A stretch of 61,721 bases of DNA from a bacterium (GTDB lineage Bacteria > 4484-113 > JAFGCY01). The stretch's first letter is position 1, and every line of letters begins with the position of its first letter. Under the pieces are notes generated by a model. That model was given only the letters and a program-made list of their open reading frames with translations. It was not told the origin of the DNA and ran no database searches. The translations under genes and the position numbers were made by a program. Where the stretch lies: contig JAFGCY010000021.1 of assembly GCA_016932385.1 (NCBI GenBank), positions 1 through 61,721 of the forward strand, given 5' to 3'. Shown here piece by piece: positions 1-61,721 of the stretch.

Positions 1-21
1 AGGGCACTGATCTACGAGTAA
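1..21 (+). CDS. possible 3' end of an upstream gene
   Basis: The first frame reads six sense codons (RALIYE) and then TAA at 19-21. This could be the tail of a gene that begins before the window. Too little is present to say what it encodes, and the reading could be accidental. Confidence 0.25.
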   Translation, partial: RALIYE

Positions 22-86
22 GGGATGGTCAATGACTTCCCGAGCGGCGGCAAAGTGTCACCTGGCCCTTTTCACATCATACAAGC

Positions 87-104
87 GGCGACGTCTCCGT
101 TGCC
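87..104. repeat. REP-like hairpin (GGCGAC...GTTGCC type)
   Basis: Inverted repeat GGCGAC / GTTGCC with a 6-nt loop (GTCTCC). Close relatives with the same arms lie at 61395-61412 and 47746-47763. It is one member of the dispersed intergenic hairpin family of this window. Confidence 0.55.
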
Positions 105-147
105 GGAGCGGATTTACTCCCTGGCCCGGTGTCCGTCGTCCGGGCGT

Positions 148-153
148 TATGAT
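148..153 (+). promoter_or_regulatory. -10-like element of a leaderless start (TATGAT)
   Basis: TATGAT ends exactly 6 nt before the ATG at 160 and no Shine-Dalgarno lies between them. Transcription would begin at or next to the start codon. No convincing -35 is visible. Confidence 0.5.
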
Positions 154-159
154 TTATCC

Positions 160-456
160 ATGTCGATCCAGATCGCGGTCAGCGACGCGCTCAACCGGCG
201 GGTGCCGCGCTTCGCGGCGGAGCGCTATACCGCCTTCCAGCTGGTGGTCGCCAACATCGCCAAGGGCCGCGCCCAGGGCCAAAAGGTGCATACCTCGGCG
301 TTCTCCGGCCGCGTGTTCTACGAGTACAAGACCGAGCCCTATACACTGTATTACTCGGTCGATCCGAAGCGGCCCAACTCGCTGGTGTTCGAGGAGTTCT
401 TGAGCGCGGGCGAGGAGAATCTGATCATGGACCTGTTCGCCGAGGGCGCGGACTGA
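160..456 (+). CDS. small protein of unknown function, 98 aa
   Basis: I do not recognise this protein. The frame stays open upstream to 25, but ATG 160 is preferred because a TATGAT box sits 6 nt before it, the same arrangement seen at other genes here. The product is soluble, with no membrane segment or signal peptide. A central stretch (GRVFYEYKTEPYTLYYSVD, about residues 50-68) alternates aromatic and charged residues like the beta-core of RelE/ParE-type proteins, but no antitoxin gene is adjacent and the likeness is weak. The ECF sigma gene follows 46 bp downstream on the same strand. The reading frame is fairly secure and the function is open. Confidence 0.6.
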   Translation: MSIQIAVSDALNRRVPRFAAERYTAFQLVVANIAKGRAQGQKVHTSAFSGRVFYEYKTEPYTLYYSVDPKRPNSLVFEEFLSAGEENLIMDLFAEGAD

Positions 457-502
457 CCGGTTGTTGCATTGTCGCCATTTCCGGCATCGTTAAGGGTGGG
501 AT

Positions 503-1042
503 ATGCCGAACGCGGACCGGCAAAAACGGTTTGAAGAAGCGCTCAGCCCAGCGGTTTATGGCGCGGCCTGGCGCTTTGGCTGCCGGCTGGCCGACTGCCG
601 CGAGGATGCCGAGGACCTGTTGCAGGAAGCGCTGGCGACGGCCTTCGCGCGGTTCGACCAGTTGCGCGATCCACTGCGGTTCACGCCCTGGCTCTTGGCC
701 ATCGTGCGCCGCTGCCACCTGATGAAGCTGCGCGAGCGCAGCCGCCGGCCCCGACAGGTGGATGTGATGCGCGAGCCGGTGGCGGAGCCGGATGCGCCCG
801 GTTTTTCCGGCGAGGTACGGGCGGCGCTGGCCGGCCTGCCGGAGCGGCAGCGGACGCTGCTCGCGCTGGTCTACGCCGAAGAGCTGAGCCAGGTGGAGGC
901 GGCCCAGGTGCTGGGCGTCAGCCCGGCCGGCGTCCGGATGCAGCTGACCCGTGCGCGGCGGGCCCTGCGCCGGGCTATCGAGCGGCAGTGGGCTGAGGAT
1001 GCCGACCCGCGGTCCGTGCGGGTGCCCAAGCGAGGTGAATGA
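503..1042 (+). CDS. ECF-type RNA polymerase sigma factor
   Basis: A 179-aa sigma-70 family protein of the extracytoplasmic-function class: it has regions 2 and 4 but no regions 1.1 or 3. Region 2 spans about residues 20-75, including the DAEDLLQEA segment (35-43) that contacts core polymerase and the -10 element. Region 4 spans about 105-160 with the helix-turn-helix LSQVEAAQVLGVSPAGVRMQ that reads the -35. Start ATG 503 follows GGGTGGGA. The stop overlaps the next start (ATGA at 1039-1042), so the two genes are translationally coupled, the usual layout for an ECF sigma and its membrane regulator. The target regulon is unknown. Confidence 0.9.
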   Translation: MPNADRQKRFEEALSPAVYGAAWRFGCRLADCREDAEDLLQEALATAFARFDQLRDPLRFTPWLLAIVRRCHLMKLRERSRRPRQVDVMREPVAEPDAPGFSGEVRAALAGLPERQRTLLALVYAEELSQVEAAQVLGVSPAGVRMQLTRARRALRRAIERQWAEDADPRSVRVPKRGE

Positions 1043-2436
1043 TGCATAAGAATGCGAACAAGCCCGGGAACGGCGCTGAATTCAATGGAAGCGGCGCGGA
1101 GCTGGACGCGCGGATCGAGGACGAACTGCGTGCACTGCCGCTGCCGGACTACGCCGCCGATCCACCCAATCGCCACGTTGCGCTGGCCGGTGCCTGCCGC
1201 CGCGCACCCCGGCCGGCCCGGCCGTGGTACGCCAACCGCTTCGTGCTGGCCGACGCGATCGTGCTGGTCGTGATCGCCGCCGCGGCTGTCTGGTTCTGGC
1301 CGCACGCGGATCAGCCCGACGGCAACGGCGTCGCCCTCGGCCCGCAGTCCGCCTGGGCCAAGACGGATGGCTACATCATCGATGTGGATTTCATTCAGTG
1401 GTCGCTTGACATCGAGAATATGAAGGAGGAAGACATCCAGGCCTTGCCGGGCAACCAGCTACACACGGTAGTAGATAGCATCAACACACCGGGGAATCCC
1501 GAAGTGCTGGTCAGGAATGAGCTGCCCTTTTCATCGACTTGCATCCGCGATGGAATCATCATCTCCAGTATTTCTCTAATGCTCAAAACGCAGAACGAGG
1601 AGTTACTGGACCAGGTAGTGACTGCGCTGAGAGAGATTGCCGGTCTGTCCGCTCCGGTTGTATACAAAGAAAGCCTGTACCTGAATGGAAAGTACCCGCA
1701 GCTCTACACGCCGGAGCGCAAGCTAATCATCAACGGGCGCGAGTATCACTACCCCACGGAGATCGACGCTGAATACGTCGAGACTGTCCACAACATCTTT
1801 AGGTTTATCGATCGGGACTGGGTGGTGTATAAAACGTATTTCACCAGCCTGCAGAAGCGTGGCATCGAACCACTGGTGCCCGGCGATGTGATCGAGATCA
1901 GGTTCAACGCCGAGGGCGATCTGGTGCTCAACACCGTAGTGGAGCACTGGGATCCCGGCGTGGATTCGCGGGAGCGCAAATCGGTGGCGCTGACGAACGT
2001 GGACCTGGCCGCGGGCATCGATCCCCTGGAGTTGCTCAGGGAGAGCTACCTGGAGGACTCCGGCTCTGCGTCGGCGGATGAAGAGACGTTGAAGCACTAT
2101 CACCGTGCCTACATCGTTTTCTGGTTCATTCCTCGCGACAGGCTGCTGGCGGCTTATGATGAGCTCCTGACTACTGAAGAACTGGCGCAATCGCGCGCCG
2201 ATTACGACCGGCTGCAAGCCGTAGTCGAAACCTGGCGAAGTCAGCACCCGCAGCGGTCCAGAACCGATCCGGATTACACCTGGCTGCGCACGCGGCCGCC
2301 GGCGACATTCGGAATCGGTGTCGCCTGGACGGAGTTCACCTTAAAAGCCCGGCGGGAGAACGACATCGACGAGTTCGTCCAGCTGGTCACGGACAGCACG
2401 GGGATTGAGCCGGAAGTGGAAAAGTCCTGGCGCTAG
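1039..2436 (+). CDS. membrane-anchored protein coupled to the ECF sigma; candidate anti-sigma factor
   Basis: A 465-aa protein with a roughly 65-residue cytoplasmic N-terminus, one membrane segment (about residues 68-88) and a large extracytoplasmic domain. Position and topology fit a regulator that holds the upstream sigma factor at the membrane. The N-terminus lacks the HxxxCxxC zinc motif of ZAS anti-sigma factors, so it would have to be a non-zinc type. The outer domain, about 370 residues, is not recognised. It has a segment around a 'VPGDVIEIRFNAEGDL' stretch that looks like a beta-rich fold. Start ATG 1039 overlaps the sigma stop; ATG 1042 is a possible alternative. The anti-sigma role is inferred from context. 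Confidence 0.7.
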   Translation: MMHKNANKPGNGAEFNGSGAELDARIEDELRALPLPDYAADPPNRHVALAGACRRAPRPARPWYANRFVLADAIVLVVIAAAAVWFWPHADQPDGNGVALGPQSAWAKTDGYIIDVDFIQWSLDIENMKEEDIQALPGNQLHTVVDSINTPGNPEVLVRNELPFSSTCIRDGIIISSISLMLKTQNEELLDQVVTALREIAGLSAPVVYKESLYLNGKYPQLYTPERKLIINGREYHYPTEIDAEYVETVHNIFRFIDRDWVVYKTYFTSLQKRGIEPLVPGDVIEIRFNAEGDLVLNTVVEHWDPGVDSRERKSVALTNVDLAAGIDPLELLRESYLEDSGSASADEETLKHYHRAYIVFWFIPRDRLLAAYDELLTTEELAQSRADYDRLQAVVETWRSQHPQRSRTDPDYTWLRTRPPATFGIGVAWTEFTLKARRENDIDEFVQLVTDSTGIEPEVEKSWR

Positions 2437-2559
2437 CAGTGTTTTGACCTCATTTACAACCCATATTGGCGATATTGTTTAACCAATATTTCAATGAAAT
2501 TTTCTGCAAACTGGATCAAGCGGTGTTATCTTTTAGTGCGGGAAGAGATGCATAGGGTT

Positions 2560-2685
2560 GGGGAACCGGTGGCACGTATCACTCACGGTGGAAGGTGGAT
2601 CAAGTTAGGGGCTGACTGCACGTGCACCGGGTGATGTGGTTCAGTCCGTTCCCCGGAGCGGAAACAGTCTGTTAGGGAGGCTGTT
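2560..2685 (+). ncRNA. candidate structured RNA leader with possible SD-sequestering hairpin
   Basis: The 249-bp gap before the thioredoxin-like gene contains nested pairing. GGGGAAC (2560-2566) pairs perfectly with GTTCCCC (2648-2654). Inside it, 2567-2577 pairs with 2620-2629 around GCACGT/ACGTGC with one bulged G. Just downstream, AACAG (2663-2667) can pair with CTGTT (2681-2685), placing the Shine-Dalgarno (GGGAGG, 2675-2680) in the loop next to the GTG start. This resembles an aptamer plus expression platform. I could not match it to a known riboswitch class. The pairings are seen; the function is inferred. Confidence 0.4.
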
Positions 2686-2928
2686 GTGTTAGTTACCATC
2701 TACTCCCCAGCGGGACGACATGCAGAGGTGATCCGTGATGCGACCAAGCGGATGCTCAAGGACATGGGTGTCAAGGGCAACGTGAAGGTCGAGACCGACG
2801 AGTTCAGCTTTACGCGCGCCGGCGTGATGTTCACGCCCGCGGTGTCGATCAACGGAACGCTGATCTCCAACGGCTGGGTGCCGGAGCCGAGTGACATGGC
2901 CGAGGCCCTCAGCGGAGGCCGCTATTAG
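2686..2928 (+). CDS. thioredoxin-fold protein lacking the CxxC, 80 aa
   Basis: Length and pattern match the small thioredoxin-like family (TM0996/MTH895 type): a first beta-strand, a helix that normally starts with CPxC, then the cis-proline loop. Here the expected Cys-x-x-Cys is replaced by 'SPAGRHA' (residues 7-13) and the protein has no cysteine at all, while the cis-Pro segment FTPAV and the following strand SINGTLIS are kept. It therefore cannot do dithiol chemistry and may bind a ligand or partner instead. GTG start with a strong GGGAGG 5 nt upstream, preceded by a possible structured leader. It appears monocistronic. The fold assignment is fairly sure; the role is unknown. Confidence 0.7.
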   Translation: MLVTIYSPAGRHAEVIRDATKRMLKDMGVKGNVKVETDEFSFTRAGVMFTPAVSINGTLISNGWVPEPSDMAEALSGGRY

Positions 2929-2994
2929 TCCCACTGCATAGCAAGGCGCAGTTGGCCCGGGTGACAACCCCACCTCAAAGCGCGCCGATTGCGC

Positions 2995-3000
2995 TATGCT
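2995..3000 (+). promoter_or_regulatory. -10-like element of a leaderless start (TATGCT)
   Basis: TATGCT ends 6 nt before ATG 3007 with no Shine-Dalgarno between, the same geometry as other suspected leaderless genes in the window. Confidence 0.45.
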
Positions 3001-3006
3001 TTAAGC

Positions 3007-4074
3007 ATGCCAAGGCTGCTGCTCGATAGCGCGCTCATTCCCGAACCGCGTTGGAACACGCATATCGCCTGCCTTGCGCGTCTGACCGACGCCGCCGGGC
3101 TGGGCTATGACCTCACCGACGTCGCCGGGCTGACCGGGCTGGCCTTCCGCACCGCGTTGACGCGCCAGGTCACGCCGTCGGGGCTGTACCTGAGCTGGGC
3201 CTGGGCGCCGGAGTTCACGCGCTTTCTCGGCGCGCTGGGCCTGGATGCCGAGGTGACCTGCCACCGCGCCGACCTGCCGGGCTGGGACGACTGGCTCTCG
3301 CGCCAGCATGCGCGCATCTGGGAGACCCTCGAGCGCGGCTTCCCCGTGCTGCACTGGGACAACGCCGGCTTTTCACTGATCCTCGGCGCGGACGAGGACG
3401 GCTACTTCATCTCCAGCGTCGCCGAGCAGACCGTGCATCCGCTCTGGCACGAGCAGGAGCACTCGCAGGACTTCGCCGCGCGCCTGTTGCCACGCGTCGC
3501 CGACGACCGGCTGCCGGCCCATATCTCGCGCGACCAGCTGGCCAGCACCGTCGAGCCCGAGGGGCTGTTCGCCTACGTGCACAGCCTCGTCCGCCGCGAC
3601 CCCGAGGAAGCCGCGATCGACAGCATCGTGCGCGCCTACCTGGAGCTGTCGGGCCGCGTGGAATACCCGCGGGTCAAGGACAGCCTGCGCCACGTCTACG
3701 AGCCGCGCTTCGGCACGGGGGCAGTCGACCGCTGGCGCGATGAGCTGAAGGACGGGCGCGTCCACCACTTCGGCATGATCCTGGCGATCCAGTCGCTGGG
3801 CGAGGCGCGGCGTTTCGCGGCGCAGTACCTGAAGCGCGTGGCCGAGCAGCTGCCCGGGCCGCAGCAGGACCGCTTAAAGCAGGTCGGGCTGTTTTTCGAG
3901 CGCGTGCGTGAATACCTGCGGCCGGCGCTGGCGGCGTTCGACGTGCCGCTCGACCCGGAGCAGATGAAGAGCACCAACTGGGAGAAATGCCGCGAGGCGC
4001 TCTACCAGGCCCAGCAGACCGAGCAGACCGCCAGCCGCCTGCTGGCCGCCGTGGCCCAGGAGCTGGCGGGCTGA
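3007..4074 (+). CDS. BtrH/C39-peptidase-like protein of unknown function
   Basis: A 355-aa soluble protein. The N-terminal half (about residues 10-170), with 'GLAFRTALTRQV' and a later 'GFPVLHWDNAGFSLILGADEDGYFI' region, has the layout of the butirosin-BtrH/C39-like fold, in which a papain-like core binds or transfers acyl groups. No clear catalytic Cys is visible, and Ala/Phe occupy the region where one would be expected. The C-terminal half is helical and charged. Start ATG 3007 is chosen because of the TATGCT box 6 nt upstream; TTG 2989 is in frame but has no support. It stands alone between intergenic regions. The family call is tentative. Confidence 0.6.
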   Translation: MPRLLLDSALIPEPRWNTHIACLARLTDAAGLGYDLTDVAGLTGLAFRTALTRQVTPSGLYLSWAWAPEFTRFLGALGLDAEVTCHRADLPGWDDWLSRQHARIWETLERGFPVLHWDNAGFSLILGADEDGYFISSVAEQTVHPLWHEQEHSQDFAARLLPRVADDRLPAHISRDQLASTVEPEGLFAYVHSLVRRDPEEAAIDSIVRAYLELSGRVEYPRVKDSLRHVYEPRFGTGAVDRWRDELKDGRVHHFGMILAIQSLGEARRFAAQYLKRVAEQLPGPQQDRLKQVGLFFERVREYLRPALAAFDVPLDPEQMKSTNWEKCREALYQAQQTEQTASRLLAAVAQELAG

Positions 4075-4104
4075 GCGTGCGGCCTATCTAAATCCGGGTC
4101 GGGC

Positions 4105-4149
4105 GAAAGTGTACTCCTCAAATTGACCGTCAAGTGTAGGAACACTTTC
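4105..4149 (+). promoter_or_regulatory. inverted GAAAGTGT...ACACTTTC sites upstream of the lipoprotein array
   Basis: GAAAGTGT (4105-4112) and ACACTTTC (4142-4149) form widely spaced half-sites flanking a short TTGACCGTCAA palindrome (4123-4133). The same core occurs as GAAAGTGCACTTTC at 61648-61661. This could be a shared regulator site. No protein in the window is an obvious binder. Confidence 0.35.
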
Positions 4150-4163
4150 ACTGCGAATGTGGA

Positions 4164-4202
4164 TATACTCAACCGGTTGGACACGAGGGATTACCGGTTG
4201 AG
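4164..4202 (+). promoter_or_regulatory. array promoter -10 (TATACT) overlapping an inverted repeat
   Basis: TATACT at 4164-4169 is embedded in the left arm of a perfect 10-bp inverted repeat, CTCAACCGGT (4168-4177) / ACCGGTTGAG (4193-4202), separated by 15 bp. A dyad over the -10 and start point looks like an operator. It precedes the first of six lipoprotein genes by 40 bp and may control the whole cluster. Confidence 0.4.
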
Positions 4203-4241
4203 CCGCCGGGCGCGGTATTGAAAGGCATTGGGAGGACAAAG

Positions 4242-4913
4242 ATGGCTAAAAGCCTGGGATTGTTGATTGTAGTCGTACTGCTGATCCCTGTACTGCTTTT
4301 GGCCGCTTGCCAGTCGTATATTCAGATACCGTATAACCCGCAGGTGTACGTGACGGTGCCCGTGAATATGATCGGCGGGGAGAGCTCAACCTGGACCGTT
4401 ACGTGGAACAGCTTCGGCACGCCGCCGTACACGATCATCATGAAAATGGGCGGCGGGACGACACAAAACATCCCCGCCGGCACCGCGGCAACCAGTCCGT
4501 TCAGCCGCAGTTTCGAAATGATCGGCCCGAGCCTGGCGGACGATGTTACTTACACATACACGGTGCTGGTCAGCGATGCTTGCGGCAAGTGGGCATCAAC
4601 CAGCGGCGACTATAGCGTCGGTCCGATCTGCGTACTGCCGCCGAATATCGATAGCGTCAGCTACAAAGCGCCGAAGCTGGTTGTCGACGTCAGTGACGAG
4701 GACGGTGTTCCGCTGACGGCTTCGGTCTCCGAGCCGCCCGGGCTGAATGCCGAATTCACATTCTCGGCGGCGGGAACGTACCATCTGGGCTTTGAGCAGT
4801 TCAACACCGTCAAGCGCACGTACTTCAGCGATATGAACTCAAACGAGTATTACTGGGCCGATATCAGCAACGACTATCCCGATGTACCAAATTCGATCAA
4901 GGTGGTGAATTAA
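4242..4913 (+). CDS. array lipoprotein 1 (short form, C domain mostly deleted)
   Basis: A 223-aa lipoprotein: signal peptide with lipobox LLAAC, acylated Cys about residue 23. It has the array's Ig-like domain A (GTPPYTIIMKMGGGTT; TYTYTVLVSDA), part of domain B (DVSDEDGVPLTASVSEPPGLN), and then jumps straight to the terminal motif GTYHLGFEQFNTVKRTYF...DISNDYPDVPNSI. The other five members have about 150 further residues at this point, so this copy looks like an in-frame deletion product of recombination between paralogs. Start ATG 4242 follows GGAGGA by 5 nt. The stop TAA overlaps the next ATG (4911-4915), so translation is probably coupled. Family function unknown. Confidence 0.8.
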   Translation: MAKSLGLLIVVVLLIPVLLLAACQSYIQIPYNPQVYVTVPVNMIGGESSTWTVTWNSFGTPPYTIIMKMGGGTTQNIPAGTAATSPFSRSFEMIGPSLADDVTYTYTVLVSDACGKWASTSGDYSVGPICVLPPNIDSVSYKAPKLVVDVSDEDGVPLTASVSEPPGLNAEFTFSAAGTYHLGFEQFNTVKRTYFSDMNSNEYYWADISNDYPDVPNSIKVVN

Positions 4914-6178
4914 TGATGTGGCAATGCAGATTGTCGATACGCATCTCGTTGGCAGCGCTGATCGCGGCGCTGCTCGGCTGCCTGTTGTTGACGGGCTGCG
5001 ACACCAAGAACGTGGGGACGGGCGGGATACTCCCGCCGGAACCGCCCCAGCCGATCGTGACGGTGCCGGCAAACCTGGCCGGCGGCGTGGAGGCGACGTG
5101 GGTTGTGAACTTCATCGGTATCGCTGTGCCGTTCAGCATTGAGATGCAGATGGGCGGCGGCACGACGCTGGACGTGCCGGCCGGCACAATGGTCAGCGGC
5201 AGCAGCTTTTCCTACACTTTCATGATGGTCAACCCTAGTCGGACCGATCCCGCCACTTACACCTGGCTCGTGCGGACAACCGCTGAGCCGGGCTATTCAT
5301 TCACCGATTACGTCGGCACCCGCGAAGCTACCGGCGCGTACACTGTAGAGCCCACGCCGAACAACCCGCCCGTGATCGACAACGTGACCTTCGCGGACGG
5401 CGTGCTCAGCGTATACGTCAGCGACGCCGACGGCGACGAGCTGACGGTGACGTTGGAGGGCGGCGTTACATCCATGTTCGATGAACTGAGCAAGGTGGCG
5501 GTCGACGGCGTTGCGGAGTTTACGACTGGCGGATTCGGCGATAGCTTCATCTCCGGCGGTACCGGTGATGTAGAGATTACCGTGACCGACGATTACGGCG
5601 GCGAGGACACCTTTACCTATACCATTACGATCGACGCGATCAGCATCCCGGCCGGTGCGCTGGCGGCCGTGCCGTCTGATACGCTGATCCAGACGGGCGA
5701 TACCGTTACGGTGGTAGTGATCGCCGGCGATTTCCCGGCGGCGGCACCGTTTATGTACATGAATGGCGCCGGTATTACTATCGAGGAAAGCGCTTCCTAT
5801 GTGGACGATTCGCTCAACGTCGGTGCGCCGGGCCGCGAGCGAGATGATATTGATGGTATTTGGGCTGGTATGTCTTCCGCACCCACGGGCTTCCTGCTGC
5901 CCATCGGCTTTATGATAGAGGAACTGCCCAGCAACGACAGCGGCCGCGTGCGGATCGACTTCAATATTACGCCGATCGGCGGCGGCAACCTCACCACCGG
6001 CGGCGTGCTGTTCAACTTCGCCCTGCAGTTCGATCACGCCGGTACTTATACACTGGGCTTCGAGGAGTTCAACCTGGTCCAGCGCACGTACTACAACGGC
6101 GCCGATGCCCAAAGCCAGACCTGGGACGATATCAGCAACGACTATCCCGATGTACCGAACACAATCGAGGTGACGTAA
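4913..6178 (+). CDS. array lipoprotein 2 (domains A-B-C, cohesin-like C-terminus)
   Basis: A 421-aa lipoprotein with lipobox LLTGC (Cys about 29). Domain A (about 40-145) is beta-rich and carries the MQMGGGTTLDVPAGT signature. Domain B (about 150-240) has cadherin/PKD-like 'VYVSDADGDELTVTL'. Domain C (about 243-421) starts IPAGALAAVP, continues TGDTVTVVV, then FMYMNGAGITIEE, RIDFNITPIGG, TTGGVLFNFAL and GTYTLGFEEFNLVQRTYY, and ends with DISNDYPDVPN. The order of motifs in C resembles cohesin domains; this is inference. ATG 4913 overlaps the previous stop (TAATG). Exposed on the outer face of a membrane; partner unknown. Confidence 0.8.
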   Translation: MMWQCRLSIRISLAALIAALLGCLLLTGCDTKNVGTGGILPPEPPQPIVTVPANLAGGVEATWVVNFIGIAVPFSIEMQMGGGTTLDVPAGTMVSGSSFSYTFMMVNPSRTDPATYTWLVRTTAEPGYSFTDYVGTREATGAYTVEPTPNNPPVIDNVTFADGVLSVYVSDADGDELTVTLEGGVTSMFDELSKVAVDGVAEFTTGGFGDSFISGGTGDVEITVTDDYGGEDTFTYTITIDAISIPAGALAAVPSDTLIQTGDTVTVVVIAGDFPAAAPFMYMNGAGITIEESASYVDDSLNVGAPGRERDDIDGIWAGMSSAPTGFLLPIGFMIEELPSNDSGRVRIDFNITPIGGGNLTTGGVLFNFALQFDHAGTYTLGFEEFNLVQRTYYNGADAQSQTWDDISNDYPDVPNTIEVT

Positions 6179-6201
6179 GGTGGTATGCGAGGTGAAATGA
6201 G

Positions 6202-7452
6202 ATGAGCATGCGGACCGTAATGATATGGCTGGTAATGCTGCTGCTGGCCCTGAGTGCCAGTGCCTGCCGGACGACGCGCCATCTGCCCGAACCGGAGACG
6301 GGCACGATCACCCTCAGCGCCGAGTACACGCGGCTGACGCAGGAGCTGGCGGTCAGCGCGGTGCACTCGCTCGGCGAGGAAGTCGGGCTTGAGCTATGGG
6401 GGCCGGGCGGAGTCAGCGGTGAAGGCGGACCGGACTGGACGCCGCCGGCGGACGGCAGCGCGCTGGTCATCCCGCTCAGTTTCGATGCGGATGAAGACGA
6501 TACGGTTACGCTCAATGTCCAGGCCTCCGCGCCGGACGGAGCAACCGCCGGTACGCAAATCGCCATCACGCGCAGTGTGATCGTCAGTGTCGATAGCATC
6601 AGCTTCGAGACACCTGGCGAGTTTCGTGTCATGGTGTCTGCTGACTTCGAAGCGGGGGCCTTGGTCGATATCGACGTGGAAACAACCAGCCCACCGGGAA
6701 TTACGATCAACCCCGTTCCGCGGTACGATCCGGTTGCCAGCCAAGCGCGGCATGCCATCAGCGAGACCGGCAGCGCGATTTTTGATTTTAGTTATGCCGC
6801 CGAGGATCCGTTTGCCGGCGGAGTGGGCTCTGCAACGATCACGGCTACCGCCACGGACCAGTACGGTCACGCCGATGTTGAATCGACGACGGCGACGGTG
6901 CTTCCTCCGGCGTTCTCAATTCCCACCGGCGCTCTGGCGGCCGTGCCGGCGGATACGCGCATCACCACGGCGGACACGGTGACGGTTGTCGTGATCAGCG
7001 GCTTTCTGTCCACCGACCAGCCGTTTACGTATATGAACGGCGTGGGCGTGACGATCGAGGAAGGCGCATCGTATGTAGACGGTACGCTTAACGTCGGCGC
7101 GCCCGGCGGCAGCATGAAACAAGTGGACGGCATCTGGGCCGATATGGCTTCCTACCCGCAGAGTTTCCTGCTGCCGGATGACTTTATGATCCAGGAGCTG
7201 CCCAGTAATGATGCGGGTCGGATCCGCATCGACTTCAACGTCACGCCGATCGGCGGCAGCCAGGTTACATCAGGCGGGGTGTTGTTCAACTTCCAGCTGC
7301 AGTTTGACCACGCCGGTACATACACGCTGGGCTTTGAGGAGTTCAACTTGGTCAAGCGCACGTATTACAGCGACACCGAGAACAACGAGTATTACTGGAA
7401 TAACATCAGTAACAACTATTCCGGTGTGCCGAATTCGATTACCGTAACCTGA
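6202..7452 (+). CDS. array lipoprotein 3 (domains A'-B'-C)
   Basis: A 416-aa lipoprotein with lipobox SASAC (Cys about 22) followed by RT, as in copies 4 and 5. Its N-terminal part differs from copies 1, 2, 4 and 6: GTITLSAEYTRLTQELAV...HSLGEE...DGATAGTQIAITRS is shared only with copy 5, so it defines a second subfamily (A'). Domain C starts about residue 239 (IPTGALAAVPADTRI, DTVTVVVIS, YMNGVGVTIEE, GGVLFNFQL, GTYTLGFEEFNLVKRTYY). Start ATG 6202 follows GAGGTGA by about 5 nt; the gap to copy 2 is 23 bp, so they are probably cotranscribed. Function unknown. Confidence 0.8.
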   Translation: MSMRTVMIWLVMLLLALSASACRTTRHLPEPETGTITLSAEYTRLTQELAVSAVHSLGEEVGLELWGPGGVSGEGGPDWTPPADGSALVIPLSFDADEDDTVTLNVQASAPDGATAGTQIAITRSVIVSVDSISFETPGEFRVMVSADFEAGALVDIDVETTSPPGITINPVPRYDPVASQARHAISETGSAIFDFSYAAEDPFAGGVGSATITATATDQYGHADVESTTATVLPPAFSIPTGALAAVPADTRITTADTVTVVVISGFLSTDQPFTYMNGVGVTIEEGASYVDGTLNVGAPGGSMKQVDGIWADMASYPQSFLLPDDFMIQELPSNDAGRIRIDFNVTPIGGSQVTSGGVLFNFQLQFDHAGTYTLGFEEFNLVKRTYYSDTENNEYYWNNISNNYSGVPNSITVT

Positions 7453-7490
7453 ACTAAGTAGTAGGATATATATAGATCCAGGAGGAGAAA

Positions 7491-8687
7491 ATGATAACTA
7501 ACAGATTCGCAATTGTACTGATCATTTTGATTGGCCTGTTATTGGCCGGCTGCCGGACGGCGAACACGCCCGACGAGCCGCAGATATTCATGACCATCCC
7601 GCAGAACATGGCCGGCGGTGTGGATGCCACCTGGACCGTGACCTGGGACGCCTTCGGCACGCCGCCCTATACCATCGCCATGACGATGGGCGGCGGCACG
7701 ACGGCGGACGTGGCGGGGGGGACGGCGGCGACCAGCCCGTTCAGCCAGACGTTCACGATGGTCAATGCCAGCACGACCGCGGCGGCGACGTACACCTATA
7801 CGGTGACCATCACCGACGCGGCCGCCGCGACGCTGACCGCCACCGATACCTATACGGTTGGGGCGACCACCGTCACCAACAACGATCCGAGCATCGATAA
7901 TGCCGTCTTCGCCAACGGCGTGCTGACGGTCACGGTCAGCGATCCGGACAACGATACGCTGACGGTGACGATCACCGAGCCCACCGGCCTCTCCGCCGAT
8001 GCCACCAGCGTGACGGCGGTCAGCGGCGTGGCGGAGTTCGCCATCGCGCCCGACGACATCCTGGCCGGCGCCAGCGGCGATACGACGATTACCGTCGACG
8101 ACGGCAACGGCGGCACGGACTCGATGACATACACGCTGACGGTCGCGGCGATCAGCATTCCGGCGGACACGCTGGCGGCGATCCCGCTGGCAACGGCGGC
8201 CACCACTGATGATACGGTCACGATCGTCGTGGTCAGCGGTACGTTCGCCAACCCGTTCCGCTATATGAACGGCTGCGGCATCACGATGGAAGAGGGGCCC
8301 GACTACGTCGCCGGGACATTCAACATCGGCGCGCCGGGTGGCGCCCAGAAGGACTTCGACGGTATCTGGGCCACGATGGATCCGGTGCCGGACGGCGTGT
8401 TGATGCCAGACGACGTGATGCTCCAGGCCATCGATATCGGCGGCGGCCTGATCCGCTATGACTTCAACGTTACGCCGATCGGCGGCTCGGACATCACTAC
8501 GGGCGGTGTGCTGTTCAACGTCGGCCTGTCGTTTGACGATCCCGGCACTTACACCTTCGGTATCCAGGAATTCAACCTGGTAAAACGGACGTATTACAGC
8601 GATGGCGACGCCACGGATTACAACTGGGGTGACATCAGCAATGATTACACCGGCGTGCCGAACTCGATTGTCGTAACGGCACCGTAG
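7491..8687 (+). CDS. array lipoprotein 4 (domains A-B-C)
   Basis: A 398-aa lipoprotein with lipobox LLAGC (Cys about 21). Domain A matches copy 1 most closely (FGTPPYTIAMTMGGGTTADV, GTAATSPFSQTFTMVN). Domain B is VTVSDPDNDTLTVTITEPTG. Domain C begins about residue 221 (IPADTLAAIP, DDTVTIVVVSG, YMNGCGITMEE, DFNVTPIGGSDITTGGVLFN, GTYTFGIQEFNLVKRTYY). The intact order here shows what was lost in copy 1, which jumps from the EP(T/P)G segment to the end of C. Strong AGGAGGAG 5 nt before ATG 7491. The 38-bp gap contains GGATATATAT, a possible internal promoter. Very high Thr, Ala and Gly content. Confidence 0.8.
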   Translation: MITNRFAIVLIILIGLLLAGCRTANTPDEPQIFMTIPQNMAGGVDATWTVTWDAFGTPPYTIAMTMGGGTTADVAGGTAATSPFSQTFTMVNASTTAAATYTYTVTITDAAAATLTATDTYTVGATTVTNNDPSIDNAVFANGVLTVTVSDPDNDTLTVTITEPTGLSADATSVTAVSGVAEFAIAPDDILAGASGDTTITVDDGNGGTDSMTYTLTVAAISIPADTLAAIPLATAATTDDTVTIVVVSGTFANPFRYMNGCGITMEEGPDYVAGTFNIGAPGGAQKDFDGIWATMDPVPDGVLMPDDVMLQAIDIGGGLIRYDFNVTPIGGSDITTGGVLFNVGLSFDDPGTYTFGIQEFNLVKRTYYSDGDATDYNWGDISNDYTGVPNSIVVTAP

Positions 8688-8711
8688 CACGGCCCCGGGG
8701 AGGATAGGGTT

Positions 8712-9965
8712 ATGTTGACTAATCGGAGTCGTAACTGGCCGGTGGCGGCAGCGTGGCTGCTGCTGCCGGCCCTTTTGCTATTCACCGGCTGCCGGACGAG
8801 TGCGACGCCGGATCCGGACCCGAGCGCCGGCAGCATCACGCTTGCTGCCACCTACAACCGGGCGACGCATAACTTGGCGGTTGATGCGACGCATTCGCTG
8901 GGCGAGGAGATCACCATCAGCCTGAACGCGCCGGCTTGGATCGAGCCCGTCGACGGTCCGACTTGGGCCGTGCCGGCCTCGGGCACGCTGGTGATCGAAC
9001 TGGCGTTCGCCGCCGCCGCGAACGATGCCGCCAATGTAACTGTGCAGGCCATCGGCGCGGATGGCGCGACGGCCAGCCAGACCGTCGCGATCCAGCGCGG
9101 GCTGGCGGTCAGTATCGACAACGTCACCTACAACGAACCGCGGCTTCTCGCCGCCGTGACCGTTAGCGCGGCCGAGGACAGCGAGGTCGAGCTGACGCTG
9201 GCGGTGGACGAAGCGTTGGCCACGGCCGCCCCGCAGCAGCATACGCTGACCGGTGGCGGCGACCATACTTTTGACCTGGAGCTTACCCCGCGGTTCGCGC
9301 TGGCGATCGGCGTCGGCAAGTCATTCGGCGGCGGCAGCGGGAACGTGACGCTGACGGCCACGGCCACGGATCAATTCGGCGATGCGGTGACGGCGACGCG
9401 GGCGCAGGCCGTGTCTTTCACGGCGGTGGAGATTCCGGCCGGCTGCCTGGTGGCCGTACCGCTGGAGCGGCAGGTCGAGCTGGGTGACGCGGTCACGATC
9501 GTGGTCGCCAGCGGGGACTTCCCTGCCGCGGCGCCGTTCCATTATGCCAATGGCCTGGGGATCACCGCGGAGGAGACTGTCTGTTACAGCGACAATAGCT
9601 GGAACATCGGCATTCCGGGTGGCGCGTTCGAGGAGTTCGACGGCCTCTGGAGCACCATGGATCCAGTCCCCGCCAGCGTGCTGCTGCCGGGCGACATGAT
9701 GATCCAGTTCAATAATATCGGTAATGGTCGCGCGCGGGTTGATTTCAATGTCACGCCGATCGGCGGGTCGAATACAACTGCCGGTGGAGCACTGATGAGT
9801 TTCCAATTGCGGCCGGAGACCGCCGGCCCATACACGCTGGGCTTCCAGCAATTCAACGAAGTAAAGCGCACCTATTACGCCGACAGCGAGTACCACGAAT
9901 ACTACTGGGACGACATCAGCAACGTGGTTGACGGCATCCCGAATTCGTTTGTCGTCGTGGAATAG
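8712..9965 (+). CDS. array lipoprotein 5 (domains A'-B'-C)
   Basis: A 417-aa lipoprotein with lipobox LFTGC (Cys about 27) then RTSATPDPDP. It belongs to the A' subfamily with copy 3 (GSITLAATYNRATHNLAVDA, HSLGEE, DGATASQTVAIQRG). Domain C is more divergent than in copies 2-4: IPAGCLVAVPLE, LGDAVTIVVASGDFP, YANGLGITAEE, RVDFNVTPIGGSNTTAGG, YTLGFQQFNEVKRTYY. GGGGAGGA lies about 8 nt before ATG 8712; the gap to copy 4 is 24 bp. The terminal motif reads VDGIPNSFVVVE, so the DISND(Y)xGVPNSI signature is relaxed. Probably in the same operon; function unknown. Confidence 0.8.
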   Translation: MLTNRSRNWPVAAAWLLLPALLLFTGCRTSATPDPDPSAGSITLAATYNRATHNLAVDATHSLGEEITISLNAPAWIEPVDGPTWAVPASGTLVIELAFAAAANDAANVTVQAIGADGATASQTVAIQRGLAVSIDNVTYNEPRLLAAVTVSAAEDSEVELTLAVDEALATAAPQQHTLTGGGDHTFDLELTPRFALAIGVGKSFGGGSGNVTLTATATDQFGDAVTATRAQAVSFTAVEIPAGCLVAVPLERQVELGDAVTIVVASGDFPAAAPFHYANGLGITAEETVCYSDNSWNIGIPGGAFEEFDGLWSTMDPVPASVLLPGDMMIQFNNIGNGRARVDFNVTPIGGSNTTAGGALMSFQLRPETAGPYTLGFQQFNEVKRTYYADSEYHEYYWDDISNVVDGIPNSFVVVE

Positions 9966-10021
9966 GAATAACTTGGCGTATTCGGGAATAACAGAATACT
10001 ATGCGGGCCGCGAGGTGGGAG

Positions 10022-11329
10022 ATGCGCATCGGCGGACAATCCGGTTGGATACTCGCGATTCTCTGCGCCTGGGTCCCGGCCGGATGCGGCACGCATAACA
10101 TCGGCGGCAGTACTGCGCCCGATACCACGATGTCGGCCAGCGTCAGCGTCAGCGGTGAATTGCGCGGGGGCGAAACGGTGGTCTGGGATGTGGCGATCAC
10201 CGGTGGTACGCCGCCGTACACAGTCAACCTCGATACGGGCGGGGGCACCTGGGAGGATCCGCCGCGGGATGTGCAGGTCGACGCCGGCTACAACGGCGAG
10301 TTCACGATGATCAACCTGGGCGTCAACCAGTCCCTGCAGTACGATTACAGTGCGACAATTTCCGATGCCGAGGGGCAGTATGTGATCACCGGCGGCAGTT
10401 ATTCGGTCCTGCCGCTGATTCCGGTGCTGGAGATCGACGAGTTGTACAACGGCAGCCCGGGAGCAACCTATCAGCTAATCATGCTGTCGGTGCGCGCGAA
10501 CGACCCGAGTACTGACGAGCTCTCAGTTTCGGTGGCGACGACAGCCGGCATTGAAACAATCGAAGCCGAAGAACTCGCCGCGGCCGCTGGCAACGTAACG
10601 GACCTGGGCTCCACCGACGATGCATATCCGGGCCAGGTTCGCACCTGGGACTTCTCCATTCCGGTCTGGTCGACCGATGTGATCGACGGCAGTCGCGGCG
10701 TGGCCACGGTCACGGTCCGGGACAGCTGGGGCCAGGAAGCGACGGAAGAGCTTCAGCTCGAGCTGCCGGGACGGTACGAACTGCCCTTTCACTCGCTGGC
10801 GGCGATTCCCCTGGAAACCAGTGTGGATGTCGATGAAGAAGTAACGGTAGTCGTGGCCTGCGGCGAGTTTCCGGAGAATCAGCCGTTTCATTACATTGGC
10901 AACATCGGCCTGACCGCGGAGGTTGGTGCCAATGCCGTCGGCTTTGAACCGAATCCCGGCGCACCGGGCGATCCGGCAGACTCGAAGGTGGATGGGATCT
11001 GGCTCAAGCAGGACCCGCCGCCGAGTGGCTTCAGTACGGGATTCAGTGAACCGCTGATCCTCAAGAGCGAGATCGGAGATGGCCGCGCTCGGTTTGACCT
11101 GGGTGTTTTCCCCGTCGGCGGCAACTCGACCACTGAGGGCGGCTGTTTGCTGAATGTCGACCTGTGGTTTGCCGAGCCGGGCACCTACACGCTGGGCTTC
11201 GAGGAGTTCAACGAGGTCAACCGGACCTATTACTCAGACCAGAAATTCTACGGCGGCAACGAATACCTCTGGGCCGACATCAGCAATGACTACGCCGGGG
11301 TACCGAATTCGATAACCGTGCGTGAATGA
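10022..11329 (+). CDS. array lipoprotein 6 (most divergent member)
   Basis: A 435-aa lipoprotein. ATG 10022 is chosen over ATG 10001 because GAGGTGGGAG lies just upstream and the signal peptide then ends in lipobox VPAGC (Cys about 22). Domain A is recognisable (GGTPPYTVNLDTGGGTW, FTMINLGVNQSLQYDY). The B region carries acidic insertions (DPSTDELSVSVATTAGIETI). Domain C is kept: LPFHSLAAIPLETS, DEEVTVVVACGEFP, YIGNIGLTAEVG, RFDLGVFPVGGNSTTEGG, GTYTLGFEEFNEVNRTYY, DISNDYAGVPNSI. It closes the array; a large inverted repeat follows. Function unknown. Confidence 0.8.
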   Translation: MRIGGQSGWILAILCAWVPAGCGTHNIGGSTAPDTTMSASVSVSGELRGGETVVWDVAITGGTPPYTVNLDTGGGTWEDPPRDVQVDAGYNGEFTMINLGVNQSLQYDYSATISDAEGQYVITGGSYSVLPLIPVLEIDELYNGSPGATYQLIMLSVRANDPSTDELSVSVATTAGIETIEAEELAAAAGNVTDLGSTDDAYPGQVRTWDFSIPVWSTDVIDGSRGVATVTVRDSWGQEATEELQLELPGRYELPFHSLAAIPLETSVDVDEEVTVVVACGEFPENQPFHYIGNIGLTAEVGANAVGFEPNPGAPGDPADSKVDGIWLKQDPPPSGFSTGFSEPLILKSEIGDGRARFDLGVFPVGGNSTTEGGCLLNVDLWFAEPGTYTLGFEEFNEVNRTYYSDQKFYGGNEYLWADISNDYAGVPNSITVRE

Positions 11330-11411
11330 AGTGTTGCTCGGAAGCTGCAAAAGCACTGCGTGGATCAACGTACTTGAACTTGCGCGGGTTCTGCAACCGG
11401 CTCTGGATGCT

Positions 11412-11476
11412 GGGTACTACGGGCGGCTCTGCCTGTAGACCTTAAATGTCTACGGCCACGGCGGGCCGTAGTACCC
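11412..11476. repeat. large imperfect hairpin made of two inverted repeat-element copies
   Basis: GGGTACTAC (11412-11420) and GTAGTACCC (11468-11476) are the outer ends, and GTAGAC (11435-11440) / GTCTAC (11448-11453) the inner ends, of two inverted 28-bp copies of one element. The same element occurs as a direct tandem at 61434-61529, including the following CCTTAAA. It lies between the lipoprotein array and purS and could act as a transcription barrier. Confidence 0.65.
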
Positions 11477-11549
11477 TTCTTTCAGATAGGACTGGCCGGA
11501 TGGCGCGGGGCGCGGTAACATATTGCGGCAATCCTGAAGGGAGCGACCC

Positions 11550-11801
11550 ATGCAGTACCGTTGCGAAGTGTACATCCGGCCGCGGGCCGACATCCTCGAT
11601 CCGCAGGGCGACGCGGTCAATAACGCGCTGGCCAACCTGAACTTTCAGGGCGTCAGCGAGGTCAAGGTCGGCAAATACTTGACCCTGCTGCTCGAGTCCG
11701 ATGGCCAGTCCGCCGCCGAGGAGCAGCTCGACAAGATGTGCCAGACCCTCTTGGCCAACCCGATCATCGAGGACTACGAGATGAAGGTGACGGAAGCGTA
11801 G
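11550..11801 (+). CDS. purS: phosphoribosylformylglycinamidine synthase subunit PurS
   Basis: An 83-aa protein of normal PurS length. PurS bridges PurL and PurQ in the three-subunit FGAM synthetase, which converts FGAR to FGAM in purine synthesis using glutamine-derived ammonia. Family hallmarks are visible: the N-terminal YRCEVYIRPRADILDPQGDAV, then NLNFQGVSEVKVGKYLTL, and the closing LANPIIEDYEM. Start ATG 11550 follows GAAGGGAGC. purQ lies 88 bp downstream on the same strand; purL is not in the window and must lie elsewhere. The gap to purQ contains a run of 7-bp repeats. Confidence 0.93.
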   Translation: MQYRCEVYIRPRADILDPQGDAVNNALANLNFQGVSEVKVGKYLTLLLESDGQSAAEEQLDKMCQTLLANPIIEDYEMKVTEA

Positions 11802-11811
11802 GGAATCCGGG

Positions 11812-11843
11812 GAAGTCCGAAGTCCGAAGTCCGGAGTCCGGAG
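11812..11843. repeat. short tandem heptamers (AGTCCGA/AGTCCGG)
   Basis: Four to five consecutive copies of a 7-bp unit alternating AGTCCGA and AGTCCGG lie between purS and purQ. A related inverted stretch is at 48011-48036. Could be slippage-generated; no function is evident. Confidence 0.5.
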
Positions 11844-11889
11844 AATCGGGATTAAGACAACCTGAAGGTCTTGATATGGAGCGTGGAGT

Positions 11890-12591
11890 ATGAAAGTCGC
11901 CGTAGTAATCTTCCCGGGTAGCAATTGCGACCACGACGCGTTGCACGTCAGCGGCAAGGTGATGGGCTGGGACGTGATTCCGGTCTGGCACGAGAGTGCC
12001 GAATTGGGCGGGGCGGACCTGGTGATCCTGCCCGGCGGCTTCTCCTATGGCGACTACCTGCGTTGCGGGGCGATCGCCCGTTTCAGCCCGATCGTCGAGG
12101 CCGTGATCCGGCATGCCAAGGCCGGCGGCCTGACGCTGGGCATCTGCAACGGCTTCCAGGTGCTGATCGAGGCGGGTCTGCTGCCCGGCGCGCTGCTGAA
12201 CAACACCTGCCTGGAGTTCCGCTGCATCTGGACCTATCTCAAAGTCCAGGCTACCAATTCGCCCTTTACACGCGAACTGGAAGTCGGCGACCTGCTCAGA
12301 GTGCCGATCGCCCACGGCGAGGGCAACTACTTCGCCCCGCCCGAGCTGGTCAAGCAACTGGCGGCAGAGCACCGCATCGCCTTCCGTTACTGCGACGAGC
12401 ACGGCAAGGCGACGGAGGCGGCCAATCCCAACGGCAGCGTGGACAACATCGCCGGGATCCTGAACGAGGGCCGCAACGTGCTGGGCATGATGCCGCATCC
12501 CGAACGGGCCAGCGAGTTGGTCCTCGGCAGCGCCGACGGCAAGCGAATCTTCGAGTCGCTCAACGCCGCCTACGCCGACGTCGGCTGGTAG
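11890..12591 (+). CDS. purQ: phosphoribosylformylglycinamidine synthase glutaminase subunit PurQ
   Basis: A 233-aa class I glutamine amidotransferase that hydrolyses glutamine and passes ammonia to PurL. The catalytic triad is visible: Cys86 in GICNGFQ, and His203 and Glu205 in MPHPER. The N-terminal VIFPGSNCDHD and PGGFSYGDYLRCGAIAR (48-64) are PurQ-specific. Length is typical. GGAG (11882-11885) lies about 4 nt before ATG 11890. It is downstream of purS on the same strand and separated from it by a short heptamer tract. Confidence 0.95.
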   Translation: MKVAVVIFPGSNCDHDALHVSGKVMGWDVIPVWHESAELGGADLVILPGGFSYGDYLRCGAIARFSPIVEAVIRHAKAGGLTLGICNGFQVLIEAGLLPGALLNNTCLEFRCIWTYLKVQATNSPFTRELEVGDLLRVPIAHGEGNYFAPPELVKQLAAEHRIAFRYCDEHGKATEAANPNGSVDNIAGILNEGRNVLGMMPHPERASELVLGSADGKRIFESLNAAYADVGW

Positions 12592-12629
12592 CCATCCGCC
12601 CTCAGCCCACACCACCGCTTAAATTCTGC

Positions 12630-12640
12630 TAAGCTATAAA
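12630..12640 (+). promoter_or_regulatory. -10-like elements of a leaderless start (TAAGCT/TATAAA)
   Basis: TAAGCT (12630-12635) ends 6 nt before GTG 12642, and TATAAA (12635-12640) overlaps it. No Shine-Dalgarno precedes the start. Confidence 0.35.
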
Positions 12641-12641
12641 C

Positions 12642-13538
12642 GTGGTGCCGGAGCAGATAGATTATGACGCGGCTGCCAACGAATGGCTGCAGATTCTGCT
12701 GATGCTCTGCTGGATCATCGTGATCCCCACGCTGATCCTCGGGTTCCGACGCCTGTACGAATGGCTCTATCCCGACCAGGGCCCGACGTACCTGGAACGC
12801 CACACCGGCCTCAACCTGGATCGCTCCGATGACGCCGAACCGATGATCCTGCCCCTGGTTAACGTCAACGTGGCGCCGTCGTCGGACACTGCGCGCCTGA
12901 AGATGGGCATGCTCGAGGCGCACCTCCTGCCGCCGCCCGTCTATCCGCCCGCCCGGGCCGTGCAACTGATGCAGCTGTACAAACACCGTTGGGCGATCGC
13001 CGGCGGCTGGGCGATCGACCTGTTCCTGGGTGTGCAGACGCGCGAGCATGAGGACATCGAGCTGGCCGTGTTCCGCTCCGACCAGGGCGATCTGCGCCAG
13101 CACCTCGTCGGCTGGAACCCGACGTATATCATCCCCGGCGACAAGCCGCGCGAGCTCCCGTGGCCGATGCAGGAGAACCTGGCGCTGCCCATTCACGAGA
13201 TCCACACCCGGCCGCCCCAGCGCGACCTGGCGGACATGGAATTCCTGCTCAACGAGACCGACGGCGCGGACTGGATCTTCCGCCGCGATCCGCGCGTGCG
13301 CCTGCCGCTGGGCGCGGCGATCATGCGCGGCGACGGCGGCGTGCCCTATCTCGCGCCCGAGATCGTGTTGCTCTACAAGGCCAAGCACCCGCGCGCGGTG
13401 GACGAGCAGGACTTCCAGGCGGCGCTGCCCATGCTGGATGATGTACGGCGCCAATGGCTCGGCGCGGCGCTGAATACGGTGCACCCCGGCCACCCCTGGC
13501 TGGCGGCGCTGAACGAGACCAACCGGCAATCGCCCTAG
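12642..13538 (+). CDS. membrane-anchored nucleotidyltransferase-like protein (ANT/AadB-type domain)
   Basis: A 298-aa protein. The C-terminal two thirds (about residues 105-290) resemble the small nucleotidyltransferase family that includes aminoglycoside 2''-adenylyltransferases: IAGGWAIDLFLG...REHEDIELAVFR holds the acidic metal site, followed by WIFRRDPRVRLPLG and PYLAPEIVLLYKAKHPRAVDEQDF. Unusually, it begins with a hydrophobic segment (about residues 15-35, LQILLMLCWIIVIPTLILGF) and a roughly 70-residue linker, which should anchor it to the membrane. The substrate is unknown; a resistance role should not be assumed. GTG 12642 or 12645. Its stop overlaps the stop of the convergent gene at 13535. 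Confidence 0.75.
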   Translation: MVPEQIDYDAAANEWLQILLMLCWIIVIPTLILGFRRLYEWLYPDQGPTYLERHTGLNLDRSDDAEPMILPLVNVNVAPSSDTARLKMGMLEAHLLPPPVYPPARAVQLMQLYKHRWAIAGGWAIDLFLGVQTREHEDIELAVFRSDQGDLRQHLVGWNPTYIIPGDKPRELPWPMQENLALPIHEIHTRPPQRDLADMEFLLNETDGADWIFRRDPRVRLPLGAAIMRGDGGVPYLAPEIVLLYKAKHPRAVDEQDFQAALPMLDDVRRQWLGAALNTVHPGHPWLAALNETNRQSP

Positions 13539-14464
13539 CCGGGCTGGCTCGAGCCGTCCAGCGGCGAGAAGCCCTCGCCGAGGATCTCCCGCGTGTCGAG
13601 CACGGTCAGAAACGCGCGCGGGTCGATCTGGCGCACCTGGTCCTCCAGGACCAACAGCTCGCGCCGCGACAGCGCCGTGAAGATCACCGGCCGCTCCTCG
13701 CCGCGGTACATGCCCCGGCCCATCAGGTAGGTCCCGCCGCGATCCAGCTTGTTCAGGATCACGTCGCGGATCGCCTCGTGCCTTTCCGACACGATGTAGA
13801 CCGCCTTGCGATAGCCGGCGCCGGAGAGCAGCTGGTCCAGCACGCGCCCGGTCACGTAGATCGTCACGATCGCGTAGAGCGCCAGGGTGTAGTCGTGGAA
13901 GGCGATGATCGCCAGCGAGACGATCGCCGTATCGACGCAGATCAGCAGCTGGCCGACGGGTCGGCGGGTGTACTTGTTGAGCACCTGGGCGATGATGTCC
14001 GTGCCGCCGGTGGTGGCGCGCGCCTTGAAGATCAGCCCCAGGCCGGCGCCGATCAGCACGCCGCCCGCCACGGCGGACAACAGTGGGTCGTCGACCAACG
14101 CGCGGTTGCCCCAGAACAGCGTCATGAGGTCGATCAGGCCGCTGGTCAGCACCATCCCGATCACCGTCTTGAGGCCGAAGCGCGGGCCCAGCACGCGCAC
14201 GCCGATCAGGATCAGCGGAATGTTGAAGGCCAGGCCGGTCAGGCCGGTCGGCACGCCCCACAGGTAGTGCGCGATGATGCCGATGCCGTAGACGCCGCCG
14301 GGCACGATCTTATAGGGCACGATGAAGTACACGTAGCCCGCGGCCATGATCAGCGAGCCGGCCAGGATCAGGCCGTAGCTGTAAAACCAGCGCGCGGAAA
14401 ACAACCGCTCGGCGTTGGCGAGCGCCGTCAGCGAGATTTTCTTGATGTGTTCCTGGGCCGTCAA
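13535..14464 (-). CDS. YitT-family membrane protein (DUF161 + DUF2179)
   Basis: A 309-aa integral membrane protein. The N-terminal ~215 residues contain about five to six membrane segments with the family signatures VPGGVYGIGIIAHYLWGVPTGL and KARATTGGTDIIAQVLNKY. The C-terminal cytoplasmic DUF2179 domain follows (SERHEAIRDVILNKLDRGGTYL...VIFTALSRRELLVLEDQVRQIDPRAFLTV). The transported substrate or signal of YitT proteins is not known. The gene converges on the nucleotidyltransferase-like gene with a few bases of stop overlap. About 150 bp separate its start from the end of the upstream lipoprotein gene, which has a terminator, so it is probably transcribed alone. Confidence 0.9.
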   Translation of the reverse strand: MTAQEHIKKISLTALANAERLFSARWFYSYGLILAGSLIMAAGYVYFIVPYKIVPGGVYGIGIIAHYLWGVPTGLTGLAFNIPLILIGVRVLGPRFGLKTVIGMVLTSGLIDLMTLFWGNRALVDDPLLSAVAGGVLIGAGLGLIFKARATTGGTDIIAQVLNKYTRRPVGQLLICVDTAIVSLAIIAFHDYTLALYAIVTIYVTGRVLDQLLSGAGYRKAVYIVSERHEAIRDVILNKLDRGGTYLMGRGMYRGEERPVIFTALSRRELLVLEDQVRQIDPRAFLTVLDTREILGEGFSPLDGSSQPG

Positions 14465-14564
14465 CGAAACCTCCGGGGATGAAGCGCAGGATTATAACGC
14501 TTGCGGGATTAAACGCAAGTCTGGGCGTGTCGCGCGAGGCTCACTGAAGCACGGCAAACCGCTG

Positions 14565-14596
14565 GAAAAAGGGGGACGAGCCGGAGCCCGTCCCCC
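14565..14596 (-). terminator. rho-independent terminator of the 14617-16476 gene
   Basis: On the minus strand GGGGGACG and CGTCCCCC form an 8-bp stem followed by TTTTTCC. It lies just downstream of the stop at 14617. Confidence 0.8.
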
Positions 14597-14616
14597 AAGC
14601 GATTCCTCCGTCCCAG

Positions 14617-16476
14617 TTAAGGGGCCTCGAAATATGCAAATTGCAGGCCTTCGTTGGTGCGATAGCCGATCATCAGCGTATCGTCCGGCAGCAACAGTGA
14701 CAGATTCTGGCCGTTAAGCAGAACCGATGCCGCCGGATCGTAGAGCACGCCTGAGGTGAAGTCGCCGGGCCCGGCCGGCGTCTCGGTATTGGCGTAAGTG
14801 ATTTCCAAAGTCGAGCTGGTAATTTCGCTGACGATGTGCAGGAAGAACGGCCGGTTGTTATACCAAGCCAAGGTCTGGTTGACACCCACGTCGATACGAT
14901 CGGCTGTCTGGTCCCGAACCGTTATAGTCGTCCAATCGGTAGCGCTGGCGGGATTAGGGACATCAAGCAAGGTAAGGAGCAGGTATTCATCGAAGTAGTC
15001 ATCGCCAATGTTGACATACGACATTACCGGCAAGTCGTTGACGACCAGCAATTCCACATCGTTACCGCTGTTGTTGTTGTCTTCGTTGATTGTTACGAGA
15101 GTCCAGACGATCGAGATACCAGTTGGAGCTTTTGCTCCAGTGGTGACCTGCTCGTCGTAAGCGTAGCGCAGTTCCTTACGGGAACTACCCGCCCATTGAT
15201 ACGCTATCACCGGATGACCGTTGACAAAGGCCAGTTGCGGTTGCTTCAGATCGGATGCTGAATCGTCAACGATGCTGGTATCCCAGTCGTCGACCGCCGC
15301 AGGTGGCACTCCCGCCGCCGTGTTGGATTCGGCATAGGTAATGCTGGGACCGGATGCCTTGTAGACCGAGGCAATCTGGTCGCTGCCGGTTACGGCCAAG
15401 TACGGCGGCGTCAGAACGCTGAAGTCCAGTTCGTGGACGGTCCAATCGCTGGTGCCAGATGGCGACAGGCTGCTGGCGTAAGCGAAATAGCAGTCGCCGC
15501 TGGTCCGCTCCTTATATGTCACGCATGGTACGCCGTAGCATTCCACCAGATGGACCGGTCCCGTCATCGTGTCGCTGTCATCCACTGTCGTGATAATCCA
15601 CTGCGACGGGCCCGTTGGTTTCAGGTCGATGGCCCGGGCGTAACGGATCCGTTCGCTGTCAGAATCGACGAAGACCATCGCGGGCAGGCCGCCAACCAGT
15701 GCCAGGTCAATGAAATCTGGATTGTTCCCGATGTCCGAGCCGCTGACTACTTCGTGCGTCACCCAGTTCTCCGGGTTGAACATTGCCTGGGCGGGATCGA
15801 GCGCGTACAGCGGGTCGGCCTCGGGGCCGGCAAAGACGCGGAAGTCCGCCGCCGCCCCGCCGTTGCCGATCGTTTGCGTGTAGTGCATCCAGTCCGACGT
15901 GGCCGTCGCCGCGCCGTTGCCGCGCGGAATGTTCGCCACGGGTTGCCAGTTGCCGCCGCCGATGTCGGCTTCGACTACATAGTTCAGCACGGCGCTGTTG
16001 AAGTTCTGGCCGATCGGGGTGATGTCGCTGACCTCGACCAGGCCGTTTTGGTTGCCGTCCGCGCAGGAGGCCGCCGCCCAGTCGCCGGCGGAGGTGTCCT
16101 TGCCGAAGTGCACGCCGATCGGGGTTAGGTCGTTGACCGTGACGAAGCCGTCCTGGTTGTAGTCGCCGCGGTTGTTGTAGTCCCACTCCAGCCGCACGTC
16201 CCCGCCCACCGGGGTGATCGTCAGCGTGCTGACATAAACGCCGGTAACATCGGCCAGGCCCTTATCGCCCTGGGCGACGAGTTGCCGCTCCAGCGCGCCG
16301 GCCAGCTGCGCCATCACGGCCGGATCGGCGCCCGTCGTATCCACCGGCTGGCCGAGTACGGCCGGCCTAGCGTCGCCGGCTGCCTGGTCGAGCCTGCCGC
16401 CGGCGCAGGAGCCCAGTCCTGTTGCCAGTAGAAGAACAACGATCAGGAAGAGAACAACATATCTGACTACTTGCAT
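14617..16476 (-). CDS. lipoprotein with dockerin-type repeats and a 7-bladed propeller
   Basis: A 619-aa lipoprotein: signal peptide with lipobox GLGSC (Cys 24). Two dockerin-type calcium loops lie near the N-terminus: DYNQDGFVTVNDL (105-117) with TPIGVHFG, and DGNQNGLVEVSDI (140-152) with TPIGQNFN. The rest consists of about seven ~55-residue repeats of the type 'LALVGGLPAMVFVD...IRYARAID', matching those of the lipoproteins at 23975 and 32502; seven repeats suggest a 7-bladed beta-propeller. A TACAAT box ends 6 nt before the ATG, so the mRNA may be leaderless. An ATGAGA...TCTCAT dyad lies upstream. The role is not known; the dockerin loops suggest attachment to a partner. Confidence 0.8.
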   Translation of the reverse strand: MQVVRYVVLFLIVVLLLATGLGSCAGGRLDQAAGDARPAVLGQPVDTTGADPAVMAQLAGALERQLVAQGDKGLADVTGVYVSTLTITPVGGDVRLEWDYNNRGDYNQDGFVTVNDLTPIGVHFGKDTSAGDWAAASCADGNQNGLVEVSDITPIGQNFNSAVLNYVVEADIGGGNWQPVANIPRGNGAATATSDWMHYTQTIGNGGAAADFRVFAGPEADPLYALDPAQAMFNPENWVTHEVVSGSDIGNNPDFIDLALVGGLPAMVFVDSDSERIRYARAIDLKPTGPSQWIITTVDDSDTMTGPVHLVECYGVPCVTYKERTSGDCYFAYASSLSPSGTSDWTVHELDFSVLTPPYLAVTGSDQIASVYKASGPSITYAESNTAAGVPPAAVDDWDTSIVDDSASDLKQPQLAFVNGHPVIAYQWAGSSRKELRYAYDEQVTTGAKAPTGISIVWTLVTINEDNNNSGNDVELLVVNDLPVMSYVNIGDDYFDEYLLLTLLDVPNPASATDWTTITVRDQTADRIDVGVNQTLAWYNNRPFFLHIVSEITSSTLEITYANTETPAGPGDFTSGVLYDPAASVLLNGQNLSLLLPDDTLMIGYRTNEGLQFAYFEAP

Positions 16477-16482
16477 GCGCGC

Positions 16483-16488
16483 ATTGTA
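16483..16488 (-). promoter_or_regulatory. -10 element of a leaderless start (TACAAT)
   Basis: On the minus strand TACAAT is followed by 6 nt (GCGCGC) and then ATG at 16476. No Shine-Dalgarno is present. Confidence 0.55.
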
Positions 16489-16523
16489 CCGCTTGATTTT
16501 GGTTCTTGCGAAGCCTTGATCAA

Positions 16524-16540
16524 ATGAGAACTAGTCTCAT
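16524..16540. promoter_or_regulatory. dyad ATGAGA-N5-TCTCAT
   Basis: Perfect 6-bp arms around ACTAG lie in the divergent region between the propeller lipoprotein gene and aspartase, about 36 bp upstream of the lipoprotein -10. The same TGAGA/TCTCA-type core is in the dyad at 26712-26737, upstream of another propeller lipoprotein. Candidate operator. Confidence 0.35.
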
Positions 16541-16662
16541 CGGTATGCTTGAATCAGCAGTCAGCCGGGCCCGTCACGTGCGGGATCCGGCCAGTTGAGT
16601 AAACCAGCCGACACGCGATAAAATGGATGGTTAAGTAACGATGTTAATTGGGAGAGCTTGAT

Positions 16663-18168
16663 ATGACCAGCTACCGCAACGAGAAAGATTCTTTAGGTCC
16701 GCTCAAGGTTCCATCCGATGCGTACTACGGAGTCCAGACCGCCCGCGCCGTCGCCAATTTCCCGATCAGCGGCATTCGCGCTTATCCGACGCTGGTCATG
16801 GCCTACGTCCATATGAAGCGCGCGGCGGCGACCGTCAATGTTGAACTGGGTATGCTCGATCGCCGGCGCGCCGACGCGATCATCAAGGCCGCCGACTGGA
16901 TCAACAAGGAGATCGAGCGCCTCGTCAAGCACGATCCGGAGGGCCTGAACCGCGCCGACCATATCATCGACCAGTGGGTGCTCGATATCTACCAGGCCGG
17001 CGCCGGCACGAGCTTCAACATGAACACCAACGAGGTGATCGCCAACCTGGCCAACGAGCGCTTCGGCAAGTCGCCGGAGGAGAAGGCCCGCGGCTCGTAC
17101 TCGTTCGTGCATCCCAACGACCACGTCAACATGGCGCAGTCGACCAACGACACGATGCCGACGGGTATCCGGCTCAGCAACATCATGCAGTTGCCGCGCC
17201 TGCTGGCGGCACTCGACCTGCTGGAGGAGGAACTGCGCGACCGCGGCAAGGAATTCAAGAACATCATCACTACCGGCCGCACCCACCTGCAGGACGCTAC
17301 CCCGATTACGCTGGGCCAGGTGTTCACCGCCTTCGCCGACTGCCTGGTCAAGGCCCGGGCGCGGATCGTCGAGGCCAGCGAGCACCTCAAAGTGATCGGC
17401 CTGGGCGGCACCGCCGTCGGCACCGGCATGAACTCCGACCCGCGCTTCGCCAAGAAGGTCGCCAGCCAGCTGGGCAAGCAGATCGGCGTGAACATTACCA
17501 GCGCTAAGAACATCGTCGAGATGCACAACTCGATGGCCGACCCGCTGCACTTCAGCCACGCCCTGCGCGGCCTGGCGGTCGACCTGACGCGGATCGCCAA
17601 CGACCTGCGGTTGTTGTCCAGCGGCCCGACCAGCGGCATCGGCGAGATCAACCTGCCGCCGGTGCAGCCGGGCAGCTCGATCATGCCGGGCAAGGTTAAC
17701 CCGGTCATGCTGGAAATGTTCAACATGGTCAACTACCAGGTGATCGGCCTCGACACGGCGGTGATGGAGTGCGCCCAAGCCGGCCAGTACCAGCTCAACG
17801 TGATGATGCCGATGATCGCCTGGGACCTCTTGCACATGCAGACGATCCTGACCAACAGCATGACCGTCGTGGCCGAGCGCTGCATCCGCGGGATCACCGC
17901 CAATCCGGAGCGCTGCCGCAAGTACTTCGAGGCCAGCATGGGCCTGGCGACGGTGCTCAACCCGGTGATCGGCTACATGAACGCCGCCGAGATCGTCAAG
18001 ACGGCGACCAAGAAGGGCACGCCGATCATGGACGAGCTCAGGGCCGCGGTCGACGCGGACGGCAATCCGGTGCTGACCGACGTGGAGATGAAGAAGGTGT
18101 TCAAGCCCGAGCGCCTGACCAAGCCCGGCAGCCTGAAACTGGACAAGCCCAGCAAGCGCAAGCGCTAA
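16663..18168 (+). CDS. aspA: aspartate ammonia-lyase
   Basis: A 501-aa member of the aspartase/fumarase superfamily, predicted to convert aspartate reversibly to fumarate and ammonia. The N-terminus EKDSLGPLKVPSDAYYGVQT is typical of aspartases. Superfamily regions are GAGTSFNMNTNEVIAN, STNDTMPTGIR, TGRTHLQDATPITLGQ and the signature GSSIMPGKVNP (about residue 335), whose mobile loop carries the catalytic Ser. Length is slightly above the usual ~470 because of a longer charged C-terminus. Class II fumarase is the alternative but less likely from the N-terminus. Start ATG 16663 follows GGGAGAG; TTG 16648 is in frame but unsupported. Followed by a UUCG-capped hairpin. Confidence 0.85.
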   Translation: MTSYRNEKDSLGPLKVPSDAYYGVQTARAVANFPISGIRAYPTLVMAYVHMKRAAATVNVELGMLDRRRADAIIKAADWINKEIERLVKHDPEGLNRADHIIDQWVLDIYQAGAGTSFNMNTNEVIANLANERFGKSPEEKARGSYSFVHPNDHVNMAQSTNDTMPTGIRLSNIMQLPRLLAALDLLEEELRDRGKEFKNIITTGRTHLQDATPITLGQVFTAFADCLVKARARIVEASEHLKVIGLGGTAVGTGMNSDPRFAKKVASQLGKQIGVNITSAKNIVEMHNSMADPLHFSHALRGLAVDLTRIANDLRLLSSGPTSGIGEINLPPVQPGSSIMPGKVNPVMLEMFNMVNYQVIGLDTAVMECAQAGQYQLNVMMPMIAWDLLHMQTILTNSMTVVAERCIRGITANPERCRKYFEASMGLATVLNPVIGYMNAAEIVKTATKKGTPIMDELRAAVDADGNPVLTDVEMKKVFKPERLTKPGSLKLDKPSKRKR

Positions 18169-18174
18169 ACAACA

Positions 18175-18190
18175 ACGGGCTTCGGCCCGT
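18175..18190 (+). terminator. UUCG-tetraloop hairpin after aspA
   Basis: ACGGGC-TTCG-GCCCGT is a perfect 6-bp stem with an extra-stable UUCG loop starting 7 nt after the aspA stop. There is no U-tract, so it may protect a 3' end or terminate weakly before the next gene, 37 bp on. Confidence 0.5.
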
Positions 18191-18227
18191 CAAACCGCGT
18201 TGTATATACCTTAGCGGGAGGATCGCG

Positions 18228-20252
18228 ATGGGGAGCAGGACCAGACTCGCCGTCGTACTCGTATTGATTGCCCTCGGCTTCGGCCTGAGCCCGGCCCTGG
18301 CCACCGAAGCGTCAGACGGGCTCGCCGCCGCGCCGGCGGAATTCCTGGAGATGGCCCGGTCCCTGAAGTGGCCGGAGCCGGGCAGCGCGCGGGCGTTTAG
18401 CTGCGACGGCGATCCCGTGGTCCGCGATCCGCTCGACCCGCGCAATCCGTACCTGGCGGAATACAGCCAGTGGGATGCCTGGTGCTATGCCCACGTGGTC
18501 AATCCAGAGGATTGGATGGAAGATGACAGCGCCTTGCGCCAGGCGTATCCGCCGGGCTGGGTGTCGCTGCACACGGAGCTCGACGACAACCGCTGGCCGT
18601 TGCCGCTCAAGCAGGTGATCCTAACCGACCTGGCGGAGAGCCTGGGCTATCGCGACCCGTATCAGGTCGAAGACGGCAACCCGGGGGTCACCTGCTTCGG
18701 CCCCCTGGACGACGAGCTGCGCCGGGAGTTGGCGGAGTTCGTCGGGCCGCTCATGGCGCCCTACCTTCCGCCGTTGCCGGCCTGGCTGTGCGAGGACCCG
18801 CCGCTCAAGGCAATCAACCTGCCGGACGGCGGATTCGCCGTGCTGGGGGAACTGGGCGAAGCCCTCAGCGGCCCGCCCTGGATCCTGGCCGGCAATCCCA
18901 GTGCGGAATATACGGACAACTGGCCGGCGCACTGGGTGCCCGCCGACAAATGCTGGACGTATTACGACGCCGACGGCAACCTGATTAGAAAGGGCCAGCC
19001 CGGTGCGCCCTGGTGGCAGGTGACCTTCAAGGACATCGAAGAGCACCCCGAAATGCTGGCCGACGATATCAGCTATATGGTTTCCAGCAATGGCGTATTC
19101 CTGAGCTACGACGATTCCGTTCACGATCCGCTGGGAACCTTCGCTTACGACGGCACACGCCAAGACACTTCCGATTCCCGGGGCAATGCCGAGTGCGACC
19201 CGCGCTATCTGCGCGAGATCTACGGCGTGTGGTTGCCGTCTATCTACGCCAGCCAGCAGGTGGTCGAACCGATCCCGCCCTGCGGCTGGGGCGTGGGCAC
19301 GCTGGACCCGGCCGAGTTGGACCAGAGCCGGCCGATCGCGATCGCCGGGTATCGCTTTATCAATATCAAGCCGCCGACGGACGAGGACGGCCCGTATTTC
19401 GGCCGGTACTCGGAGTGGGACAACTGGATCTACGACGAACTGGCCAAGTACTGCGCCAGCGGGCAACCCAACCAAGAGCTGGTCGAGAAATTCCAGACCG
19501 AGCTGCACTTCGACTACCAGTACGTCCTGCCGGGTGCCGCGTCCGAACCGGAGTACTACTACCTGGATGTGAACGACCAGGGCTATCTCGTGCCGCTGGG
19601 CATCACCTCGGTGATGTCGCGTCTCGATCGCGAATCCAACGAGCAACTGGGCCTGGACTTCGCCGATCGCCGCGTCGGCTTCGAGGTCTGGATCAAGGCC
19701 AGCCTGCCGCTGTCACTCCAGGCGGAATACGATAACGCCTGGTTTGTCGGCGTGGCTCCGCTGCTACCGGCGATCCCCGCCTGGCTGGTGGACAGCGCGC
19801 CCCTGCAGTGCGTGTTCCTGCCCGAGCGGGAGCTCGCGGCGCAGTACGCCAATGAGGGGGCCAAGCCCAGTTGGCGGCGCTATGACGCGGGGGGCAACCT
19901 GCTGGGCGAGACCGGTCCGGGCTGTTTCTGGTGGGAGCTGTATTTCACCGGTTTCCGCCACTTCTGCGCCAAGTACGGCGGGGTGGAGAAGGTCAACTGC
20001 CGCGCCTACCAGGACAGGATAATCATTAACGCCGCGCCCGACGATGACGATCTGGACCTGTTTTTCAGATTCACCTATCGGGGCGAGCCGGTCGACGACG
20101 ATTACTACCTGCGCTACGATCCGCTGTTGTTCAAGGTCTTCCCCGGCGACAAGCTGGATGTGATGCACCAAAGACAATTGGCGACGCGCGGCGATCAGGA
20201 CGAGGCGACTGAACAAGACGAGGAGACGGCACAAGACAAGTTGACAGAGTAA
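18228..20252 (+). CDS. secreted protein with internal duplication, function unknown
   Basis: A 674-aa protein with a cleavable signal peptide (cut near ALA, residue 25) and no lipobox. Two halves are homologous: YLAEYSQWDAWCYAHV (about 68-83) corresponds to YFGRYSEWDNWIYDEL (about 390-405), and KCWTYYDADGNLIRKG...WWQVTF (about 240-270) corresponds to WRRYDAGGNLLGETG...WWELYF (about 550-575). So the gene arose by tandem duplication of a ~320-residue Trp/Tyr-rich unit. The last ~25 residues are Glu/Asp/Gln-rich and disordered. Start ATG 18228 follows GCGGGAGGA; the frame stays open upstream through aspA, but the signal peptide fixes the start. I recognise no known family. Confidence 0.75.
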   Translation: MGSRTRLAVVLVLIALGFGLSPALATEASDGLAAAPAEFLEMARSLKWPEPGSARAFSCDGDPVVRDPLDPRNPYLAEYSQWDAWCYAHVVNPEDWMEDDSALRQAYPPGWVSLHTELDDNRWPLPLKQVILTDLAESLGYRDPYQVEDGNPGVTCFGPLDDELRRELAEFVGPLMAPYLPPLPAWLCEDPPLKAINLPDGGFAVLGELGEALSGPPWILAGNPSAEYTDNWPAHWVPADKCWTYYDADGNLIRKGQPGAPWWQVTFKDIEEHPEMLADDISYMVSSNGVFLSYDDSVHDPLGTFAYDGTRQDTSDSRGNAECDPRYLREIYGVWLPSIYASQQVVEPIPPCGWGVGTLDPAELDQSRPIAIAGYRFINIKPPTDEDGPYFGRYSEWDNWIYDELAKYCASGQPNQELVEKFQTELHFDYQYVLPGAASEPEYYYLDVNDQGYLVPLGITSVMSRLDRESNEQLGLDFADRRVGFEVWIKASLPLSLQAEYDNAWFVGVAPLLPAIPAWLVDSAPLQCVFLPERELAAQYANEGAKPSWRRYDAGGNLLGETGPGCFWWELYFTGFRHFCAKYGGVEKVNCRAYQDRIIINAAPDDDDLDLFFRFTYRGEPVDDDYYLRYDPLLFKVFPGDKLDVMHQRQLATRGDQDEATEQDEETAQDKLTE

Positions 20253-20275
20253 GGCGAGGGATCAGCACAGGACAA

Positions 20276-20302
20276 GTAGCGCAAGCCCCCGTGCTTGCGC
20301 GG
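20276..20302. repeat. REP-like hairpin (GCAAGCCCCCGTGCTTGC type)
   Basis: Begins GTAGC; the arms GCAAGC / GCTTGC surround a 6-nt CCCCGT-type loop. The same core recurs at 27525-27550, 47983-48005 and 61357-61379. Confidence 0.7.
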
Positions 20303-20480
20303 AGAAGTAAAAGTAGAAAGTTAAAGTAGAAGTGATTTGTTTGTCGCTGTTGAGTTGTTCTGAACTCGATAGGCGTTGGTGCAGGTTTCTGCACTTTCAC
20401 TTTCCACTTTCACTTGTGGATCCCTGCCGCGCTTGATTTGCTACTGCACATGTACGGGTGTTTTCAGCTCTGATTGCGCG
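20303..20480. other. intergenic low-complexity tract between convergent genes
   Basis: No gene seen. The tract contains AAGTAAAAGTAGAAAG-type runs (about 20305-20335) and CACTTTCACTTTCCACTTTC-type repeats (about 20389-20414). It separates the duplicated secreted protein gene from the icmF 3' end. No clear terminator was found. Confidence 0.4.
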
Positions 20481-23400
20481 TTATATATTCCTCCGGTACT
20501 CGCCGCCCACTTCATACAGCGCGTTGGTGATCTCGCCCAGGGTGCAGCTCTGCACGGTCGTCATCAGCTCGCCGAAGATGTTGCCGCCGGAGAGCGCCGC
20601 CTGCTTCAGGCGCGCGATGGCGTCGGCGCTGCGATCCGCGTGATGTGCCTTGAACTCGCGTAGCCGGCGGATGCATTCGGTCTTTTCCTCCGGCGTGGCG
20701 CGGGTCAGGGCGATCTCGCGCGGCGGGCTGGCCTCGGCCCGGTCGCGCGGCAAAAACGTGTTCACCCCGATCAGCGGCAGGCTGCCGTCGTGCTTCATGT
20801 GCTCGTACTTGATGCTGTCGTCCTGGATCGCGCCGCGCTGGTACTGCAGCTCCATCGCCCCCAGCACCCCGCCGCGCTCGCTGATCCGGTCGAACTCCTT
20901 CAACACCGCCTCCTCGACCAGGTCGGTCAGCTCCTCGATTATGAAGCTGCCCTGCGTGGCGTTCTCGCAGAACACCAGGCCGAACTCGCGGTTGATGATC
21001 AGCTGGATCGCCAGCGCGCGGCGCACGCTTTCCTCCGTCGGGGTGGTGATCGCCTCGTCGTAGGCGTTGGTGTGCAGGCTCTGGGCGTTGTCGAAGGTGC
21101 CGATCAGCGCCTGCAGGGTGGTGCGGATGTCGTTGAACTCGATCTCCTGGGCGTGCAGGCTGCGCCCGCTGGTCTGGATGTGGTACTTAAGCAGCTGGCT
21201 GCGCGCCGCCGCGCCGTACTTGCGCTTGAGCGCCACGCTCCAGATTCGGCGCGCCACGCGCCCGATCACGCTGTACTCCGCGTCCATGCCGTTGGAGAAG
21301 AAGAAGCTCAGGTTCGGCGCGAAGCTGTCGATCGGCATACCGCGGTTGAGGTAATACTCGACGTAGGTGAAGCCGTTGGCCAGGGTGAAGGCCAGCTGGT
21401 GGATCGGGTTGGCGCCGGCCTCGGCGATGTGGTAGCCGCTGATGCTGACGCTGTAGAAATTGCGCACGCTCTCGTCGATGAAGTACTGCTGCACGTCGCC
21501 CATCATCCTCAGCGCGAACTCGGTGGAGAAAATGCAGGTGTTCTGCCCCTGGTCCTCTTTCAGGATATCGGCCTGGACCGTGCCGCGCACCTGGCTGATC
21601 GTTTCCGCCTGGATCTTCGCGTATTCCTCGTCCGTCAGCAGCGCGCGCACGTCGTCCCACTTCGCTCCGCGCAGCCGGTCGGGCTGCAGCACCTGCTCCT
21701 CCGTAATCTCCAGGCGGCCCGTGTCGCGCAGGAACCTGCGGCACTGCTGGCGGGTGGCCGTGTTGAAGAAGAAGGCCAGCATCGTCGGCGCCGGGCCGTT
21801 GATCGTCATCGAGACGCTGGTTTTGGGATCGCAGAGGTCGAAACCGGCGTAGAGCTGCTCGGCCTCCTCGACGGTGAAGATGCTCACGCCGCTTTCGCCG
21901 ATCTTGCCGTAGATGTCGGGCCGTTCGTCGGGGTCCTCGCCGTAGAGCGTGATCGAGTCGTAGGCGGTCGACAGGCGCGCGGCGGGCTGGCCGGCGGCGA
22001 GCAGGTGGAAGCGCTCGTTGGTGCGCTCCGACGGCCCCTCGCCGGCGAACATCCGCGTCGGGTCCTCGGCGACGCGCTTGTAGGGGAATACGCCGGCGGT
22101 GTAGGGGAACTCGCCGGGCACGTTCTCTAAAAGCCGCCAGTAGAGCCGGTCGCCGTAGGCATGGAACCGTGGCCGCGCCACCTTGCGCACCGGGCTGCCG
22201 GACATCGTCTCGCGGTAGTTTTCGACGGTGATGTCCTTGCCGCGGACCTGGTAGGTGAACTGGCCGGCTTCATAGCATTGCGCCCACTCATCCCAGTTGT
22301 CGAGCAGCCCGCGGCAGTACGGATCGAGTCGCGCCAGCAGGTCGTTGAAGTCCTGCATCAGGTCGGCCACCGCCGGTGCCAGTTCTTGCGCCTCCGCCGG
22401 CAGCTGATATGGCTGCCAGTCGCCCTTCTTCGCGCCGCCCCGCACATGGATCGCGCGGGTGAGGGCGTGCAGGTCGGCGACGATATCGGCCTGGCCGTGC
22501 GCCCAATGGCGGTACTCGCGGCAGCTGTCGGCGATCTCGCTGAGATAGCGCTCGCGGCCCGGCGGGATGATGTGCGCGCTGGCGTCGGTCATCCGCGTCT
22601 CGTCGGGCGTGTAATTGCTTTCCCAGCCGAGCTTGAACTTGTCGTTGAGCGCGGCGATCAAGTGCGCGTAGAGCGCGTTGACGCCGGTGTCGTTGAAGTG
22701 CGCCGCCGAGGTGCCGAACACCGGCAGGCTGGCCGGGTCACGGTCGAATAGCGTGTGGTTGCGCTGGTACTGCTTGCGCACGTCGCGCAGGGCGTCCTCA
22801 CTGCCGCGCCGCGTGAACTTGTTGATCGCGACGAAGTCGGCGTAGTCCAGCATCTCGATCTTTTCGAGCTGCGTCGGCGCGCCGAACTCGGCGGTCATCA
22901 CGTAGAGCGACAGGTCGGCGATCTCGGTGATCGCGCTGTCGCCCTGGCCGATGCCGGCGGTTTCGACGATCACCAGGTCGAAGCCGTTACGCTTGACCAC
23001 GTTAATCACGTTGTTGACCGCCGCCGACATCTCGGACTGCGCCCCACGCGTGGCCAGGCTGCGCAGAAACACGCGCGGGCACTTCAGGCTGCCGAAGCGG
23101 ATCCGGTCGCCCAGCAGCGCTCCGCCCGTCTTGCGCCGCGTCGGGTCGACGCAGATCACGGCCACGCGTTTATCCGGGAAGTCGTGGACGAAGCGGCGGA
23201 CCAGTTCGTCGGTCAGGCTGCTCTTGCCCGCGCCGCCGGTGCCGGTCAGGCCCAGTACGGGCACGGACTTGGCCGAGGCCGGTACGCCGGGGCCGGGGTC
23301 GCGGCCGTTTAATTCGGTAACGGTGATTTCGCGGGCCAGCGGCAGGTACGTGCCGTTCTGGCTGACGTCCACCGCGGCCAGGTCGAAGTCGCAGCCCTGG

Positions 23401-23819
23401 ACGACGACGTTGATCATCCCCTGCAAGCCGAGCTCACGGCCGTCGTCGGGCGAGAAGATCCGGTCGATCCCCGCCGCGTGCAGCGCTTCGATCTCGCGCG
23501 GCACGATCACCCCGCCGCCCCCGCCGTAGATCTTCACGTGGTTGGCGCCGCGCTCGTTAAGCATCTCGCGCATGTAGGTGAAGGTCTCCATGTGCCCGCC
23601 CTGGTAGCTGGTCAGCGCGATGCCCTGGGCGTCTTCCTGGATCGCGGCGTTGACGATCTCCTCGACCGAGCGGTTGTGCCCGAGGTGGATCACCTCCGCG
23701 CCGGTGGCCTGCATGATGCGGCGCATGATGTTGATCGAGGCGTCGTGGCCGTCAAACAGGGAGGTGGCCGAAACGATGCGCACCGGGTGCTGTGGTTTGT
23801 AAACGTTAGTACTGCTCAT
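20481..23819 (-). CDS. icmF: fused isobutyryl-CoA mutase IcmF (B12 domain, GTPase chaperone, mutase)
   Basis: A 1112-aa fusion, the usual IcmF length. Residues ~10-145 are the adenosylcobalamin-binding domain with the DxHxxG-type motif FDGHDAS (22-28) and TSYQGGHME. Residues ~185-430 are a MeaB-like G domain: Walker [10 protein letters not shown] (193-201), [10 protein letters not shown] and [11 protein letters not shown]. The C-terminal ~550 residues are the mutase barrel ([31 protein letters not shown]). IcmF interconverts isobutyryl-CoA and butyryl-CoA (and isovaleryl/pivalyl-CoA) by a radical mechanism, with GTP hydrolysis guarding cofactor loading. A good promoter lies upstream; the gene is monocistronic. 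The substrate could differ, since methylmalonyl-type specificity was not checked residue by residue. Confidence 0.93.
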
Positions 23820-23880
23820 AGTTACCCCGGAAACAGCAGGTTGCGGGTAATACCGCGTGCCCGTAAGGCTTGTTCTGATT

Positions 23881-23909
23881 ATTACATATTATTTACGACC
23901 GCGGGTCAA
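23881..23909 (-). promoter_or_regulatory. sigma70-type promoter of icmF
   Basis: On the minus strand: -35 TTGACC (23909-23904), a 17-bp spacer, -10 TGTAAT (23886-23881). It gives a 5' leader of about 55 nt before the ATG at 23819. Confidence 0.6.
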
Positions 23910-23920
23910 CGCCGCCGCAA

Positions 23921-23950
23921 ACAAAACGCCCGCCGGCGGACCGGCGGGCG
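23921..23950 (-). terminator. rho-independent terminator of the 23975-26611 gene
   Basis: CGCCCGCCGG / CCGGCGGGCG form a 10-bp stem with a 4-nt loop; on the minus strand it is followed by TTTTGTTT. It lies 25 bp after the stop of the propeller lipoprotein gene and just upstream of the icmF promoter. Confidence 0.85.
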
Positions 23951-23974
23951 TAGATCACCAGATTGCTTGAAAAG

Positions 23975-26611
23975 CTAGTTAAGTTCGACCGTGGCGTACT
24001 CCGCCATCGAGAACGCCAGGTTCCAATAGCTGATCACGGGCAGGCCGTCGATATCGAGTAAGGTCGTGTAATAGCCGACCGCTTCCGTGGGTTCGCTCTT
24101 GACGGCGACGGGCGGATTCCAGGTCGTGCCGTGGTTGTCCGTGGCCCGGGAATAGAACAAGCCCAGCCACGGTCCGGACTGCACCCAGGCGATCGCCGGT
24201 CGTCCGTTGACCAGCGCCAGCGAATTCCACTGGCCGGCGCCGCCGCCCGAAGCGACCTGGATCGTGACGATCGGCCAGTCCGCGGTCACGGCGCCCGAGG
24301 ACGTCGAGGCGCGGATGTATTGCAGCGAGCCGATCGCCGACTCGAAGAAGCTGACCGCCGGCCGCCCGTTGACTTCTAAAAGCGAGATATAGCCGCCGAC
24401 GGTGACGCCGGCCGGGCTGCAACGGGCGGGCGCGACCGGCCAGTTGCCGATCGCCGCGCCGGTGGTGTTCACCGCGCGCCGGTAGAGCGCTTCCTGGTTG
24501 GTCGCGTCCCAGTAGGCGATCGCCGGATTGCCGCTGATCACCTTCAGCGAGGGAAAACCGCCGATGTTGCCCGAGGCGTCCAGCGTCAGCGGGGCGTCCG
24601 CCCAGTCCGCCGCGGTATCGCCGGTACCCGCGGCGGTGGTGGCCCGCCGGTATTTCAGGATGTCCGGGCCACTGTCGACATAGGCAATCGCCGGATTGCC
24701 GTCGATGTACGCCAGGGAGGTGCTTGTGCTCAGGCCGACCGGCCCGTCGATTACGACCGGCGTGTTGGTCCAGGAGGAACCCTGGGCGTCATCGGCGCGC
24801 AAGTACATTACTTCGCTCGGTCCCGAGTTGTAGTAACTCACGGCCGGATTGCCGTTGATGACCTGGAGGGATGCATACAAGCCCGTCCCGACCGTGTTAT
24901 CGATCACGAACGGCTCGTACCACAGGCTGCCCTGCGGATCGGTCGCCCGCATGTACGTAAGCATGCTGCTGCCGGTGTCGAACATCGCGATCGCCGGATT
25001 GCCGTCAACAATCGCCAGCGAGGCGTGCTGGCCCGTACCGTTGAACCGGGTAATGGCGCGCGCGTCAAAGCCGGCGACCTGCTTGATCTGGACCAGCGTG
25101 GACGTATGCGCGATCGAGCCATCCTCGTCCTTGACGCGGATCGCGGCCAGGTAAGTGCCGCATTCCGTATAGTCATAGTTATACGTATCGCTGGCGCTCC
25201 AGGACGTGTAAGTGCCGTCGCCCATGGGGTCGTAGGCGTACTCCAGGAGGGTTCCATCCTGGTCGTAGCTCAGCGACGCGTCGAAGGTCACCGACACCAT
25301 CTCGGGCTCGCGCCAGATGACCCCGCTGTTCGGCGAGGCCTCGGCGATCGCCACCGGCGGGATCGAGGCCATGATCACCAGGCTGACCGCGCCCAGCGCC
25401 TTCATTTCGCCTTCGCCGCCGCTGATGGCGCGCACGCGCGGGCGGATGATGCCGGTGGAGTTAAGCGACGCGGAGGCCAGGCCGGTGACATTGCCCGTCA
25501 CCTCGAAAATCCCGTCGCCGTTAACGTCGAAATCATAGGAGTCGGCGCCGGTCGCCGTCAGGTTGACCGTGTCGCCGATCAAGCCGCTGACCAGGTCCGT
25601 CGTCAGCACGACTTCCAGCGCGTCGCCGGGCAGCGCCTCGGCGCTGGCGGTCGCGGACAGGTCGCTTTCATTGCCGGTGACATCCACCGATGCCAGCCGC
25701 ACGTAAGTCTGGCCCGTGTGCTTAAGGACGAAGCGGCCACTGCCTTCCAGGTAGTCGACCGACATCACGCCGGGGCTGTTGGCGTCTACAAACGACTGGT
25801 CGCTGTAGTAAATCCGGTAGCCCGCCAAGTCGCTGGCCACCACCGGTACCCAGACCAGGAACAGGCCGCCGGCGACCGGCGTCAGGACCGGCGCCGAGGG
25901 GACCGGCGGTGGAGTGGTGTCTACACCGTCGCGCGGATTGGCGCTGACGGCAACGACGTCGAAGGTCGCACCGTCGAAGGCCACCAGGCTGACGAACAGG
26001 TTGCCCAGCTCCGAGGTGTAATTACCGTCCGGCAGGCTCAGGCGTACCTGGCCGTCCGCGTACGGTCCATGCCATTCCCACGCGCCCGCCGCATAGTCGC
26101 TTAGACCGAACCAAAACTCGCTGAGCTGGCCGTCGTCACGCGGGCGCAGGTTGATGTCCGTGGTGACCACGCCCGGCTGGTTCGCGCCCAGGGGAATGCG
26201 GTAGACGGCATGGCTGGCTTCGTTGTCGCCCACGGCGCCGCTGGCCAGGCGCGAGGCCTCGTCCAGGTTGTCCACGTCACCGGCCTCGCTGAAGCGATCG
26301 ATCCCCGGGGTGTATTCGCTGTCGGCATCGATGGTACTGGTACCGCGCGCCTGGGCGCTGTCGGGAATCACGTAACCATCAGCGTCAAGCTCTTCCCAGG
26401 GCTGCTGGTAATCCACGGGCAGCGCGGCCGGCCAGCCGTCGGTCGCGGTCTCAACCGCGCCTGCCGCCGGCGCTCCGGTGGGGCTAGCCGCGTTGGTGCT
26501 GCCCTCCGCTGCGCCCAGCGGAGCCATTTGCGATCCGCCGCAGGCGCTGAATACTGCGGTCCCCAAAACCAGCGCCACGTTCATCAGTAACAGCCGAACT
26601 CGGTTGTACAT
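23975..26611 (-). CDS. large lipoprotein: FN3-like, PKD-like and 7-bladed propeller domains
   Basis: An 878-aa lipoprotein (lipobox FSAC, Cys 24). After a disordered Ala/Gly/Thr stretch there is a fibronectin-III-like domain (about 235-335; PVPSAPVLTPVAGGLFLVWV), a beta domain containing DFDVNGDGIFEV, then a PKD-like domain (about 425-510). The C-terminal ~370 residues hold seven repeats keyed by ASLAIVDGNPAIAMFD, ASLQVINGNPAVSYYN, TSLAYIDGNPAIAYVD, PSLKVISGNPAIAYWD, ISLLEVNGRPAVSFFE, NSLALVNGRPAIAWVQ and TTLLDIDGLPVISYWN. This is a clear 7-bladed propeller pattern, shared with the lipoproteins at 14617 and 32502. SD AGGAGAT; leader about 128 nt with a TGAGA dyad. Ligand unknown. Confidence 0.8.
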   Translation of the reverse strand: MYNRVRLLLMNVALVLGTAVFSACGGSQMAPLGAAEGSTNAASPTGAPAAGAVETATDGWPAALPVDYQQPWEELDADGYVIPDSAQARGTSTIDADSEYTPGIDRFSEAGDVDNLDEASRLASGAVGDNEASHAVYRIPLGANQPGVVTTDINLRPRDDGQLSEFWFGLSDYAAGAWEWHGPYADGQVRLSLPDGNYTSELGNLFVSLVAFDGATFDVVAVSANPRDGVDTTPPPVPSAPVLTPVAGGLFLVWVPVVASDLAGYRIYYSDQSFVDANSPGVMSVDYLEGSGRFVLKHTGQTYVRLASVDVTGNESDLSATASAEALPGDALEVVLTTDLVSGLIGDTVNLTATGADSYDFDVNGDGIFEVTGNVTGLASASLNSTGIIRPRVRAISGGEGEMKALGAVSLVIMASIPPVAIAEASPNSGVIWREPEMVSVTFDASLSYDQDGTLLEYAYDPMGDGTYTSWSASDTYNYDYTECGTYLAAIRVKDEDGSIAHTSTLVQIKQVAGFDARAITRFNGTGQHASLAIVDGNPAIAMFDTGSSMLTYMRATDPQGSLWYEPFVIDNTVGTGLYASLQVINGNPAVSYYNSGPSEVMYLRADDAQGSSWTNTPVVIDGPVGLSTSTSLAYIDGNPAIAYVDSGPDILKYRRATTAAGTGDTAADWADAPLTLDASGNIGGFPSLKVISGNPAIAYWDATNQEALYRRAVNTTGAAIGNWPVAPARCSPAGVTVGGYISLLEVNGRPAVSFFESAIGSLQYIRASTSSGAVTADWPIVTIQVASGGGAGQWNSLALVNGRPAIAWVQSGPWLGLFYSRATDNHGTTWNPPVAVKSEPTEAVGYYTTLLDIDGLPVISYWNLAFSMAEYATVELN

Positions 26612-26711
26612 AGTAATCTCCTTTAGTTTCAGGCCATGCCGATCAAGCGGACGGGGGCGGCCCTGCAGCCGCCCCGCACACGCCAGTTATGCATTGATCT
26701 TGCATGGTTGA

Positions 26712-26737
26712 TGATATGAGAATGAGACTCAGTATCA
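26712..26737 (-). promoter_or_regulatory. 26-bp imperfect dyad TGATATGAGA...CTCAGTATCA
   Basis: Arms TGATATGAGA and CTCAGTATCA are separated by 6 bp, just downstream of the predicted start point of the minus-strand lipoprotein gene. The AT-rich TGATA/TATCA ends with a TGAGA core look Fur-box-like, and the core is shared with 16524-16540. Candidate operator. Confidence 0.4.
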
Positions 26738-26745
26738 GTAGCCGT

Positions 26746-26751
26746 ATTATA
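26746..26751 (-). promoter_or_regulatory. -10 element TATAAT of the 23975-26611 gene
   Basis: A perfect TATAAT on the minus strand, giving a leader of about 128 nt. No strong -35 is visible 17 bp upstream. Confidence 0.45.
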
Positions 26752-27136
26752 ACGCGATTTGACGCCGGCGTTTCAGGGATATGGTCTAAAAGTCGTTTGG
26801 CTAGCGCTTACTTGCCGGCTGGATTGAGCGAATCAAAGGAAACCTGCTGAATTTTCGGCCGGGCGATGTAACCTATATCCCCGGAAACCGTCTTAGAGCG
26901 TAGGCCGCCGTGAGGACACGAGGGCTAATAGCCGTAGGGACACCAGGATGGCAGGTATGGGTTTAGAGACTGTGGTTGCGCGTCACACTTCAACTCTATC
27001 AGTCAGCCAGGCTGCACTCAGCCAGCCAATCGACACCTGTTTCCCATGACCTGGTAGGATGAGGTCTTCGGCTGTCAGCGCCATCCGGCAATCGCGCCGA
27101 CAGCATGTCGAAGAACAATAACGGCGGTGCATCCCA

Positions 27137-27179
27137 GGGGGGCGGCCATCGATGGCCTGGGGGTATCGATGGCTGCCCC
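27137..27179. repeat. REP-like hairpin around GGCCATCGATGGCC
   Basis: GGGGCGGCCATCGAT-type and ATCGATGGCTGCCCC arms can form a ~15-bp stem; GGCCATCGATGGCC (27144-27157) is itself a perfect palindrome. It sits just before the -10 of the DUF2007 gene. Confidence 0.5.
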
Positions 27180-27195
27180 GGCACCTTCAGCCGGT

Positions 27196-27201
27196 TATAC
27201 T
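27196..27201 (+). promoter_or_regulatory. -10 element of a leaderless start (TATACT)
   Basis: TATACT ends 6 nt before ATG 27208; no Shine-Dalgarno. Confidence 0.55.
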
Positions 27202-27207
27202 GGTTAC

Positions 27208-27474
27208 ATGGCACTGCAAGCTGTTTATTCCGCGAGTAACGAATTCATGGCGCTGACCGTTCGCGACATGCTGCGGGAGAACGGCATCATCGCGATGATC
27301 CGCAACAATACGATCGCCGGCTTCAATGTCGACATGCACAGAAGCGGCGGAGCTTTCGGCGAGGTCCTGGTCAACGCGGAAGACGTCAACCGCGCCCAAG
27401 AGCTGATCGGCGCCTTCCGCGGCACGCTGGGCCAGCTGGAGGAAGCCGAGCCGGTGGGCGAGGACGTGGAGTAA
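27208..27474 (+). CDS. DUF2007-type small protein
   Basis: An 88-aa soluble protein with the DUF2007 pattern: a first strand and helix (QAVYSASNEFMALTVRDMLRENGI), a variable loop, then GEVLVNAEDVNRAQELI. The family is found alone or fused to membrane segments and its function is not established; a ferredoxin-like, PII-like fold is usual. ATG 27208 is chosen because it lies 6 nt after TATACT and begins the domain; the frame extends upstream to 27127 without support. The next gene, 200 bp on, carries the same domain fused to a membrane region, so the two may be functionally linked. Confidence 0.75.
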   Translation: MALQAVYSASNEFMALTVRDMLRENGIIAMIRNNTIAGFNVDMHRSGGAFGEVLVNAEDVNRAQELIGAFRGTLGQLEEAEPVGEDVE

Positions 27475-27490
27475 CGCAGTAGTATCGACC

Positions 27491-27517
27491 GTAGGGGAGC
27501 CATTTATGGCTCCCTCC
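27491..27517. repeat. REP-like hairpin (GGGAGCCAT...ATGGCTCCC type)
   Basis: Begins GTAGG; arms GGAGCCAT / ATGGCTCC around a short TT loop. It is followed 8 bp later by a second hairpin of the GCAAGC type. Confidence 0.65.
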
Positions 27518-27524
27518 TGCCAAA

Positions 27525-27550
27525 GAGAGCAAGCCCCCGTGCTTGCGAAC
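27525..27550. repeat. REP-like hairpin (GCAAGCCCCCGTGCTTGC type)
   Basis: Same core as 20276-20302, 47983-48005 and 61357-61379. It lies between the two DUF2007 genes. Confidence 0.7.
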
Positions 27551-27662
27551 GACAGTCAGGAGTACAAAGCACGGAGTCCGTCGGCGGTTTGCGTGTCAGA
27601 GATGCGAAACCGAACATAACGGCGGCCGGAATGGTCGCCATACCAGATTTAATCTGGCTCGG

Positions 27663-27668
27663 TATAAT
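27663..27668 (+). promoter_or_regulatory. -10 element of a leaderless start (TATAAT)
   Basis: A perfect TATAAT ending 5 nt before ATG 27674; no Shine-Dalgarno. Confidence 0.6.
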
Positions 27669-27673
27669 CTCAT

Positions 27674-28324
27674 ATGGGGCAGTTACGGACAGTCGCAGAG
27701 GTCTACGAGGAGTACACCGCCAGAGCCGTCGAAGCCGCGCTGAAAGAACGTGGCATCCACTGCGTGGTGTTCAACAACGAAATCCCGATGGAGCCGGGCT
27801 TCAATTTCGGCATGCGGCCCTGGGGCCAGGTCGTGGTCGCCGAGGAAGACTGCGAGCAGGCGCGGGAGTTTGCCCAGGATGTGCTGGCCGCGATCCATGG
27901 CGAAGAGGCACCCGATCACAGCGAGCTGCCGGTCAGGCTGAAGGTCAGGTCGCGGCAATGGCTGGGAGTGCTGTTTGTCTTCATGCTGCTGGCGACCGTT
28001 GTATCTACCTTGCTGAATTACACGTTCGGCGAGATGATCATGAGAGACGCATTCATCGATCATCTGCAGGGAGTACCGGGTGGTTGGACCGGTTCGCTGA
28101 TGATCAACCTGGCGATCGCCGGCTTCCTAGCGCTCTTCATCCTCATGGTCCTGGCATTGGCCGCGTACAACTGGAGCCGGCTGGGACGTGCCCTGGTGAA
28201 TGCGCTGGTCGGACTGGCCGCGACCGTGGTGCTCCTGACCTGGGGGATCTACGCCGCGCTGGCCGCCGTGGCGCGCGGTATCGTCTGGCTGGTCAAAGGC
28301 GATAAGCCCCAGGCGACATCGTAA
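27674..28324 (+). CDS. DUF2007-type domain fused to a three-pass membrane region
   Basis: A 216-aa protein. Residues ~4-75 repeat the DUF2007 pattern of the preceding gene (TVAEVYEEYTARAVEAALKERGIHCVVFNN; GQVVVAEEDCEQAREFAQDVL). Three membrane segments follow (about 97-115, 139-163, 170-193), ending in a short basic tail. It is probably a membrane-tethered sensor or adaptor, but nothing shows the ligand. TATAAT ends 5 nt before the ATG, so leaderless. Convergent with the polyferredoxin gene, with a REP-rich gap between. Confidence 0.75.
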   Translation: MGQLRTVAEVYEEYTARAVEAALKERGIHCVVFNNEIPMEPGFNFGMRPWGQVVVAEEDCEQAREFAQDVLAAIHGEEAPDHSELPVRLKVRSRQWLGVLFVFMLLATVVSTLLNYTFGEMIMRDAFIDHLQGVPGGWTGSLMINLAIAGFLALFILMVLALAAYNWSRLGRALVNALVGLAATVVLLTWGIYAALAAVARGIVWLVKGDKPQATS

Positions 28325-28347
28325 ATAAATCACCACGACATCATTGG

Positions 28348-28372
28348 GTAGGGGCGAAGCCATGCTTCGCCC
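28348..28372. repeat. REP-like hairpin, copy 1 of an inverted identical pair
   Basis: A 25-nt element starting GTAGGGGCG with arms GGCGAAGC / GCTTCGCC around CAT. The exact reverse complement is at 28471-28495. The pair flanks ~100 bp between convergent genes. Confidence 0.75.
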
Positions 28373-28470
28373 GACCATCCACGCTGGCAATGCATCCCGC
28401 GGAGCCACCAATTAGCTGATTGGTTTCTTGTTCCCTTGCTCCGCCGCACAGCGGATTACTGCCCACATCA

Positions 28471-28495
28471 GGGCGAAGCATGGCTTCGCCCCTAC
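28471..28495. repeat. REP-like hairpin, copy 2 (inverted)
   Basis: Identical in reverse complement to 28348-28372, ending CCCCTAC. Followed by a CTTGAACCTT direct repeat (about 28528-28552). Confidence 0.75.
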
Positions 28496-28554
28496 CCCAG
28501 AACCCGCATCCAGCTTGATGCAAGCCCTTGAACCTTCTCTCTTGAACCTTGAAC

Positions 28555-29784
28555 CTACGCCCTTCCCCGCAGCTTCTTCAACTTCTCCGCCATGCTTTTG
28601 CCGGGGCGCACCGCGCCCGGGCCGGCGAAGCGCACCGCCTGGGTCGGGCAGGCGCTCAGGCAATCGCCGCAGCTGAAGCAGTCCGAGGGCAGCTTGTGGC
28701 CCAGCAGAATGCCCTGCATCGCCTCCGACGGGCAGTCGTTCATACAAGCCTTGCAGGCGATGCACTTGTCATAGTCCACGCGGACCTTGACGAAACTCAG
28801 CCGCTCGAACAGCCAGCTGACCAGCCCGAAGGGGCAGAACAGGTGGCACCAGGGCCGGTAGACCACCACGCTGAAGATCAGCAGCAGCACCACGAATACC
28901 ATGCCCGCCGTGGTCATCGCCGCCGGGTTGTAGGTCTTGAACGGGTCGATCGGGCCGATCAGGTCGAAGGCCCAGCCGAAGGCCACGAGCGTGAATACCA
29001 CGAAGAACACTATGCGGATCGTGTTGCTGACCGCATACGGAATCCGGATCAGCGGGATCACGCCGTAGCGCTTCTGCCCCTGCCGGTTGAGCCGGTACAA
29101 GAGCTCCTGCAGCACGCCGAACTGGCAGCCCCAGGAGCAGATGAACTTGTTGGCGAAGACGACGAGCGCCAGGAAGACGCCGAGCGCGATCAGCCGCGGG
29201 ATGAACAGCACGTGGTGCTCGCCGGCCAGCGCGATCATGTCTTTCACCGTGCCCATCGGCGAGGGATCGCTGCCGAGGATCACGCCGAAGACTACCACGC
29301 CGCCCGATAACAGCGTAAGCCGCCAGGCGCGGGTCAGCCGCGGCCGCGCCAACAGCGCCAGCGGGATAATCAGCAACACGATCCACAGGCCGAACTTGAT
29401 GAAGATCTTCGTAAAGTCCTTGGTCTGCCGCTCCATCATCAGCGCGTGCGTCTGGATGATCGCCGCCCGGGCTTCTTCCACCGTAAAGCCCTGCCCGGCC
29501 ACCGTGAGACTCTGCCCGGCGGTCTGCGCCTGCGAGTCCGCCGGTTCCACTGCTAACGCCTTGGCGACCAGCTGGGGCGGTAACTGGTTGGTTTTGGCAA
29601 CCTGCGCGAGGGTCATGTCCGCGGTGATCGTCAGTTCGCCCAGCGCCGGAATCCCCTCCGGCTTCTCCGCCGCCACCTGCCGCGCGGCATAGGACAGCAG
29701 CAGCACGGCGAGGATCACCCCGGCGGCGAGGATCGCCACCACGGTCGGCGCCGGTCGTTTGTTGCTTGGCTCAGTATTCGTCAT
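28555..29784 (-). CDS. membrane polyferredoxin (NapH/NosR/CcoG-like 4Fe-4S protein)
   Basis: A 409-aa protein. It has an N-terminal membrane segment (about 12-33), an extracytoplasmic part with a small helical motif (MTLAQVAKTNQLPPQLVAKAL), then about four to five membrane segments with CSWGC and CHLFCP motifs typical of NapH/NosR-type electron carriers. The C-terminal domain binds two [4Fe-4S] clusters (CIACKACMNDCP and CFSCGDCLSACP). It probably moves electrons between the quinone pool and a periplasmic or cytoplasmic partner; no nitrate, nitrous-oxide or oxidase genes are adjacent. Its -10/start-site region is covered by a CsoR/CstR-type palindrome, suggesting control by copper or reactive sulfur. 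Divergent from sod. Confidence 0.85.
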   Translation of the reverse strand: MTNTEPSNKRPAPTVVAILAAGVILAVLLLSYAARQVAAEKPEGIPALGELTITADMTLAQVAKTNQLPPQLVAKALAVEPADSQAQTAGQSLTVAGQGFTVEEARAAIIQTHALMMERQTKDFTKIFIKFGLWIVLLIIPLALLARPRLTRAWRLTLLSGGVVVFGVILGSDPSPMGTVKDMIALAGEHHVLFIPRLIALGVFLALVVFANKFICSWGCQFGVLQELLYRLNRQGQKRYGVIPLIRIPYAVSNTIRIVFFVVFTLVAFGWAFDLIGPIDPFKTYNPAAMTTAGMVFVVLLLIFSVVVYRPWCHLFCPFGLVSWLFERLSFVKVRVDYDKCIACKACMNDCPSEAMQGILLGHKLPSDCFSCGDCLSACPTQAVRFAGPGAVRPGKSMAEKLKKLRGRA

Positions 29785-29788
29785 TCAT

Positions 29789-29804
29789 ATACCCCACGGG
29801 GTAT
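29789..29804 (-). promoter_or_regulatory. CsoR/CstR-type operator palindrome
   Basis: ATACCCC-AC-GGGGTAT is a perfect 16-bp inverted repeat of the form described for CsoR/CstR repressors (TACCCC...GGGGTA). It covers the start-point region of the polyferredoxin gene, overlapping the -10 TATAAT (29808-29803) and lying 5 bp before the ATG. Repression relieved by copper or persulfide is the natural prediction. No csoR gene is in the window. Confidence 0.6.
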
Positions 29805-29808
29805 TATA
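29803..29808 (-). promoter_or_regulatory. -10 element TATAAT of the polyferredoxin gene
   Basis: A perfect TATAAT on the minus strand, partly inside the palindrome. The start point would fall near 29796, giving a leader of only about 12 nt with no clear Shine-Dalgarno. Confidence 0.6.
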
Positions 29809-29943
29809 ACAATTCCTCGGTCTGGTGCTTATTTTAGTCCATGGCGCCCGGGCAGCGCCGAACCTCCCGATCGTGAAACACGATAATTGAGATCGATTCG
29901 CAATATATAGTTGCATACTGAAGACGGAAGAAGGAGGACGGAC

Positions 29944-30573
29944 ATGAGTACACAACCACAAGCAGGATATGCACTGCCGGATCTGCCGTATGCCTACAAC
30001 GCGCTGGAGCCGCAGATCGACGCGCGCACGATGGAGATCCACCACCAGAAGCATCACGGCGGCTATGTCGCCAAGCTCAACGCGGCCCTGGAAGGCCAGC
30101 CCCAGTTCGCCGGTCTGGAGATCAGCGAGTTGCTAAAGAAGATCAACGCGGTGCCGGAGAGCATCCGCCAGGCCGTGATCAACAACGGCGGCGGGCATGC
30201 CAACCACAGCCTGTTCTGGAGCATCATGAGCAAGAACGGCGGCGGGGAGCCCGACGGCGACTTGGCGGCGGCGATCAACACGGCTTTCGGTGGATTCGAC
30301 GCTTTCAAGGAGCAGTTCACCAACGCGGCGCTGACGCGCTTCGGCAGCGGCTGGGCCTGGCTGGGCTTCGACGCCGGCGGCAAGCTCCACGTGGGCAGCA
30401 CCGCCAACCAGGACAGCCCGTATATGCACGGCCACCTGCCGATCCTCGGGCTCGATGTCTGGGAGCACGCCTATTACCTCAACTACCAGAACCGCCGGCC
30501 GGACTACGTCCAGGCATGGTGGAACCTGGTCGACTGGGGCAAGGTAGGCGAGTTGTACCAGGCCGGCAAGTAA
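29944..30573 (+). CDS. sodA: superoxide dismutase, Mn-type by sequence
   Basis: A 209-aa Fe/Mn superoxide dismutase that disproportionates superoxide to oxygen and peroxide. Metal ligands fit His33 (EIHHQKHH), His87 (GHANHSLFW), Asp170 and His174 ([10 protein letters not shown]). The GSGWAWL segment and STANQDSP, with Gln155 supplied from the C-terminal half, favour manganese, though cambialistic or iron use cannot be excluded. Start ATG 29944 follows AAGGAGG; TTG 29911 is in frame but lacks support. No signal peptide, so cytoplasmic. Divergent from the polyferredoxin gene, 160 bp apart; the shared region may link oxidative and metal or sulfur stress. Confidence 0.95.
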
Positions 30574-30617
30574 CGGCGGTTAGCACTCAGTAACCTTCAA
30601 TAGCGCAGCCGGGCCGG

Positions 30618-31616
30618 CTACCCCAGCTTCTCGCGGAAGTACGCGCTGGCGTAATCCAGCAGGGTGACCGCGACGAGAATGATCAGGAAGCAGGTACTGG
30701 CCTGGCTGTATTTGAACATCCGGATGTACTGGTCCAACAGGAAGCCGATGCCGCCGGCACCGACGATACCGAGGATGATGCTCATGCGGATGTTGATGTC
30801 CCAGCGGTAGAGCGAGAAGGCCAGGAACTGCGGCACCACCTGGGGCAGGATGCCGTACCAGACCACCATGAAGTTGCTCGCGCCGGTGGCCTTGACCGCC
30901 TCGATCGGCGCGGGATCGACGCTTTCGATCGCCTCACTAAACAGCTTGCCGAGCATGCCGATCGAGTGCAGTCCCAGCGCCAGGACGCCGGGGAACGGCC
31001 CCGGCCCGACCATGAACACGAAGATGATCGCCAGAATGTACGGCGGGAAGGCGCGGAGCACGTTGAACACGAAGCGCGTCGCGCCGTAGAGGACCAGGCC
31101 GGTGCTGGTGCCGCGCGTCAGGTTGCGGCTGGCGAAGAACGCCAGCGGGAAGCTCAGGATCACCGCGATCAGCGTGCCGATCAGGCTGATCTGCACCGTC
31201 TCGTTCATGCTGTCCAAGAGCGTCGGCAGCGTGCCTAGTTTCGGTTTATTCGTTCGTGAATCTAGCTTGATCACCGGTTTGCCATCTTCCAGCACCAGAA
31301 CAGCGTGTGTCAGCGGCACTCCTTCGCTGTCCAGCCGCGGCTGGCCGGCTTCGTCCAACAGCGGTACGCGCTCGGTTTCGTAGACGTACCAGCTCAGGTC
31401 GGGATGCGCCAGCTCCAGCATGACTTTCTTGATATCCTTGGCGCCGGCGACCAGCGTGTACAAGTTGAACTCGGTGCGCACGAAGCTGGCCCAGAGATAG
31501 GCCAGGAACATCACCAGCAGCAGCCACTTCACGCCGGACCAGACGTGGTCGCGCCAGGTGCGCGGCTTGCGCGGCGGGACAATCGGCTTGTGCTCAGAAG
31601 TCGGCGAAGTGTTCAC
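30618..31616 (-). CDS. phnE: phosphonate-type ABC transporter permease PhnE
   Basis: A 332-aa permease, longer than typical PhnE (~260-290) because of an N-terminal membrane segment (about 28-46) and an extracytoplasmic insertion (about 55-125) before the conserved core. The core has the PhnE features ETVQISLIGTLIAVILSFPLAFFASRN, the coupling-loop region EAIESVDPAPIEAVKATGAS, and WDINIRMSIILGIVGAGGIGF. It would import phosphonate, phosphite or phosphate esters. phnC overlaps its start by 23 bp, so the genes are cotranscribed and coupled. No substrate-binding PhnD gene is near. Confidence 0.9.
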   Translation of the reverse strand: MNTSPTSEHKPIVPPRKPRTWRDHVWSGVKWLLLVMFLAYLWASFVRTEFNLYTLVAGAKDIKKVMLELAHPDLSWYVYETERVPLLDEAGQPRLDSEGVPLTHAVLVLEDGKPVIKLDSRTNKPKLGTLPTLLDSMNETVQISLIGTLIAVILSFPLAFFASRNLTRGTSTGLVLYGATRFVFNVLRAFPPYILAIIFVFMVGPGPFPGVLALGLHSIGMLGKLFSEAIESVDPAPIEAVKATGASNFMVVWYGILPQVVPQFLAFSLYRWDINIRMSIILGIVGAGGIGFLLDQYIRMFKYSQASTCFLIILVAVTLLDYASAYFREKLG

Positions 31617-32352
31617 CGTACACCTCCTTGAGCACCTCGTCGGTCAGCTGGGTCGGCGGGCCCTCGAACGCCACGCGGCCGTCCTTGAACGCCACGACGC
31701 GGTCGCTGTACTCACGGGCCAGGGCCACGGAGTGCAGGTTGGCGACCATCGCGATCCCCTCTTCGCGGCAGATGCGCACGGCGTAGTCCAGCACGACGCG
31801 TGCCGTGGCCGGGTCGAGGCTGGAAACCGGCTCGTCCGCCAACAGCACCGCCGGTTCCTGGCAGAGCGCGCGGGCGATCGCGACGCGCTGCTGCTGGCCG
31901 CCGGAAAGGTCCGCCGGGCGTTTCTGCCACTGGTCGAGGATCTCGACGCGCTGCAATGCCCTGAGTCCCAGCTGCCGCTCCTCCGGCGTGAACCAGAAGA
32001 ACAGCCCGCGCCAGGTCGGCAGCTGGCCGGCGCGCCCGATCAGCACGTTGGTCAGCACCGAGACGCGCGGCACCAGCCCGAAGTTCTGGAAGATCATCCC
32101 GACGTCGCGGCGCACCATCCGCGCATGCGCCTTGGTGCTGTGCACCGGCCGGCCGCGGAACAGCACTTCGCCTTTGGTCGGGGTCAGCAGGCCGTTTAGG
32201 CAGCGCAGCAGAGTGGATTTGCCCGCGCCGCTCTTGCCGATCACCGCGACGACTTCGCCGGCGCCGATCGCGAAGTCGACCTCGCGGAGCGCCTGGGTGC
32301 CGTCGGGATAGGTCAGGCAGAGCTTAACAGTCTGGAATACGGGCGTTGCCAC
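31594..32352 (-). CDS. phnC: phosphonate-type ABC transporter ATP-binding protein PhnC
   Basis: A 252-aa ABC ATPase: Walker A GKSGAGKST, signature LSGGQQQRVAIARAL, Walker B VLLADEPVSSLD, D-loop and a switch His in NLHSVALAREY. The family is PhnC-like, supported by the adjacent phnE. Start GTG 32352 is chosen because the domain begins directly after it and TACAAT lies 8 nt upstream; the frame continues to an ATG at 32460, but those 36 extra residues are Arg/Pro-rich and unlike the family. Overlaps phnE by 23 bp. No phnD nearby. Confidence 0.9.
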   Translation of the reverse strand: MATPVFQTVKLCLTYPDGTQALREVDFAIGAGEVVAVIGKSGAGKSTLLRCLNGLLTPTKGEVLFRGRPVHSTKAHARMVRRDVGMIFQNFGLVPRVSVLTNVLIGRAGQLPTWRGLFFWFTPEERQLGLRALQRVEILDQWQKRPADLSGGQQQRVAIARALCQEPAVLLADEPVSSLDPATARVVLDYAVRICREEGIAMVANLHSVALAREYSDRVVAFKDGRVAFEGPPTQLTDEVLKEVYGEHFADF

Positions 32353-32360
32353 CGGCGATG

Positions 32361-32366
32361 ATTGTA
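32361..32366 (-). promoter_or_regulatory. -10 element of a leaderless start (TACAAT) for phnC
   Basis: On the minus strand TACAAT ends 8 nt before GTG 32352; no Shine-Dalgarno. Confidence 0.5.
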
Positions 32367-32501
32367 GCGGTTGCCATGCTGGGACGACAGCGGTACGGTA
32401 CGGATTGGCTGAGACCGGGTTCCGACACGGCCGGCATCGCCGGTTGAGACAAGCTGCCACTTGTTATAGTAAAGGTATTCCAAAGTAGGTGGACACGAGA
32501 T

Positions 32502-34541
32502 ATGTTACGGAATCTCTGCTTAATGCTTGTTGCGATCATGGTTCTCGCTGGTTGCGGGGGCCCGGGAATCACCTCCGCGGAAAACCCGGAAGGTACCACA
32601 CTGACGCAGGCGCTCAATGATCTTGCGAATTCAACAACGCCCGCCAACGTCGATACGGACACGTACGACCTGCTGAAAACCGAACTGGCGCGCGTGTTAA
32701 GCGAGCGTGGCGTCGACCGTTTCGTCAGTGCTCCGCCAGCTACGGCGGCCTCGGCGGCGGTGCTGACGTTCGACGGCGGCACCTCGACGCTGGCCTGGGG
32801 CTTCGCCAGCGCCGGCGACTACAACCAAAACGGCCTGGTCGAAGTGGCGGACCTGACACCGCTGGGCCAGAACTTCAACGAGTCCGGCCCGTTCGACTAC
32901 AACTCGGTCGAGGCGGTGGTAGACGGCAACAGCGATGGCCTGATCAGCGTCAACGACATCACGCCGATCGGCCAGAACTACGGCAACAGCCTGTCGGAAT
33001 ACCACGTTTACGGCAGCGACTCGCAGGACGACTATCCGCTAAGCGCCGCCGACGACAACGGCGCCGCCACGCAGTTGGCCGTGCTGAGCCTGGGCGACGG
33101 CACCGCCGCCACCGGCCAGCGGACCCAGTTCAGCTATACCGTGACGACGCCGCACTACTTCTACTGGGTGCGGCCCAGCGACGGCGACTCCGAAGGCATC
33201 GCCAGCAACCTGGCCGACGGCGGCGGGGGGGGCGGGACGGTCGAAGCGCCTACCTTCACGTTCGACATGGAAATCATGCCGGGTGGTTTCTGCGGCGGCC
33301 CGTATATTGTGGAGGAGAATCCGGCCGTGCTGCTGGTGGAAGACGGCGGCTCGGGCAGTGGGACGCTGTACTACATTCGCGCGACGGATTACGCCGGCAC
33401 CGCCTGGAGCGATCCCGTCGAGCTGTCCAATGACAGCATGTGCTACGCGGACCTGGCGATCATCGGCGGCAATCCGGCGGTGGCCTACGCCGTCGGCTGG
33501 AGCGGCCCGTTGATGTTTGTCCGCGCCACTGACGCCACCGGCTCGTCCTGGGGCACACCGGTGACGGTGGACAGCGCGGTCACGAGCCACACCAACAACA
33601 TGAAGCTGCTGGAGGTCGACGGCCGGCCGGCGATCGGCTACGCCAGCGACGGCGGCGGCCAGGATGAGGACCGCGTCGCCTATATTCGCGCCGAGGATGC
33701 CCTGGGCGCTACCTGGCCGGCAGCACCGGTGATCGTCGAGCCGGACTACGCGGTCAACCTGCAGGCACGCAGCTGCGACCTGGGCGTGATCGGCGGCAAC
33801 CCGGCCATGGCCTACACCTATGATCACTACGACGCCAGCACCAACGGCGTGCGTTTCGTCCGGGCCACGGATGCCCAGGGCGGCGCCTGGGCCACGCCGG
33901 TGGAGATCGATTCCTGGGACGATTCGCTGAACATCATGGCGCGCAACCTGAACCTGGTTGACTTGGACGGAGTACCCGGCGTGGCCTGGTTCATCGAGGA
34001 CTTCATGGCGCCGGAGAACAGCATCGTCTGGTTCCGCGGGGCCACGGCTGCCGCCGGGACGGCCTGGCACGACAAACAGGGCATCTCCGGCAATCCCGAG
34101 GCTACGGCTGCGCCGTTGTTCGGCTCGGTCACCACCTTTGAGAACACCGCCGGCGAGTTGATGGCCGCGGCAACCCTGGCCCGGGCCGCCGATGCGACGT
34201 ACCGGGGCGAGGGTTTGCTGGCACCGGTCGGCGCGGCGGGTGTCGTGGACTGGTCGACGGCAGCCTTGTTCCAATTCAGCCCCACCGGGGCGGAAGCAGG
34301 CCATGGCGCCAGTGCGTCCGTGGCGGGGATCAAACAAGCGTCCTGCTATAACAGCATGGATTTCCTGAGCATGATGCTCTTCTGCTGTCTGTTCGGCGGT
34401 GGCGGCGCCGGCCATGGCGCCTCGGCGGTCGGCGAGGGCTACGTGTACCGCATCTACTCGCTGTCGTCGGGATACCAGTTTGAAACCAGCCTGACCGAGG
34501 CGATGTTCTGTTACATCGAGCTTCCGGGTACGACGTTCTAG
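32502..34541 (+). CDS. lipoprotein with dockerin-type repeats and propeller-type repeats
   Basis: A 679-aa lipoprotein (lipobox LAGC, Cys 18). Two dockerin-type loops: DYNQNGLVEVADL (106-118) with TPLGQNFN, and DGNSDGLISVNDI (141-153) with TPIGQNYG. After a Gly-rich linker come propeller repeats keyed by LAIIGGNPAVAYAV, MKLLEVDGRPAIGYAS, CDLGVIGGNPAMAYTY and LNLVDLDGVPGVAWFI, like those at 14617 and 23975. The last blade region is odd: two GHGAS motifs (about 598 and 637) bracket a hydrophobic Cys-rich stretch (CYNSMDFLSMMLFCCLF). Weak SD. A terminator follows. Surface-attached; ligand unknown. Confidence 0.8.
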   Translation: MLRNLCLMLVAIMVLAGCGGPGITSAENPEGTTLTQALNDLANSTTPANVDTDTYDLLKTELARVLSERGVDRFVSAPPATAASAAVLTFDGGTSTLAWGFASAGDYNQNGLVEVADLTPLGQNFNESGPFDYNSVEAVVDGNSDGLISVNDITPIGQNYGNSLSEYHVYGSDSQDDYPLSAADDNGAATQLAVLSLGDGTAATGQRTQFSYTVTTPHYFYWVRPSDGDSEGIASNLADGGGGGGTVEAPTFTFDMEIMPGGFCGGPYIVEENPAVLLVEDGGSGSGTLYYIRATDYAGTAWSDPVELSNDSMCYADLAIIGGNPAVAYAVGWSGPLMFVRATDATGSSWGTPVTVDSAVTSHTNNMKLLEVDGRPAIGYASDGGGQDEDRVAYIRAEDALGATWPAAPVIVEPDYAVNLQARSCDLGVIGGNPAMAYTYDHYDASTNGVRFVRATDAQGGAWATPVEIDSWDDSLNIMARNLNLVDLDGVPGVAWFIEDFMAPENSIVWFRGATAAAGTAWHDKQGISGNPEATAAPLFGSVTTFENTAGELMAAATLARAADATYRGEGLLAPVGAAGVVDWSTAALFQFSPTGAEAGHGASASVAGIKQASCYNSMDFLSMMLFCCLFGGGGAGHGASAVGEGYVYRIYSLSSGYQFETSLTEAMFCYIELPGTTF

Positions 34542-34551
34542 TCAGTTCGAT

Positions 34552-34587
34552 GCGCCGGGTCGCCTGGGGTGATCCGGCGCGTTTCTT
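34552..34587 (+). terminator. terminator after the 32502-34541 lipoprotein gene
   Basis: GCGCCGG (34552-34558) / CCGGCGC (34574-34580) form a 7-bp stem with a 15-nt loop, followed by GTTTCTT. Moderately convincing. Confidence 0.6.
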
Positions 34588-34682
34588 GACAACGACGGGC
34601 TAATTTGCCGGTTCGCGTAGTATATAAGCTACAATAGACTGTTGAATTAAACAGCTGCCTTTCGCAAACGGAGGGTTAGGTC

Positions 34683-35939
34683 ATGATGAGATTTGCACAG
34701 GTATTGCTGGTGCTCATGGTTGCGCTGGCGATTTGCCAGCCGGCGGCGGCACAGGTTGAAACCGACGACGCTACTGCCGACACCACGGCGATGATCGACA
34801 ACGCAGCGACGGTCGACAACCTGACATCGGTCAGCGCGTTTAACCGGGATCTGGTCAGAAAGATCAAGAAGGGCTGCATTTACATCTGGGCGATGACCCC
34901 GGGCAATTCGGGCTTCATGCAGCCGGCTTGGATCGGTTCAGGCGTGATCTTCATGGCGGTACCGGAGGAAGAGGCTTGCTATGCCCTGACCAACCACCAT
35001 GTGGCCAACGAAACCTGCCTGCTGCAGGTGGAGACCTGGGACCGTGCCACCTACAAGGCACAGATGGTCGCCACGGAGCCGGGCCTCGACTGCGCGCTGA
35101 TCCGGATCGAAGGCATTCCCCGCGACCGCTACGAGCCTTGCGCCCTGGGCAACAGCGACGAAGTGATCATCGGCGAGCCGGCCCTGGCCGTCGGTGCGCC
35201 GGGCAGCGGCGACGCGGTGAATACGAACCGTTCCGATCCGTTCATTTCCTTCGGCCTGCACCAGTCGACGACGATGCGCGTCGTGTCCGGCCGGATGACG
35301 GATCCCTACGAACTGATCGGCTGGTGGTCGGGCTGGCGGACCAATCTGGGCCGGCAGGTACTGACTAACCTGCCCTGGCGCTTCGTAACCGAGGCGCCGA
35401 TCAGCGGCGGTAACTCGGGCGGTCCGCTATTCAACAGCCGTGGCGAGTGCATCGGCCTGAACCACGCGCACATGAGCTGGGGGCCGCAGGCCACGCAGCA
35501 TGTCAACTACACAATACCCGTCAATTTCTGCAAGACCTTCTGTTTCCAGATCCTGGACACGGGCAAGTACGAACTGCCCTGGATGGGCCTGGACGTCCTG
35601 ATGCCGAACTACTTCGACGACCGGGCCGGCGTGTACGAGTTCGTCGACCGCTATCTGGACGAGACCACCTTGAGAATCTACAGCGTACGCAAGGACTCGC
35701 CGGCCACGCGGGCGGTCTGCGTCGACGAACCGGACATCAAGACCGGGCTCCTGGGCGGCGACATTATCCTGGAATTCGACGGCCGGACCTTTGCCGACGT
35801 TTCGGAACTGCGCATGTACGCGTTTACGCTGGAAATCGGCAAGACGGTGCCGGTCAAGATCAAGCGCGGCAAGCAGGAGCTGGAATTCACGGTTGTCATC
35901 GGCGTCAAGCGCGCCTACGACAGCGAGTTTAGTATCTAG
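34683..35939 (+). CDS. HtrA/DegP-like secreted serine protease with PDZ domain, copy 1
   Basis: A 418-aa protein with a signal peptide (about 1-24, cut after AAA). Trypsin-like domain: GSGVIF, His in TNHHVAN (~105), Asp in GLDCALIRI (~139) and Ser in ISGGNSGGPLF (~245) make a complete triad. The C-terminal ~110 residues form a PDZ-like domain with DSPATRAV and LGGDIILEFDGRTF. It probably acts in envelope protein quality control. It is about 75% similar by eye to the next gene and was formed by tandem duplication. A striking difference is extra Cys residues (KKGCIY, EEACYAL, NETCLL, FCKTFCF). SD GGAGGG about 8 nt before ATG 34683. Confidence 0.88.
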   Translation: MMRFAQVLLVLMVALAICQPAAAQVETDDATADTTAMIDNAATVDNLTSVSAFNRDLVRKIKKGCIYIWAMTPGNSGFMQPAWIGSGVIFMAVPEEEACYALTNHHVANETCLLQVETWDRATYKAQMVATEPGLDCALIRIEGIPRDRYEPCALGNSDEVIIGEPALAVGAPGSGDAVNTNRSDPFISFGLHQSTTMRVVSGRMTDPYELIGWWSGWRTNLGRQVLTNLPWRFVTEAPISGGNSGGPLFNSRGECIGLNHAHMSWGPQATQHVNYTIPVNFCKTFCFQILDTGKYELPWMGLDVLMPNYFDDRAGVYEFVDRYLDETTLRIYSVRKDSPATRAVCVDEPDIKTGLLGGDIILEFDGRTFADVSELRMYAFTLEIGKTVPVKIKRGKQELEFTVVIGVKRAYDSEFSI

Positions 35940-36121
35940 GTCCAGCGCCGGAACATCTTGCGCCGTTTCAACATCCTAAACTGTAGGGTGCACATGATTA
36001 CGCGCCAAGCTTGCTGTTCGCAGCGCAGGAAGGGGCTTGGTTCAAATGTTCATCCGAGCGGGCACGCCGAATGAGTTACAATGTTACTTGGGTCTGACCC
36101 ATAGCATGCGGAGGAACTAAT

Positions 36122-37351
36122 ATGAGATTTCCGACAGTTGCGCTGGCGATCATGGCAATTGTCATGCTGGGCCTGTCACCGGTCGTGGCACAGGATCAAG
36201 CCCCCGTGACACCCGTGCTAACAGAACAGGGATCCGGCGATGTTTCGACGTTCAATCGTCATCTGGTGAACAAGATTGAGCGGAGCTGCATTTATATCTG
36301 GGCAATGACCCCGGGCAATTCGGGATTCATGCAGCCGGCCTGGATCGGCTCCGGCGTGATCTTCATGGCCTTGCCGGAAGAAGATGCCGCTTATGCGCTG
36401 ACCAACCACCACGTAGCCAACGACACCAGCCTCTTGCAGGTGGAGACCTGGGACCGCGCGACTTACAAGGCCCAGATGGTGGCCACGGAGCCGGGCATCG
36501 ACACCGCCTTGATCCGGATCGAGGGCATCTCCCGCGATAAGTATGAGCCCTGCGTTCTGGGCAACAGCGACAACGTGATCATCGGCGAGCCGGCGCTGGC
36601 CGTCGGTGCGCCGGGCAGCGGCGACGCGGTCAATACCAACCGGTCCGATCCGTTTATTTCCTTCGGCCTGCACCAGTCCACAACGCTGCGCGTGATCTCC
36701 GGGCGCTCGACCAACCCTTACCTGTTCATCCAGACCTGGGCGGGCTGGAAGGGCGATCTGGGACGCCAGGTAATGACCAACTGCCCCTGGCGGTTCGTGA
36801 TCGAGTCGCCGATCAGCGGCGGTAACTCGGGCGGGCCGTTGTTCAACAGCCACGGCGAGTGCATCGGGCTGAACCACGCGCATTTCGGCGGCGGCGCCGG
36901 CCTGTCGCAGCATGAGAACTACACGATCCCGATCAATTTCAGCAAGAATTTCGCCTTCCAGATCTTGGACACGGGCAAGTACGAGCTGCCCTGGTTTGGC
37001 ATGGATGTGCTCGTGCCGGACTACTTCGACGACTACTACGGCGTGTCCGAGTTCGTGGAGCGCTACCTGGATGAAAACGTATTGACGATCTTCAGCGTCC
37101 GGCCGGATTCGCCGGCGACCCGAGCCATTCAGGTCGATGAACCCAACGCCGAGCCGGGGTTGCAGAGCGGCGACATTATCTTGGAGTTCGACGGCCGGAC
37201 ATTCGCCAATACAACCGAGCTCAGGCTGTATACCTTTACGCTGCCGATCGGCAAAACGGTCCCGATTACAGTGAAGCGCGACCGCCGCGAACTGGATTTC
37301 ACCATGGTCTGCGAGCCCAAGCGCAAATACGACAGCGAGTTCAGCCTGTAG
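36122..37351 (+). CDS. HtrA/DegP-like secreted serine protease with PDZ domain, copy 2
   Basis: A 409-aa paralog of the preceding protease, same domain order: signal peptide (about 1-24), trypsin-like domain with His (TNHHVAN), Asp (GIDTALIRI) and Ser (ISGGNSGGPLF), then PDZ (DSPATRAI; LQSGDIILEFDGRTF). Most cysteines of copy 1 are absent (EDAAYAL, NDTSLL, FSKNFAF), so the two differ mainly in redox-sensitive positions. Its own promoter region and SD GGAGGA precede ATG 36122, and a strong terminator follows. Probably periplasmic or surface quality control; the substrate is not known. Confidence 0.88.
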   Translation: MRFPTVALAIMAIVMLGLSPVVAQDQAPVTPVLTEQGSGDVSTFNRHLVNKIERSCIYIWAMTPGNSGFMQPAWIGSGVIFMALPEEDAAYALTNHHVANDTSLLQVETWDRATYKAQMVATEPGIDTALIRIEGISRDKYEPCVLGNSDNVIIGEPALAVGAPGSGDAVNTNRSDPFISFGLHQSTTLRVISGRSTNPYLFIQTWAGWKGDLGRQVMTNCPWRFVIESPISGGNSGGPLFNSHGECIGLNHAHFGGGAGLSQHENYTIPINFSKNFAFQILDTGKYELPWFGMDVLVPDYFDDYYGVSEFVERYLDENVLTIFSVRPDSPATRAIQVDEPNAEPGLQSGDIILEFDGRTFANTTELRLYTFTLPIGKTVPITVKRDRRELDFTMVCEPKRKYDSEFSL

Positions 37352-37383
37352 TCAGACAAATACGAGTTAGTCTAGGATTAGCT

Positions 37384-37410
37384 GGGCGGGGTTTGACTCC
37401 GCCCCTTTTT
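37384..37410 (+). terminator. rho-independent terminator after protease copy 2
   Basis: GGGCGG / CCGCCC stem with a 9-nt loop, then CTTTTTAC. It ends the transcript of the second protease gene. Confidence 0.75.
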
Positions 37411-37519
37411 ACATAGAGCACATTTCGCCAATCCTGAATCAGTTCAGCATGGATGGGCAGAGGGTTCTATGTAATGTATAATGAATTCTTAACTTAATCC
37501 GTGAGGATGGAGACAACTG

Positions 37520-37837
37520 ATGGATTACACCCCGGACAAGAGCAGCACCGGAATGGAACCCAATGTGGCGGCAGGGCTTGCGGTCCTGTTGGGCTGGATT
37601 GGCGGCTTGGTCTTTTTCTTGATCGAAAAGGACAGCAAGTACGTTAAATTCTATGCCTTTCAGAACATCATCGTAGGGCTTTGTTTCGTACTGGCGCCGA
37701 TTCCGTTCATCGGCTGGATATGGGGTCTGTTCATATTGGTCATGTGGATCATGACGTTGATCAACGCGTTCAGCGGCAAGATCTTCAAGGTTCCCGTGAT
37801 CGGCAATTTGGCGGCCAAGCAAGCCGGCTTAGAATAA
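37520..37837 (+). CDS. DUF4870/Tic20-like small membrane protein
   Basis: A 105-aa membrane protein with the DUF4870-type layout: VAAGLAVLLGWIGGLVFFLIEKDSKYVKFYAFQN, where the first membrane segment is followed by the conserved (K/R)FxAxQ(N/S) loop, then two more segments (about 50-85). Members are small membrane proteins of unknown role in many bacteria. GAGGATGGAGA precedes ATG 37520, and TATAAT sits about 50 bp upstream. It lies 102 bp before the KOW-like gene on the same strand and may belong to that cluster. Confidence 0.8.
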   Translation: MDYTPDKSSTGMEPNVAAGLAVLLGWIGGLVFFLIEKDSKYVKFYAFQNIIVGLCFVLAPIPFIGWIWGLFILVMWIMTLINAFSGKIFKVPVIGNLAAKQAGLE

Positions 37838-37939
37838 GCTGAATTAGCGACTGCTGGTGTTTGCGGTAGGCCGGTGCGGCTGGCGCGTCGGCAGATCGAG
37901 CCGCTAAAGCAGCTACCAATTGAGGAGGAGTTTTTTTAA

Positions 37940-39082
37940 GTGGCACACGCATATGTACCGGGGCTTCGTGTTACCGGACTGACGACGCTGAGGCGGGAGC
38001 GGATCCTTCCCCTCAAAGGCGATGTAATGGTGGAACTGGGGCAGCAGGTCGCGGCCGAGGACGTGGTAGCCAAGACCGAACTGCCGGGACCGGTGAAAAC
38101 GGTCAATGTCGTGAACCTGTTGGGTATCGATGCCAGCCAGATCGACGAGCACATGCTCAAGAAGGTGGGGGAATCCTTCGAGAAGGGCGAAATCATCGCC
38201 GAAAGCAAACCGCTGTTCGGCCTGAAATTCATGAGCTTCATGCAGACCCGGGTCACGGCCGAGTTCGACGGGCATGTCGACAACGTTTCGCCGGTCACGG
38301 GGCAGGTGATCCTGCGCCATCCGCCGCGCAAGGTGGAATTGCGCGCCTATATCGACGGCAAGGTTGTCGATACGCGGCCGGCGGAGGGCGCGGTGATCGA
38401 GACGACGGGCAGCTTCATCCAGGGCATCTTCGGCATCGGCGGCGAGCAGTACGGCGAGCTGGTGATGGCGGTCGAGGGCCCGGACCAGGTGTTGCAGGCC
38501 GAGAACATCAAGGCTGAGCACCAGAACAAGATCCTTATCGGGGGCAGCCTGTTCACGGCCAAAGCGTTCGAACGGGCCGTGGAAGTGGGCGTGCGCGGCG
38601 TGATCGTCGGCGGTTTTCACGACAAGAACCTCAAGGACATCCTGGGCTACGACCTGGGCGTGGCAATCACCGGTGCCGAGGACCTGGGCCTGACGCTGGT
38701 GATGACCGAGGGTTTCGGCAAGATTACGATGGCCGACAAGACCTTTAACTTACTCAAGAAGCGCGAAGGCAGCCGGGCCTCGATCAGCGGAGCGACGCAG
38801 ATCCGCGCCGGCGTGATCCGGCCGGAGGTCATTATCCCGTCGTTGGATACGACCAGCGAGCAGGAAAGCGAGCACGAGCAGGAAAATATCGGCACGCTGA
38901 CCGGCGATCCCGTGCGCTGCATCCGCGATCCGTATTTCGGCATGCTGGGCAAGGTCAAAAAGCTGATTCCGGAACTGGTAATCGTGGAAAGCGAGACCAA
39001 GGTTCGTGTATTGGAAGTGGAGTTCGAGGACGGCACCGTTGCGGTGGTGCCTCGCGCGAACATCGAGATGATTGAGGAATAG
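37940..39082 (+). CDS. uncharacterised protein with lipoyl-like and KOW-like regions
   Basis: A 380-aa soluble protein. The N-terminal part (about 20-140) has two barrel-sandwich-like stretches (LPLKGDVMVELGQQVAAEDVVAKTEL; AEFDGHVDNVSPVTGQVILR) of the type seen in biotinyl/lipoyl and RnfC-like folds. The middle (about 185-270) has a Rossmann-like rhythm. The last ~55 residues (GDPVRCIRDPYFGMLGKV...VEFEDGTVAVVPRANIEMI) resemble a KOW/SH3 barrel. Function unknown. GTG 37940 is preceded by GAGGAGG and a run of seven Ts, giving a long (about 11 nt) SD spacing. First gene of a probable operon continuing to 43009. Confidence 0.7.
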   Translation: MAHAYVPGLRVTGLTTLRRERILPLKGDVMVELGQQVAAEDVVAKTELPGPVKTVNVVNLLGIDASQIDEHMLKKVGESFEKGEIIAESKPLFGLKFMSFMQTRVTAEFDGHVDNVSPVTGQVILRHPPRKVELRAYIDGKVVDTRPAEGAVIETTGSFIQGIFGIGGEQYGELVMAVEGPDQVLQAENIKAEHQNKILIGGSLFTAKAFERAVEVGVRGVIVGGFHDKNLKDILGYDLGVAITGAEDLGLTLVMTEGFGKITMADKTFNLLKKREGSRASISGATQIRAGVIRPEVIIPSLDTTSEQESEHEQENIGTLTGDPVRCIRDPYFGMLGKVKKLIPELVIVESETKVRVLEVEFEDGTVAVVPRANIEMIEE

Positions 39083-39152
39083 GTTTAACCGCAACACGTT
39101 CGAGGCAGGGGGCATCTAGGGGGATGAGGAAACTCACAAGCAGGTGAGTCCA

Positions 39153-40802
39153 ATGCGAAGTTATGTATTGTTGTTGGGATTGCTGACATTTATGTTAGTG
39201 GTTCCGGGGATGGCGGCTGCGGCTTTGCCCGTACCCACCGAGATCGAGGTCATCGACGTACCGAACGATGATGGTGCCTCGCTGGGCGTCCTCTGGTTCT
39301 GGAGGGGCGAGACCAGCGAAGACACGCGCGTGACGATTGAGATCGAAGTCGCGCGGGACATCATCGACGAGTACGCCCTGACCGTCGATGAAGCAGACAA
39401 ACTGCAGCGGGAGCGCGAAGCCCTTCGGGGCAAGCTGGAGTCGATCCTGCCGGCGATGTACGAAGCGTTGCAGGCTGCGGGAGAGATCCAGGCCCGGCTG
39501 CAGGTAGCCGAGGCCAACAAGGATCCCGACACCAACCAGATCCGGCGCGAATACTGGAGCAGGCAGCGCGAATACAACCGGCTGCACGCCCAGCGCGAGA
39601 AGCTGTGGGAAGGCTTCTTGAGCCGGACGACCACCCATAAGACGGGCTATCTGGACCGGCAGCAGACCGCGGATTACATCGTGGCGACGCTGAACAACAG
39701 CCCTTGGGTGGCCTGCTCGGATGTCGAAGATGCCAAAGTGGATATGGACGGCAACTGGCCGACCAAGGGCGAACAGACCGGCTATTTCGGCCAGGATCCG
39801 CCCGAGGCGGACAAGGTGTTCTACAAGGTCAGCTCATTCCGCGTGCTGAATCCGGCGAAGTTCGCCGGCACCTTTACGGACGCGCCCGACGATATCGACT
39901 ATTCCGCGCCGGAGAAGATCCAGCTGAAGCTGCACCCGAACACCGCCTATAACCTGCGCCTGGTGGTTTCCGAGGGTGACGAGCAGGCTATCTACGAGCT
40001 GGGCGGCGGGACCGGACGGGTCAACTTTTTCAACGTCTCGCTGGTCAATAACCTGATCTTCGCCGTCGGTTTTGGCATTATCATTCTGGTTGCCATCATG
40101 CTGGCCCGGCGGAATCCGAACATGTTCATCCGCCGCATCTCGGGACTGGAGGCCGTCGACGAAGCGATCGGCCGTGCGACCGAGATGGGCAAGCCGGTGC
40201 TGTACCTCTGCGGACTGGATCCGCTGTCCACCTTGAGCACCCTGGCGGCAATCAACATCCTGGGCCGCGTGGCGCGCCGGATCGCCGACTATGACAGCGA
40301 TCTGGTCGTGCCGCAACGCGACCCGGTCGTCTTGACCGTAGCCCAGGAGGTCGTCCGCGAGGCCTATATCGATCAGGGCCGGCCGGACGCGTACAAGGAA
40401 GACAACATCTTCTTTGTCACCGACGACCAGTTCAGTTTCACCGCCACGACGTGCGCGATCATGATGCGCGACAAGCCGGCGGCGAACTTCTTCATGGGCT
40501 ACTACTACGCCGAGTCCCTGCTGCTGGCGGAGACGGGTGCCGCCACCGGCGCGATCCAGATCGCCGGTACCGACGCCCTGCACCAGCTGCCGTTCTTCAT
40601 TACGACCTGCGACTATACGCTGATCGGTGAAGAGCTGTATGCCGCCAGCGCCTATCTGTCCCGCGAGCCGCTCCTGTTGGGCAGCCTCAAGGGCCAGGAC
40701 CTGGGCAAGGCGTTGATCATGCTGTTGATTGTCGTCCAGAGCCTGCTGTTTGCCATAAACGCGGACTGGAACTGGCTGAAGATGCTCGTGGAGCCACTCT
40801 AG
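39153..40802 (+). CDS. uncharacterised membrane protein (DUF6754-like), first of a four-gene membrane module
   Basis: A 549-aa protein: signal peptide (about 1-22), an extracytoplasmic domain to ~290 with a coiled-coil-prone stretch (about 75-150), a membrane segment (about 302-322), a conserved cytoplasmic domain (GLEAVDEAIGRATEMGKPVLYLCGL; NIFFVTDDQFSFTATTCAIMM; ETGAATGAIQIAGTDALHQLPFF) and a last membrane segment near the C-terminus. The middle domain looks like an uncharacterised family I believe is DUF6754; I could not search to confirm. ATG 39153 is preferred over GTG 39144 for its signal peptide and the AGGTGAG before it. Followed after 10 bp by another membrane gene. Confidence 0.75.
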   Translation: MRSYVLLLGLLTFMLVVPGMAAAALPVPTEIEVIDVPNDDGASLGVLWFWRGETSEDTRVTIEIEVARDIIDEYALTVDEADKLQREREALRGKLESILPAMYEALQAAGEIQARLQVAEANKDPDTNQIRREYWSRQREYNRLHAQREKLWEGFLSRTTTHKTGYLDRQQTADYIVATLNNSPWVACSDVEDAKVDMDGNWPTKGEQTGYFGQDPPEADKVFYKVSSFRVLNPAKFAGTFTDAPDDIDYSAPEKIQLKLHPNTAYNLRLVVSEGDEQAIYELGGGTGRVNFFNVSLVNNLIFAVGFGIIILVAIMLARRNPNMFIRRISGLEAVDEAIGRATEMGKPVLYLCGLDPLSTLSTLAAINILGRVARRIADYDSDLVVPQRDPVVLTVAQEVVREAYIDQGRPDAYKEDNIFFVTDDQFSFTATTCAIMMRDKPAANFFMGYYYAESLLLAETGAATGAIQIAGTDALHQLPFFITTCDYTLIGEELYAASAYLSREPLLLGSLKGQDLGKALIMLLIVVQSLLFAINADWNWLKMLVEPL

Positions 40803-40812
40803 GAGGAGAGCC

Positions 40813-41523
40813 GTGCTGTTCTTTAAACGACAGTGGCCGATCATCATTGCCTTTGTAATGGGCATCGTGATGTGGGCCCGATTCTATATCCCAACCGAGC
40901 AAAGCCAGACCCTGCAGGACGAGTTCATGCGCTGGGCGCGCATCCTGTTCGGGTTCGCGGCGATGCTGGGAATTTTATCCCTGTTGCACCACCACTGGAA
41001 CAAGATTAAATTGAAGCGACCGGGCTTCGGTTTCTCCGTGGTCACCCTGGTGGCGTTCGTGATCATGGCCCTGACCGGCTTGCTGCCGGTCAGCTGGACC
41101 TGGCTGGGCTTCGCCGACAACCTGCGTTCCAGCAACGGACCGCACATGTACCTGTTCGAACACATGTTCGTGCCGATGCAGGCGACGATGTTCTCGGTGC
41201 TGGCGTTCTTCATCGCCAGTGCGGCCTTCCGCGCCTTCCGCGCCCGCAGTATCGAGGCCACGGCGCTGTTGATCGCCGGCTGCGTGATCATGATCGGCCG
41301 CGTGCCGGTCGGCGACTGGCTGGCCTCGGTCACGACGGTCGAGATGGGCAGCTGGGGAGCGCGTTCGCTGATCAATTTCCCCTATGTAACCGACTGGCTG
41401 CTGAACATCCCGAACGCGGCGGCCCAGCGCGGGATTATCCTGGGCGTCATCCTCAGCCAGATCGCAATCTCGGTGCGCATCATCTTCGGCATTGAGCGTA
41501 CCTACATGGGAGGTGGCGACTAA
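40813..41523 (+). CDS. six-pass membrane protein of the 37.9-43.0 kb cluster
   Basis: A 236-aa integral membrane protein with about six hydrophobic segments (7-22, 42-60, 76-95, 125-145, 153-172, 204-225). Conserved-looking loops include SSNGPHMYLFEHMFVPMQAT, with His and Glu close to a membrane face. GTG start with AGGAGGAGA about 4 nt upstream. Its stop overlaps the next ATG (TAATG at 41521-41525). No family recognised; it probably forms a complex with its neighbours. Confidence 0.7.
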   Translation: MLFFKRQWPIIIAFVMGIVMWARFYIPTEQSQTLQDEFMRWARILFGFAAMLGILSLLHHHWNKIKLKRPGFGFSVVTLVAFVIMALTGLLPVSWTWLGFADNLRSSNGPHMYLFEHMFVPMQATMFSVLAFFIASAAFRAFRARSIEATALLIAGCVIMIGRVPVGDWLASVTTVEMGSWGARSLINFPYVTDWLLNIPNAAAQRGIILGVILSQIAISVRIIFGIERTYMGGGD

Positions 41524-42377
41524 TGGACTTCGTGGAGACCATCCTTAATCTGGACCGCCGGATTATTTACACGATCGTCGCCCTGCTCGTGCTGATCCCG
41601 CTGATCAAGCCGTTCAGCCTGCCGATCAAGCCGACGCCGGAAGTAATCGGAATCTTCCGCGAGATCGACAAGCTGGAGGCGGGTGACAACATCCTGATCG
41701 CCGCCGACTTCGATCCGGCCAGCAAACCGGAGCTTATGCCGATGCTGGAGGCCGTGCTGGCCCATTGCTTCGAACGGGGCATCAAGCCGCATGTGCTGAC
41801 CCTGTGGCCATCCGGTCCGGGCCTGGCCCAGCAGGCGATCGAGCGCCAGGCTGAGAAGTACGACAAGAAATCGGGGATCGATTACTGCTTCCTGGGCTTC
41901 CGCTACGGCAACGTGGCGGTGATCCTGGGTATCGTCAGCAGCATCACCGATACATTTACGACTGATTATTACGGCACGCCGACGCGCAACATGCAGATCT
42001 ACCAGGATGTCGACGCCGTCCGCGATATGGATTACATTCTCGATATCGCCGCCGGCGCGACGGTGGAAGGCTGGGTGGTCTACGCGGCCGAGAAGGCCGG
42101 CGTCAAAATGGGTGCCAGCTGCACCGCCGTTTCGGCGACCGCCTATTACCCGCTGCTGCAGGCGGACCAGATCACCGGTCTGTCCGGAGGGATGAAGGGC
42201 AGCGCCGAATACGAGACGCTTTTGTCCGGCAAATACGGCGTGCCCAAGGGCGATGCCACCAAGGGCATGGACGCGCAGAGCGCCGTCCACGTGTTCATCG
42301 TGCTGTCGATCATCCTGGCCAACGTCTGCTACTTCATCTCGCTTAAGCGCGAGGATGAGGAAAGGAGGAGGGCATAA
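41523..42377 (+). CDS. protein with a soluble domain between two membrane anchors
   Basis: A 284-aa protein with an N-terminal membrane segment (about 14-34), a ~210-residue soluble domain of alpha/beta character (GDNILIAADFDPASKPELMPMLEAVL; GVKMGASCTAVSATAYYPLLQADQI; SGLSGGMKGSAEYE) and a C-terminal membrane segment (about 257-275) with a charged tail. GGDNILIAADFDP resembles the first strand of a Rossmann-like fold. Start and stop overlap both neighbours (TAATG at each end), so synthesis is coupled. No recognised family. Confidence 0.7.
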   Translation: MDFVETILNLDRRIIYTIVALLVLIPLIKPFSLPIKPTPEVIGIFREIDKLEAGDNILIAADFDPASKPELMPMLEAVLAHCFERGIKPHVLTLWPSGPGLAQQAIERQAEKYDKKSGIDYCFLGFRYGNVAVILGIVSSITDTFTTDYYGTPTRNMQIYQDVDAVRDMDYILDIAAGATVEGWVVYAAEKAGVKMGASCTAVSATAYYPLLQADQITGLSGGMKGSAEYETLLSGKYGVPKGDATKGMDAQSAVHVFIVLSIILANVCYFISLKREDEERRRA

Positions 42378-43009
42378 TGACTATCGGCGAGATAATTGGT
42401 GTCTGGTTAGCCGCCGGTTTGACGCTGATGATGTTCAGCTTCATCTACCGGGACAATGCCTTCTTCAAGCTGGGTGAGCACCTCTACCTCGGTATCAGCG
42501 TGGGTTACTTCGTCAACATCCAGTACCACCAGGTGTTGGTGCCGGACGTGATCCGCGCGATCCGCGTCGAGCACGATTTCTGGGTGATCATTCCGTCGCT
42601 GTTGGGTATCTTCATCCTGCTCAGGCTGGTGCCGTCGGTGGCCTGGCTGTCGCGGATGTCGTTCGCGTTCTACATCGGCGGTTTCGCCGGCGTCGCGATC
42701 CCCAACGTTATTCACGGTTATTTCCTGCCGCAGTTGGCGGAGACCCTACGTCCGTTCAACGCCGGCCTCGGCAACAACCTCAACCAGATCGTCATTCTGC
42801 TGGCCGTGTTCACCGTGCTGATCTTCTTCTTCTTCAGCCTGGAGCACAAGCGCATCGTGGGCGGCATCAGCCGCATCGGCTTGTTCTTCATCATGATCAG
42901 CTTCGGTGCCAGCTTCGGCTACACGGTCATGGCGCGTATCAGCCTGCTGATCGGCCGGTTCCAGTTCCTGTTGGATGACTGGATTCGCCAGACGATCCTG
43001 CGATTGTAG
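42377..43009 (+). CDS. multi-pass membrane protein, last gene of the cluster
   Basis: A 210-aa integral membrane protein with about six to seven hydrophobic segments. Loops contain YHQVLVPDVIRAIRVEHDFW and LSRMSFAFYIGGFAGVAIPNVIHGYFLP; a motif FFFFSLEHKRIVGGISRIG precedes the last helices. Start ATG overlaps the previous stop, and SD AGGAGGAG precedes it within the upstream gene. A strong terminator follows 60 bp after the stop, closing the operon. Unrecognised; its partners imply a membrane complex. Confidence 0.7.
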   Translation: MTIGEIIGVWLAAGLTLMMFSFIYRDNAFFKLGEHLYLGISVGYFVNIQYHQVLVPDVIRAIRVEHDFWVIIPSLLGIFILLRLVPSVAWLSRMSFAFYIGGFAGVAIPNVIHGYFLPQLAETLRPFNAGLGNNLNQIVILLAVFTVLIFFFFSLEHKRIVGGISRIGLFFIMISFGASFGYTVMARISLLIGRFQFLLDDWIRQTILRL

Positions 43010-43067
43010 TGATGGAGGCATGGGCGGCGGCGCCGTGGCGCCCCGCCTGTGGTGGGATGTGAGAATG

Positions 43068-43104
43068 CGCCGCGGTCCATGTGTGGGCCGCGGCGTATTT
43101 TTTC
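43068..43104 (+). terminator. rho-independent terminator ending the membrane cluster
   Basis: CGCCGCGG (43068-43075) / CCGCGGCG (43088-43095) with a 12-nt loop, followed by TATTTTTT. Confidence 0.85.
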
Positions 43105-43160
43105 CGCGTTGGTTATAATATTCCCTACGACACGCGCGGGCACCCGCGCACGGCGGAGTT

Positions 43161-43838
43161 ATGGCTAACGGGGCACAACTGGCGGGGCTGGTGGATCACG
43201 CCTTTCTCAAGGTCGGCGCGGGCTCGACCGTCGACGCCCTGCGTCAGGCCGCCGAGGACACCCTGCGCTACGGCTTTCGCAGCCTGTGTCTGCCCCCGGT
43301 CCTGGCCGGCACCGTCAAGAAGCACTTCCCGGCCGTCCGCGTCAGCGTGGTCGTGGCCTATCCGCTGGGTCTGGACACGTTGTCCGTGAAGCTCAACTGC
43401 GTCCAGGAGATGATCGAGCTCGGGGTTGAGGAGGTCGATATCGTCTACGACCTGTTCGCCCTGTGCAACAGCAACTGGGCCAAGCTCAGCGAGGAGGCGC
43501 GGCGGCTGGGCAAGCTGACTTCCGACGCCAACATTTTCCAGAAGGCGATCATCGAGACGCCGATCCTGACCGACGAGCAGATCCGCACCGTCGCCGAGTT
43601 GCTGCTGGACAGCCCGGTCGACTGCGTCAAGACCAGCACGGGCTACCACCGCGAGCCGACCAGCCTGGACCACGTCCGGCTGCTGCGCAAGGTGGTCGGT
43701 ACCAGAAAGCAGGTCAAGGCCGCCGGCGGGATCAAGAACTTCTACCACCTGCGCTCCATGCTCGATGCCGGCGCCGACATCATTGGCACGTCAAGCTCCG
43801 TGGCGATCATCGAGGAAGCCGACACCGTCAACGCCTGA
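43161..43838 (+). CDS. deoC: deoxyribose-phosphate aldolase
   Basis: A 225-aa TIM-barrel aldolase that cleaves 2-deoxyribose-5-phosphate to glyceraldehyde-3-phosphate and acetaldehyde in deoxynucleoside catabolism. The Schiff-base Lys157 is in DCVKTSTGY and the second active-site Lys186 in VKAAGGI. The N-terminal VDHAFLK and VVVAYPLG also fit. In the EEVDIVYDLFAL segment the usual 'V(I/V)(N/P)xGxL' is changed, a modest deviation. GGAG 5 nt upstream of ATG 43161; TATAAT at about 43114-43119 is a likely promoter. mscS follows 40 bp on, with its own -10. Confidence 0.92.
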   Translation: MANGAQLAGLVDHAFLKVGAGSTVDALRQAAEDTLRYGFRSLCLPPVLAGTVKKHFPAVRVSVVVAYPLGLDTLSVKLNCVQEMIELGVEEVDIVYDLFALCNSNWAKLSEEARRLGKLTSDANIFQKAIIETPILTDEQIRTVAELLLDSPVDCVKTSTGYHREPTSLDHVRLLRKVVGTRKQVKAAGGIKNFYHLRSMLDAGADIIGTSSSVAIIEEADTVNA

Positions 43839-43866
43839 GCTGCCGCCGGACCGCCGATTCCTTCGT

Positions 43867-43872
43867 TATAAT
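43867..43872 (+). promoter_or_regulatory. -10 element of a leaderless start (TATAAT) for mscS
   Basis: A perfect TATAAT ending 7 nt before ATG 43880. An ATG at 43871 overlaps the box itself, so the later ATG is the likely start. Confidence 0.6.
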
Positions 43873-43879
43873 GCCCGTC

Positions 43880-45271
43880 ATGCTGGCATGGTGGTTACAG
43901 GTGCAAACGGCGCAGGCGCAGGCGGAGACCGCGGCGGAAGACGGCGGAGCGCCCGTGGTTGCGGACGAAGCATCCGCGGCGGAGGCGAGCGGCGATACAG
44001 CCGTGGCGCCGGACGCCGCGGAATCGCTGGGTTCGGTCGCTCAGACGCTGCACAAGTCGGTGATCGGGGACAAGGAGCTCGCGGGCGACATGCTCGGCTT
44101 CGCCGGCATCACCCCGCTGGAATGGACCTGGGGGATTGGCTGCCTGCTGCTGGCGATTATCATGCGCTGGGTCGTACTGCTGGTTCTCAACCGCTACCTG
44201 CAGCCGATCGTCCAGCGCTCGGAAACCGAGTACGACGACCGCGTGCTGCTGAGTATCAAGCGTGCCGTCGGCATCTTCATTCTGCTGGGCGGGTTCTTCC
44301 TGGTCTTTACGTTCATCCAGTTCACGCCGGAGATCCAGGCCATCATCTGGCGCGTGCTGAACACGCTGATTATCGTCAACCTGGTGATCCTGGCTTACCG
44401 GATCGCCGAGATCTTCCTGCACTTCATCTCGCACAAGCGCGAGGACCAGCAAAAAAGCGTGTTGGACGAGCAGTTCTTCCCGCTGCTGCGCGATATCGTC
44501 AAGTTCGTCGCGATCATCCTGGCGATCGTCGCCATCGTCCAGAGCTGGGGCGGCAACGCCTCGGGGATTCTCGCCGGCGTCGGAGTCGGCGGCCTGGCGC
44601 TGGCCTTCGCTGCCCAGGACACCGTCGCCAACATCTTCGGCAGCTTCGTGATCTACTCCGACCGGCCTTATAAGGTCGGCGACTGGATCAAGATGGGCAA
44701 TGTCGAGGGCACCGTCGAGGAGATCGGCATCCGCTCCACGCGGATTCGCTGCTTCGATAAGACGATGATGCTGGTGCCCAACAAGAAGGTCGCCAACGAG
44801 GACATCCAGAACTTCAGCGAGATGCCGGTCCGCCGGCTGAAGCTGACCGTCGGCCTGAGCTACGACGCCTCGGCGGACCAGATCAAGGCAATCGTCGAGG
44901 ACACCCGCCGCCTGCTGGCGACGCATCCCGGCATCGACCAGACCTTCTGGATCGTCAACTTCACGGACATGAGCGACTACAGCCTGGATCTGCTGGTCTA
45001 CTGCTTCACGACTACTACGGTTTGGAAGGAGTACCTGGACATTCGCCAGGACGTGCTGCTGAATATCCTTGATATCTGTAATCGCCACAAGGTCGAGATC
45101 GCCTTCCCGACGCAGACGATCTACTACCGCGGAGGCGACGAGCCGCCCTACACGCCGTCGCTGACGGACCCGCGGCGGGTCAGACGGCCCACGCCCAGCA
45201 GCCAGCCGTTAGCGGATCCCGCGGAACCGCAGGCGGAATTCAACACGGCGGATGGCGACAACGGCGGCTAA
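43880..45271 (+). CDS. mscS: MscS-family mechanosensitive channel
   Basis: A 463-aa channel of the MscS family, larger than E. coli MscS (286 aa), with a ~65-residue Ala-rich extracytoplasmic N-terminus and a Pro-rich C-terminal tail. About four membrane segments; the pore helix GVGVGGLALAFAAQDTVANIFGSF (about 230-253) carries the Gly/Ala ridges, followed by the beta domain (VGDWIKMGNVEGTVEEIGIRSTRIRCFD) and the cytoplasmic vestibule. It opens under membrane tension to release solutes on hypo-osmotic shock. ATG 43880 lies 7 nt after TATAAT; 43871 is the alternative. pyrB follows 34 bp downstream but has its own -10. Confidence 0.9.
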   Translation: MLAWWLQVQTAQAQAETAAEDGGAPVVADEASAAEASGDTAVAPDAAESLGSVAQTLHKSVIGDKELAGDMLGFAGITPLEWTWGIGCLLLAIIMRWVVLLVLNRYLQPIVQRSETEYDDRVLLSIKRAVGIFILLGGFFLVFTFIQFTPEIQAIIWRVLNTLIIVNLVILAYRIAEIFLHFISHKREDQQKSVLDEQFFPLLRDIVKFVAIILAIVAIVQSWGGNASGILAGVGVGGLALAFAAQDTVANIFGSFVIYSDRPYKVGDWIKMGNVEGTVEEIGIRSTRIRCFDKTMMLVPNKKVANEDIQNFSEMPVRRLKLTVGLSYDASADQIKAIVEDTRRLLATHPGIDQTFWIVNFTDMSDYSLDLLVYCFTTTTVWKEYLDIRQDVLLNILDICNRHKVEIAFPTQTIYYRGGDEPPYTPSLTDPRRVRRPTPSSQPLADPAEPQAEFNTADGDNGG

Positions 45272-45291
45272 CGATATCGCACGGGCTGAGT

Positions 45292-45297
45292 TACAAT
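45292..45297 (+). promoter_or_regulatory. -10 element of a leaderless start (TACAAT) for pyrB
   Basis: TACAAT ends 8 nt before ATG 45306; no Shine-Dalgarno between. Confidence 0.5.
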
Positions 45298-45305
45298 TAG
45301 CGCTG

Positions 45306-46280
45306 ATGTCATACCGATCACTGCTGTCAATCCTCGACCTGACGCCAGGCGAGGTGAACCAATTACTCGACGCCGCGGCCAGCTATCTGCCGCGCATCGA
45401 GGCCGGCGGCTTCAAGGACGCCACGCTGAAGGGCTACAGCGCGCTGCTGCTGTTCTATGAGGCCTCCACGCGCACCCGCTCCAGCTTCGAGCTGGCGGGC
45501 AAGATGCTGGGCATGGACACGATCAACATCGGCGCCAAGGGCTCCTCGGTCGAGAAGGGCGAAACGGTGCGCGATACGGCGCTGACCCTGAACGCGATGC
45601 ACCACAACGTCGTGGTGATGCGCCACGAGGCGCCCGACGCCGTGGCGCTGTTCGCGCGTTACTTCGACCGTGCCGTCCTCAACGCCGGCAGCGGCCGCGG
45701 CCAGCATCCGACCCAGGCGCTGCTGGACGCGCTGCCCTTGCGCCAGGCCGGCGTGCTTCAGCGCTCTAAGCGGATCGCCATCGTCGGCGACCTCAAGCAC
45801 AGCCGCGTGATGCGTTCCAACCTGCAGCTGTTGACCAGCTTCGGGCTGGACGTCGTGCTGGTGGCGCCGCCGACCCTGATGCCCGAGGGCTGGGAGGGAC
45901 TCAAGCCTGCCTACTGGGCGGCGGATCCGACGGGCTACGGCGAGGTCAGCTGGAGCACGGACTTCGACCGCGTGCTGCCCGGGCTGGACGCCGTGATGAT
46001 GCTCCGGGTCCAGCGCGAACGGATGGGCGACGCCCATATCACCAACACGGACGAGTACTCGAAGCTCTACGGCCTGTCGCGGCGGCGTCTCAAGCTGCTG
46101 CCCGAGTCGGCGGTGATCCTGCACCCCGGGCCGGTCAACCGCGGCGTGGAGGTGGGCGAGGACGTCTTCGCCGACCCGCGCTGCCTGATCAACGACCAGG
46201 TCACGAGCGGCGTGGCCCTGCGCAGCGCGCTGTTGTGCTGGAGCTGCGGCAAACTGGAGGGCACCGATGGACAAGCTTAA
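45306..46280 (+). CDS. pyrB: aspartate carbamoyltransferase catalytic subunit
   Basis: A 324-aa ATCase catalytic chain that forms carbamoyl-aspartate from carbamoyl phosphate and aspartate, the committed step of pyrimidine synthesis. The carbamoyl-phosphate site STRTRSS (54-60) and its lead FYEA are intact. Downstream HPTQALLD, the aspartate-domain VGDLKHSRVMRSN, MMLRVQRER and the closing LHPGPVNRGVE are all present. Start ATG 45306 fits both the family N-terminus (LLSILDLTPGEV) and the TACAAT box; the frame runs further upstream into mscS without support. The 3' end overlaps pyrC by 14 bp. No pyrI regulatory subunit is adjacent. Confidence 0.96.
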   Translation: MSYRSLLSILDLTPGEVNQLLDAAASYLPRIEAGGFKDATLKGYSALLLFYEASTRTRSSFELAGKMLGMDTINIGAKGSSVEKGETVRDTALTLNAMHHNVVVMRHEAPDAVALFARYFDRAVLNAGSGRGQHPTQALLDALPLRQAGVLQRSKRIAIVGDLKHSRVMRSNLQLLTSFGLDVVLVAPPTLMPEGWEGLKPAYWAADPTGYGEVSWSTDFDRVLPGLDAVMMLRVQRERMGDAHITNTDEYSKLYGLSRRRLKLLPESAVILHPGPVNRGVEVGEDVFADPRCLINDQVTSGVALRSALLCWSCGKLEGTDGQA

Positions 46281-47721
46281 CAACGGCAACGGTTTCATCA
46301 TCCGCGGTGCCGAGGTCTTCGACGGCGAGAAAATGCTGGGCCCGCGCGACGTGGAGATCACCGGCGGCCAGGTCAGCGGCATCCACCCGCCGCGCGGCGA
46401 CGAGTACTACGCCACGGTGGTCGAGGAGGCGCTGGGGCGCCAGCTGGAGGTCTCCGCCGCCGCCGGCCGGCAGGTAATCGACGGGCGCGGCAAGCTCTTA
46501 TGCCCGGGCTTCATCGACCTGCACTGCCACCTGCGCGATCCCGGCCAGACCTGGAAGGAGGATATCTTCAGCGGCTCGGCCGCGGCGGCCGCGGGCGGGT
46601 TTACCACCGTGGTCTGCATGCCCAACACCGATCCGCCGGTCGACGACCCGACGGTCGCGGACTACATCCACGAACGGGCCCGGCGCGCGGGACGGTGCCG
46701 CGTATTGGCCGCCGGCTGCCTGAGCCGCGGCCGTGATGGCACGCAGCTGGCCGACCTGGCCGGGCTGTACGCCGCCGGTGTGCGCGTGTTTTCCGACGAC
46801 GGTTCCGATACCGACGACCCCGGCGTGTTCCTCAACGCCCTGGAATTCCTCTCGATGCTTAGCGGCACGCGCGTGCTGGTGCACGCCGAGGTGCCCAAGC
46901 TGGCCCGCGGCGTGATGCACGAGGGCCGCGCCAGCGCGCTGCTGGGCCACGACGGCATCCACCGGCTCAGCGAGGAGATCGCCGGCGCGCGCGCGATCCT
47001 CTCGGCGCTGAGTGCCGGCCAGCCCTTGCAGATCACGCACATCTCCAGCGCCGGCACCCTGTCGCTGGTTCGCTACGGCAAGGAGCAGGCCCGCCACGCC
47101 GGCCGCGACGGCCTGATCACGGCGGACACCACCTTCAATCATCTACTGCTGACGGACGAGGCGATCGCCCAGTACGGCACCCTGGCCAAGATCAACCCGC
47201 CGCTCAGGACCGAGGAGGACCGCCAGGCGCTCCTGGCGGCGCTGGTCGACGGTACGCTCGACGCGCTGGTGACGGACCACGCGCCGCACACGGCCGACGA
47301 GAAGGCGCAGGAGCTGCAGTATGCGCCGTTCGGCATCGCCGGCTTCGAGGTCGCCTTCGGGCTGATCAACCGCCACCTGGTGGGCCGAGCAACGCCGGCC
47401 GGGCCGGTCACGCTGGAATGCGTGCTCAAGCTGATGACCAGCGCGCCGGCGGACCTGCTCAAGCCGCTGGCGACGGCGGAGGTGCCGTCGTTGGGGGTGG
47501 AAGCGCTGGCGGATTTCCATCCGCGGGTGCTGGCGCACTCGCCGGGCCGGATCGCCGAGGGCACTGTGGCGGACCTGGTGCTGATCGACGTCGACCGTGA
47601 CTGGCAGGTCGACCCCGACAAGTTCGTCGGCAAAGGCCGCAATACTCCGTTCGCCGGCTGGGATGCCCGCGGCGTGGTCGAACTGACCTTCCTCAGCGGC
47701 GAGATCGTGCATCATCTGTAG
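46267..47721 (+). CDS. pyrC: dihydroorotase
   Basis: A 484-aa amidohydrolase of the type I/II class that cyclises carbamoyl-aspartate to dihydroorotate. Metal ligands: DLHCHLRDPG (84-93), VHAE (~205), THISSAG (~258), and Asp in VTDHAPHT (~340). The usual MPNTDPP substrate loop is present (118-124). It is ~55 residues longer than common bacterial PyrC owing to an insertion in the N-terminal beta-sandwich (about 42-70) and the C-terminal region. SD CTGGAGG inside pyrB; overlap of 14 bp implies coupled translation, and PyrB and PyrC often associate physically. An REP-rich gap follows. Confidence 0.95.
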   Translation: MDKLNNGNGFIIRGAEVFDGEKMLGPRDVEITGGQVSGIHPPRGDEYYATVVEEALGRQLEVSAAAGRQVIDGRGKLLCPGFIDLHCHLRDPGQTWKEDIFSGSAAAAAGGFTTVVCMPNTDPPVDDPTVADYIHERARRAGRCRVLAAGCLSRGRDGTQLADLAGLYAAGVRVFSDDGSDTDDPGVFLNALEFLSMLSGTRVLVHAEVPKLARGVMHEGRASALLGHDGIHRLSEEIAGARAILSALSAGQPLQITHISSAGTLSLVRYGKEQARHAGRDGLITADTTFNHLLLTDEAIAQYGTLAKINPPLRTEEDRQALLAALVDGTLDALVTDHAPHTADEKAQELQYAPFGIAGFEVAFGLINRHLVGRATPAGPVTLECVLKLMTSAPADLLKPLATAEVPSLGVEALADFHPRVLAHSPGRIAEGTVADLVLIDVDRDWQVDPDKFVGKGRNTPFAGWDARGVVELTFLSGEIVHHL

Positions 47722-47745
47722 GGGTGTACTTATGCTGCCCGTGGC

Positions 47746-47763
47746 GGCAACGTCCCCGTCGCC
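47746..47763. repeat. REP-like hairpin (GGCAAC...GTCGCC type)
   Basis: Arms GGCAAC / GTCGCC around GTCCCC; related to 87-104 and 61395-61412. Confidence 0.5.
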
Positions 47764-47982
47764 GGGTTTCTTAGGAGCGCGGTCGCCCCGGCCGCATCCC
47801 CGGTGGCACGGGTCCCGCCTTGGCGAGATGCCCGCGAGTCAATCCTGCCCCAGGGACGGCGCCGCTGTGGCTCTTCACTTTGGCCTATAGCCTTTGGCCT
47901 GCTCAGACTGGCTTAGGCTTACGCTTACCACTTACGCTGATGAAGATGCGGGCGAGGGCGCCCGCGCTCCGGGGAAGGGGAC

Positions 47983-48005
47983 GCAAGCACGGGGGCTTGC
48001 TCTAC
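47983..48005. repeat. REP-like hairpin (GCAAGCACGGGGGCTTGC type)
   Basis: Core identical to 61357-61379 and the reverse complement of 20276-20302; ends CTCTAC. Confidence 0.7.
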
Positions 48006-48038
48006 TTACCACGGACTTCGGACTCCGGACTAAGTCCC

Positions 48039-48061
48039 GCGAGCGGAGACGTTCGCGCTAC
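48039..48061. repeat. REP-like hairpin (GCGAGCG-GAGAC-GTTCGCGC)
   Basis: Arms GCGAGCG / GTTCGCGC-type around GAGAC, ending GCTAC like other family members. It abuts the rlmB stop codon. Confidence 0.5.
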
Positions 48062-49080
48062 CCTTCGTCGCCCAACTCGCCGTTGCCGTTGGCGGATTCG
48101 CCGCCGCCCTCACCGGTGGGATCGCCGTTGTCGCCCTCGGCGCCATTCTCCTCGGCGCCGTTCTCGCCGTTGTTCTCCTCCCAGGCGGCCCGCGCCAGGT
48201 CGGCCTGCGCCAGGTAGAGCACCACGCCGGTGGCCACGCTGATGTTCAGGCTCTCCACCCCGGCGACCATCGGGATCCGCACCAGGTAGTCGCAGCTGTC
48301 GCGCGTCAGGCGCCGCATGCCCTCGGACTCGTTGCCCATCACGATCACGCGCTTCTCGGGGAACTCGAAGGTCGTGGCGTCCTCGCCCTCGGAGCTTTCG
48401 CAGCCGATCACCCAGTAGCCGTGGTCCTTGAGGAAATCGATCGCCCGCGCCAGGTTCTCGTCCTCGACGATGTTCAACAGCAGGCTCATGCCCGCGCTGG
48501 CCTTGTGCACGGCCGGCGTGATCGGGCAGCCGCCGGCCTTGGGCAGCACGATCGCGTCCACGCCGGTCGCCGCCGCGGTGCGCAGCACGGCGCCCAGGTT
48601 CTGCGGGTCCTGCACGCGGTCGAGCACCAGCACGCAGCTGTCGGTGCCGGCTTGCTCGACCACCTCCTCCAGGTAGCTGCGCGGCTGCTCGGCGATGATG
48701 CCGGCCAGCCCCTGGTGCTGCTCGCCGGGCAGGATTCTCGCCCAGCCCTGGCGCGCCAGCGGCCGGATTTCCACGCCCTCGGATTGGGCCTGGGCGTGGA
48801 TGTGCTGCAGGCGGTCGGCCTGCTTGCTCTTGTCCCAGAACAGCGTCTTGAGCAGCCCGGCCTCCAGCGCTACGGCGACCGGATTGATGCCGTAGACGAA
48901 GTTGGCAGGCAGCTGGCCCTTGGGAACCGAGCGGGCCGCCGGTCCGCCGGGCTCGGGGCGCGGGGCCTGGGGCTTGCGCCGTTGGACCGGCTGCTGGCGA
49001 TACTGGCTGGCAGCCGTCACGGGTCCTTTTTTCTTGCGCCGCGAACGGCGGCGTCGCTTTTTAGGCGTCGGGTCTTCCAT
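48058..49080 (-). CDS. rlmB: TrmH/RlmB-type 23S rRNA 2'-O-ribose methyltransferase
   Basis: A 340-aa SPOUT methyltransferase. The catalytic part (about 60-300) has the substrate-binding N-domain (FVYGINPVAVALEAGLLKTLFWD) and the knotted SAM site: motif 1 VQDPQNLGAVLRTAAATGVDA, motif 2 VIVMGNESEGMRR, motif 3 IPMVAGVESLNISVA. RlmB methylates a guanosine in 23S rRNA domain V. Unlike standard ~245-aa RlmB it carries a Lys/Arg-rich N-terminus (about 5-60, RRRRSRRKKK) and a ~45-residue Gly/Asn/Glu tail. Start ATG 49080. It follows lon by 63 bp on the same strand and is probably cotranscribed. Another RNA target is possible. Confidence 0.88.
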   Translation of the reverse strand: MEDPTPKKRRRRSRRKKKGPVTAASQYRQQPVQRRKPQAPRPEPGGPAARSVPKGQLPANFVYGINPVAVALEAGLLKTLFWDKSKQADRLQHIHAQAQSEGVEIRPLARQGWARILPGEQHQGLAGIIAEQPRSYLEEVVEQAGTDSCVLVLDRVQDPQNLGAVLRTAAATGVDAIVLPKAGGCPITPAVHKASAGMSLLLNIVEDENLARAIDFLKDHGYWVIGCESSEGEDATTFEFPEKRVIVMGNESEGMRRLTRDSCDYLVRIPMVAGVESLNISVATGVVLYLAQADLARAAWEENNGENGAEENGAEGDNGDPTGEGGGESANGNGELGDEG

Positions 49081-49143
49081 AATCACTCTCGACCGTCTGT
49101 TTGGCGGGCTGGTCCCGCCCGACTAGACTTACCGGACCATTTC

Positions 49144-51630
49144 CTACTTCCGGCGGGGCTTTTGGGTGCGCGGCTTCGGAGAAGCGGCAGGCTGGCGCGG
49201 TCGTTGTGCCGCCCGCTTGGCGCGCGTGGCTTTCCGGGCGGCGGGCTTACTGCCCCGTTGCGCCGGAAATACGTGAGGTAACACCTCATCCAGATGATCG
49301 ACGTAAATTACAGTCATACCCCGCTTGATGTCGTCCGGTATATCGTCGATCTCTTTCTTGTTGGCCGCTGGCACGATAACCTTGCGCAGCCCGGCGCGCT
49401 TGGCGCCCAGTAATTTTTCTTTCAGTCCGCCGATCGGCAGGACCCGCCCCTTGAGCGTGATCTCGCCGGTCATCGCCACCTTGCTGGTGACCTTTTTGCC
49501 GGTCAACAGCGAGACCAGCGCCGTCGCCACCGTGATGCCGGCCGAGGGTCCATCCTTGGGGATCGAACCGGCCGGGAAGTGCAGGTGGATGTCGTGCTTC
49601 TGGATCAGCTCCGGGTCGATGCCCAGCATCTCGGAATTGGCGCGGCAGTAGGTCAGCGCCGCCTTGCAGCTCTCCTGCATCACGTCGCCCAGCTGGCCCG
49701 TGAGGATCAGCTGGCCCTTGCCGGGCATGAACGCCGCCTCGATCACCAGGATGTCGCCGCCGACGCTGGTCCAGACCATGCCGGTCACCACGCCCACCGC
49801 GTCTTCGCGCTGGGCTTCGTCGAAATCGAAGCGCGGCGTGCCCAGGTATTCCTTCAGAACCGCCGGCGTGTTGATGTTGACGCTCTTCAAATCGCCCTCG
49901 GCGATCTTCAGCGCCACCTTGCGGCAGATCTTGGCGATCTCACGCTCGCAGTTGCGCATGCCCGCCTCGCGGGTATAGCGCAGGGTGATCTCTCTGATCA
50001 TCGTCGGGCTGATCTTGACCGCCGCTTTCGCCAAGCCGTGGTTTTCCAGCTGCCGCGGCAGGATGAAGCGCTGGACGATCTTGACCTTTTCCAGCTCGGT
50101 ATAGCCCGCCAGGCGGATAACCTCCATCCGGTCGCGCAGGGCCGGCGGGATCGTGTCGAGCATATTGGCCGTTGCGATGAACAGCACCTTGCTCAAATCG
50201 AAGCTGACTTCGAGGTAATGGTCGCTGAAGCTGAAGTTCTGCTCGGGATCGAGCGCCTCTAACAGCGCGCTGCTCGGGTCGCCGCGCATCGCGTCGTGGC
50301 TGAGCTTGTCGATTTCGTCGAGCATGAACACCGGGTTTCTGGTGCCGGAGGTGCGGATGCCCTGGATGATCCGGCCCGGCATCGCGCCAACGTAGGTGCG
50401 CCGGTGGCCGCGGACTTCCGCTTCGTCGCGGACGCCGCCCATGCTCATGCGGATGAACTCGCGTCCCATCGCGCGGGCGACGCTCTTGCCCAGGCTCGTC
50501 TTGCCGACGCCGGGCGGGCCGACCAGGCAGAGGATCGGGCCCTTCACGCTGCCGCGGATCTTGTGCACGCCCAGGAACTCCAGCAGGCGCTGCTTGATCT
50601 CCTCGAGGCCGTAGTGGTCCTCGTCCAGGATCCGCCGCGCGCGTTCGATGCTGACCTCGTCCGGGCTCTCGATGGCCCAGGGCAGGGCGCAGAGCGTGTC
50701 GAGGTAGGTGCGGATCACGCCGGCCTCGGCGCTTTCGGGATGCATCCGCTCCAGGCGCTGCAGCTCCTCGCGCGCCTTGGCCTCGACGTCCTCGGGCATC
50801 TTCGCCTTGCTGATCTTCTCGTCGTACTCGCGCTGCTCGGCTTCCTTCGGATCGGATTCGCCCAGCTCGCGCTGGATGGCCTTCATCTGCTCGCGCAGGA
50901 AATACTCGCGCTGGCTCTTGGAGACCTCCTCCTGCACCTGGTGCTGGATCTTGGAGCTCATCGACAAGAGCTGGATCTCGCGCGCCATCAGCTCGTTGAC
51001 CTTTTCCAGGCGCTTGAGCGGCGGGATGATTTCCAGCACTTCCTGGCGCTGTTCGTCGGTAACCTGGATGTTGGCGGCGATCAGGTCGGCCAGCTTACCG
51101 GCCTCGCCGATATTGTTGGCCGCCACCAGGATCTCGGTCGGCTGGTTCTTGCCGATCTGGACGTACTGCTTGAACTGCTCGTTGACGTTGCGCATCATCG
51201 CCTGCGCTTCCAGCGTGTCAATGTTCTCCTCGGGCAGGGCCTGCACCGCCGCCTTGAAGTACGGATCTTCGGCCAGCCACTTGGTGACCCGGTAGCGCGA
51301 GAGCCCCTGGATCAGGATCCGGGCTCCGCCCTCCGGCAACTTCAGCACGCGCAGGATCAGCCCGATTGTCCCCACCTCGTAGAGGTCGGACGCACTGGGC
51401 TCGTCGACGTCCTTGTCGCGCTGCGTCAGCAGGCCGATCAGCCGCCGGCCCGAGATGACGGACTCGATGGCCGCCACGGACTTGTCGCGGCTGACGTGGA
51501 TCGGCAGAACCACGCTGGGAAACACCACCACGTTGCGGAGCGCGAGGATCGGTAACTCGCTGGGTAGCTCCCCCGATTCCGGTGGCATTCCGCCGGCCAT
51601 GCCGCTCGGATTGTGCTCACTTGAGGCCAT
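49144..51630 (-). CDS. lon: ATP-dependent protease Lon
   Basis: An 828-aa Lon of the bacterial type: N-terminal substrate-recognition domain (LPILALRNVVVFPSVVLPI), long helical region, AAA+ module with Walker A GPPGVGKTS (about residue 370), Walker B VFMLDEIDKL, and the S16 protease domain with the catalytic Ser in PKDGPSAGI (~694) and Lys in GGLKEKLLGA (~737). It degrades misfolded and regulatory proteins in the cytoplasm. The last ~40 residues form an unusual extension rich in Arg, Lys, Ala and Pro after the normal end (about VLPHVFPAQ). Start ATG 51630; the short leader has no clear SD. Probably cotranscribed with rlmB. Confidence 0.97.
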   Translation of the reverse strand: MASSEHNPSGMAGGMPPESGELPSELPILALRNVVVFPSVVLPIHVSRDKSVAAIESVISGRRLIGLLTQRDKDVDEPSASDLYEVGTIGLILRVLKLPEGGARILIQGLSRYRVTKWLAEDPYFKAAVQALPEENIDTLEAQAMMRNVNEQFKQYVQIGKNQPTEILVAANNIGEAGKLADLIAANIQVTDEQRQEVLEIIPPLKRLEKVNELMAREIQLLSMSSKIQHQVQEEVSKSQREYFLREQMKAIQRELGESDPKEAEQREYDEKISKAKMPEDVEAKAREELQRLERMHPESAEAGVIRTYLDTLCALPWAIESPDEVSIERARRILDEDHYGLEEIKQRLLEFLGVHKIRGSVKGPILCLVGPPGVGKTSLGKSVARAMGREFIRMSMGGVRDEAEVRGHRRTYVGAMPGRIIQGIRTSGTRNPVFMLDEIDKLSHDAMRGDPSSALLEALDPEQNFSFSDHYLEVSFDLSKVLFIATANMLDTIPPALRDRMEVIRLAGYTELEKVKIVQRFILPRQLENHGLAKAAVKISPTMIREITLRYTREAGMRNCEREIAKICRKVALKIAEGDLKSVNINTPAVLKEYLGTPRFDFDEAQREDAVGVVTGMVWTSVGGDILVIEAAFMPGKGQLILTGQLGDVMQESCKAALTYCRANSEMLGIDPELIQKHDIHLHFPAGSIPKDGPSAGITVATALVSLLTGKKVTSKVAMTGEITLKGRVLPIGGLKEKLLGAKRAGLRKVIVPAANKKEIDDIPDDIKRGMTVIYVDHLDEVLPHVFPAQRGSKPAARKATRAKRAAQRPRQPAASPKPRTQKPRRK

Positions 51631-51716
51631 ATTTAGTACCCAATAGGGTTTTCGTATTTTACCATTGCCGCGGTAGTATGCCAGTCGGATTTAACTTCGA
51701 TGCAAACATTGAGGAA

Positions 51717-51935
51717 TTACTCAATAATCCGTCCCTTGCCCTCGATCACCTCGAAATCCCGCCCCTTGCCACGGGTGGAGCGCCGCTGGCCGCTGGCCTT
51801 CTTCTCACGCCGGGCCGCCGGCCGGCTTTTCAGCGAGGCCGGGGTGAACAGCGGGGCCAGGATGTACCAGGCCAGCACCAGCGCCAGCCCGATCAGGACC
51901 CAGGACAACCCGCCGATGAGGAACAGCGCCAGCAT
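51717..51935 (-). CDS. small single-pass membrane protein
   Basis: A 72-aa protein with one N-terminal membrane segment (about 2-30, LALFLIGGLSWVLIGLALVLAWYIL), then a basic Arg/Lys/Ser linker and a closing GRDFEVIEGKGRIIE segment. Such short anchor-plus-basic-tail proteins occur beside many bacterial genes and I know no function for this one. TATAAC ends 8 nt before the ATG, the leaderless pattern. Located between lon (86 bp downstream, same strand) and the divergent secreted protein gene. Confidence 0.65.
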   Translation of the reverse strand: MLALFLIGGLSWVLIGLALVLAWYILAPLFTPASLKSRPAARREKKASGQRRSTRGKGRDFEVIEGKGRIIE

Positions 51936-51943
51936 TCTAGAAA

Positions 51944-51949
51944 GTTATA
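51944..51949 (-). promoter_or_regulatory. -10-like element of a leaderless start (TATAAC)
   Basis: On the minus strand TATAAC ends 8 nt before ATG 51935; no Shine-Dalgarno. Confidence 0.45.
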
Positions 51950-52032
51950 CCTTACGCGCGCCGGGTCGAAGTGAAACTTGAACTAAGTTACAGCCCTCCT
52001 ATTATCGGTAATTTTCCAGTATGGAGATGGCG

Positions 52033-53034
52033 ATGTTGACACGATTCCTAATTCCAATTGCGGCAGGAGCACTGGCGGTCCTGCTGGTTGGTGCCGCGCT
52101 GGCGCAGGGTCGCGCCGAGGGTCGCGGCCCTGGGCCAGGCGGTGGCAGGCTGGTGTATGGCGTGATCACCCAGATTGATGCGACACAGATTGTGATTGAA
52201 CCGCAGATTCCGCCGGATTTCGCCGACCGGATGGCCGAGACGGGCCGCGAGTTGCCCGAGCTGCCCGAGGAGGTGGTAATCCCCCTGGCGGATGACACGA
52301 AATACAGGCTCAACGGCGAGGAGGCCGACCGCGCGGCCTTCGGCGTCGGTGACACGGTAGTCGTGCTGCGCGGCCGTGGCGATGACGGGCCGGGTGCGGC
52401 ACGGGCGGTCGCCGATCCGGACAGCGCGCGCCAGTTCGCCGAGCGGATGATGGGCAACCGCGGCGAGGGCCGGCGTGGTCAGCAAGGACCGGGCATGCGC
52501 GGCGGCGGAGGAATGCAGGGCCCCGGCGGTGAAGGTCGCGGCGGCCGGATGGGTCCCGGTGGCGAAGGCCCCGGCGGTATGCTGGGCCGGCCGGTGTTCG
52601 GCGAAATCACCAAGATCAGCGGCGACCAGGTCACGGTCAAAATCGAGATTCCGGACTTCATCATGGAGAAGATGGATGAAGCGGGCCGCGAGTTGCCCGC
52701 GGACATGCCGGAGGAAATCACCCTGATCGTCGGCAAGCGCACGCGTTATATGTCCGGCGGCGAAATGAACGAAGCGAACCCGTTTAACGTCGGTGATGAT
52801 ATCGCGGCCATGACCCGGCTCAACATCAATGATGAGCCGGAAGCCCTGGTGATCAGCGACCTGGCTGGCGCCGAGGAGTTCATGGCGCGGATGCGGGAGC
52901 GTCGCGGCGGTGACGGCGGACCCGAGGACGGCGACCGTCCCGGGCGCGGCAGGCGCGGCGGGCGTGGGAATCGCGACGGTGGTCCGGGCGGCCCGGGGGC
53001 AAACCCCGATTGTCCGGTACCCCCGGCAGAGTAG
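52033..53034 (+). CDS. secreted protein with two copies of a small beta domain and Gly-rich linkers
   Basis: A 333-aa exported protein (signal peptide about 1-26, ending ALA-QG). Two homologous ~95-residue units: the first (about 39-140) with YGVITQIDATQIVIEPQIP...DFADRMAETGRELPE...VVIPLADDTKYRLNG, the second (about 190-285) with FGEITKISGDQVTVKIEIP...DFIMEKMDEAGRELPA...ITLIVGKRTRYMSG. This is the pattern of small OB- or SH3-like beta barrels (DUF5666-like). They are joined and followed by Gly/Arg/Met-rich low-complexity stretches. ATG 52033 has GGAG 6 nt upstream; ATG 52021 is in frame. A strong terminator follows. Function unknown. Confidence 0.72.
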   Translation: MLTRFLIPIAAGALAVLLVGAALAQGRAEGRGPGPGGGRLVYGVITQIDATQIVIEPQIPPDFADRMAETGRELPELPEEVVIPLADDTKYRLNGEEADRAAFGVGDTVVVLRGRGDDGPGAARAVADPDSARQFAERMMGNRGEGRRGQQGPGMRGGGGMQGPGGEGRGGRMGPGGEGPGGMLGRPVFGEITKISGDQVTVKIEIPDFIMEKMDEAGRELPADMPEEITLIVGKRTRYMSGGEMNEANPFNVGDDIAAMTRLNINDEPEALVISDLAGAEEFMARMRERRGGDGGPEDGDRPGRGRRGGRGNRDGGPGGPGANPDCPVPPAE

Positions 53035-53064
53035 CTAACCTGTTAATCCCTACCTCCCATAACA

Positions 53065-53095
53065 CACCCCCTCGACCGAGGGGGTGATCTTTTTC
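53065..53095 (+). terminator. rho-independent terminator after the 52033-53034 gene
   Basis: CACCCCCTCG / CGAGGGGGTG form a 10-bp stem, followed by ATCTTTTTC. Confidence 0.88.
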
Positions 53096-53208
53096 TAATT
53101 CCCATGGTGCTGGCAACGGGGGATGACCGAACAAGAACCGCCGGTCCTGGTCAAGTACAATGGGAGTGAAACCGCCCCGGTGGACGGCCGGGCGATGAGG
53201 TGGGTAAC

Positions 53209-55668
53209 ATGCGCTGGCCCTGGAATTCTCAGTTGCTGTTCTGGGTAGGCATCTTCTGTCTGGCCGCCTGCGGCGGTTCCGCCGGCAGCACCCCGGATTG
53301 TGCCAAAACAACGGCGGCGCTGGTTGATGCTGGCGATAATCCCGTCCCGGCCCGGTCGGCGGCGGTGGCCTACGGCCCGCCGGACGGGCCCTACAACCGC
53401 ATCACCGACCTCGCCGGCTTCGTCGATACGGCCGGCCGGCCCGTGCTGAGCTGGACCGAACGCCTGGCCGGCGACGGCAACAACGACGGGCTGGTCACCG
53501 CGGCGGACATTACGCCGATCGGCTTCAACTTCAACGCGGTTCCCACCCCCGGCTCGCCGGCGGCGGATGCCGACTACAACAACGACGGCTTGGTCTCGGT
53601 GGCCGACATCACCGTGCTTGGCCAGCAGTGGCAGGCCTCCCTGGCCGGCTACGCCGTCTGCTCCGGCCCGACCGCCGGCGGCCTGAGCGAACTGGCGCGG
53701 CTCGAGCGCGCGGCGCAATTCACGGCGCCGGCCGCCACGGACGGACAGCTGCAATGGTCCTGGACGGGCGAAGCGCTGGCGGAGCCCACGGCGTTTCGCG
53801 TCCAGCCCTACGACGCCGGCGACTCCCTCGGCCTGGCCAGCGAGGACGCGATCACGCTCGATCCCGCCCAGGCCGGCAACATCCCGCCGCAGATCACCCT
53901 CGGCCCGGCCGCCGATCCCAGCCCGTTGACGCTGCCGGCCACGGCGGAGCTGAGCGTGGCCGCTCAGGACCTCGACGGCGGCCCAGCGCCGCTGACCTAC
54001 TTCTGGGAGCTGGTCGACGGCCCGGCGGCGGTCGGCTTCTCCGACAACGGTACCGCTACCGCTTCCACGACCACTGCCACTTTCACCGCGGACGGGTCGT
54101 ACCAGCTGCACGTTACCGTCAGCGACGGCGAGGACACCGCCAGCGGCGACCTGGCCCTGGCGGTCGATCCGCCCGGCGGCGTGGACGCGTTGATCCCCGC
54201 CGAGTACCGCGTCGACTGGCAGCCGGGCATCCCCGGCGGCATTCCGGACTATCCCGCCGGTATCAGCGTGACGGACTACGGCGCCGTCGGCGACGGTAGC
54301 ACTGACGATACCCAGGCGTTCCTCGACGCGATCGACGCCGCCCAGGAGGGCACCGCGCTGATCATCCCCGCCGGCACGTATTACCTGAACGGCACCCTGC
54401 AGATCATGAAGGGCATCTGCCTGCGCGGCGCTGGCTACCAGTCCACCGTGCTGGAGTTCCACAACGACGGCGACTGCATCGAGATCAAGGGCTGGTGGCC
54501 CAACAACTGGCTTCCCGTCACCAGCGGCTATGTTAAGGGCTCGACCGAGCTGACCGTCGAAGACGCATCGGAGATCGAAGCCGGCGACATTATCGAGATC
54601 CAGCAGGAGAACGACTACAACGTCTACCACACCGGCGAAGGCACGGGCTGGCTGGCGGAGAGCGCCGTCGGGCAGCTGTTGCCGGTCACCGCGGTCAACG
54701 GCAACACGCTGACGCTGGGCCGCCCGCTGCACTACAGCTACAACCCGGCCTGCAACCCCGTTTACGCCCACCGCACGGTGGTCACCGGCGTGGGCGTGGA
54801 AGACCTGACTATCGACCGCCTTACCGCCGTCACCAGCTACAACAACATCGAGCTGACCAGCGTCGCCTACTGCTGGGTGCGCAATGTGATGAGCAAGATG
54901 TGCGGCACGGCGCACGTCGGCGTCAGCCGCAGCCTGGCCTGCGAGATCCGGCGCTGCGGCTTCGACAACGCCTGGGTGGACGGCGGGGGCGGCCAGGGCT
55001 ACGGCACCTCGGTCGGCACCCACGCCACCGACAACCTGGTCGAGGACAACATCTTCCGCCAGCTGCGCCACTCGATGACGATCCAGGTCGGTGCCTGCGG
55101 CAACGTGATGGGCTACAACTACTCCACCGAGCCGGACCGCTCGGACGTTTGCCCCGGCTGGCCGTCACCCTGCATCTGCATCCACGGCCACTACGGCCAC
55201 AGAAACCTGTTCGAGGGCAACGTGGTGCAATTGGCCAGCATCGACAACTGGTGGGGTACCAACGGCCCGACCACGCTGTTCCGCAACCGCGTGGAGCATC
55301 TTTTAAAACCCGGCGACACGGCCAACTACTGCCTGTCGATCCAGGAAAACAACCCGCGAATGAATATCATCGGCAACGAGCTGGGCACGGCGGATCCCGC
55401 GTCCGAGGCCAACAACCCGCTGAGCATCAACGAAGATGCGATGACAACGATCATCCTGCACGGCAATTATGTCTACCAGGACGGCAGTCTGCAGTGGGAT
55501 CCGGCGATCGCGAACCACAACCTGCCGGCGTCTCTGTATCACGAAACCAAGCCGGAGTTCTTCGGCACGGCGGCCTGGCCCCCGATCGGCGGCGACATCG
55601 CGCCCACCACCACGACGATCCCGGCGCAACTGCGCTTTAACTCCGGCGAGTGGATCCCGAGCGGGTAG
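53209..55668 (+). CDS. lipoprotein with dockerin-type repeats, PKD-like domain and pectate-lyase-type beta-helix
   Basis: An 819-aa lipoprotein (lipobox LAAC, Cys 21). Two dockerin-type loops, DGNNDGLVTAADI (89-101, then TPIGFNFN) and DYNNDGLVSVADI (122-134, then TVLGQQW). A PKD/Ig-like domain follows (about 225-325; LSVAAQDLDGGPAPLTYFWEL). From ~345 a right-handed parallel beta-helix of the Pectate_lyase_3 type begins with ISVTDYGAVGDGSTDDTQAF and LIIPAGTYYLNGTLQI, and later shows repeated N-rich turns. Probably a surface polysaccharide-active or -binding enzyme; substrate and catalytic residues not identified. Start ATG 53209 follows GAGG; GTG 53200 is the alternative. Confidence 0.82.
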   Translation: MRWPWNSQLLFWVGIFCLAACGGSAGSTPDCAKTTAALVDAGDNPVPARSAAVAYGPPDGPYNRITDLAGFVDTAGRPVLSWTERLAGDGNNDGLVTAADITPIGFNFNAVPTPGSPAADADYNNDGLVSVADITVLGQQWQASLAGYAVCSGPTAGGLSELARLERAAQFTAPAATDGQLQWSWTGEALAEPTAFRVQPYDAGDSLGLASEDAITLDPAQAGNIPPQITLGPAADPSPLTLPATAELSVAAQDLDGGPAPLTYFWELVDGPAAVGFSDNGTATASTTTATFTADGSYQLHVTVSDGEDTASGDLALAVDPPGGVDALIPAEYRVDWQPGIPGGIPDYPAGISVTDYGAVGDGSTDDTQAFLDAIDAAQEGTALIIPAGTYYLNGTLQIMKGICLRGAGYQSTVLEFHNDGDCIEIKGWWPNNWLPVTSGYVKGSTELTVEDASEIEAGDIIEIQQENDYNVYHTGEGTGWLAESAVGQLLPVTAVNGNTLTLGRPLHYSYNPACNPVYAHRTVVTGVGVEDLTIDRLTAVTSYNNIELTSVAYCWVRNVMSKMCGTAHVGVSRSLACEIRRCGFDNAWVDGGGGQGYGTSVGTHATDNLVEDNIFRQLRHSMTIQVGACGNVMGYNYSTEPDRSDVCPGWPSPCICIHGHYGHRNLFEGNVVQLASIDNWWGTNGPTTLFRNRVEHLLKPGDTANYCLSIQENNPRMNIIGNELGTADPASEANNPLSINEDAMTTIILHGNYVYQDGSLQWDPAIANHNLPASLYHETKPEFFGTAAWPPIGGDIAPTTTTIPAQLRFNSGEWIPSG

Positions 55669-55699
55669 CTAAGTAAAGTAAGACGGTTGACAGGTGTCT

Positions 55700-56617
55700 C
55701 TAAGCCCGTTTCTTACCTACCGGCAGTTCGCTGACGACCATCGCGATGACCATCAGGCCGCCGCCCAGGGCGCTTAGCGCCACGAACGGCTCGTTGCCCA
55801 GCGTCCAGGCGAAGACCGCCGCGAACACCGGTTCCAGCGTGAATAACAGCGCGGCGCGGGTGGCGGTCACCACGCGCTGGCCGTAGAGCTGCGCGATGTA
55901 GGCGCTGATCGTCGGAAACGCCGCCAAAAACAGGATCACCCCCCACAGCGCCCAGCCGCCGGCCAAAAAGCGCGCGCTAAACGCCGGCGCGGCGGACTGG
56001 CCGGCCAGCACGTCCCAGCCCCACTGCGCGGCCGCCGTCAGAAGCGCCAGCACGCCGATCACCGTGATCTGCTGGAAGTTGAGCACCCAGGGGTCGGTCC
56101 CATCCTCCATATAGCGGCCGGCGAGGATCACGTGGAGCGCGTAGGTCACGGCCGCCGCCAGCGTCAGCAGGTCGCCCGCGTTAGCGCCGCCGATGCCGCC
56201 GGTCAACAGCCACAGGCCGCCAAGCGCGATGCCGACCGCCGCGAGTTGCAGCCAGCCGGCCCGTCGGCGATACATCAGCCAGTTCACGAGCGGCACGAAG
56301 ACGATGAACAGGCCGGTGATAAAACCCGAGTTCGAAGCCGTGGTAATCGAGAGGCCGATTGTCTGCGCCAGGTAGAGCACCCAGAGGATCACGCCCAGCC
56401 AGAGGCCGTTCCGCCAGCCCGTGGTCAGCGGCACGCGCCGCCCCAAGAGCCACAGCCCGATCGCCGCGCCGGCGATGGTGAAGCGGTAGCCGACCAGCAC
56501 CACCGGGTCGATCTGGTCGAGGGCGTCCTTGACGACGAAGAACGTGCTGCCCCAGATCGCCGCCGCGTAGACCAGGGCGGCCTCGGCCAGGAACCGTTGT
56601 TGTTTGGTGTGCGCCAG
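55700..56617 (-). CDS. EamA/DMT-family transporter
   Basis: A 305-aa, ten-helix member of the drug/metabolite transporter superfamily, with two EamA repeats (AAAIWGSTFFVVKDALDQIDPVVLVGYRF near the N-terminus; FLAAFPTISAYIAQLYGQRVVTATRAALLFTLEPVFAA in the second half). Substrate unknown; relatives export amino acids or metabolites. The start is uncertain: TATACT ends 6 nt before a CTG at 56617, which would make a leaderless CTG start, whereas an in-frame TTG at 56647 lies upstream of that box. The family N-terminus fits the shorter form. Convergent with the beta-helix lipoprotein; alkaline phosphatase upstream on the same strand ends in its own terminator. Confidence 0.85.
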   Translation of the reverse strand: MAHTKQQRFLAEAALVYAAAIWGSTFFVVKDALDQIDPVVLVGYRFTIAGAAIGLWLLGRRVPLTTGWRNGLWLGVILWVLYLAQTIGLSITTASNSGFITGLFIVFVPLVNWLMYRRRAGWLQLAAVGIALGGLWLLTGGIGGANAGDLLTLAAAVTYALHVILAGRYMEDGTDPWVLNFQQITVIGVLALLTAAAQWGWDVLAGQSAAPAFSARFLAGGWALWGVILFLAAFPTISAYIAQLYGQRVVTATRAALLFTLEPVFAAVFAWTLGNEPFVALSALGGGLMVIAMVVSELPVGKKRA

Positions 56618-56623
56618 AAATTC

Positions 56624-56629
56624 AGTATA
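56624..56629 (-). promoter_or_regulatory. -10-like element upstream of the EamA gene (TATACT)
   Basis: On the minus strand TATACT ends 6 nt before CTG 56617. It would be within the coding frame if translation began at TTG 56647. Confidence 0.45.
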
Positions 56630-56676
56630 TCGCGGCTGGGCTGGCAACTGGCTACCGGCCCTGGAGAATAGAATTA

Positions 56677-56709
56677 GGCGGTTCCGGCTGGGTGTTAACC
56701 GGAACCGCC
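56677..56709 (-). terminator. terminator of the alkaline phosphatase gene
   Basis: GGCGGTTCCGG (56677-56687) / CCGGAACCGCC (56699-56709) form an 11-bp stem with an 11-nt loop; on the minus strand TAATTCTATTCT follows. It lies 33 bp after the stop. Confidence 0.75.
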
Positions 56710-56741
56710 ATTCCGTCCCCCGGACTGGTGGGAGCTAGTAG

Positions 56742-58316
56742 CTATTGGACACCTAACCAGCCCGCCATAACCGCATAAATGTCGCAGTTGTCCACAATCC
56801 GCGTGCCGGTGTAGAGGCGTCCCTCATAAGAGGCGAAGCGCGCCGCGCTGTCTCCGCCAATGGCATAGATCATGCCCAGTTCGTTGGTGTGGTTTTGGCT
56901 GGCCCAGACCGATTCGCCGTCCGGGTATTGCCAGTTGTGCATCCAGGGATCAGTCTGGTCGCCGTTCTCCCAGGCCACCTGCTCGGGCAGGTCGCCTTGG
57001 CCCAGGGCGCTGCCAAGGCGGATGTAATGGGTATGGTCGGGCAGCAGGATCACCATCGTGTTGTCCAGCGTGATCGCGTCGCCGTCCTGATTGATCCAGT
57101 CGACCACGGCCTTGGCGCATTCCTCGGTGTCATACATCGCGCCGATGTAGCCGGCGAAGTCGTTGTCGTGGTTTTCCCAGTCCAACTCGCCCTGTTCCAG
57201 AATTAGAATAAAGCCGTTGGGATTTTGGCTGAGCAGCTCCAGACCGGCGACGGCGACCTCGGCCAGGCTTGGATTGGCCTCCTCAACCTGGAAGGACGGC
57301 TGGCCGGGCGTATCGGACGGGATCGGCGTCTCGAAATTTCCGCCCGCGCCGCCGAAGATACCGAAGACCTTCTTGCCGTCGGCGACCGCCTGATCGACGG
57401 CGTCCGCCAGGGCCACGCCGCCGTTGGCCCCGGTTTGGCGTTCGACTACGATGTAGTCCGGATTACCCTTGAGCGCATCCAGGTCATCCACCGGGCAGTA
57501 CCGGTCATTCGGCGTGCCGTCACCGTTTTGCGTGAACGTAGGATGACCCGCGCCGACGCAATAATCCGGTTGTGTTTCCGTAATGATTTCGTGGGCGATT
57601 TCACCATAGTTGTTGCGGTTCACATTATGTGCGAGAAACGCCGCCGGAGTGGCGTGACTGAATTGCACCGTGCTGCAGGCGCCGATCGCGCCGCCCAGCT
57701 GATTGCGGAAGCCTTCCAGGATCGTCGTCAGGCTGCCGTCCGCCGGATCGCCGGGCAGCCAGGCCAGGTTGCCGTCGTCGGTCTTGCGGCCCGTGGAGAA
57801 TGCGGTCGCCGCCGAGGCGGAGTCCGTTGCCGGCTCCTTGACGCCGTCATCCGGCGTAGCGCCCCACACGGGCAGTCCCTCGATGAAGTACCAGTCGCTG
57901 GCCGCCGGCCCGCCTTCGCGGGGCCGGGTGCCGCCGAGGGATGGGTCGTAGCCCACCAGCGGGTCGAAGCTGGCCGAGTTGTACTTCTCGGTCGACTGGG
58001 ACGCGCCGCGGACCTGGCCGGTGTTGCGTTCCCAGGCGTAACGGTCGTAGGTCGACACGTCCCAGGTGGACATCGGGGCCTGGTAGGGCCAGCTGTGGAA
58101 GCTCAGGCCCTTGTCCGTACCGTAGAGGTAACGGCTGGCGGCGATTTCGTTGTTGACGTGCATTCCATCCGGAATGATCAGCACAACGTTGTGCGCCGTG
58201 TAAGACGGGCCAGGCTCATCCTGCGCGCCGGTATTCATCGTGCTGCAGCCGGCGGAGGCCAAGAGCACCGCCGCGATGACCAGCCAGTGACTGACCTGTA
58301 TCAATCCCTTAAACAT
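56742..58316 (-). CDS. phoA: alkaline phosphatase lipoprotein
   Basis: A 524-aa alkaline-phosphatase-superfamily protein with lipobox SAGC (Cys 24), so anchored to a membrane on the outside. Active-site features: metal-binding Asp50 in LIIPDGM, nucleophile Ser166 in TDSASAATAFSTGRKT, the EQGELDWENHDND metal site, LLPDHTH, and NHTNE near the C-terminus. It hydrolyses phosphate monoesters to supply phosphate. SD GGGAGGAA before ATG 58316. Upstream CTTCAC direct repeats with an 11-bp period look like a PHO box, so phosphate control is likely. It ends at a strong hairpin. Related phosphodiesterase activity is possible. Confidence 0.9.
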   Translation of the reverse strand: MFKGLIQVSHWLVIAAVLLASAGCSTMNTGAQDEPGPSYTAHNVVLIIPDGMHVNNEIAASRYLYGTDKGLSFHSWPYQAPMSTWDVSTYDRYAWERNTGQVRGASQSTEKYNSASFDPLVGYDPSLGGTRPREGGPAASDWYFIEGLPVWGATPDDGVKEPATDSASAATAFSTGRKTDDGNLAWLPGDPADGSLTTILEGFRNQLGGAIGACSTVQFSHATPAAFLAHNVNRNNYGEIAHEIITETQPDYCVGAGHPTFTQNGDGTPNDRYCPVDDLDALKGNPDYIVVERQTGANGGVALADAVDQAVADGKKVFGIFGGAGGNFETPIPSDTPGQPSFQVEEANPSLAEVAVAGLELLSQNPNGFILILEQGELDWENHDNDFAGYIGAMYDTEECAKAVVDWINQDGDAITLDNTMVILLPDHTHYIRLGSALGQGDLPEQVAWENGDQTDPWMHNWQYPDGESVWASQNHTNELGMIYAIGGDSAARFASYEGRLYTGTRIVDNCDIYAVMAGWLGVQ

Positions 58317-58383
58317 GCTTTCCTCCCGACTTGGTTGGGTGCCTGGGCACCCGTAGTCTCAGTCATAGAAATAACGCCTGGAT

Positions 58384-58443
58384 GTGAAGCTAGCTTGAAA
58401 GCAAGCGAAAGACCCGCTAAGCACGCGTGAAGCCTCTGTGAAG
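58384..58443 (-). promoter_or_regulatory. predicted PHO box (CTTCAC direct repeats)
   Basis: On the minus strand CTTCACAGAGG and CTTCACGCGTG (58443-58422) are 11-bp direct repeats; a third CTTCAC is at 58389-58384. PhoB/PhoP regulators bind 11-bp direct repeats, and the GTTCAC-type unit is the form described in Streptomyces. The site lies 70-130 bp upstream of the alkaline phosphatase ATG. Confidence 0.55.
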
Positions 58444-58594
58444 TAAATTAGTAACTTGGTACAAAGCGCCGGAGACGTTCGTGCAGCTGGTGGATGACGC
58501 GCTTTTTCTCCTGACATGCGCTAAAATAATTAATTCGCATACGGGCTTGGCCAAAAGAGCCTAAGCCAGTGCCCATGCCCCTTGAGCGAATTTT

Positions 58595-61135
58595 ATGCAG
58601 CTTTCGCTGCCGGATGGAAGAGAGAAACGAGTGCCGAAAAACAACGATCGAATTGAGTTCGAGGAGAAGATCGTCCCGCGGCGCATCGTCACGGAGATGG
58701 AGGAGAGCTTCCTCGACTACGCGATGAGCGTCATTGTCAGCCGGGCGATCCCCGAGGCGCGCGACGGCATGAAGCCGATCCACCGCCGGATCCTCTGGAG
58801 CATGTACGAAAGCGGCTTCACGCCCGACAAGCCGACCGCCAAGTGCGCCAAGATCATCGGCGACGTGATGGGCAACTACCACCCGCACGGCGACCTGGCG
58901 CTCTACGACGGCCTGGTGCGCCTGGGCCAGGAGTGGAGCCTGCGCTACCCGCTGGTCACCCCGCAGGGCAACTTCGGCTCGGTCGACGGCGACCCGCCGG
59001 CCGCCCACCGGTACACCGAGGCCAAGCTCAGCCCGGTGGCGGCCTACCTGCTCGACGACGTGAAGAAGGAGACCGTCGACTGGGTGCCGACCTTCGATCC
59101 GGCGCGGCTGGAGCCGGTGGTGCTGCCCGCCGGCCTGCCCAACCTGCTGATGAACGGCAGCGAGGGCATCGCCGTCGGCATGGCCACGCGCATTCCGCCG
59201 CACAACCTGACCGAGCTGTCGGCGGCCTGCATGAAGCTGATCGACAACCCGTTCATCGACATCGACGAGCTGATCGCCGAGGTGCCGGGCCCGGACTTCC
59301 CGACCGGCGCGATGATGCTCGGCAACGAGGGCGCGGTCCAGGCTTACAAGACCGGCCGCGGCACGATCACGCTACGCTCGCGCACCGAGATCGAGGAGGA
59401 CGACCGCGGGCGGCTGAGGATCGTCGTCTCGGAGATTCCCTACCAGGTCAACAAGAGCACCCTGATCGAGAAGATCGCCACCCTGGCGCACGAGAAGAAG
59501 ATCCAGCACATCCGCGACGTGCGCGACGAGAGCGACCGCACGGGCATCCGGATCATCATCGAGCTGTCGGCCCAGGCCCAGGCCCAGGTAATCTTAAACA
59601 ACCTGTTCAAGCACACCCAGCTGCAGACGAACTACAGCATGATCATGCTGGCACTGCGCGATGGCGTGCCGCGCCTGCTGAACCTCAAGGAAATGCTGAC
59701 CTGCTTCGTCGACCACCGGCGCGAGGTGATCACCCGGCGCAGCCGCTTCGAGAAGCGCAAGGCCGAGGAACGGGCGCACATCCTGGAAGGCCTCAAGATC
59801 GCCCAGGACAACATCGACGAGGTCGTCAAAATCATCCGCGCCAGCAAGGACACCGTTTTCGCCAAGACCGAGCTGATGAACCGCTTCGACCTGTCCGATA
59901 TCCAGGCCCAGGCGATCCTCGACATGAAGCTCAGCCAGCTGACCAGCCTCGAAGTCCACAAGATCGTCGAGGAGCTCAAGGCGCTTAGGCAGCGCATCTC
60001 CGAGTTGGAAGCGATCCTCGCGGATGACAAGAAGCGCGATGCGGTGGTCAAGAGCGAGTTGGCCGAGGCGACCGCCAAGTTCGGCGACGAGCGCCGGACG
60101 CTGCTCGCCCGCGGCGATGGCGACGGCGACATCGACGAAGAGGAATTGATCCGCAAGGAAGACGTGGTCGTCACGCTGACGCGCGGCGGCTATATCAAGC
60201 GCACGCCGGCCAACACCTACCGCGCCCAGGGCCGCGGCGGCCGCGGCATGATCGGCGCCAAGACCAAGGCCGAGGACGTCGTGAAGCACATGGTGCATAC
60301 CAATACGCACGACACGCTGCTCTGCTTCACGGACCGCGGCGTCGTGCACAGCGTGCGCGTCTATAAGATCCCGGCCTACGACCGCACCGCCAAGGGCCTG
60401 CCGGCGGTCAACCTGATCAACCTGCTGCCGGGCGAAAACCTGACCGCCATGATTAGCCTGGCGGACTTCTCGCGGCCGAACCTGATCCTCTGCACGCTCA
60501 AGGGCACGGTCAAGCGGGTGGCGCTGAAGGAATTCAGCCAGTTGCGCAGCACGGGCAAGCGCGCGATCGGCCTCAACGAGGACGACACGCTGCGCTATGT
60601 GCTGCCGACGACGGGCCACGACCAGGTGCTGATCTTCACGCGCAAGGGCTATGCCGTCAAGTTCGACGAGGAGCAAGTGCGCGTGATGGGCACGAGCGCC
60701 GCCGGAGTGCGCGGCGTCAGCCTGCAGGGCGACGACGACTGGGTGGTCGGCATGGATGTGGCCACGGACGACGAGGACGTACTGGTCACCGGCGAGCGCG
60801 GCCTGGGCAAACGCAGCAAGGTCGAGTTGTTCAGGAAGACCAACCGCGGCGCCAAGGGCGTGATCGCGCTGAAGGTCACCGACCGCACCGGCCCGTTGGT
60901 TAGCGCCGGCAAGGTCGTCGACGGCGACGAGCTCTTGATCATCACCCGCGAGGGCATGATCATCCGTACCGAGGTCAAGAACATCAGCGTCCAGGGCCGC
61001 GCGACGCAGGGCGTCAAGCTGATCAACCTGCGCGAGAACGACGCCGTCGGCGCGATCGAGGTGATCCACCCCGAGGCCGAGGACGAGACGCTGTTCGAAG
61101 AGGATAAGCCCGAACCCCCGGCCGAGGAAGAGTAG
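58595..61135 (+). CDS. gyrA: DNA gyrase subunit A
   Basis: An 846-aa type IIA topoisomerase A subunit. Winged-helix domain with the catalytic Tyr140 (RYTEAKLS), tower and coiled-coil region, then a C-terminal six-bladed beta-pinwheel. The GyrA-box-like QGRGGRG near residue 545 marks it as gyrase rather than topoisomerase IV. In the quinolone pocket [10 protein letters not shown] the position equivalent to E. coli Ser83 is Leu (residue 101), while Asp87 is kept. With GyrB it introduces negative supercoils. Start ATG 58595, but GTG 58631 ([13 protein letters not shown]) is equally plausible; a GCAGC...GCTGC hairpin covers the ATG. Acidic C-terminal tail. Confidence 0.95.
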
Positions 61136-61159
61136 CCCATACGGCGGCTCGCAACACCA

Positions 61160-61191
61160 GTAGCACAACCGCCCCTGGTTGTGCGAGCTAG
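61160..61191. repeat. REP-like hairpin (GCACAACC...GGTTGTGC)
   Basis: Begins GTAG and ends GCTAG; an 8-bp stem GCACAACC / GGTTGTGC around GCCCCT. It lies 25 bp after the gyrA stop. Confidence 0.6.
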
Positions 61192-61356
61192 TTTAAGTTC
61201 CAGCCGTAGGTTTACGCGCCTTGATGGCTACCGCGCCCGGATGATTTGTCGCAGTTGTTTCCTCTATTTTAAGAATTCCGAAAGGCAGATACAGGTCCAA
61301 ACACTCCAATACTGATCGAAGCACTTAAACTTATACTTACATCTTAAGCTTGCCCC

Positions 61357-61379
61357 GCAAGCACGGGGGCTTGCGCTAC
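61357..61379. repeat. REP-like hairpin (GCAAGCACGGGGGCTTGC type)
   Basis: Core identical to 47983-48005; ends GCGCTAC. Confidence 0.7.
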
Positions 61380-61394
61380 TTTTACTAGCAAAGC

Positions 61395-61412
61395 GGCGAC
61401 CTCTGTGTCGCC
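61395..61412. repeat. REP-like hairpin (GGCGAC...GTCGCC)
   Basis: GGCGAC / GTCGCC around CTCTGT, preceded by AAGC as at 87-104. Confidence 0.55.
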
Positions 61413-61433
61413 GGATTGGTGCGCGTGCAGCCC

Positions 61434-61529
61434 TACTACGGCCCGCCGTGGCCTGGGTACTACGGCCCGCCGTGGCCTGGGTACTACGGCCGGCTCTGGC
61501 CTGGGTACTACGGCCGGCTCTGGCCGTAG
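61434..61529. repeat. four tandem copies of a 24-bp unit
   Basis: Units start TACTACGGCC and end TGGCCTGGG: two read CCGCCGTGG in the middle and two read GGCTCTGG. The last runs into GTAGACCTTAAA, exactly as the single copy at 11412-11447 does. No spacers, so not CRISPR. Confidence 0.8.
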
Positions 61530-61540
61530 ACCTTAAACAA

Positions 61541-61565
61541 CTGCAACCAGGGCCGGTTGCAGTAC
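61541..61565. repeat. REP-like hairpin (GCAACC-AGGGCC-GGTTGC)
   Basis: CTGCAACC / GGTTGCAG stem, ending AGTAC. A degenerate relative is at about 11390-11410. Confidence 0.6.
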
Positions 61566-61612
61566 GCCAGAACGCAAATCCGCGCCATAAATGTTAAACG
61601 GCGCTATTTTCC

Positions 61613-61641
61613 TTGCGTTGCCACGGCTTGTCTGTTATATT
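61613..61641 (+). promoter_or_regulatory. sigma70-type promoter near the window end
   Basis: -35 TTGCGT (61613-61618), spacer of exactly 17 bp, -10 TATATT (61636-61641). It points to a gene beyond the window. Confidence 0.65.
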
Positions 61642-61647
61642 ACATGT

Positions 61648-61661
61648 GAAAGTGCACTTTC
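61648..61661 (+). promoter_or_regulatory. perfect 14-bp palindrome GAAAGTGCACTTTC at the start point
   Basis: A perfect dyad placed at +1 of the predicted promoter, a typical repressor position. Related half-sites are at 4105-4112 and 4142-4149. A second stem, TCGACC (61660-61665) / GGTCGA (61685-61690) with an inner ACGC/GCGT, would form in the leader RNA. Confidence 0.5.
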
Positions 61662-61721
61662 GACCGCGGAATACGCTTTGGCGTGGTCGACGGAGTGAAG
61701 TGACCGCCTCGCAGTGTTCGC

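Follow-up and report, generated by a model that had tools for sequence, protein, structure and literature searches.

The window analysed here, a stretch of 61,721 nucleotides of contig JAFGCY010000021.1 (assembly GCA_016932385.1), carries six consecutive open reading frames (ORFs) that encode predicted lipoproteins (Table 1). The genes nearly touch, with intergenic spacings of -1, 23, 38, 24, and 35 nt. A first-pass annotation had read them as six paralogs that end in the same C-terminal domain, each product bearing a lipobox. The lipoboxes are borne out by an alignment in which the cysteine that ends the hydrophobic signal is invariant in all six products, including that of 10001-11329, where the lipobox VPAGC was read by eye and is missed by a strict lipobox filter. 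The six adjacent ORFs likewise stand, but the domain, here termed COH*, is complete in only five of them. It measures about 179 residues, and the other four complete copies of the window are 42-68% identical to that of the 4913-6178 product. Because the 4242-4913 product is without alignment columns 201-404, the array is counted as five complete domains and one truncated copy; a 161-position profile of the domain matches this product at positions 116-160 only, and its second Ig-like part abuts the last ~50 domain residues, an in-frame internal deletion having joined the two. The motifs described as running in fixed order (IPAGxLAAVP through DISNDYxGVPNSI) are found in the closer copies and are looser in the products of 8712-9965 and 10001-11329. 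A search for an operon promoter returned 2 sites (2.7 expected by shuffling) and a search for terminators returned 6 (5.1 expected by shuffling). Upstream of the array, at 503-2436 (+), a Sigma-70 type (ECF-like) sigma factor overlaps a 465-residue ORF that has no Pfam match. At 12642-13538 (+) lies an ORF with a short match to the aminoglycoside nucleotidyltransferase-type family PF10706 (residues 108-150, E 7.9e-8).

Table 1. Coordinates of the lipoprotein array, of the dockerin-bearing proteins of the window, and of the yjbH-linked gene order in fetched loci.
Feature	Position	Strand	Description
Array gene 1	4242..4913	+	lipoprotein; Ig-like part; last ~50 COH* residues only (truncated copy)
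Array gene 2	4913..6178	+	lipoprotein; two Ig-like parts; complete C-terminal COH*
Modelled COH* of array gene 2	5639..6175	+	pLDDT 97, cohesin fold (predicted)
Array gene 3	6202..7452	+	lipoprotein; complete COH* at 6913-7449
Array gene 4	7491..8687	+	lipoprotein; complete COH* at 8151-8681
Array gene 5	8712..9965	+	lipoprotein; complete COH* at 9426-9962
Array gene 6	10001..11329	+	lipoprotein; complete COH* at 10775-11326, most divergent copy
Dockerin-bearing protein, lipobox-like signal	14617..16476	-	two loops 16012-16164; Fn3-like flanks, module 15763-16272; 14.7 bits, below cut-off
Dockerin-bearing lipoprotein	32502..34541	+	loops 32817-32969; module 32709-33218; 18.2 bits, below cut-off
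Dockerin-bearing lipoprotein	53200..55668	+	loops 53473-53619; PKD and pectate-lyase-like domains; 28.1 bits, above cut-off
Kept order yjbH, COH* lipoprotein(s), dockerin protein	L061 4019-10587; also L063, L064, L068, L069, L070, L142		

The model of the second array gene's domain is confident (pLDDT 97), and comparisons by Foldseek and VIA present it as a predicted nine-stranded cohesin jelly roll, with Foldseek TM-scores of only 0.41-0.50. The VIA matches listed include 3ul4, 4dh2, and 2zf9, which we take to go with anchoring cohesins such as OlpA/OlpC and ScaE; an assignment to type I or type II was dropped, as the Z differences were below 1. By sequence, a search against the PDB gave chance-level matches only (best E 0.13), none of 40 members of the domain family matched the Pfam Cohesin family PF00963 at E<=1, and Pfam and NCBIfam scans of the same 40 members yielded nothing credible. 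Since no member matches PF00963, the domain is not filed under that family and is instead called a cohesin-fold clade. Profile comparison by hhalign gave 1.3% against ten cohesins of the same genome and 60.4% against 39 cohesins, or 91.7% for a subset picked after the 1.3% result, with controls at or below 0.8%. The set of 39 came from 40 loci (10 + 30) after exclusion of L137, which lies at a contig start, and 9 of the 39 are from outside the class. A 90.7% match of untrimmed cohesin rows to the dockerin profile proved to be an artefact of dockerin flanks, falling to 0.8% after trimming. The cohesin fold proposed at the outset is thus supported by the confident model and by its structural comparison with cohesins, and the confident non-cohesin topology that would have spoken against it did not emerge.

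The system to which the array belongs is far larger than the window. Of 1124 candidates in a search for the domain, 29 proteins scored E 3.5e-25 or better, three of them on the window's contig, a recurrence that exceeds chance. The genome of the window (3.7 Mb in 113 contigs), from a bacterium that is probably uncultured, holds 19 matches. A 40-row profile, with the first 19 candidates scored in the richest genomes, detects the domain in all seven genomes of the order, this one included. Of the class's three remaining genomes one has it (G009, E 1.3e-4), and none of 182 further genomes does. The proposed co-occurrence with dockerins in relatives is seen, but it is incomplete: G007 and G008 have Fn3-dockerins and no COH* match. 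Outside the class, 6 of 30 genomes have Dockerin_1 and no COH*.

The dockerin-type loops reported in three other proteins of the window are real, with one protein above and two below the Pfam Dockerin_1 cut-off of 22.9 bits. The module at 32709-33218 is modelled (pLDDT 91.6) as an Fn3 domain with an inserted dockerin that matches dockerin 2y3n_B; because Foldseek alone gave no match under E 0.001 for this module, the Fn3-nested reading rests on the VIA comparison together with the sequence. Across 45 ORFs, in which the first loop is present by construction, a pattern search detected the second loop in 39 and two Fn3 halves around the dockerin in 38, including the three proteins of the window. 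Dockerin_1 is matched at E<=1e-3 in 16 of 44 dockerin ORFs; matches at E<=1 are loose, as the same search was positive in 9 of 14 well-known control genomes. The two calcium-binding loop-helix repeats of a dockerin thus appear to be present, judging by sequence and model, and the predicted host is an interrupted Fn3 beta-sandwich. Among the first 25 of 35 families on the 44 ORFs, the enzymes are subtilase (2), pectate-lyase-like (1), GHL15 (1), and a rhamnogalacturonan lyase domain (1), and they are outnumbered by PKD and beta-propeller families. A further lipoprotein of the window, at 23975-26611 (-), has a PKD domain and YxRAxDxxGxxW repeats without dockerin loops; the repeats also occur in the dockerin proteins of 14617-16476 and 32502-34541.

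The order of the domains was examined with local profiles on the ORFs of stretches of the same genome that had been fetched for holding matches, so that the counts describe the fetched set and not the genome. Here COHp denotes a second, Pfam-type cohesin and DOC a dockerin. A dockerin is present in 57 of the 72 distinct domain-bearing ORFs, whose architectures are DOC alone (31), COHp-DOC (19), COH* alone (12), DOC together with a single COH* or a pair (5), COHp alone (3), and DOC-COHp (2). Of the 72, 53 pass a strict lipobox filter, which visibly misses some, such as the last gene of the array. In COHp-DOC ORFs with a called lipid cysteine, COHp begins 2-47 residues past it, and in the COHp-DOC ORFs DOC follows 0-26 residues behind COHp; conversely, COH* begins 206-270 residues past the cysteine in eight of the ten COH*-alone ORFs where one was called, with 8-14 residues remaining beyond the domain in the COH*-alone ORFs. 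Given these spacings, COHp and DOC lie mostly near the membrane end, and COH* forms the distal tip of a stalk. Lipoproteins with COHp near the lipid cysteine and an Fn3-nested dockerin directly behind it are found at L060, L085, L093-L095, L081, L110, and other loci.

A conserved genomic setting is provided by yjbH. PF06082 (YjbH) scores above cut-off in exactly one gene in each of the ten class genomes, with one further weak match in G009, and it was absent from all 30 genomes searched outside the class. In 8 of the 10 class genomes yjbH is the gene before COH*, a short ORF overlapping both being interposed in G002. A dockerin protein follows COH*, or as many as seven successive COH* genes, in 7 of the 10 (G000, G001, G002, G004, G005, G006, and G009), and in four of these seven it also has COHp. 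As for the remaining genomes, the contig of G003 ends within the COH* run, a 601-residue protein with weak similarity stands between yjbH and a COHp protein in G008, and yjbH has no adjoining COH* in G007. In the genome of the window the yjbH locus lies on contig C92, apart from the array, at which neither yjbH nor an adjoining dockerin gene was found. G000, G001, and G002 have COH* copies amplified in tandem. A tree was built from the 39 copies in the fetched stretches that are 110 residues or longer. It joins the yjbH-linked copy on C92 to two copies of the window (support 98/88) and unites six G001 copies in a single clade (100/99); it gives the remaining three window copies no firm position and does not bring the copies of the window's genome together. 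Probably the array arose by lineage-specific amplification of one COH* gene adjacent to yjbH, a history that the tree does not fully resolve.

For YjbH and GfcD a double barrel in the outer membrane is predicted, and both have been linked to polysaccharide export (PMC9603273, PMC11494523, as far as their available text goes), and GfcD of E. coli binds a lipoprotein partner, GfcB (available text of PMC8592465). The gene before COH* resembles the group 4 capsule and Yjb operons in being a PF06082 yjbH, and a YjbH-type outer-membrane double barrel thus appears, by family match, to be present; it differs in that next to it lie genes for an Ig-Ig-cohesin-like lipoprotein and for a dockerin protein, and GfcB/GfcC (YjbF, YjbG) were not found among the yjbH neighbours that were scanned, which were only some of them. 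The genome of the window also has Omp85 and a Wza-type gene, in keeping with a diderm envelope.

The reading towards which the evidence leans, if only slightly, is that the COH* of the array lipoproteins takes the cohesin fold and likely binds dockerin-like modules of other surface lipoproteins, cross-linking a lipid-anchored coat. COH* would be a stalked cohesin behind Ig-like parts that grips the Fn3-nested dockerins of neighbouring lipoproteins, presumably in a calcium-dependent manner; COHp-DOC and DOC lipoproteins together with COH* stalks would give a cross-linked layer, and COHp-DOC chains could also polymerise with each other. Such a coat may sit on the outer face of the outer membrane, next to the YjbH barrel for polysaccharide export, where it would retain coat proteins around the exported glycan; the linkage to yjbH points to a layer connected with that polysaccharide. 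In E. coli an aspartate after the lipid cysteine favours inner-membrane retention, so that the aspartate found directly after this cysteine in the 4913-6178 product counts against an outer coat. The proposed pairing of COH* with TPIG dockerins has indirect support from their co-occurrence, their fusion in one chain, and their neighbouring genes; the dockerins of G007 and G008, being without COH*, argue against an exclusive one-to-one pairing, and it is plausible that COHp, often in the same chain as a dockerin, is the main dockerin partner instead.

Those same two genomes would fit a different role, in which COH* is a glycan-binding, cohesin-like jelly roll that holds the YjbH-exported polysaccharide while the dockerins pair only with Pfam-type cohesins. 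Cohesins and family 3 carbohydrate-binding modules share the jelly-roll fold, and this role would also account for the place of COH* directly behind yjbH in most class genomes, for its conserved aromatics (W75, Y151, Y152, and W162, in domain numbering), and for a conserved DGxW motif. It is nevertheless considered improbable in view of the fusions of COH* with dockerins in five ORFs and of the dockerin protein that is the next gene in seven of ten genomes. The structural matches listed by Foldseek and VIA, moreover, are cohesins; carbohydrate-binding modules are not among them, an absence that excludes nothing.

The fusions and the kept dockerin neighbour likewise weigh against COH* being a homophilic or purely structural adhesin tip that joins cells or stalks without dockerins, which is held to be quite unlikely even though the domain sits at a stalk end, is amplified in tandem in three genomes, and has among its listed Foldseek matches 9ifr, the CLIPPER domain of a fibrillar adhesin. 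Just as little probability is given to an ordinary cellulosome-like dock, where COH* lipoproteins would retain secreted dockerin enzymes at the surface for polymer degradation. Some dockerin ORFs do carry enzyme families, and two (L078 2074-3303 and L079 1928-3799) have, by eye, an N-terminal signal without a lipid cysteine; yet PKD and beta-propeller families are commoner than enzymes, and most dockerin proteins have a lipobox of their own and therefore need no cohesin for anchoring.

The closest known systems are the cellulosomal type I and type II cohesin-dockerin pairs of Clostridium thermocellum, Acetivibrio cellulolyticus, and Bacteroides cellulosolvens (PDB 3l8q, 2b59, 2y3n). By comparison, COH* has no Pfam match and occurs as single cohesins on lipoprotein stalks instead of in a long scaffoldin, and the dockerins sit between Fn3 halves. 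A cellulosome, in the sense of a multi-cohesin scaffoldin that docks mainly glycoside hydrolases, is not what is found, with at most two COH* per ORF in this genome and few enzymes on the 44 dockerin ORFs (first 25 of 35 families). OlpA/OlpC and ScaE are anchoring cohesins with one cohesin per surface-anchored protein; the COH* lipoproteins share this layout and differ in their anchor, a predicted lipid on the N-terminal cysteine, and in the arrangement of their genes in arrays.

Non-cellulosomal sets of dockerins and cohesins are reported, in the available text of the respective papers, for ANME archaea (PMC9012536) and Cloacimonadota (PMC8542988), both of which cite Peer et al. 2009 on non-cellulosomal cohesins. 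Like the present system, they comprise many dockerin and cohesin proteins outside the known cellulosome organisms, and ANME proteins with a dockerin and several cohesins resemble the DOC-COH*-COH* ORFs. Those sets involve substrate-binding proteins, S-layer proteins, or a tandem-cohesin scaffoldin, whereas yjbH linkage, lipoprotein arrays, and an Fn3-nested dockerin are not described in the text available for either group. No paper was found that treats, by title or abstract, Fn3-nested dockerins or this cohesin clade.

Taken together, the observations hint at a snap-together surface coat outside the classic cellulosome. A bolder picture, tentative and on present reckoning rather doubtful, is of a diderm lineage, with no isolates known, whose outer-membrane coat cross-links itself: lipoproteins would hold a cohesin at the membrane base and an Fn3-nested dockerin, with arrayed COH* stalks above, the lattice surrounding a single YjbH port and anchoring the capsule, unlike the enzyme-docking uses of such modules. 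The bonds of cohesin-dockerin pairs rank with the strongest known between proteins, and designer cellulosomes are built on them. If the coat is real, it would add a cohesin-fold clade that escapes the family libraries used here, and a dockerin fixed by both of its ends within Fn3, which might make a mechanically stronger handle. It would also add a large and mostly non-enzymatic use of cohesins and dockerins, tethered to the membrane and linked with polysaccharide export, and what non-cellulosomal cohesins do could then be tested directly with two small domains.

Elsewhere in the window, a single ORF at 20481-23819 (-) fuses a B12-binding domain, a MeaB-type GTPase, and methylmalonyl-CoA mutase, and a 24-bp tandem repeat of about 3.8 copies lies at the window's end (61434-61525).
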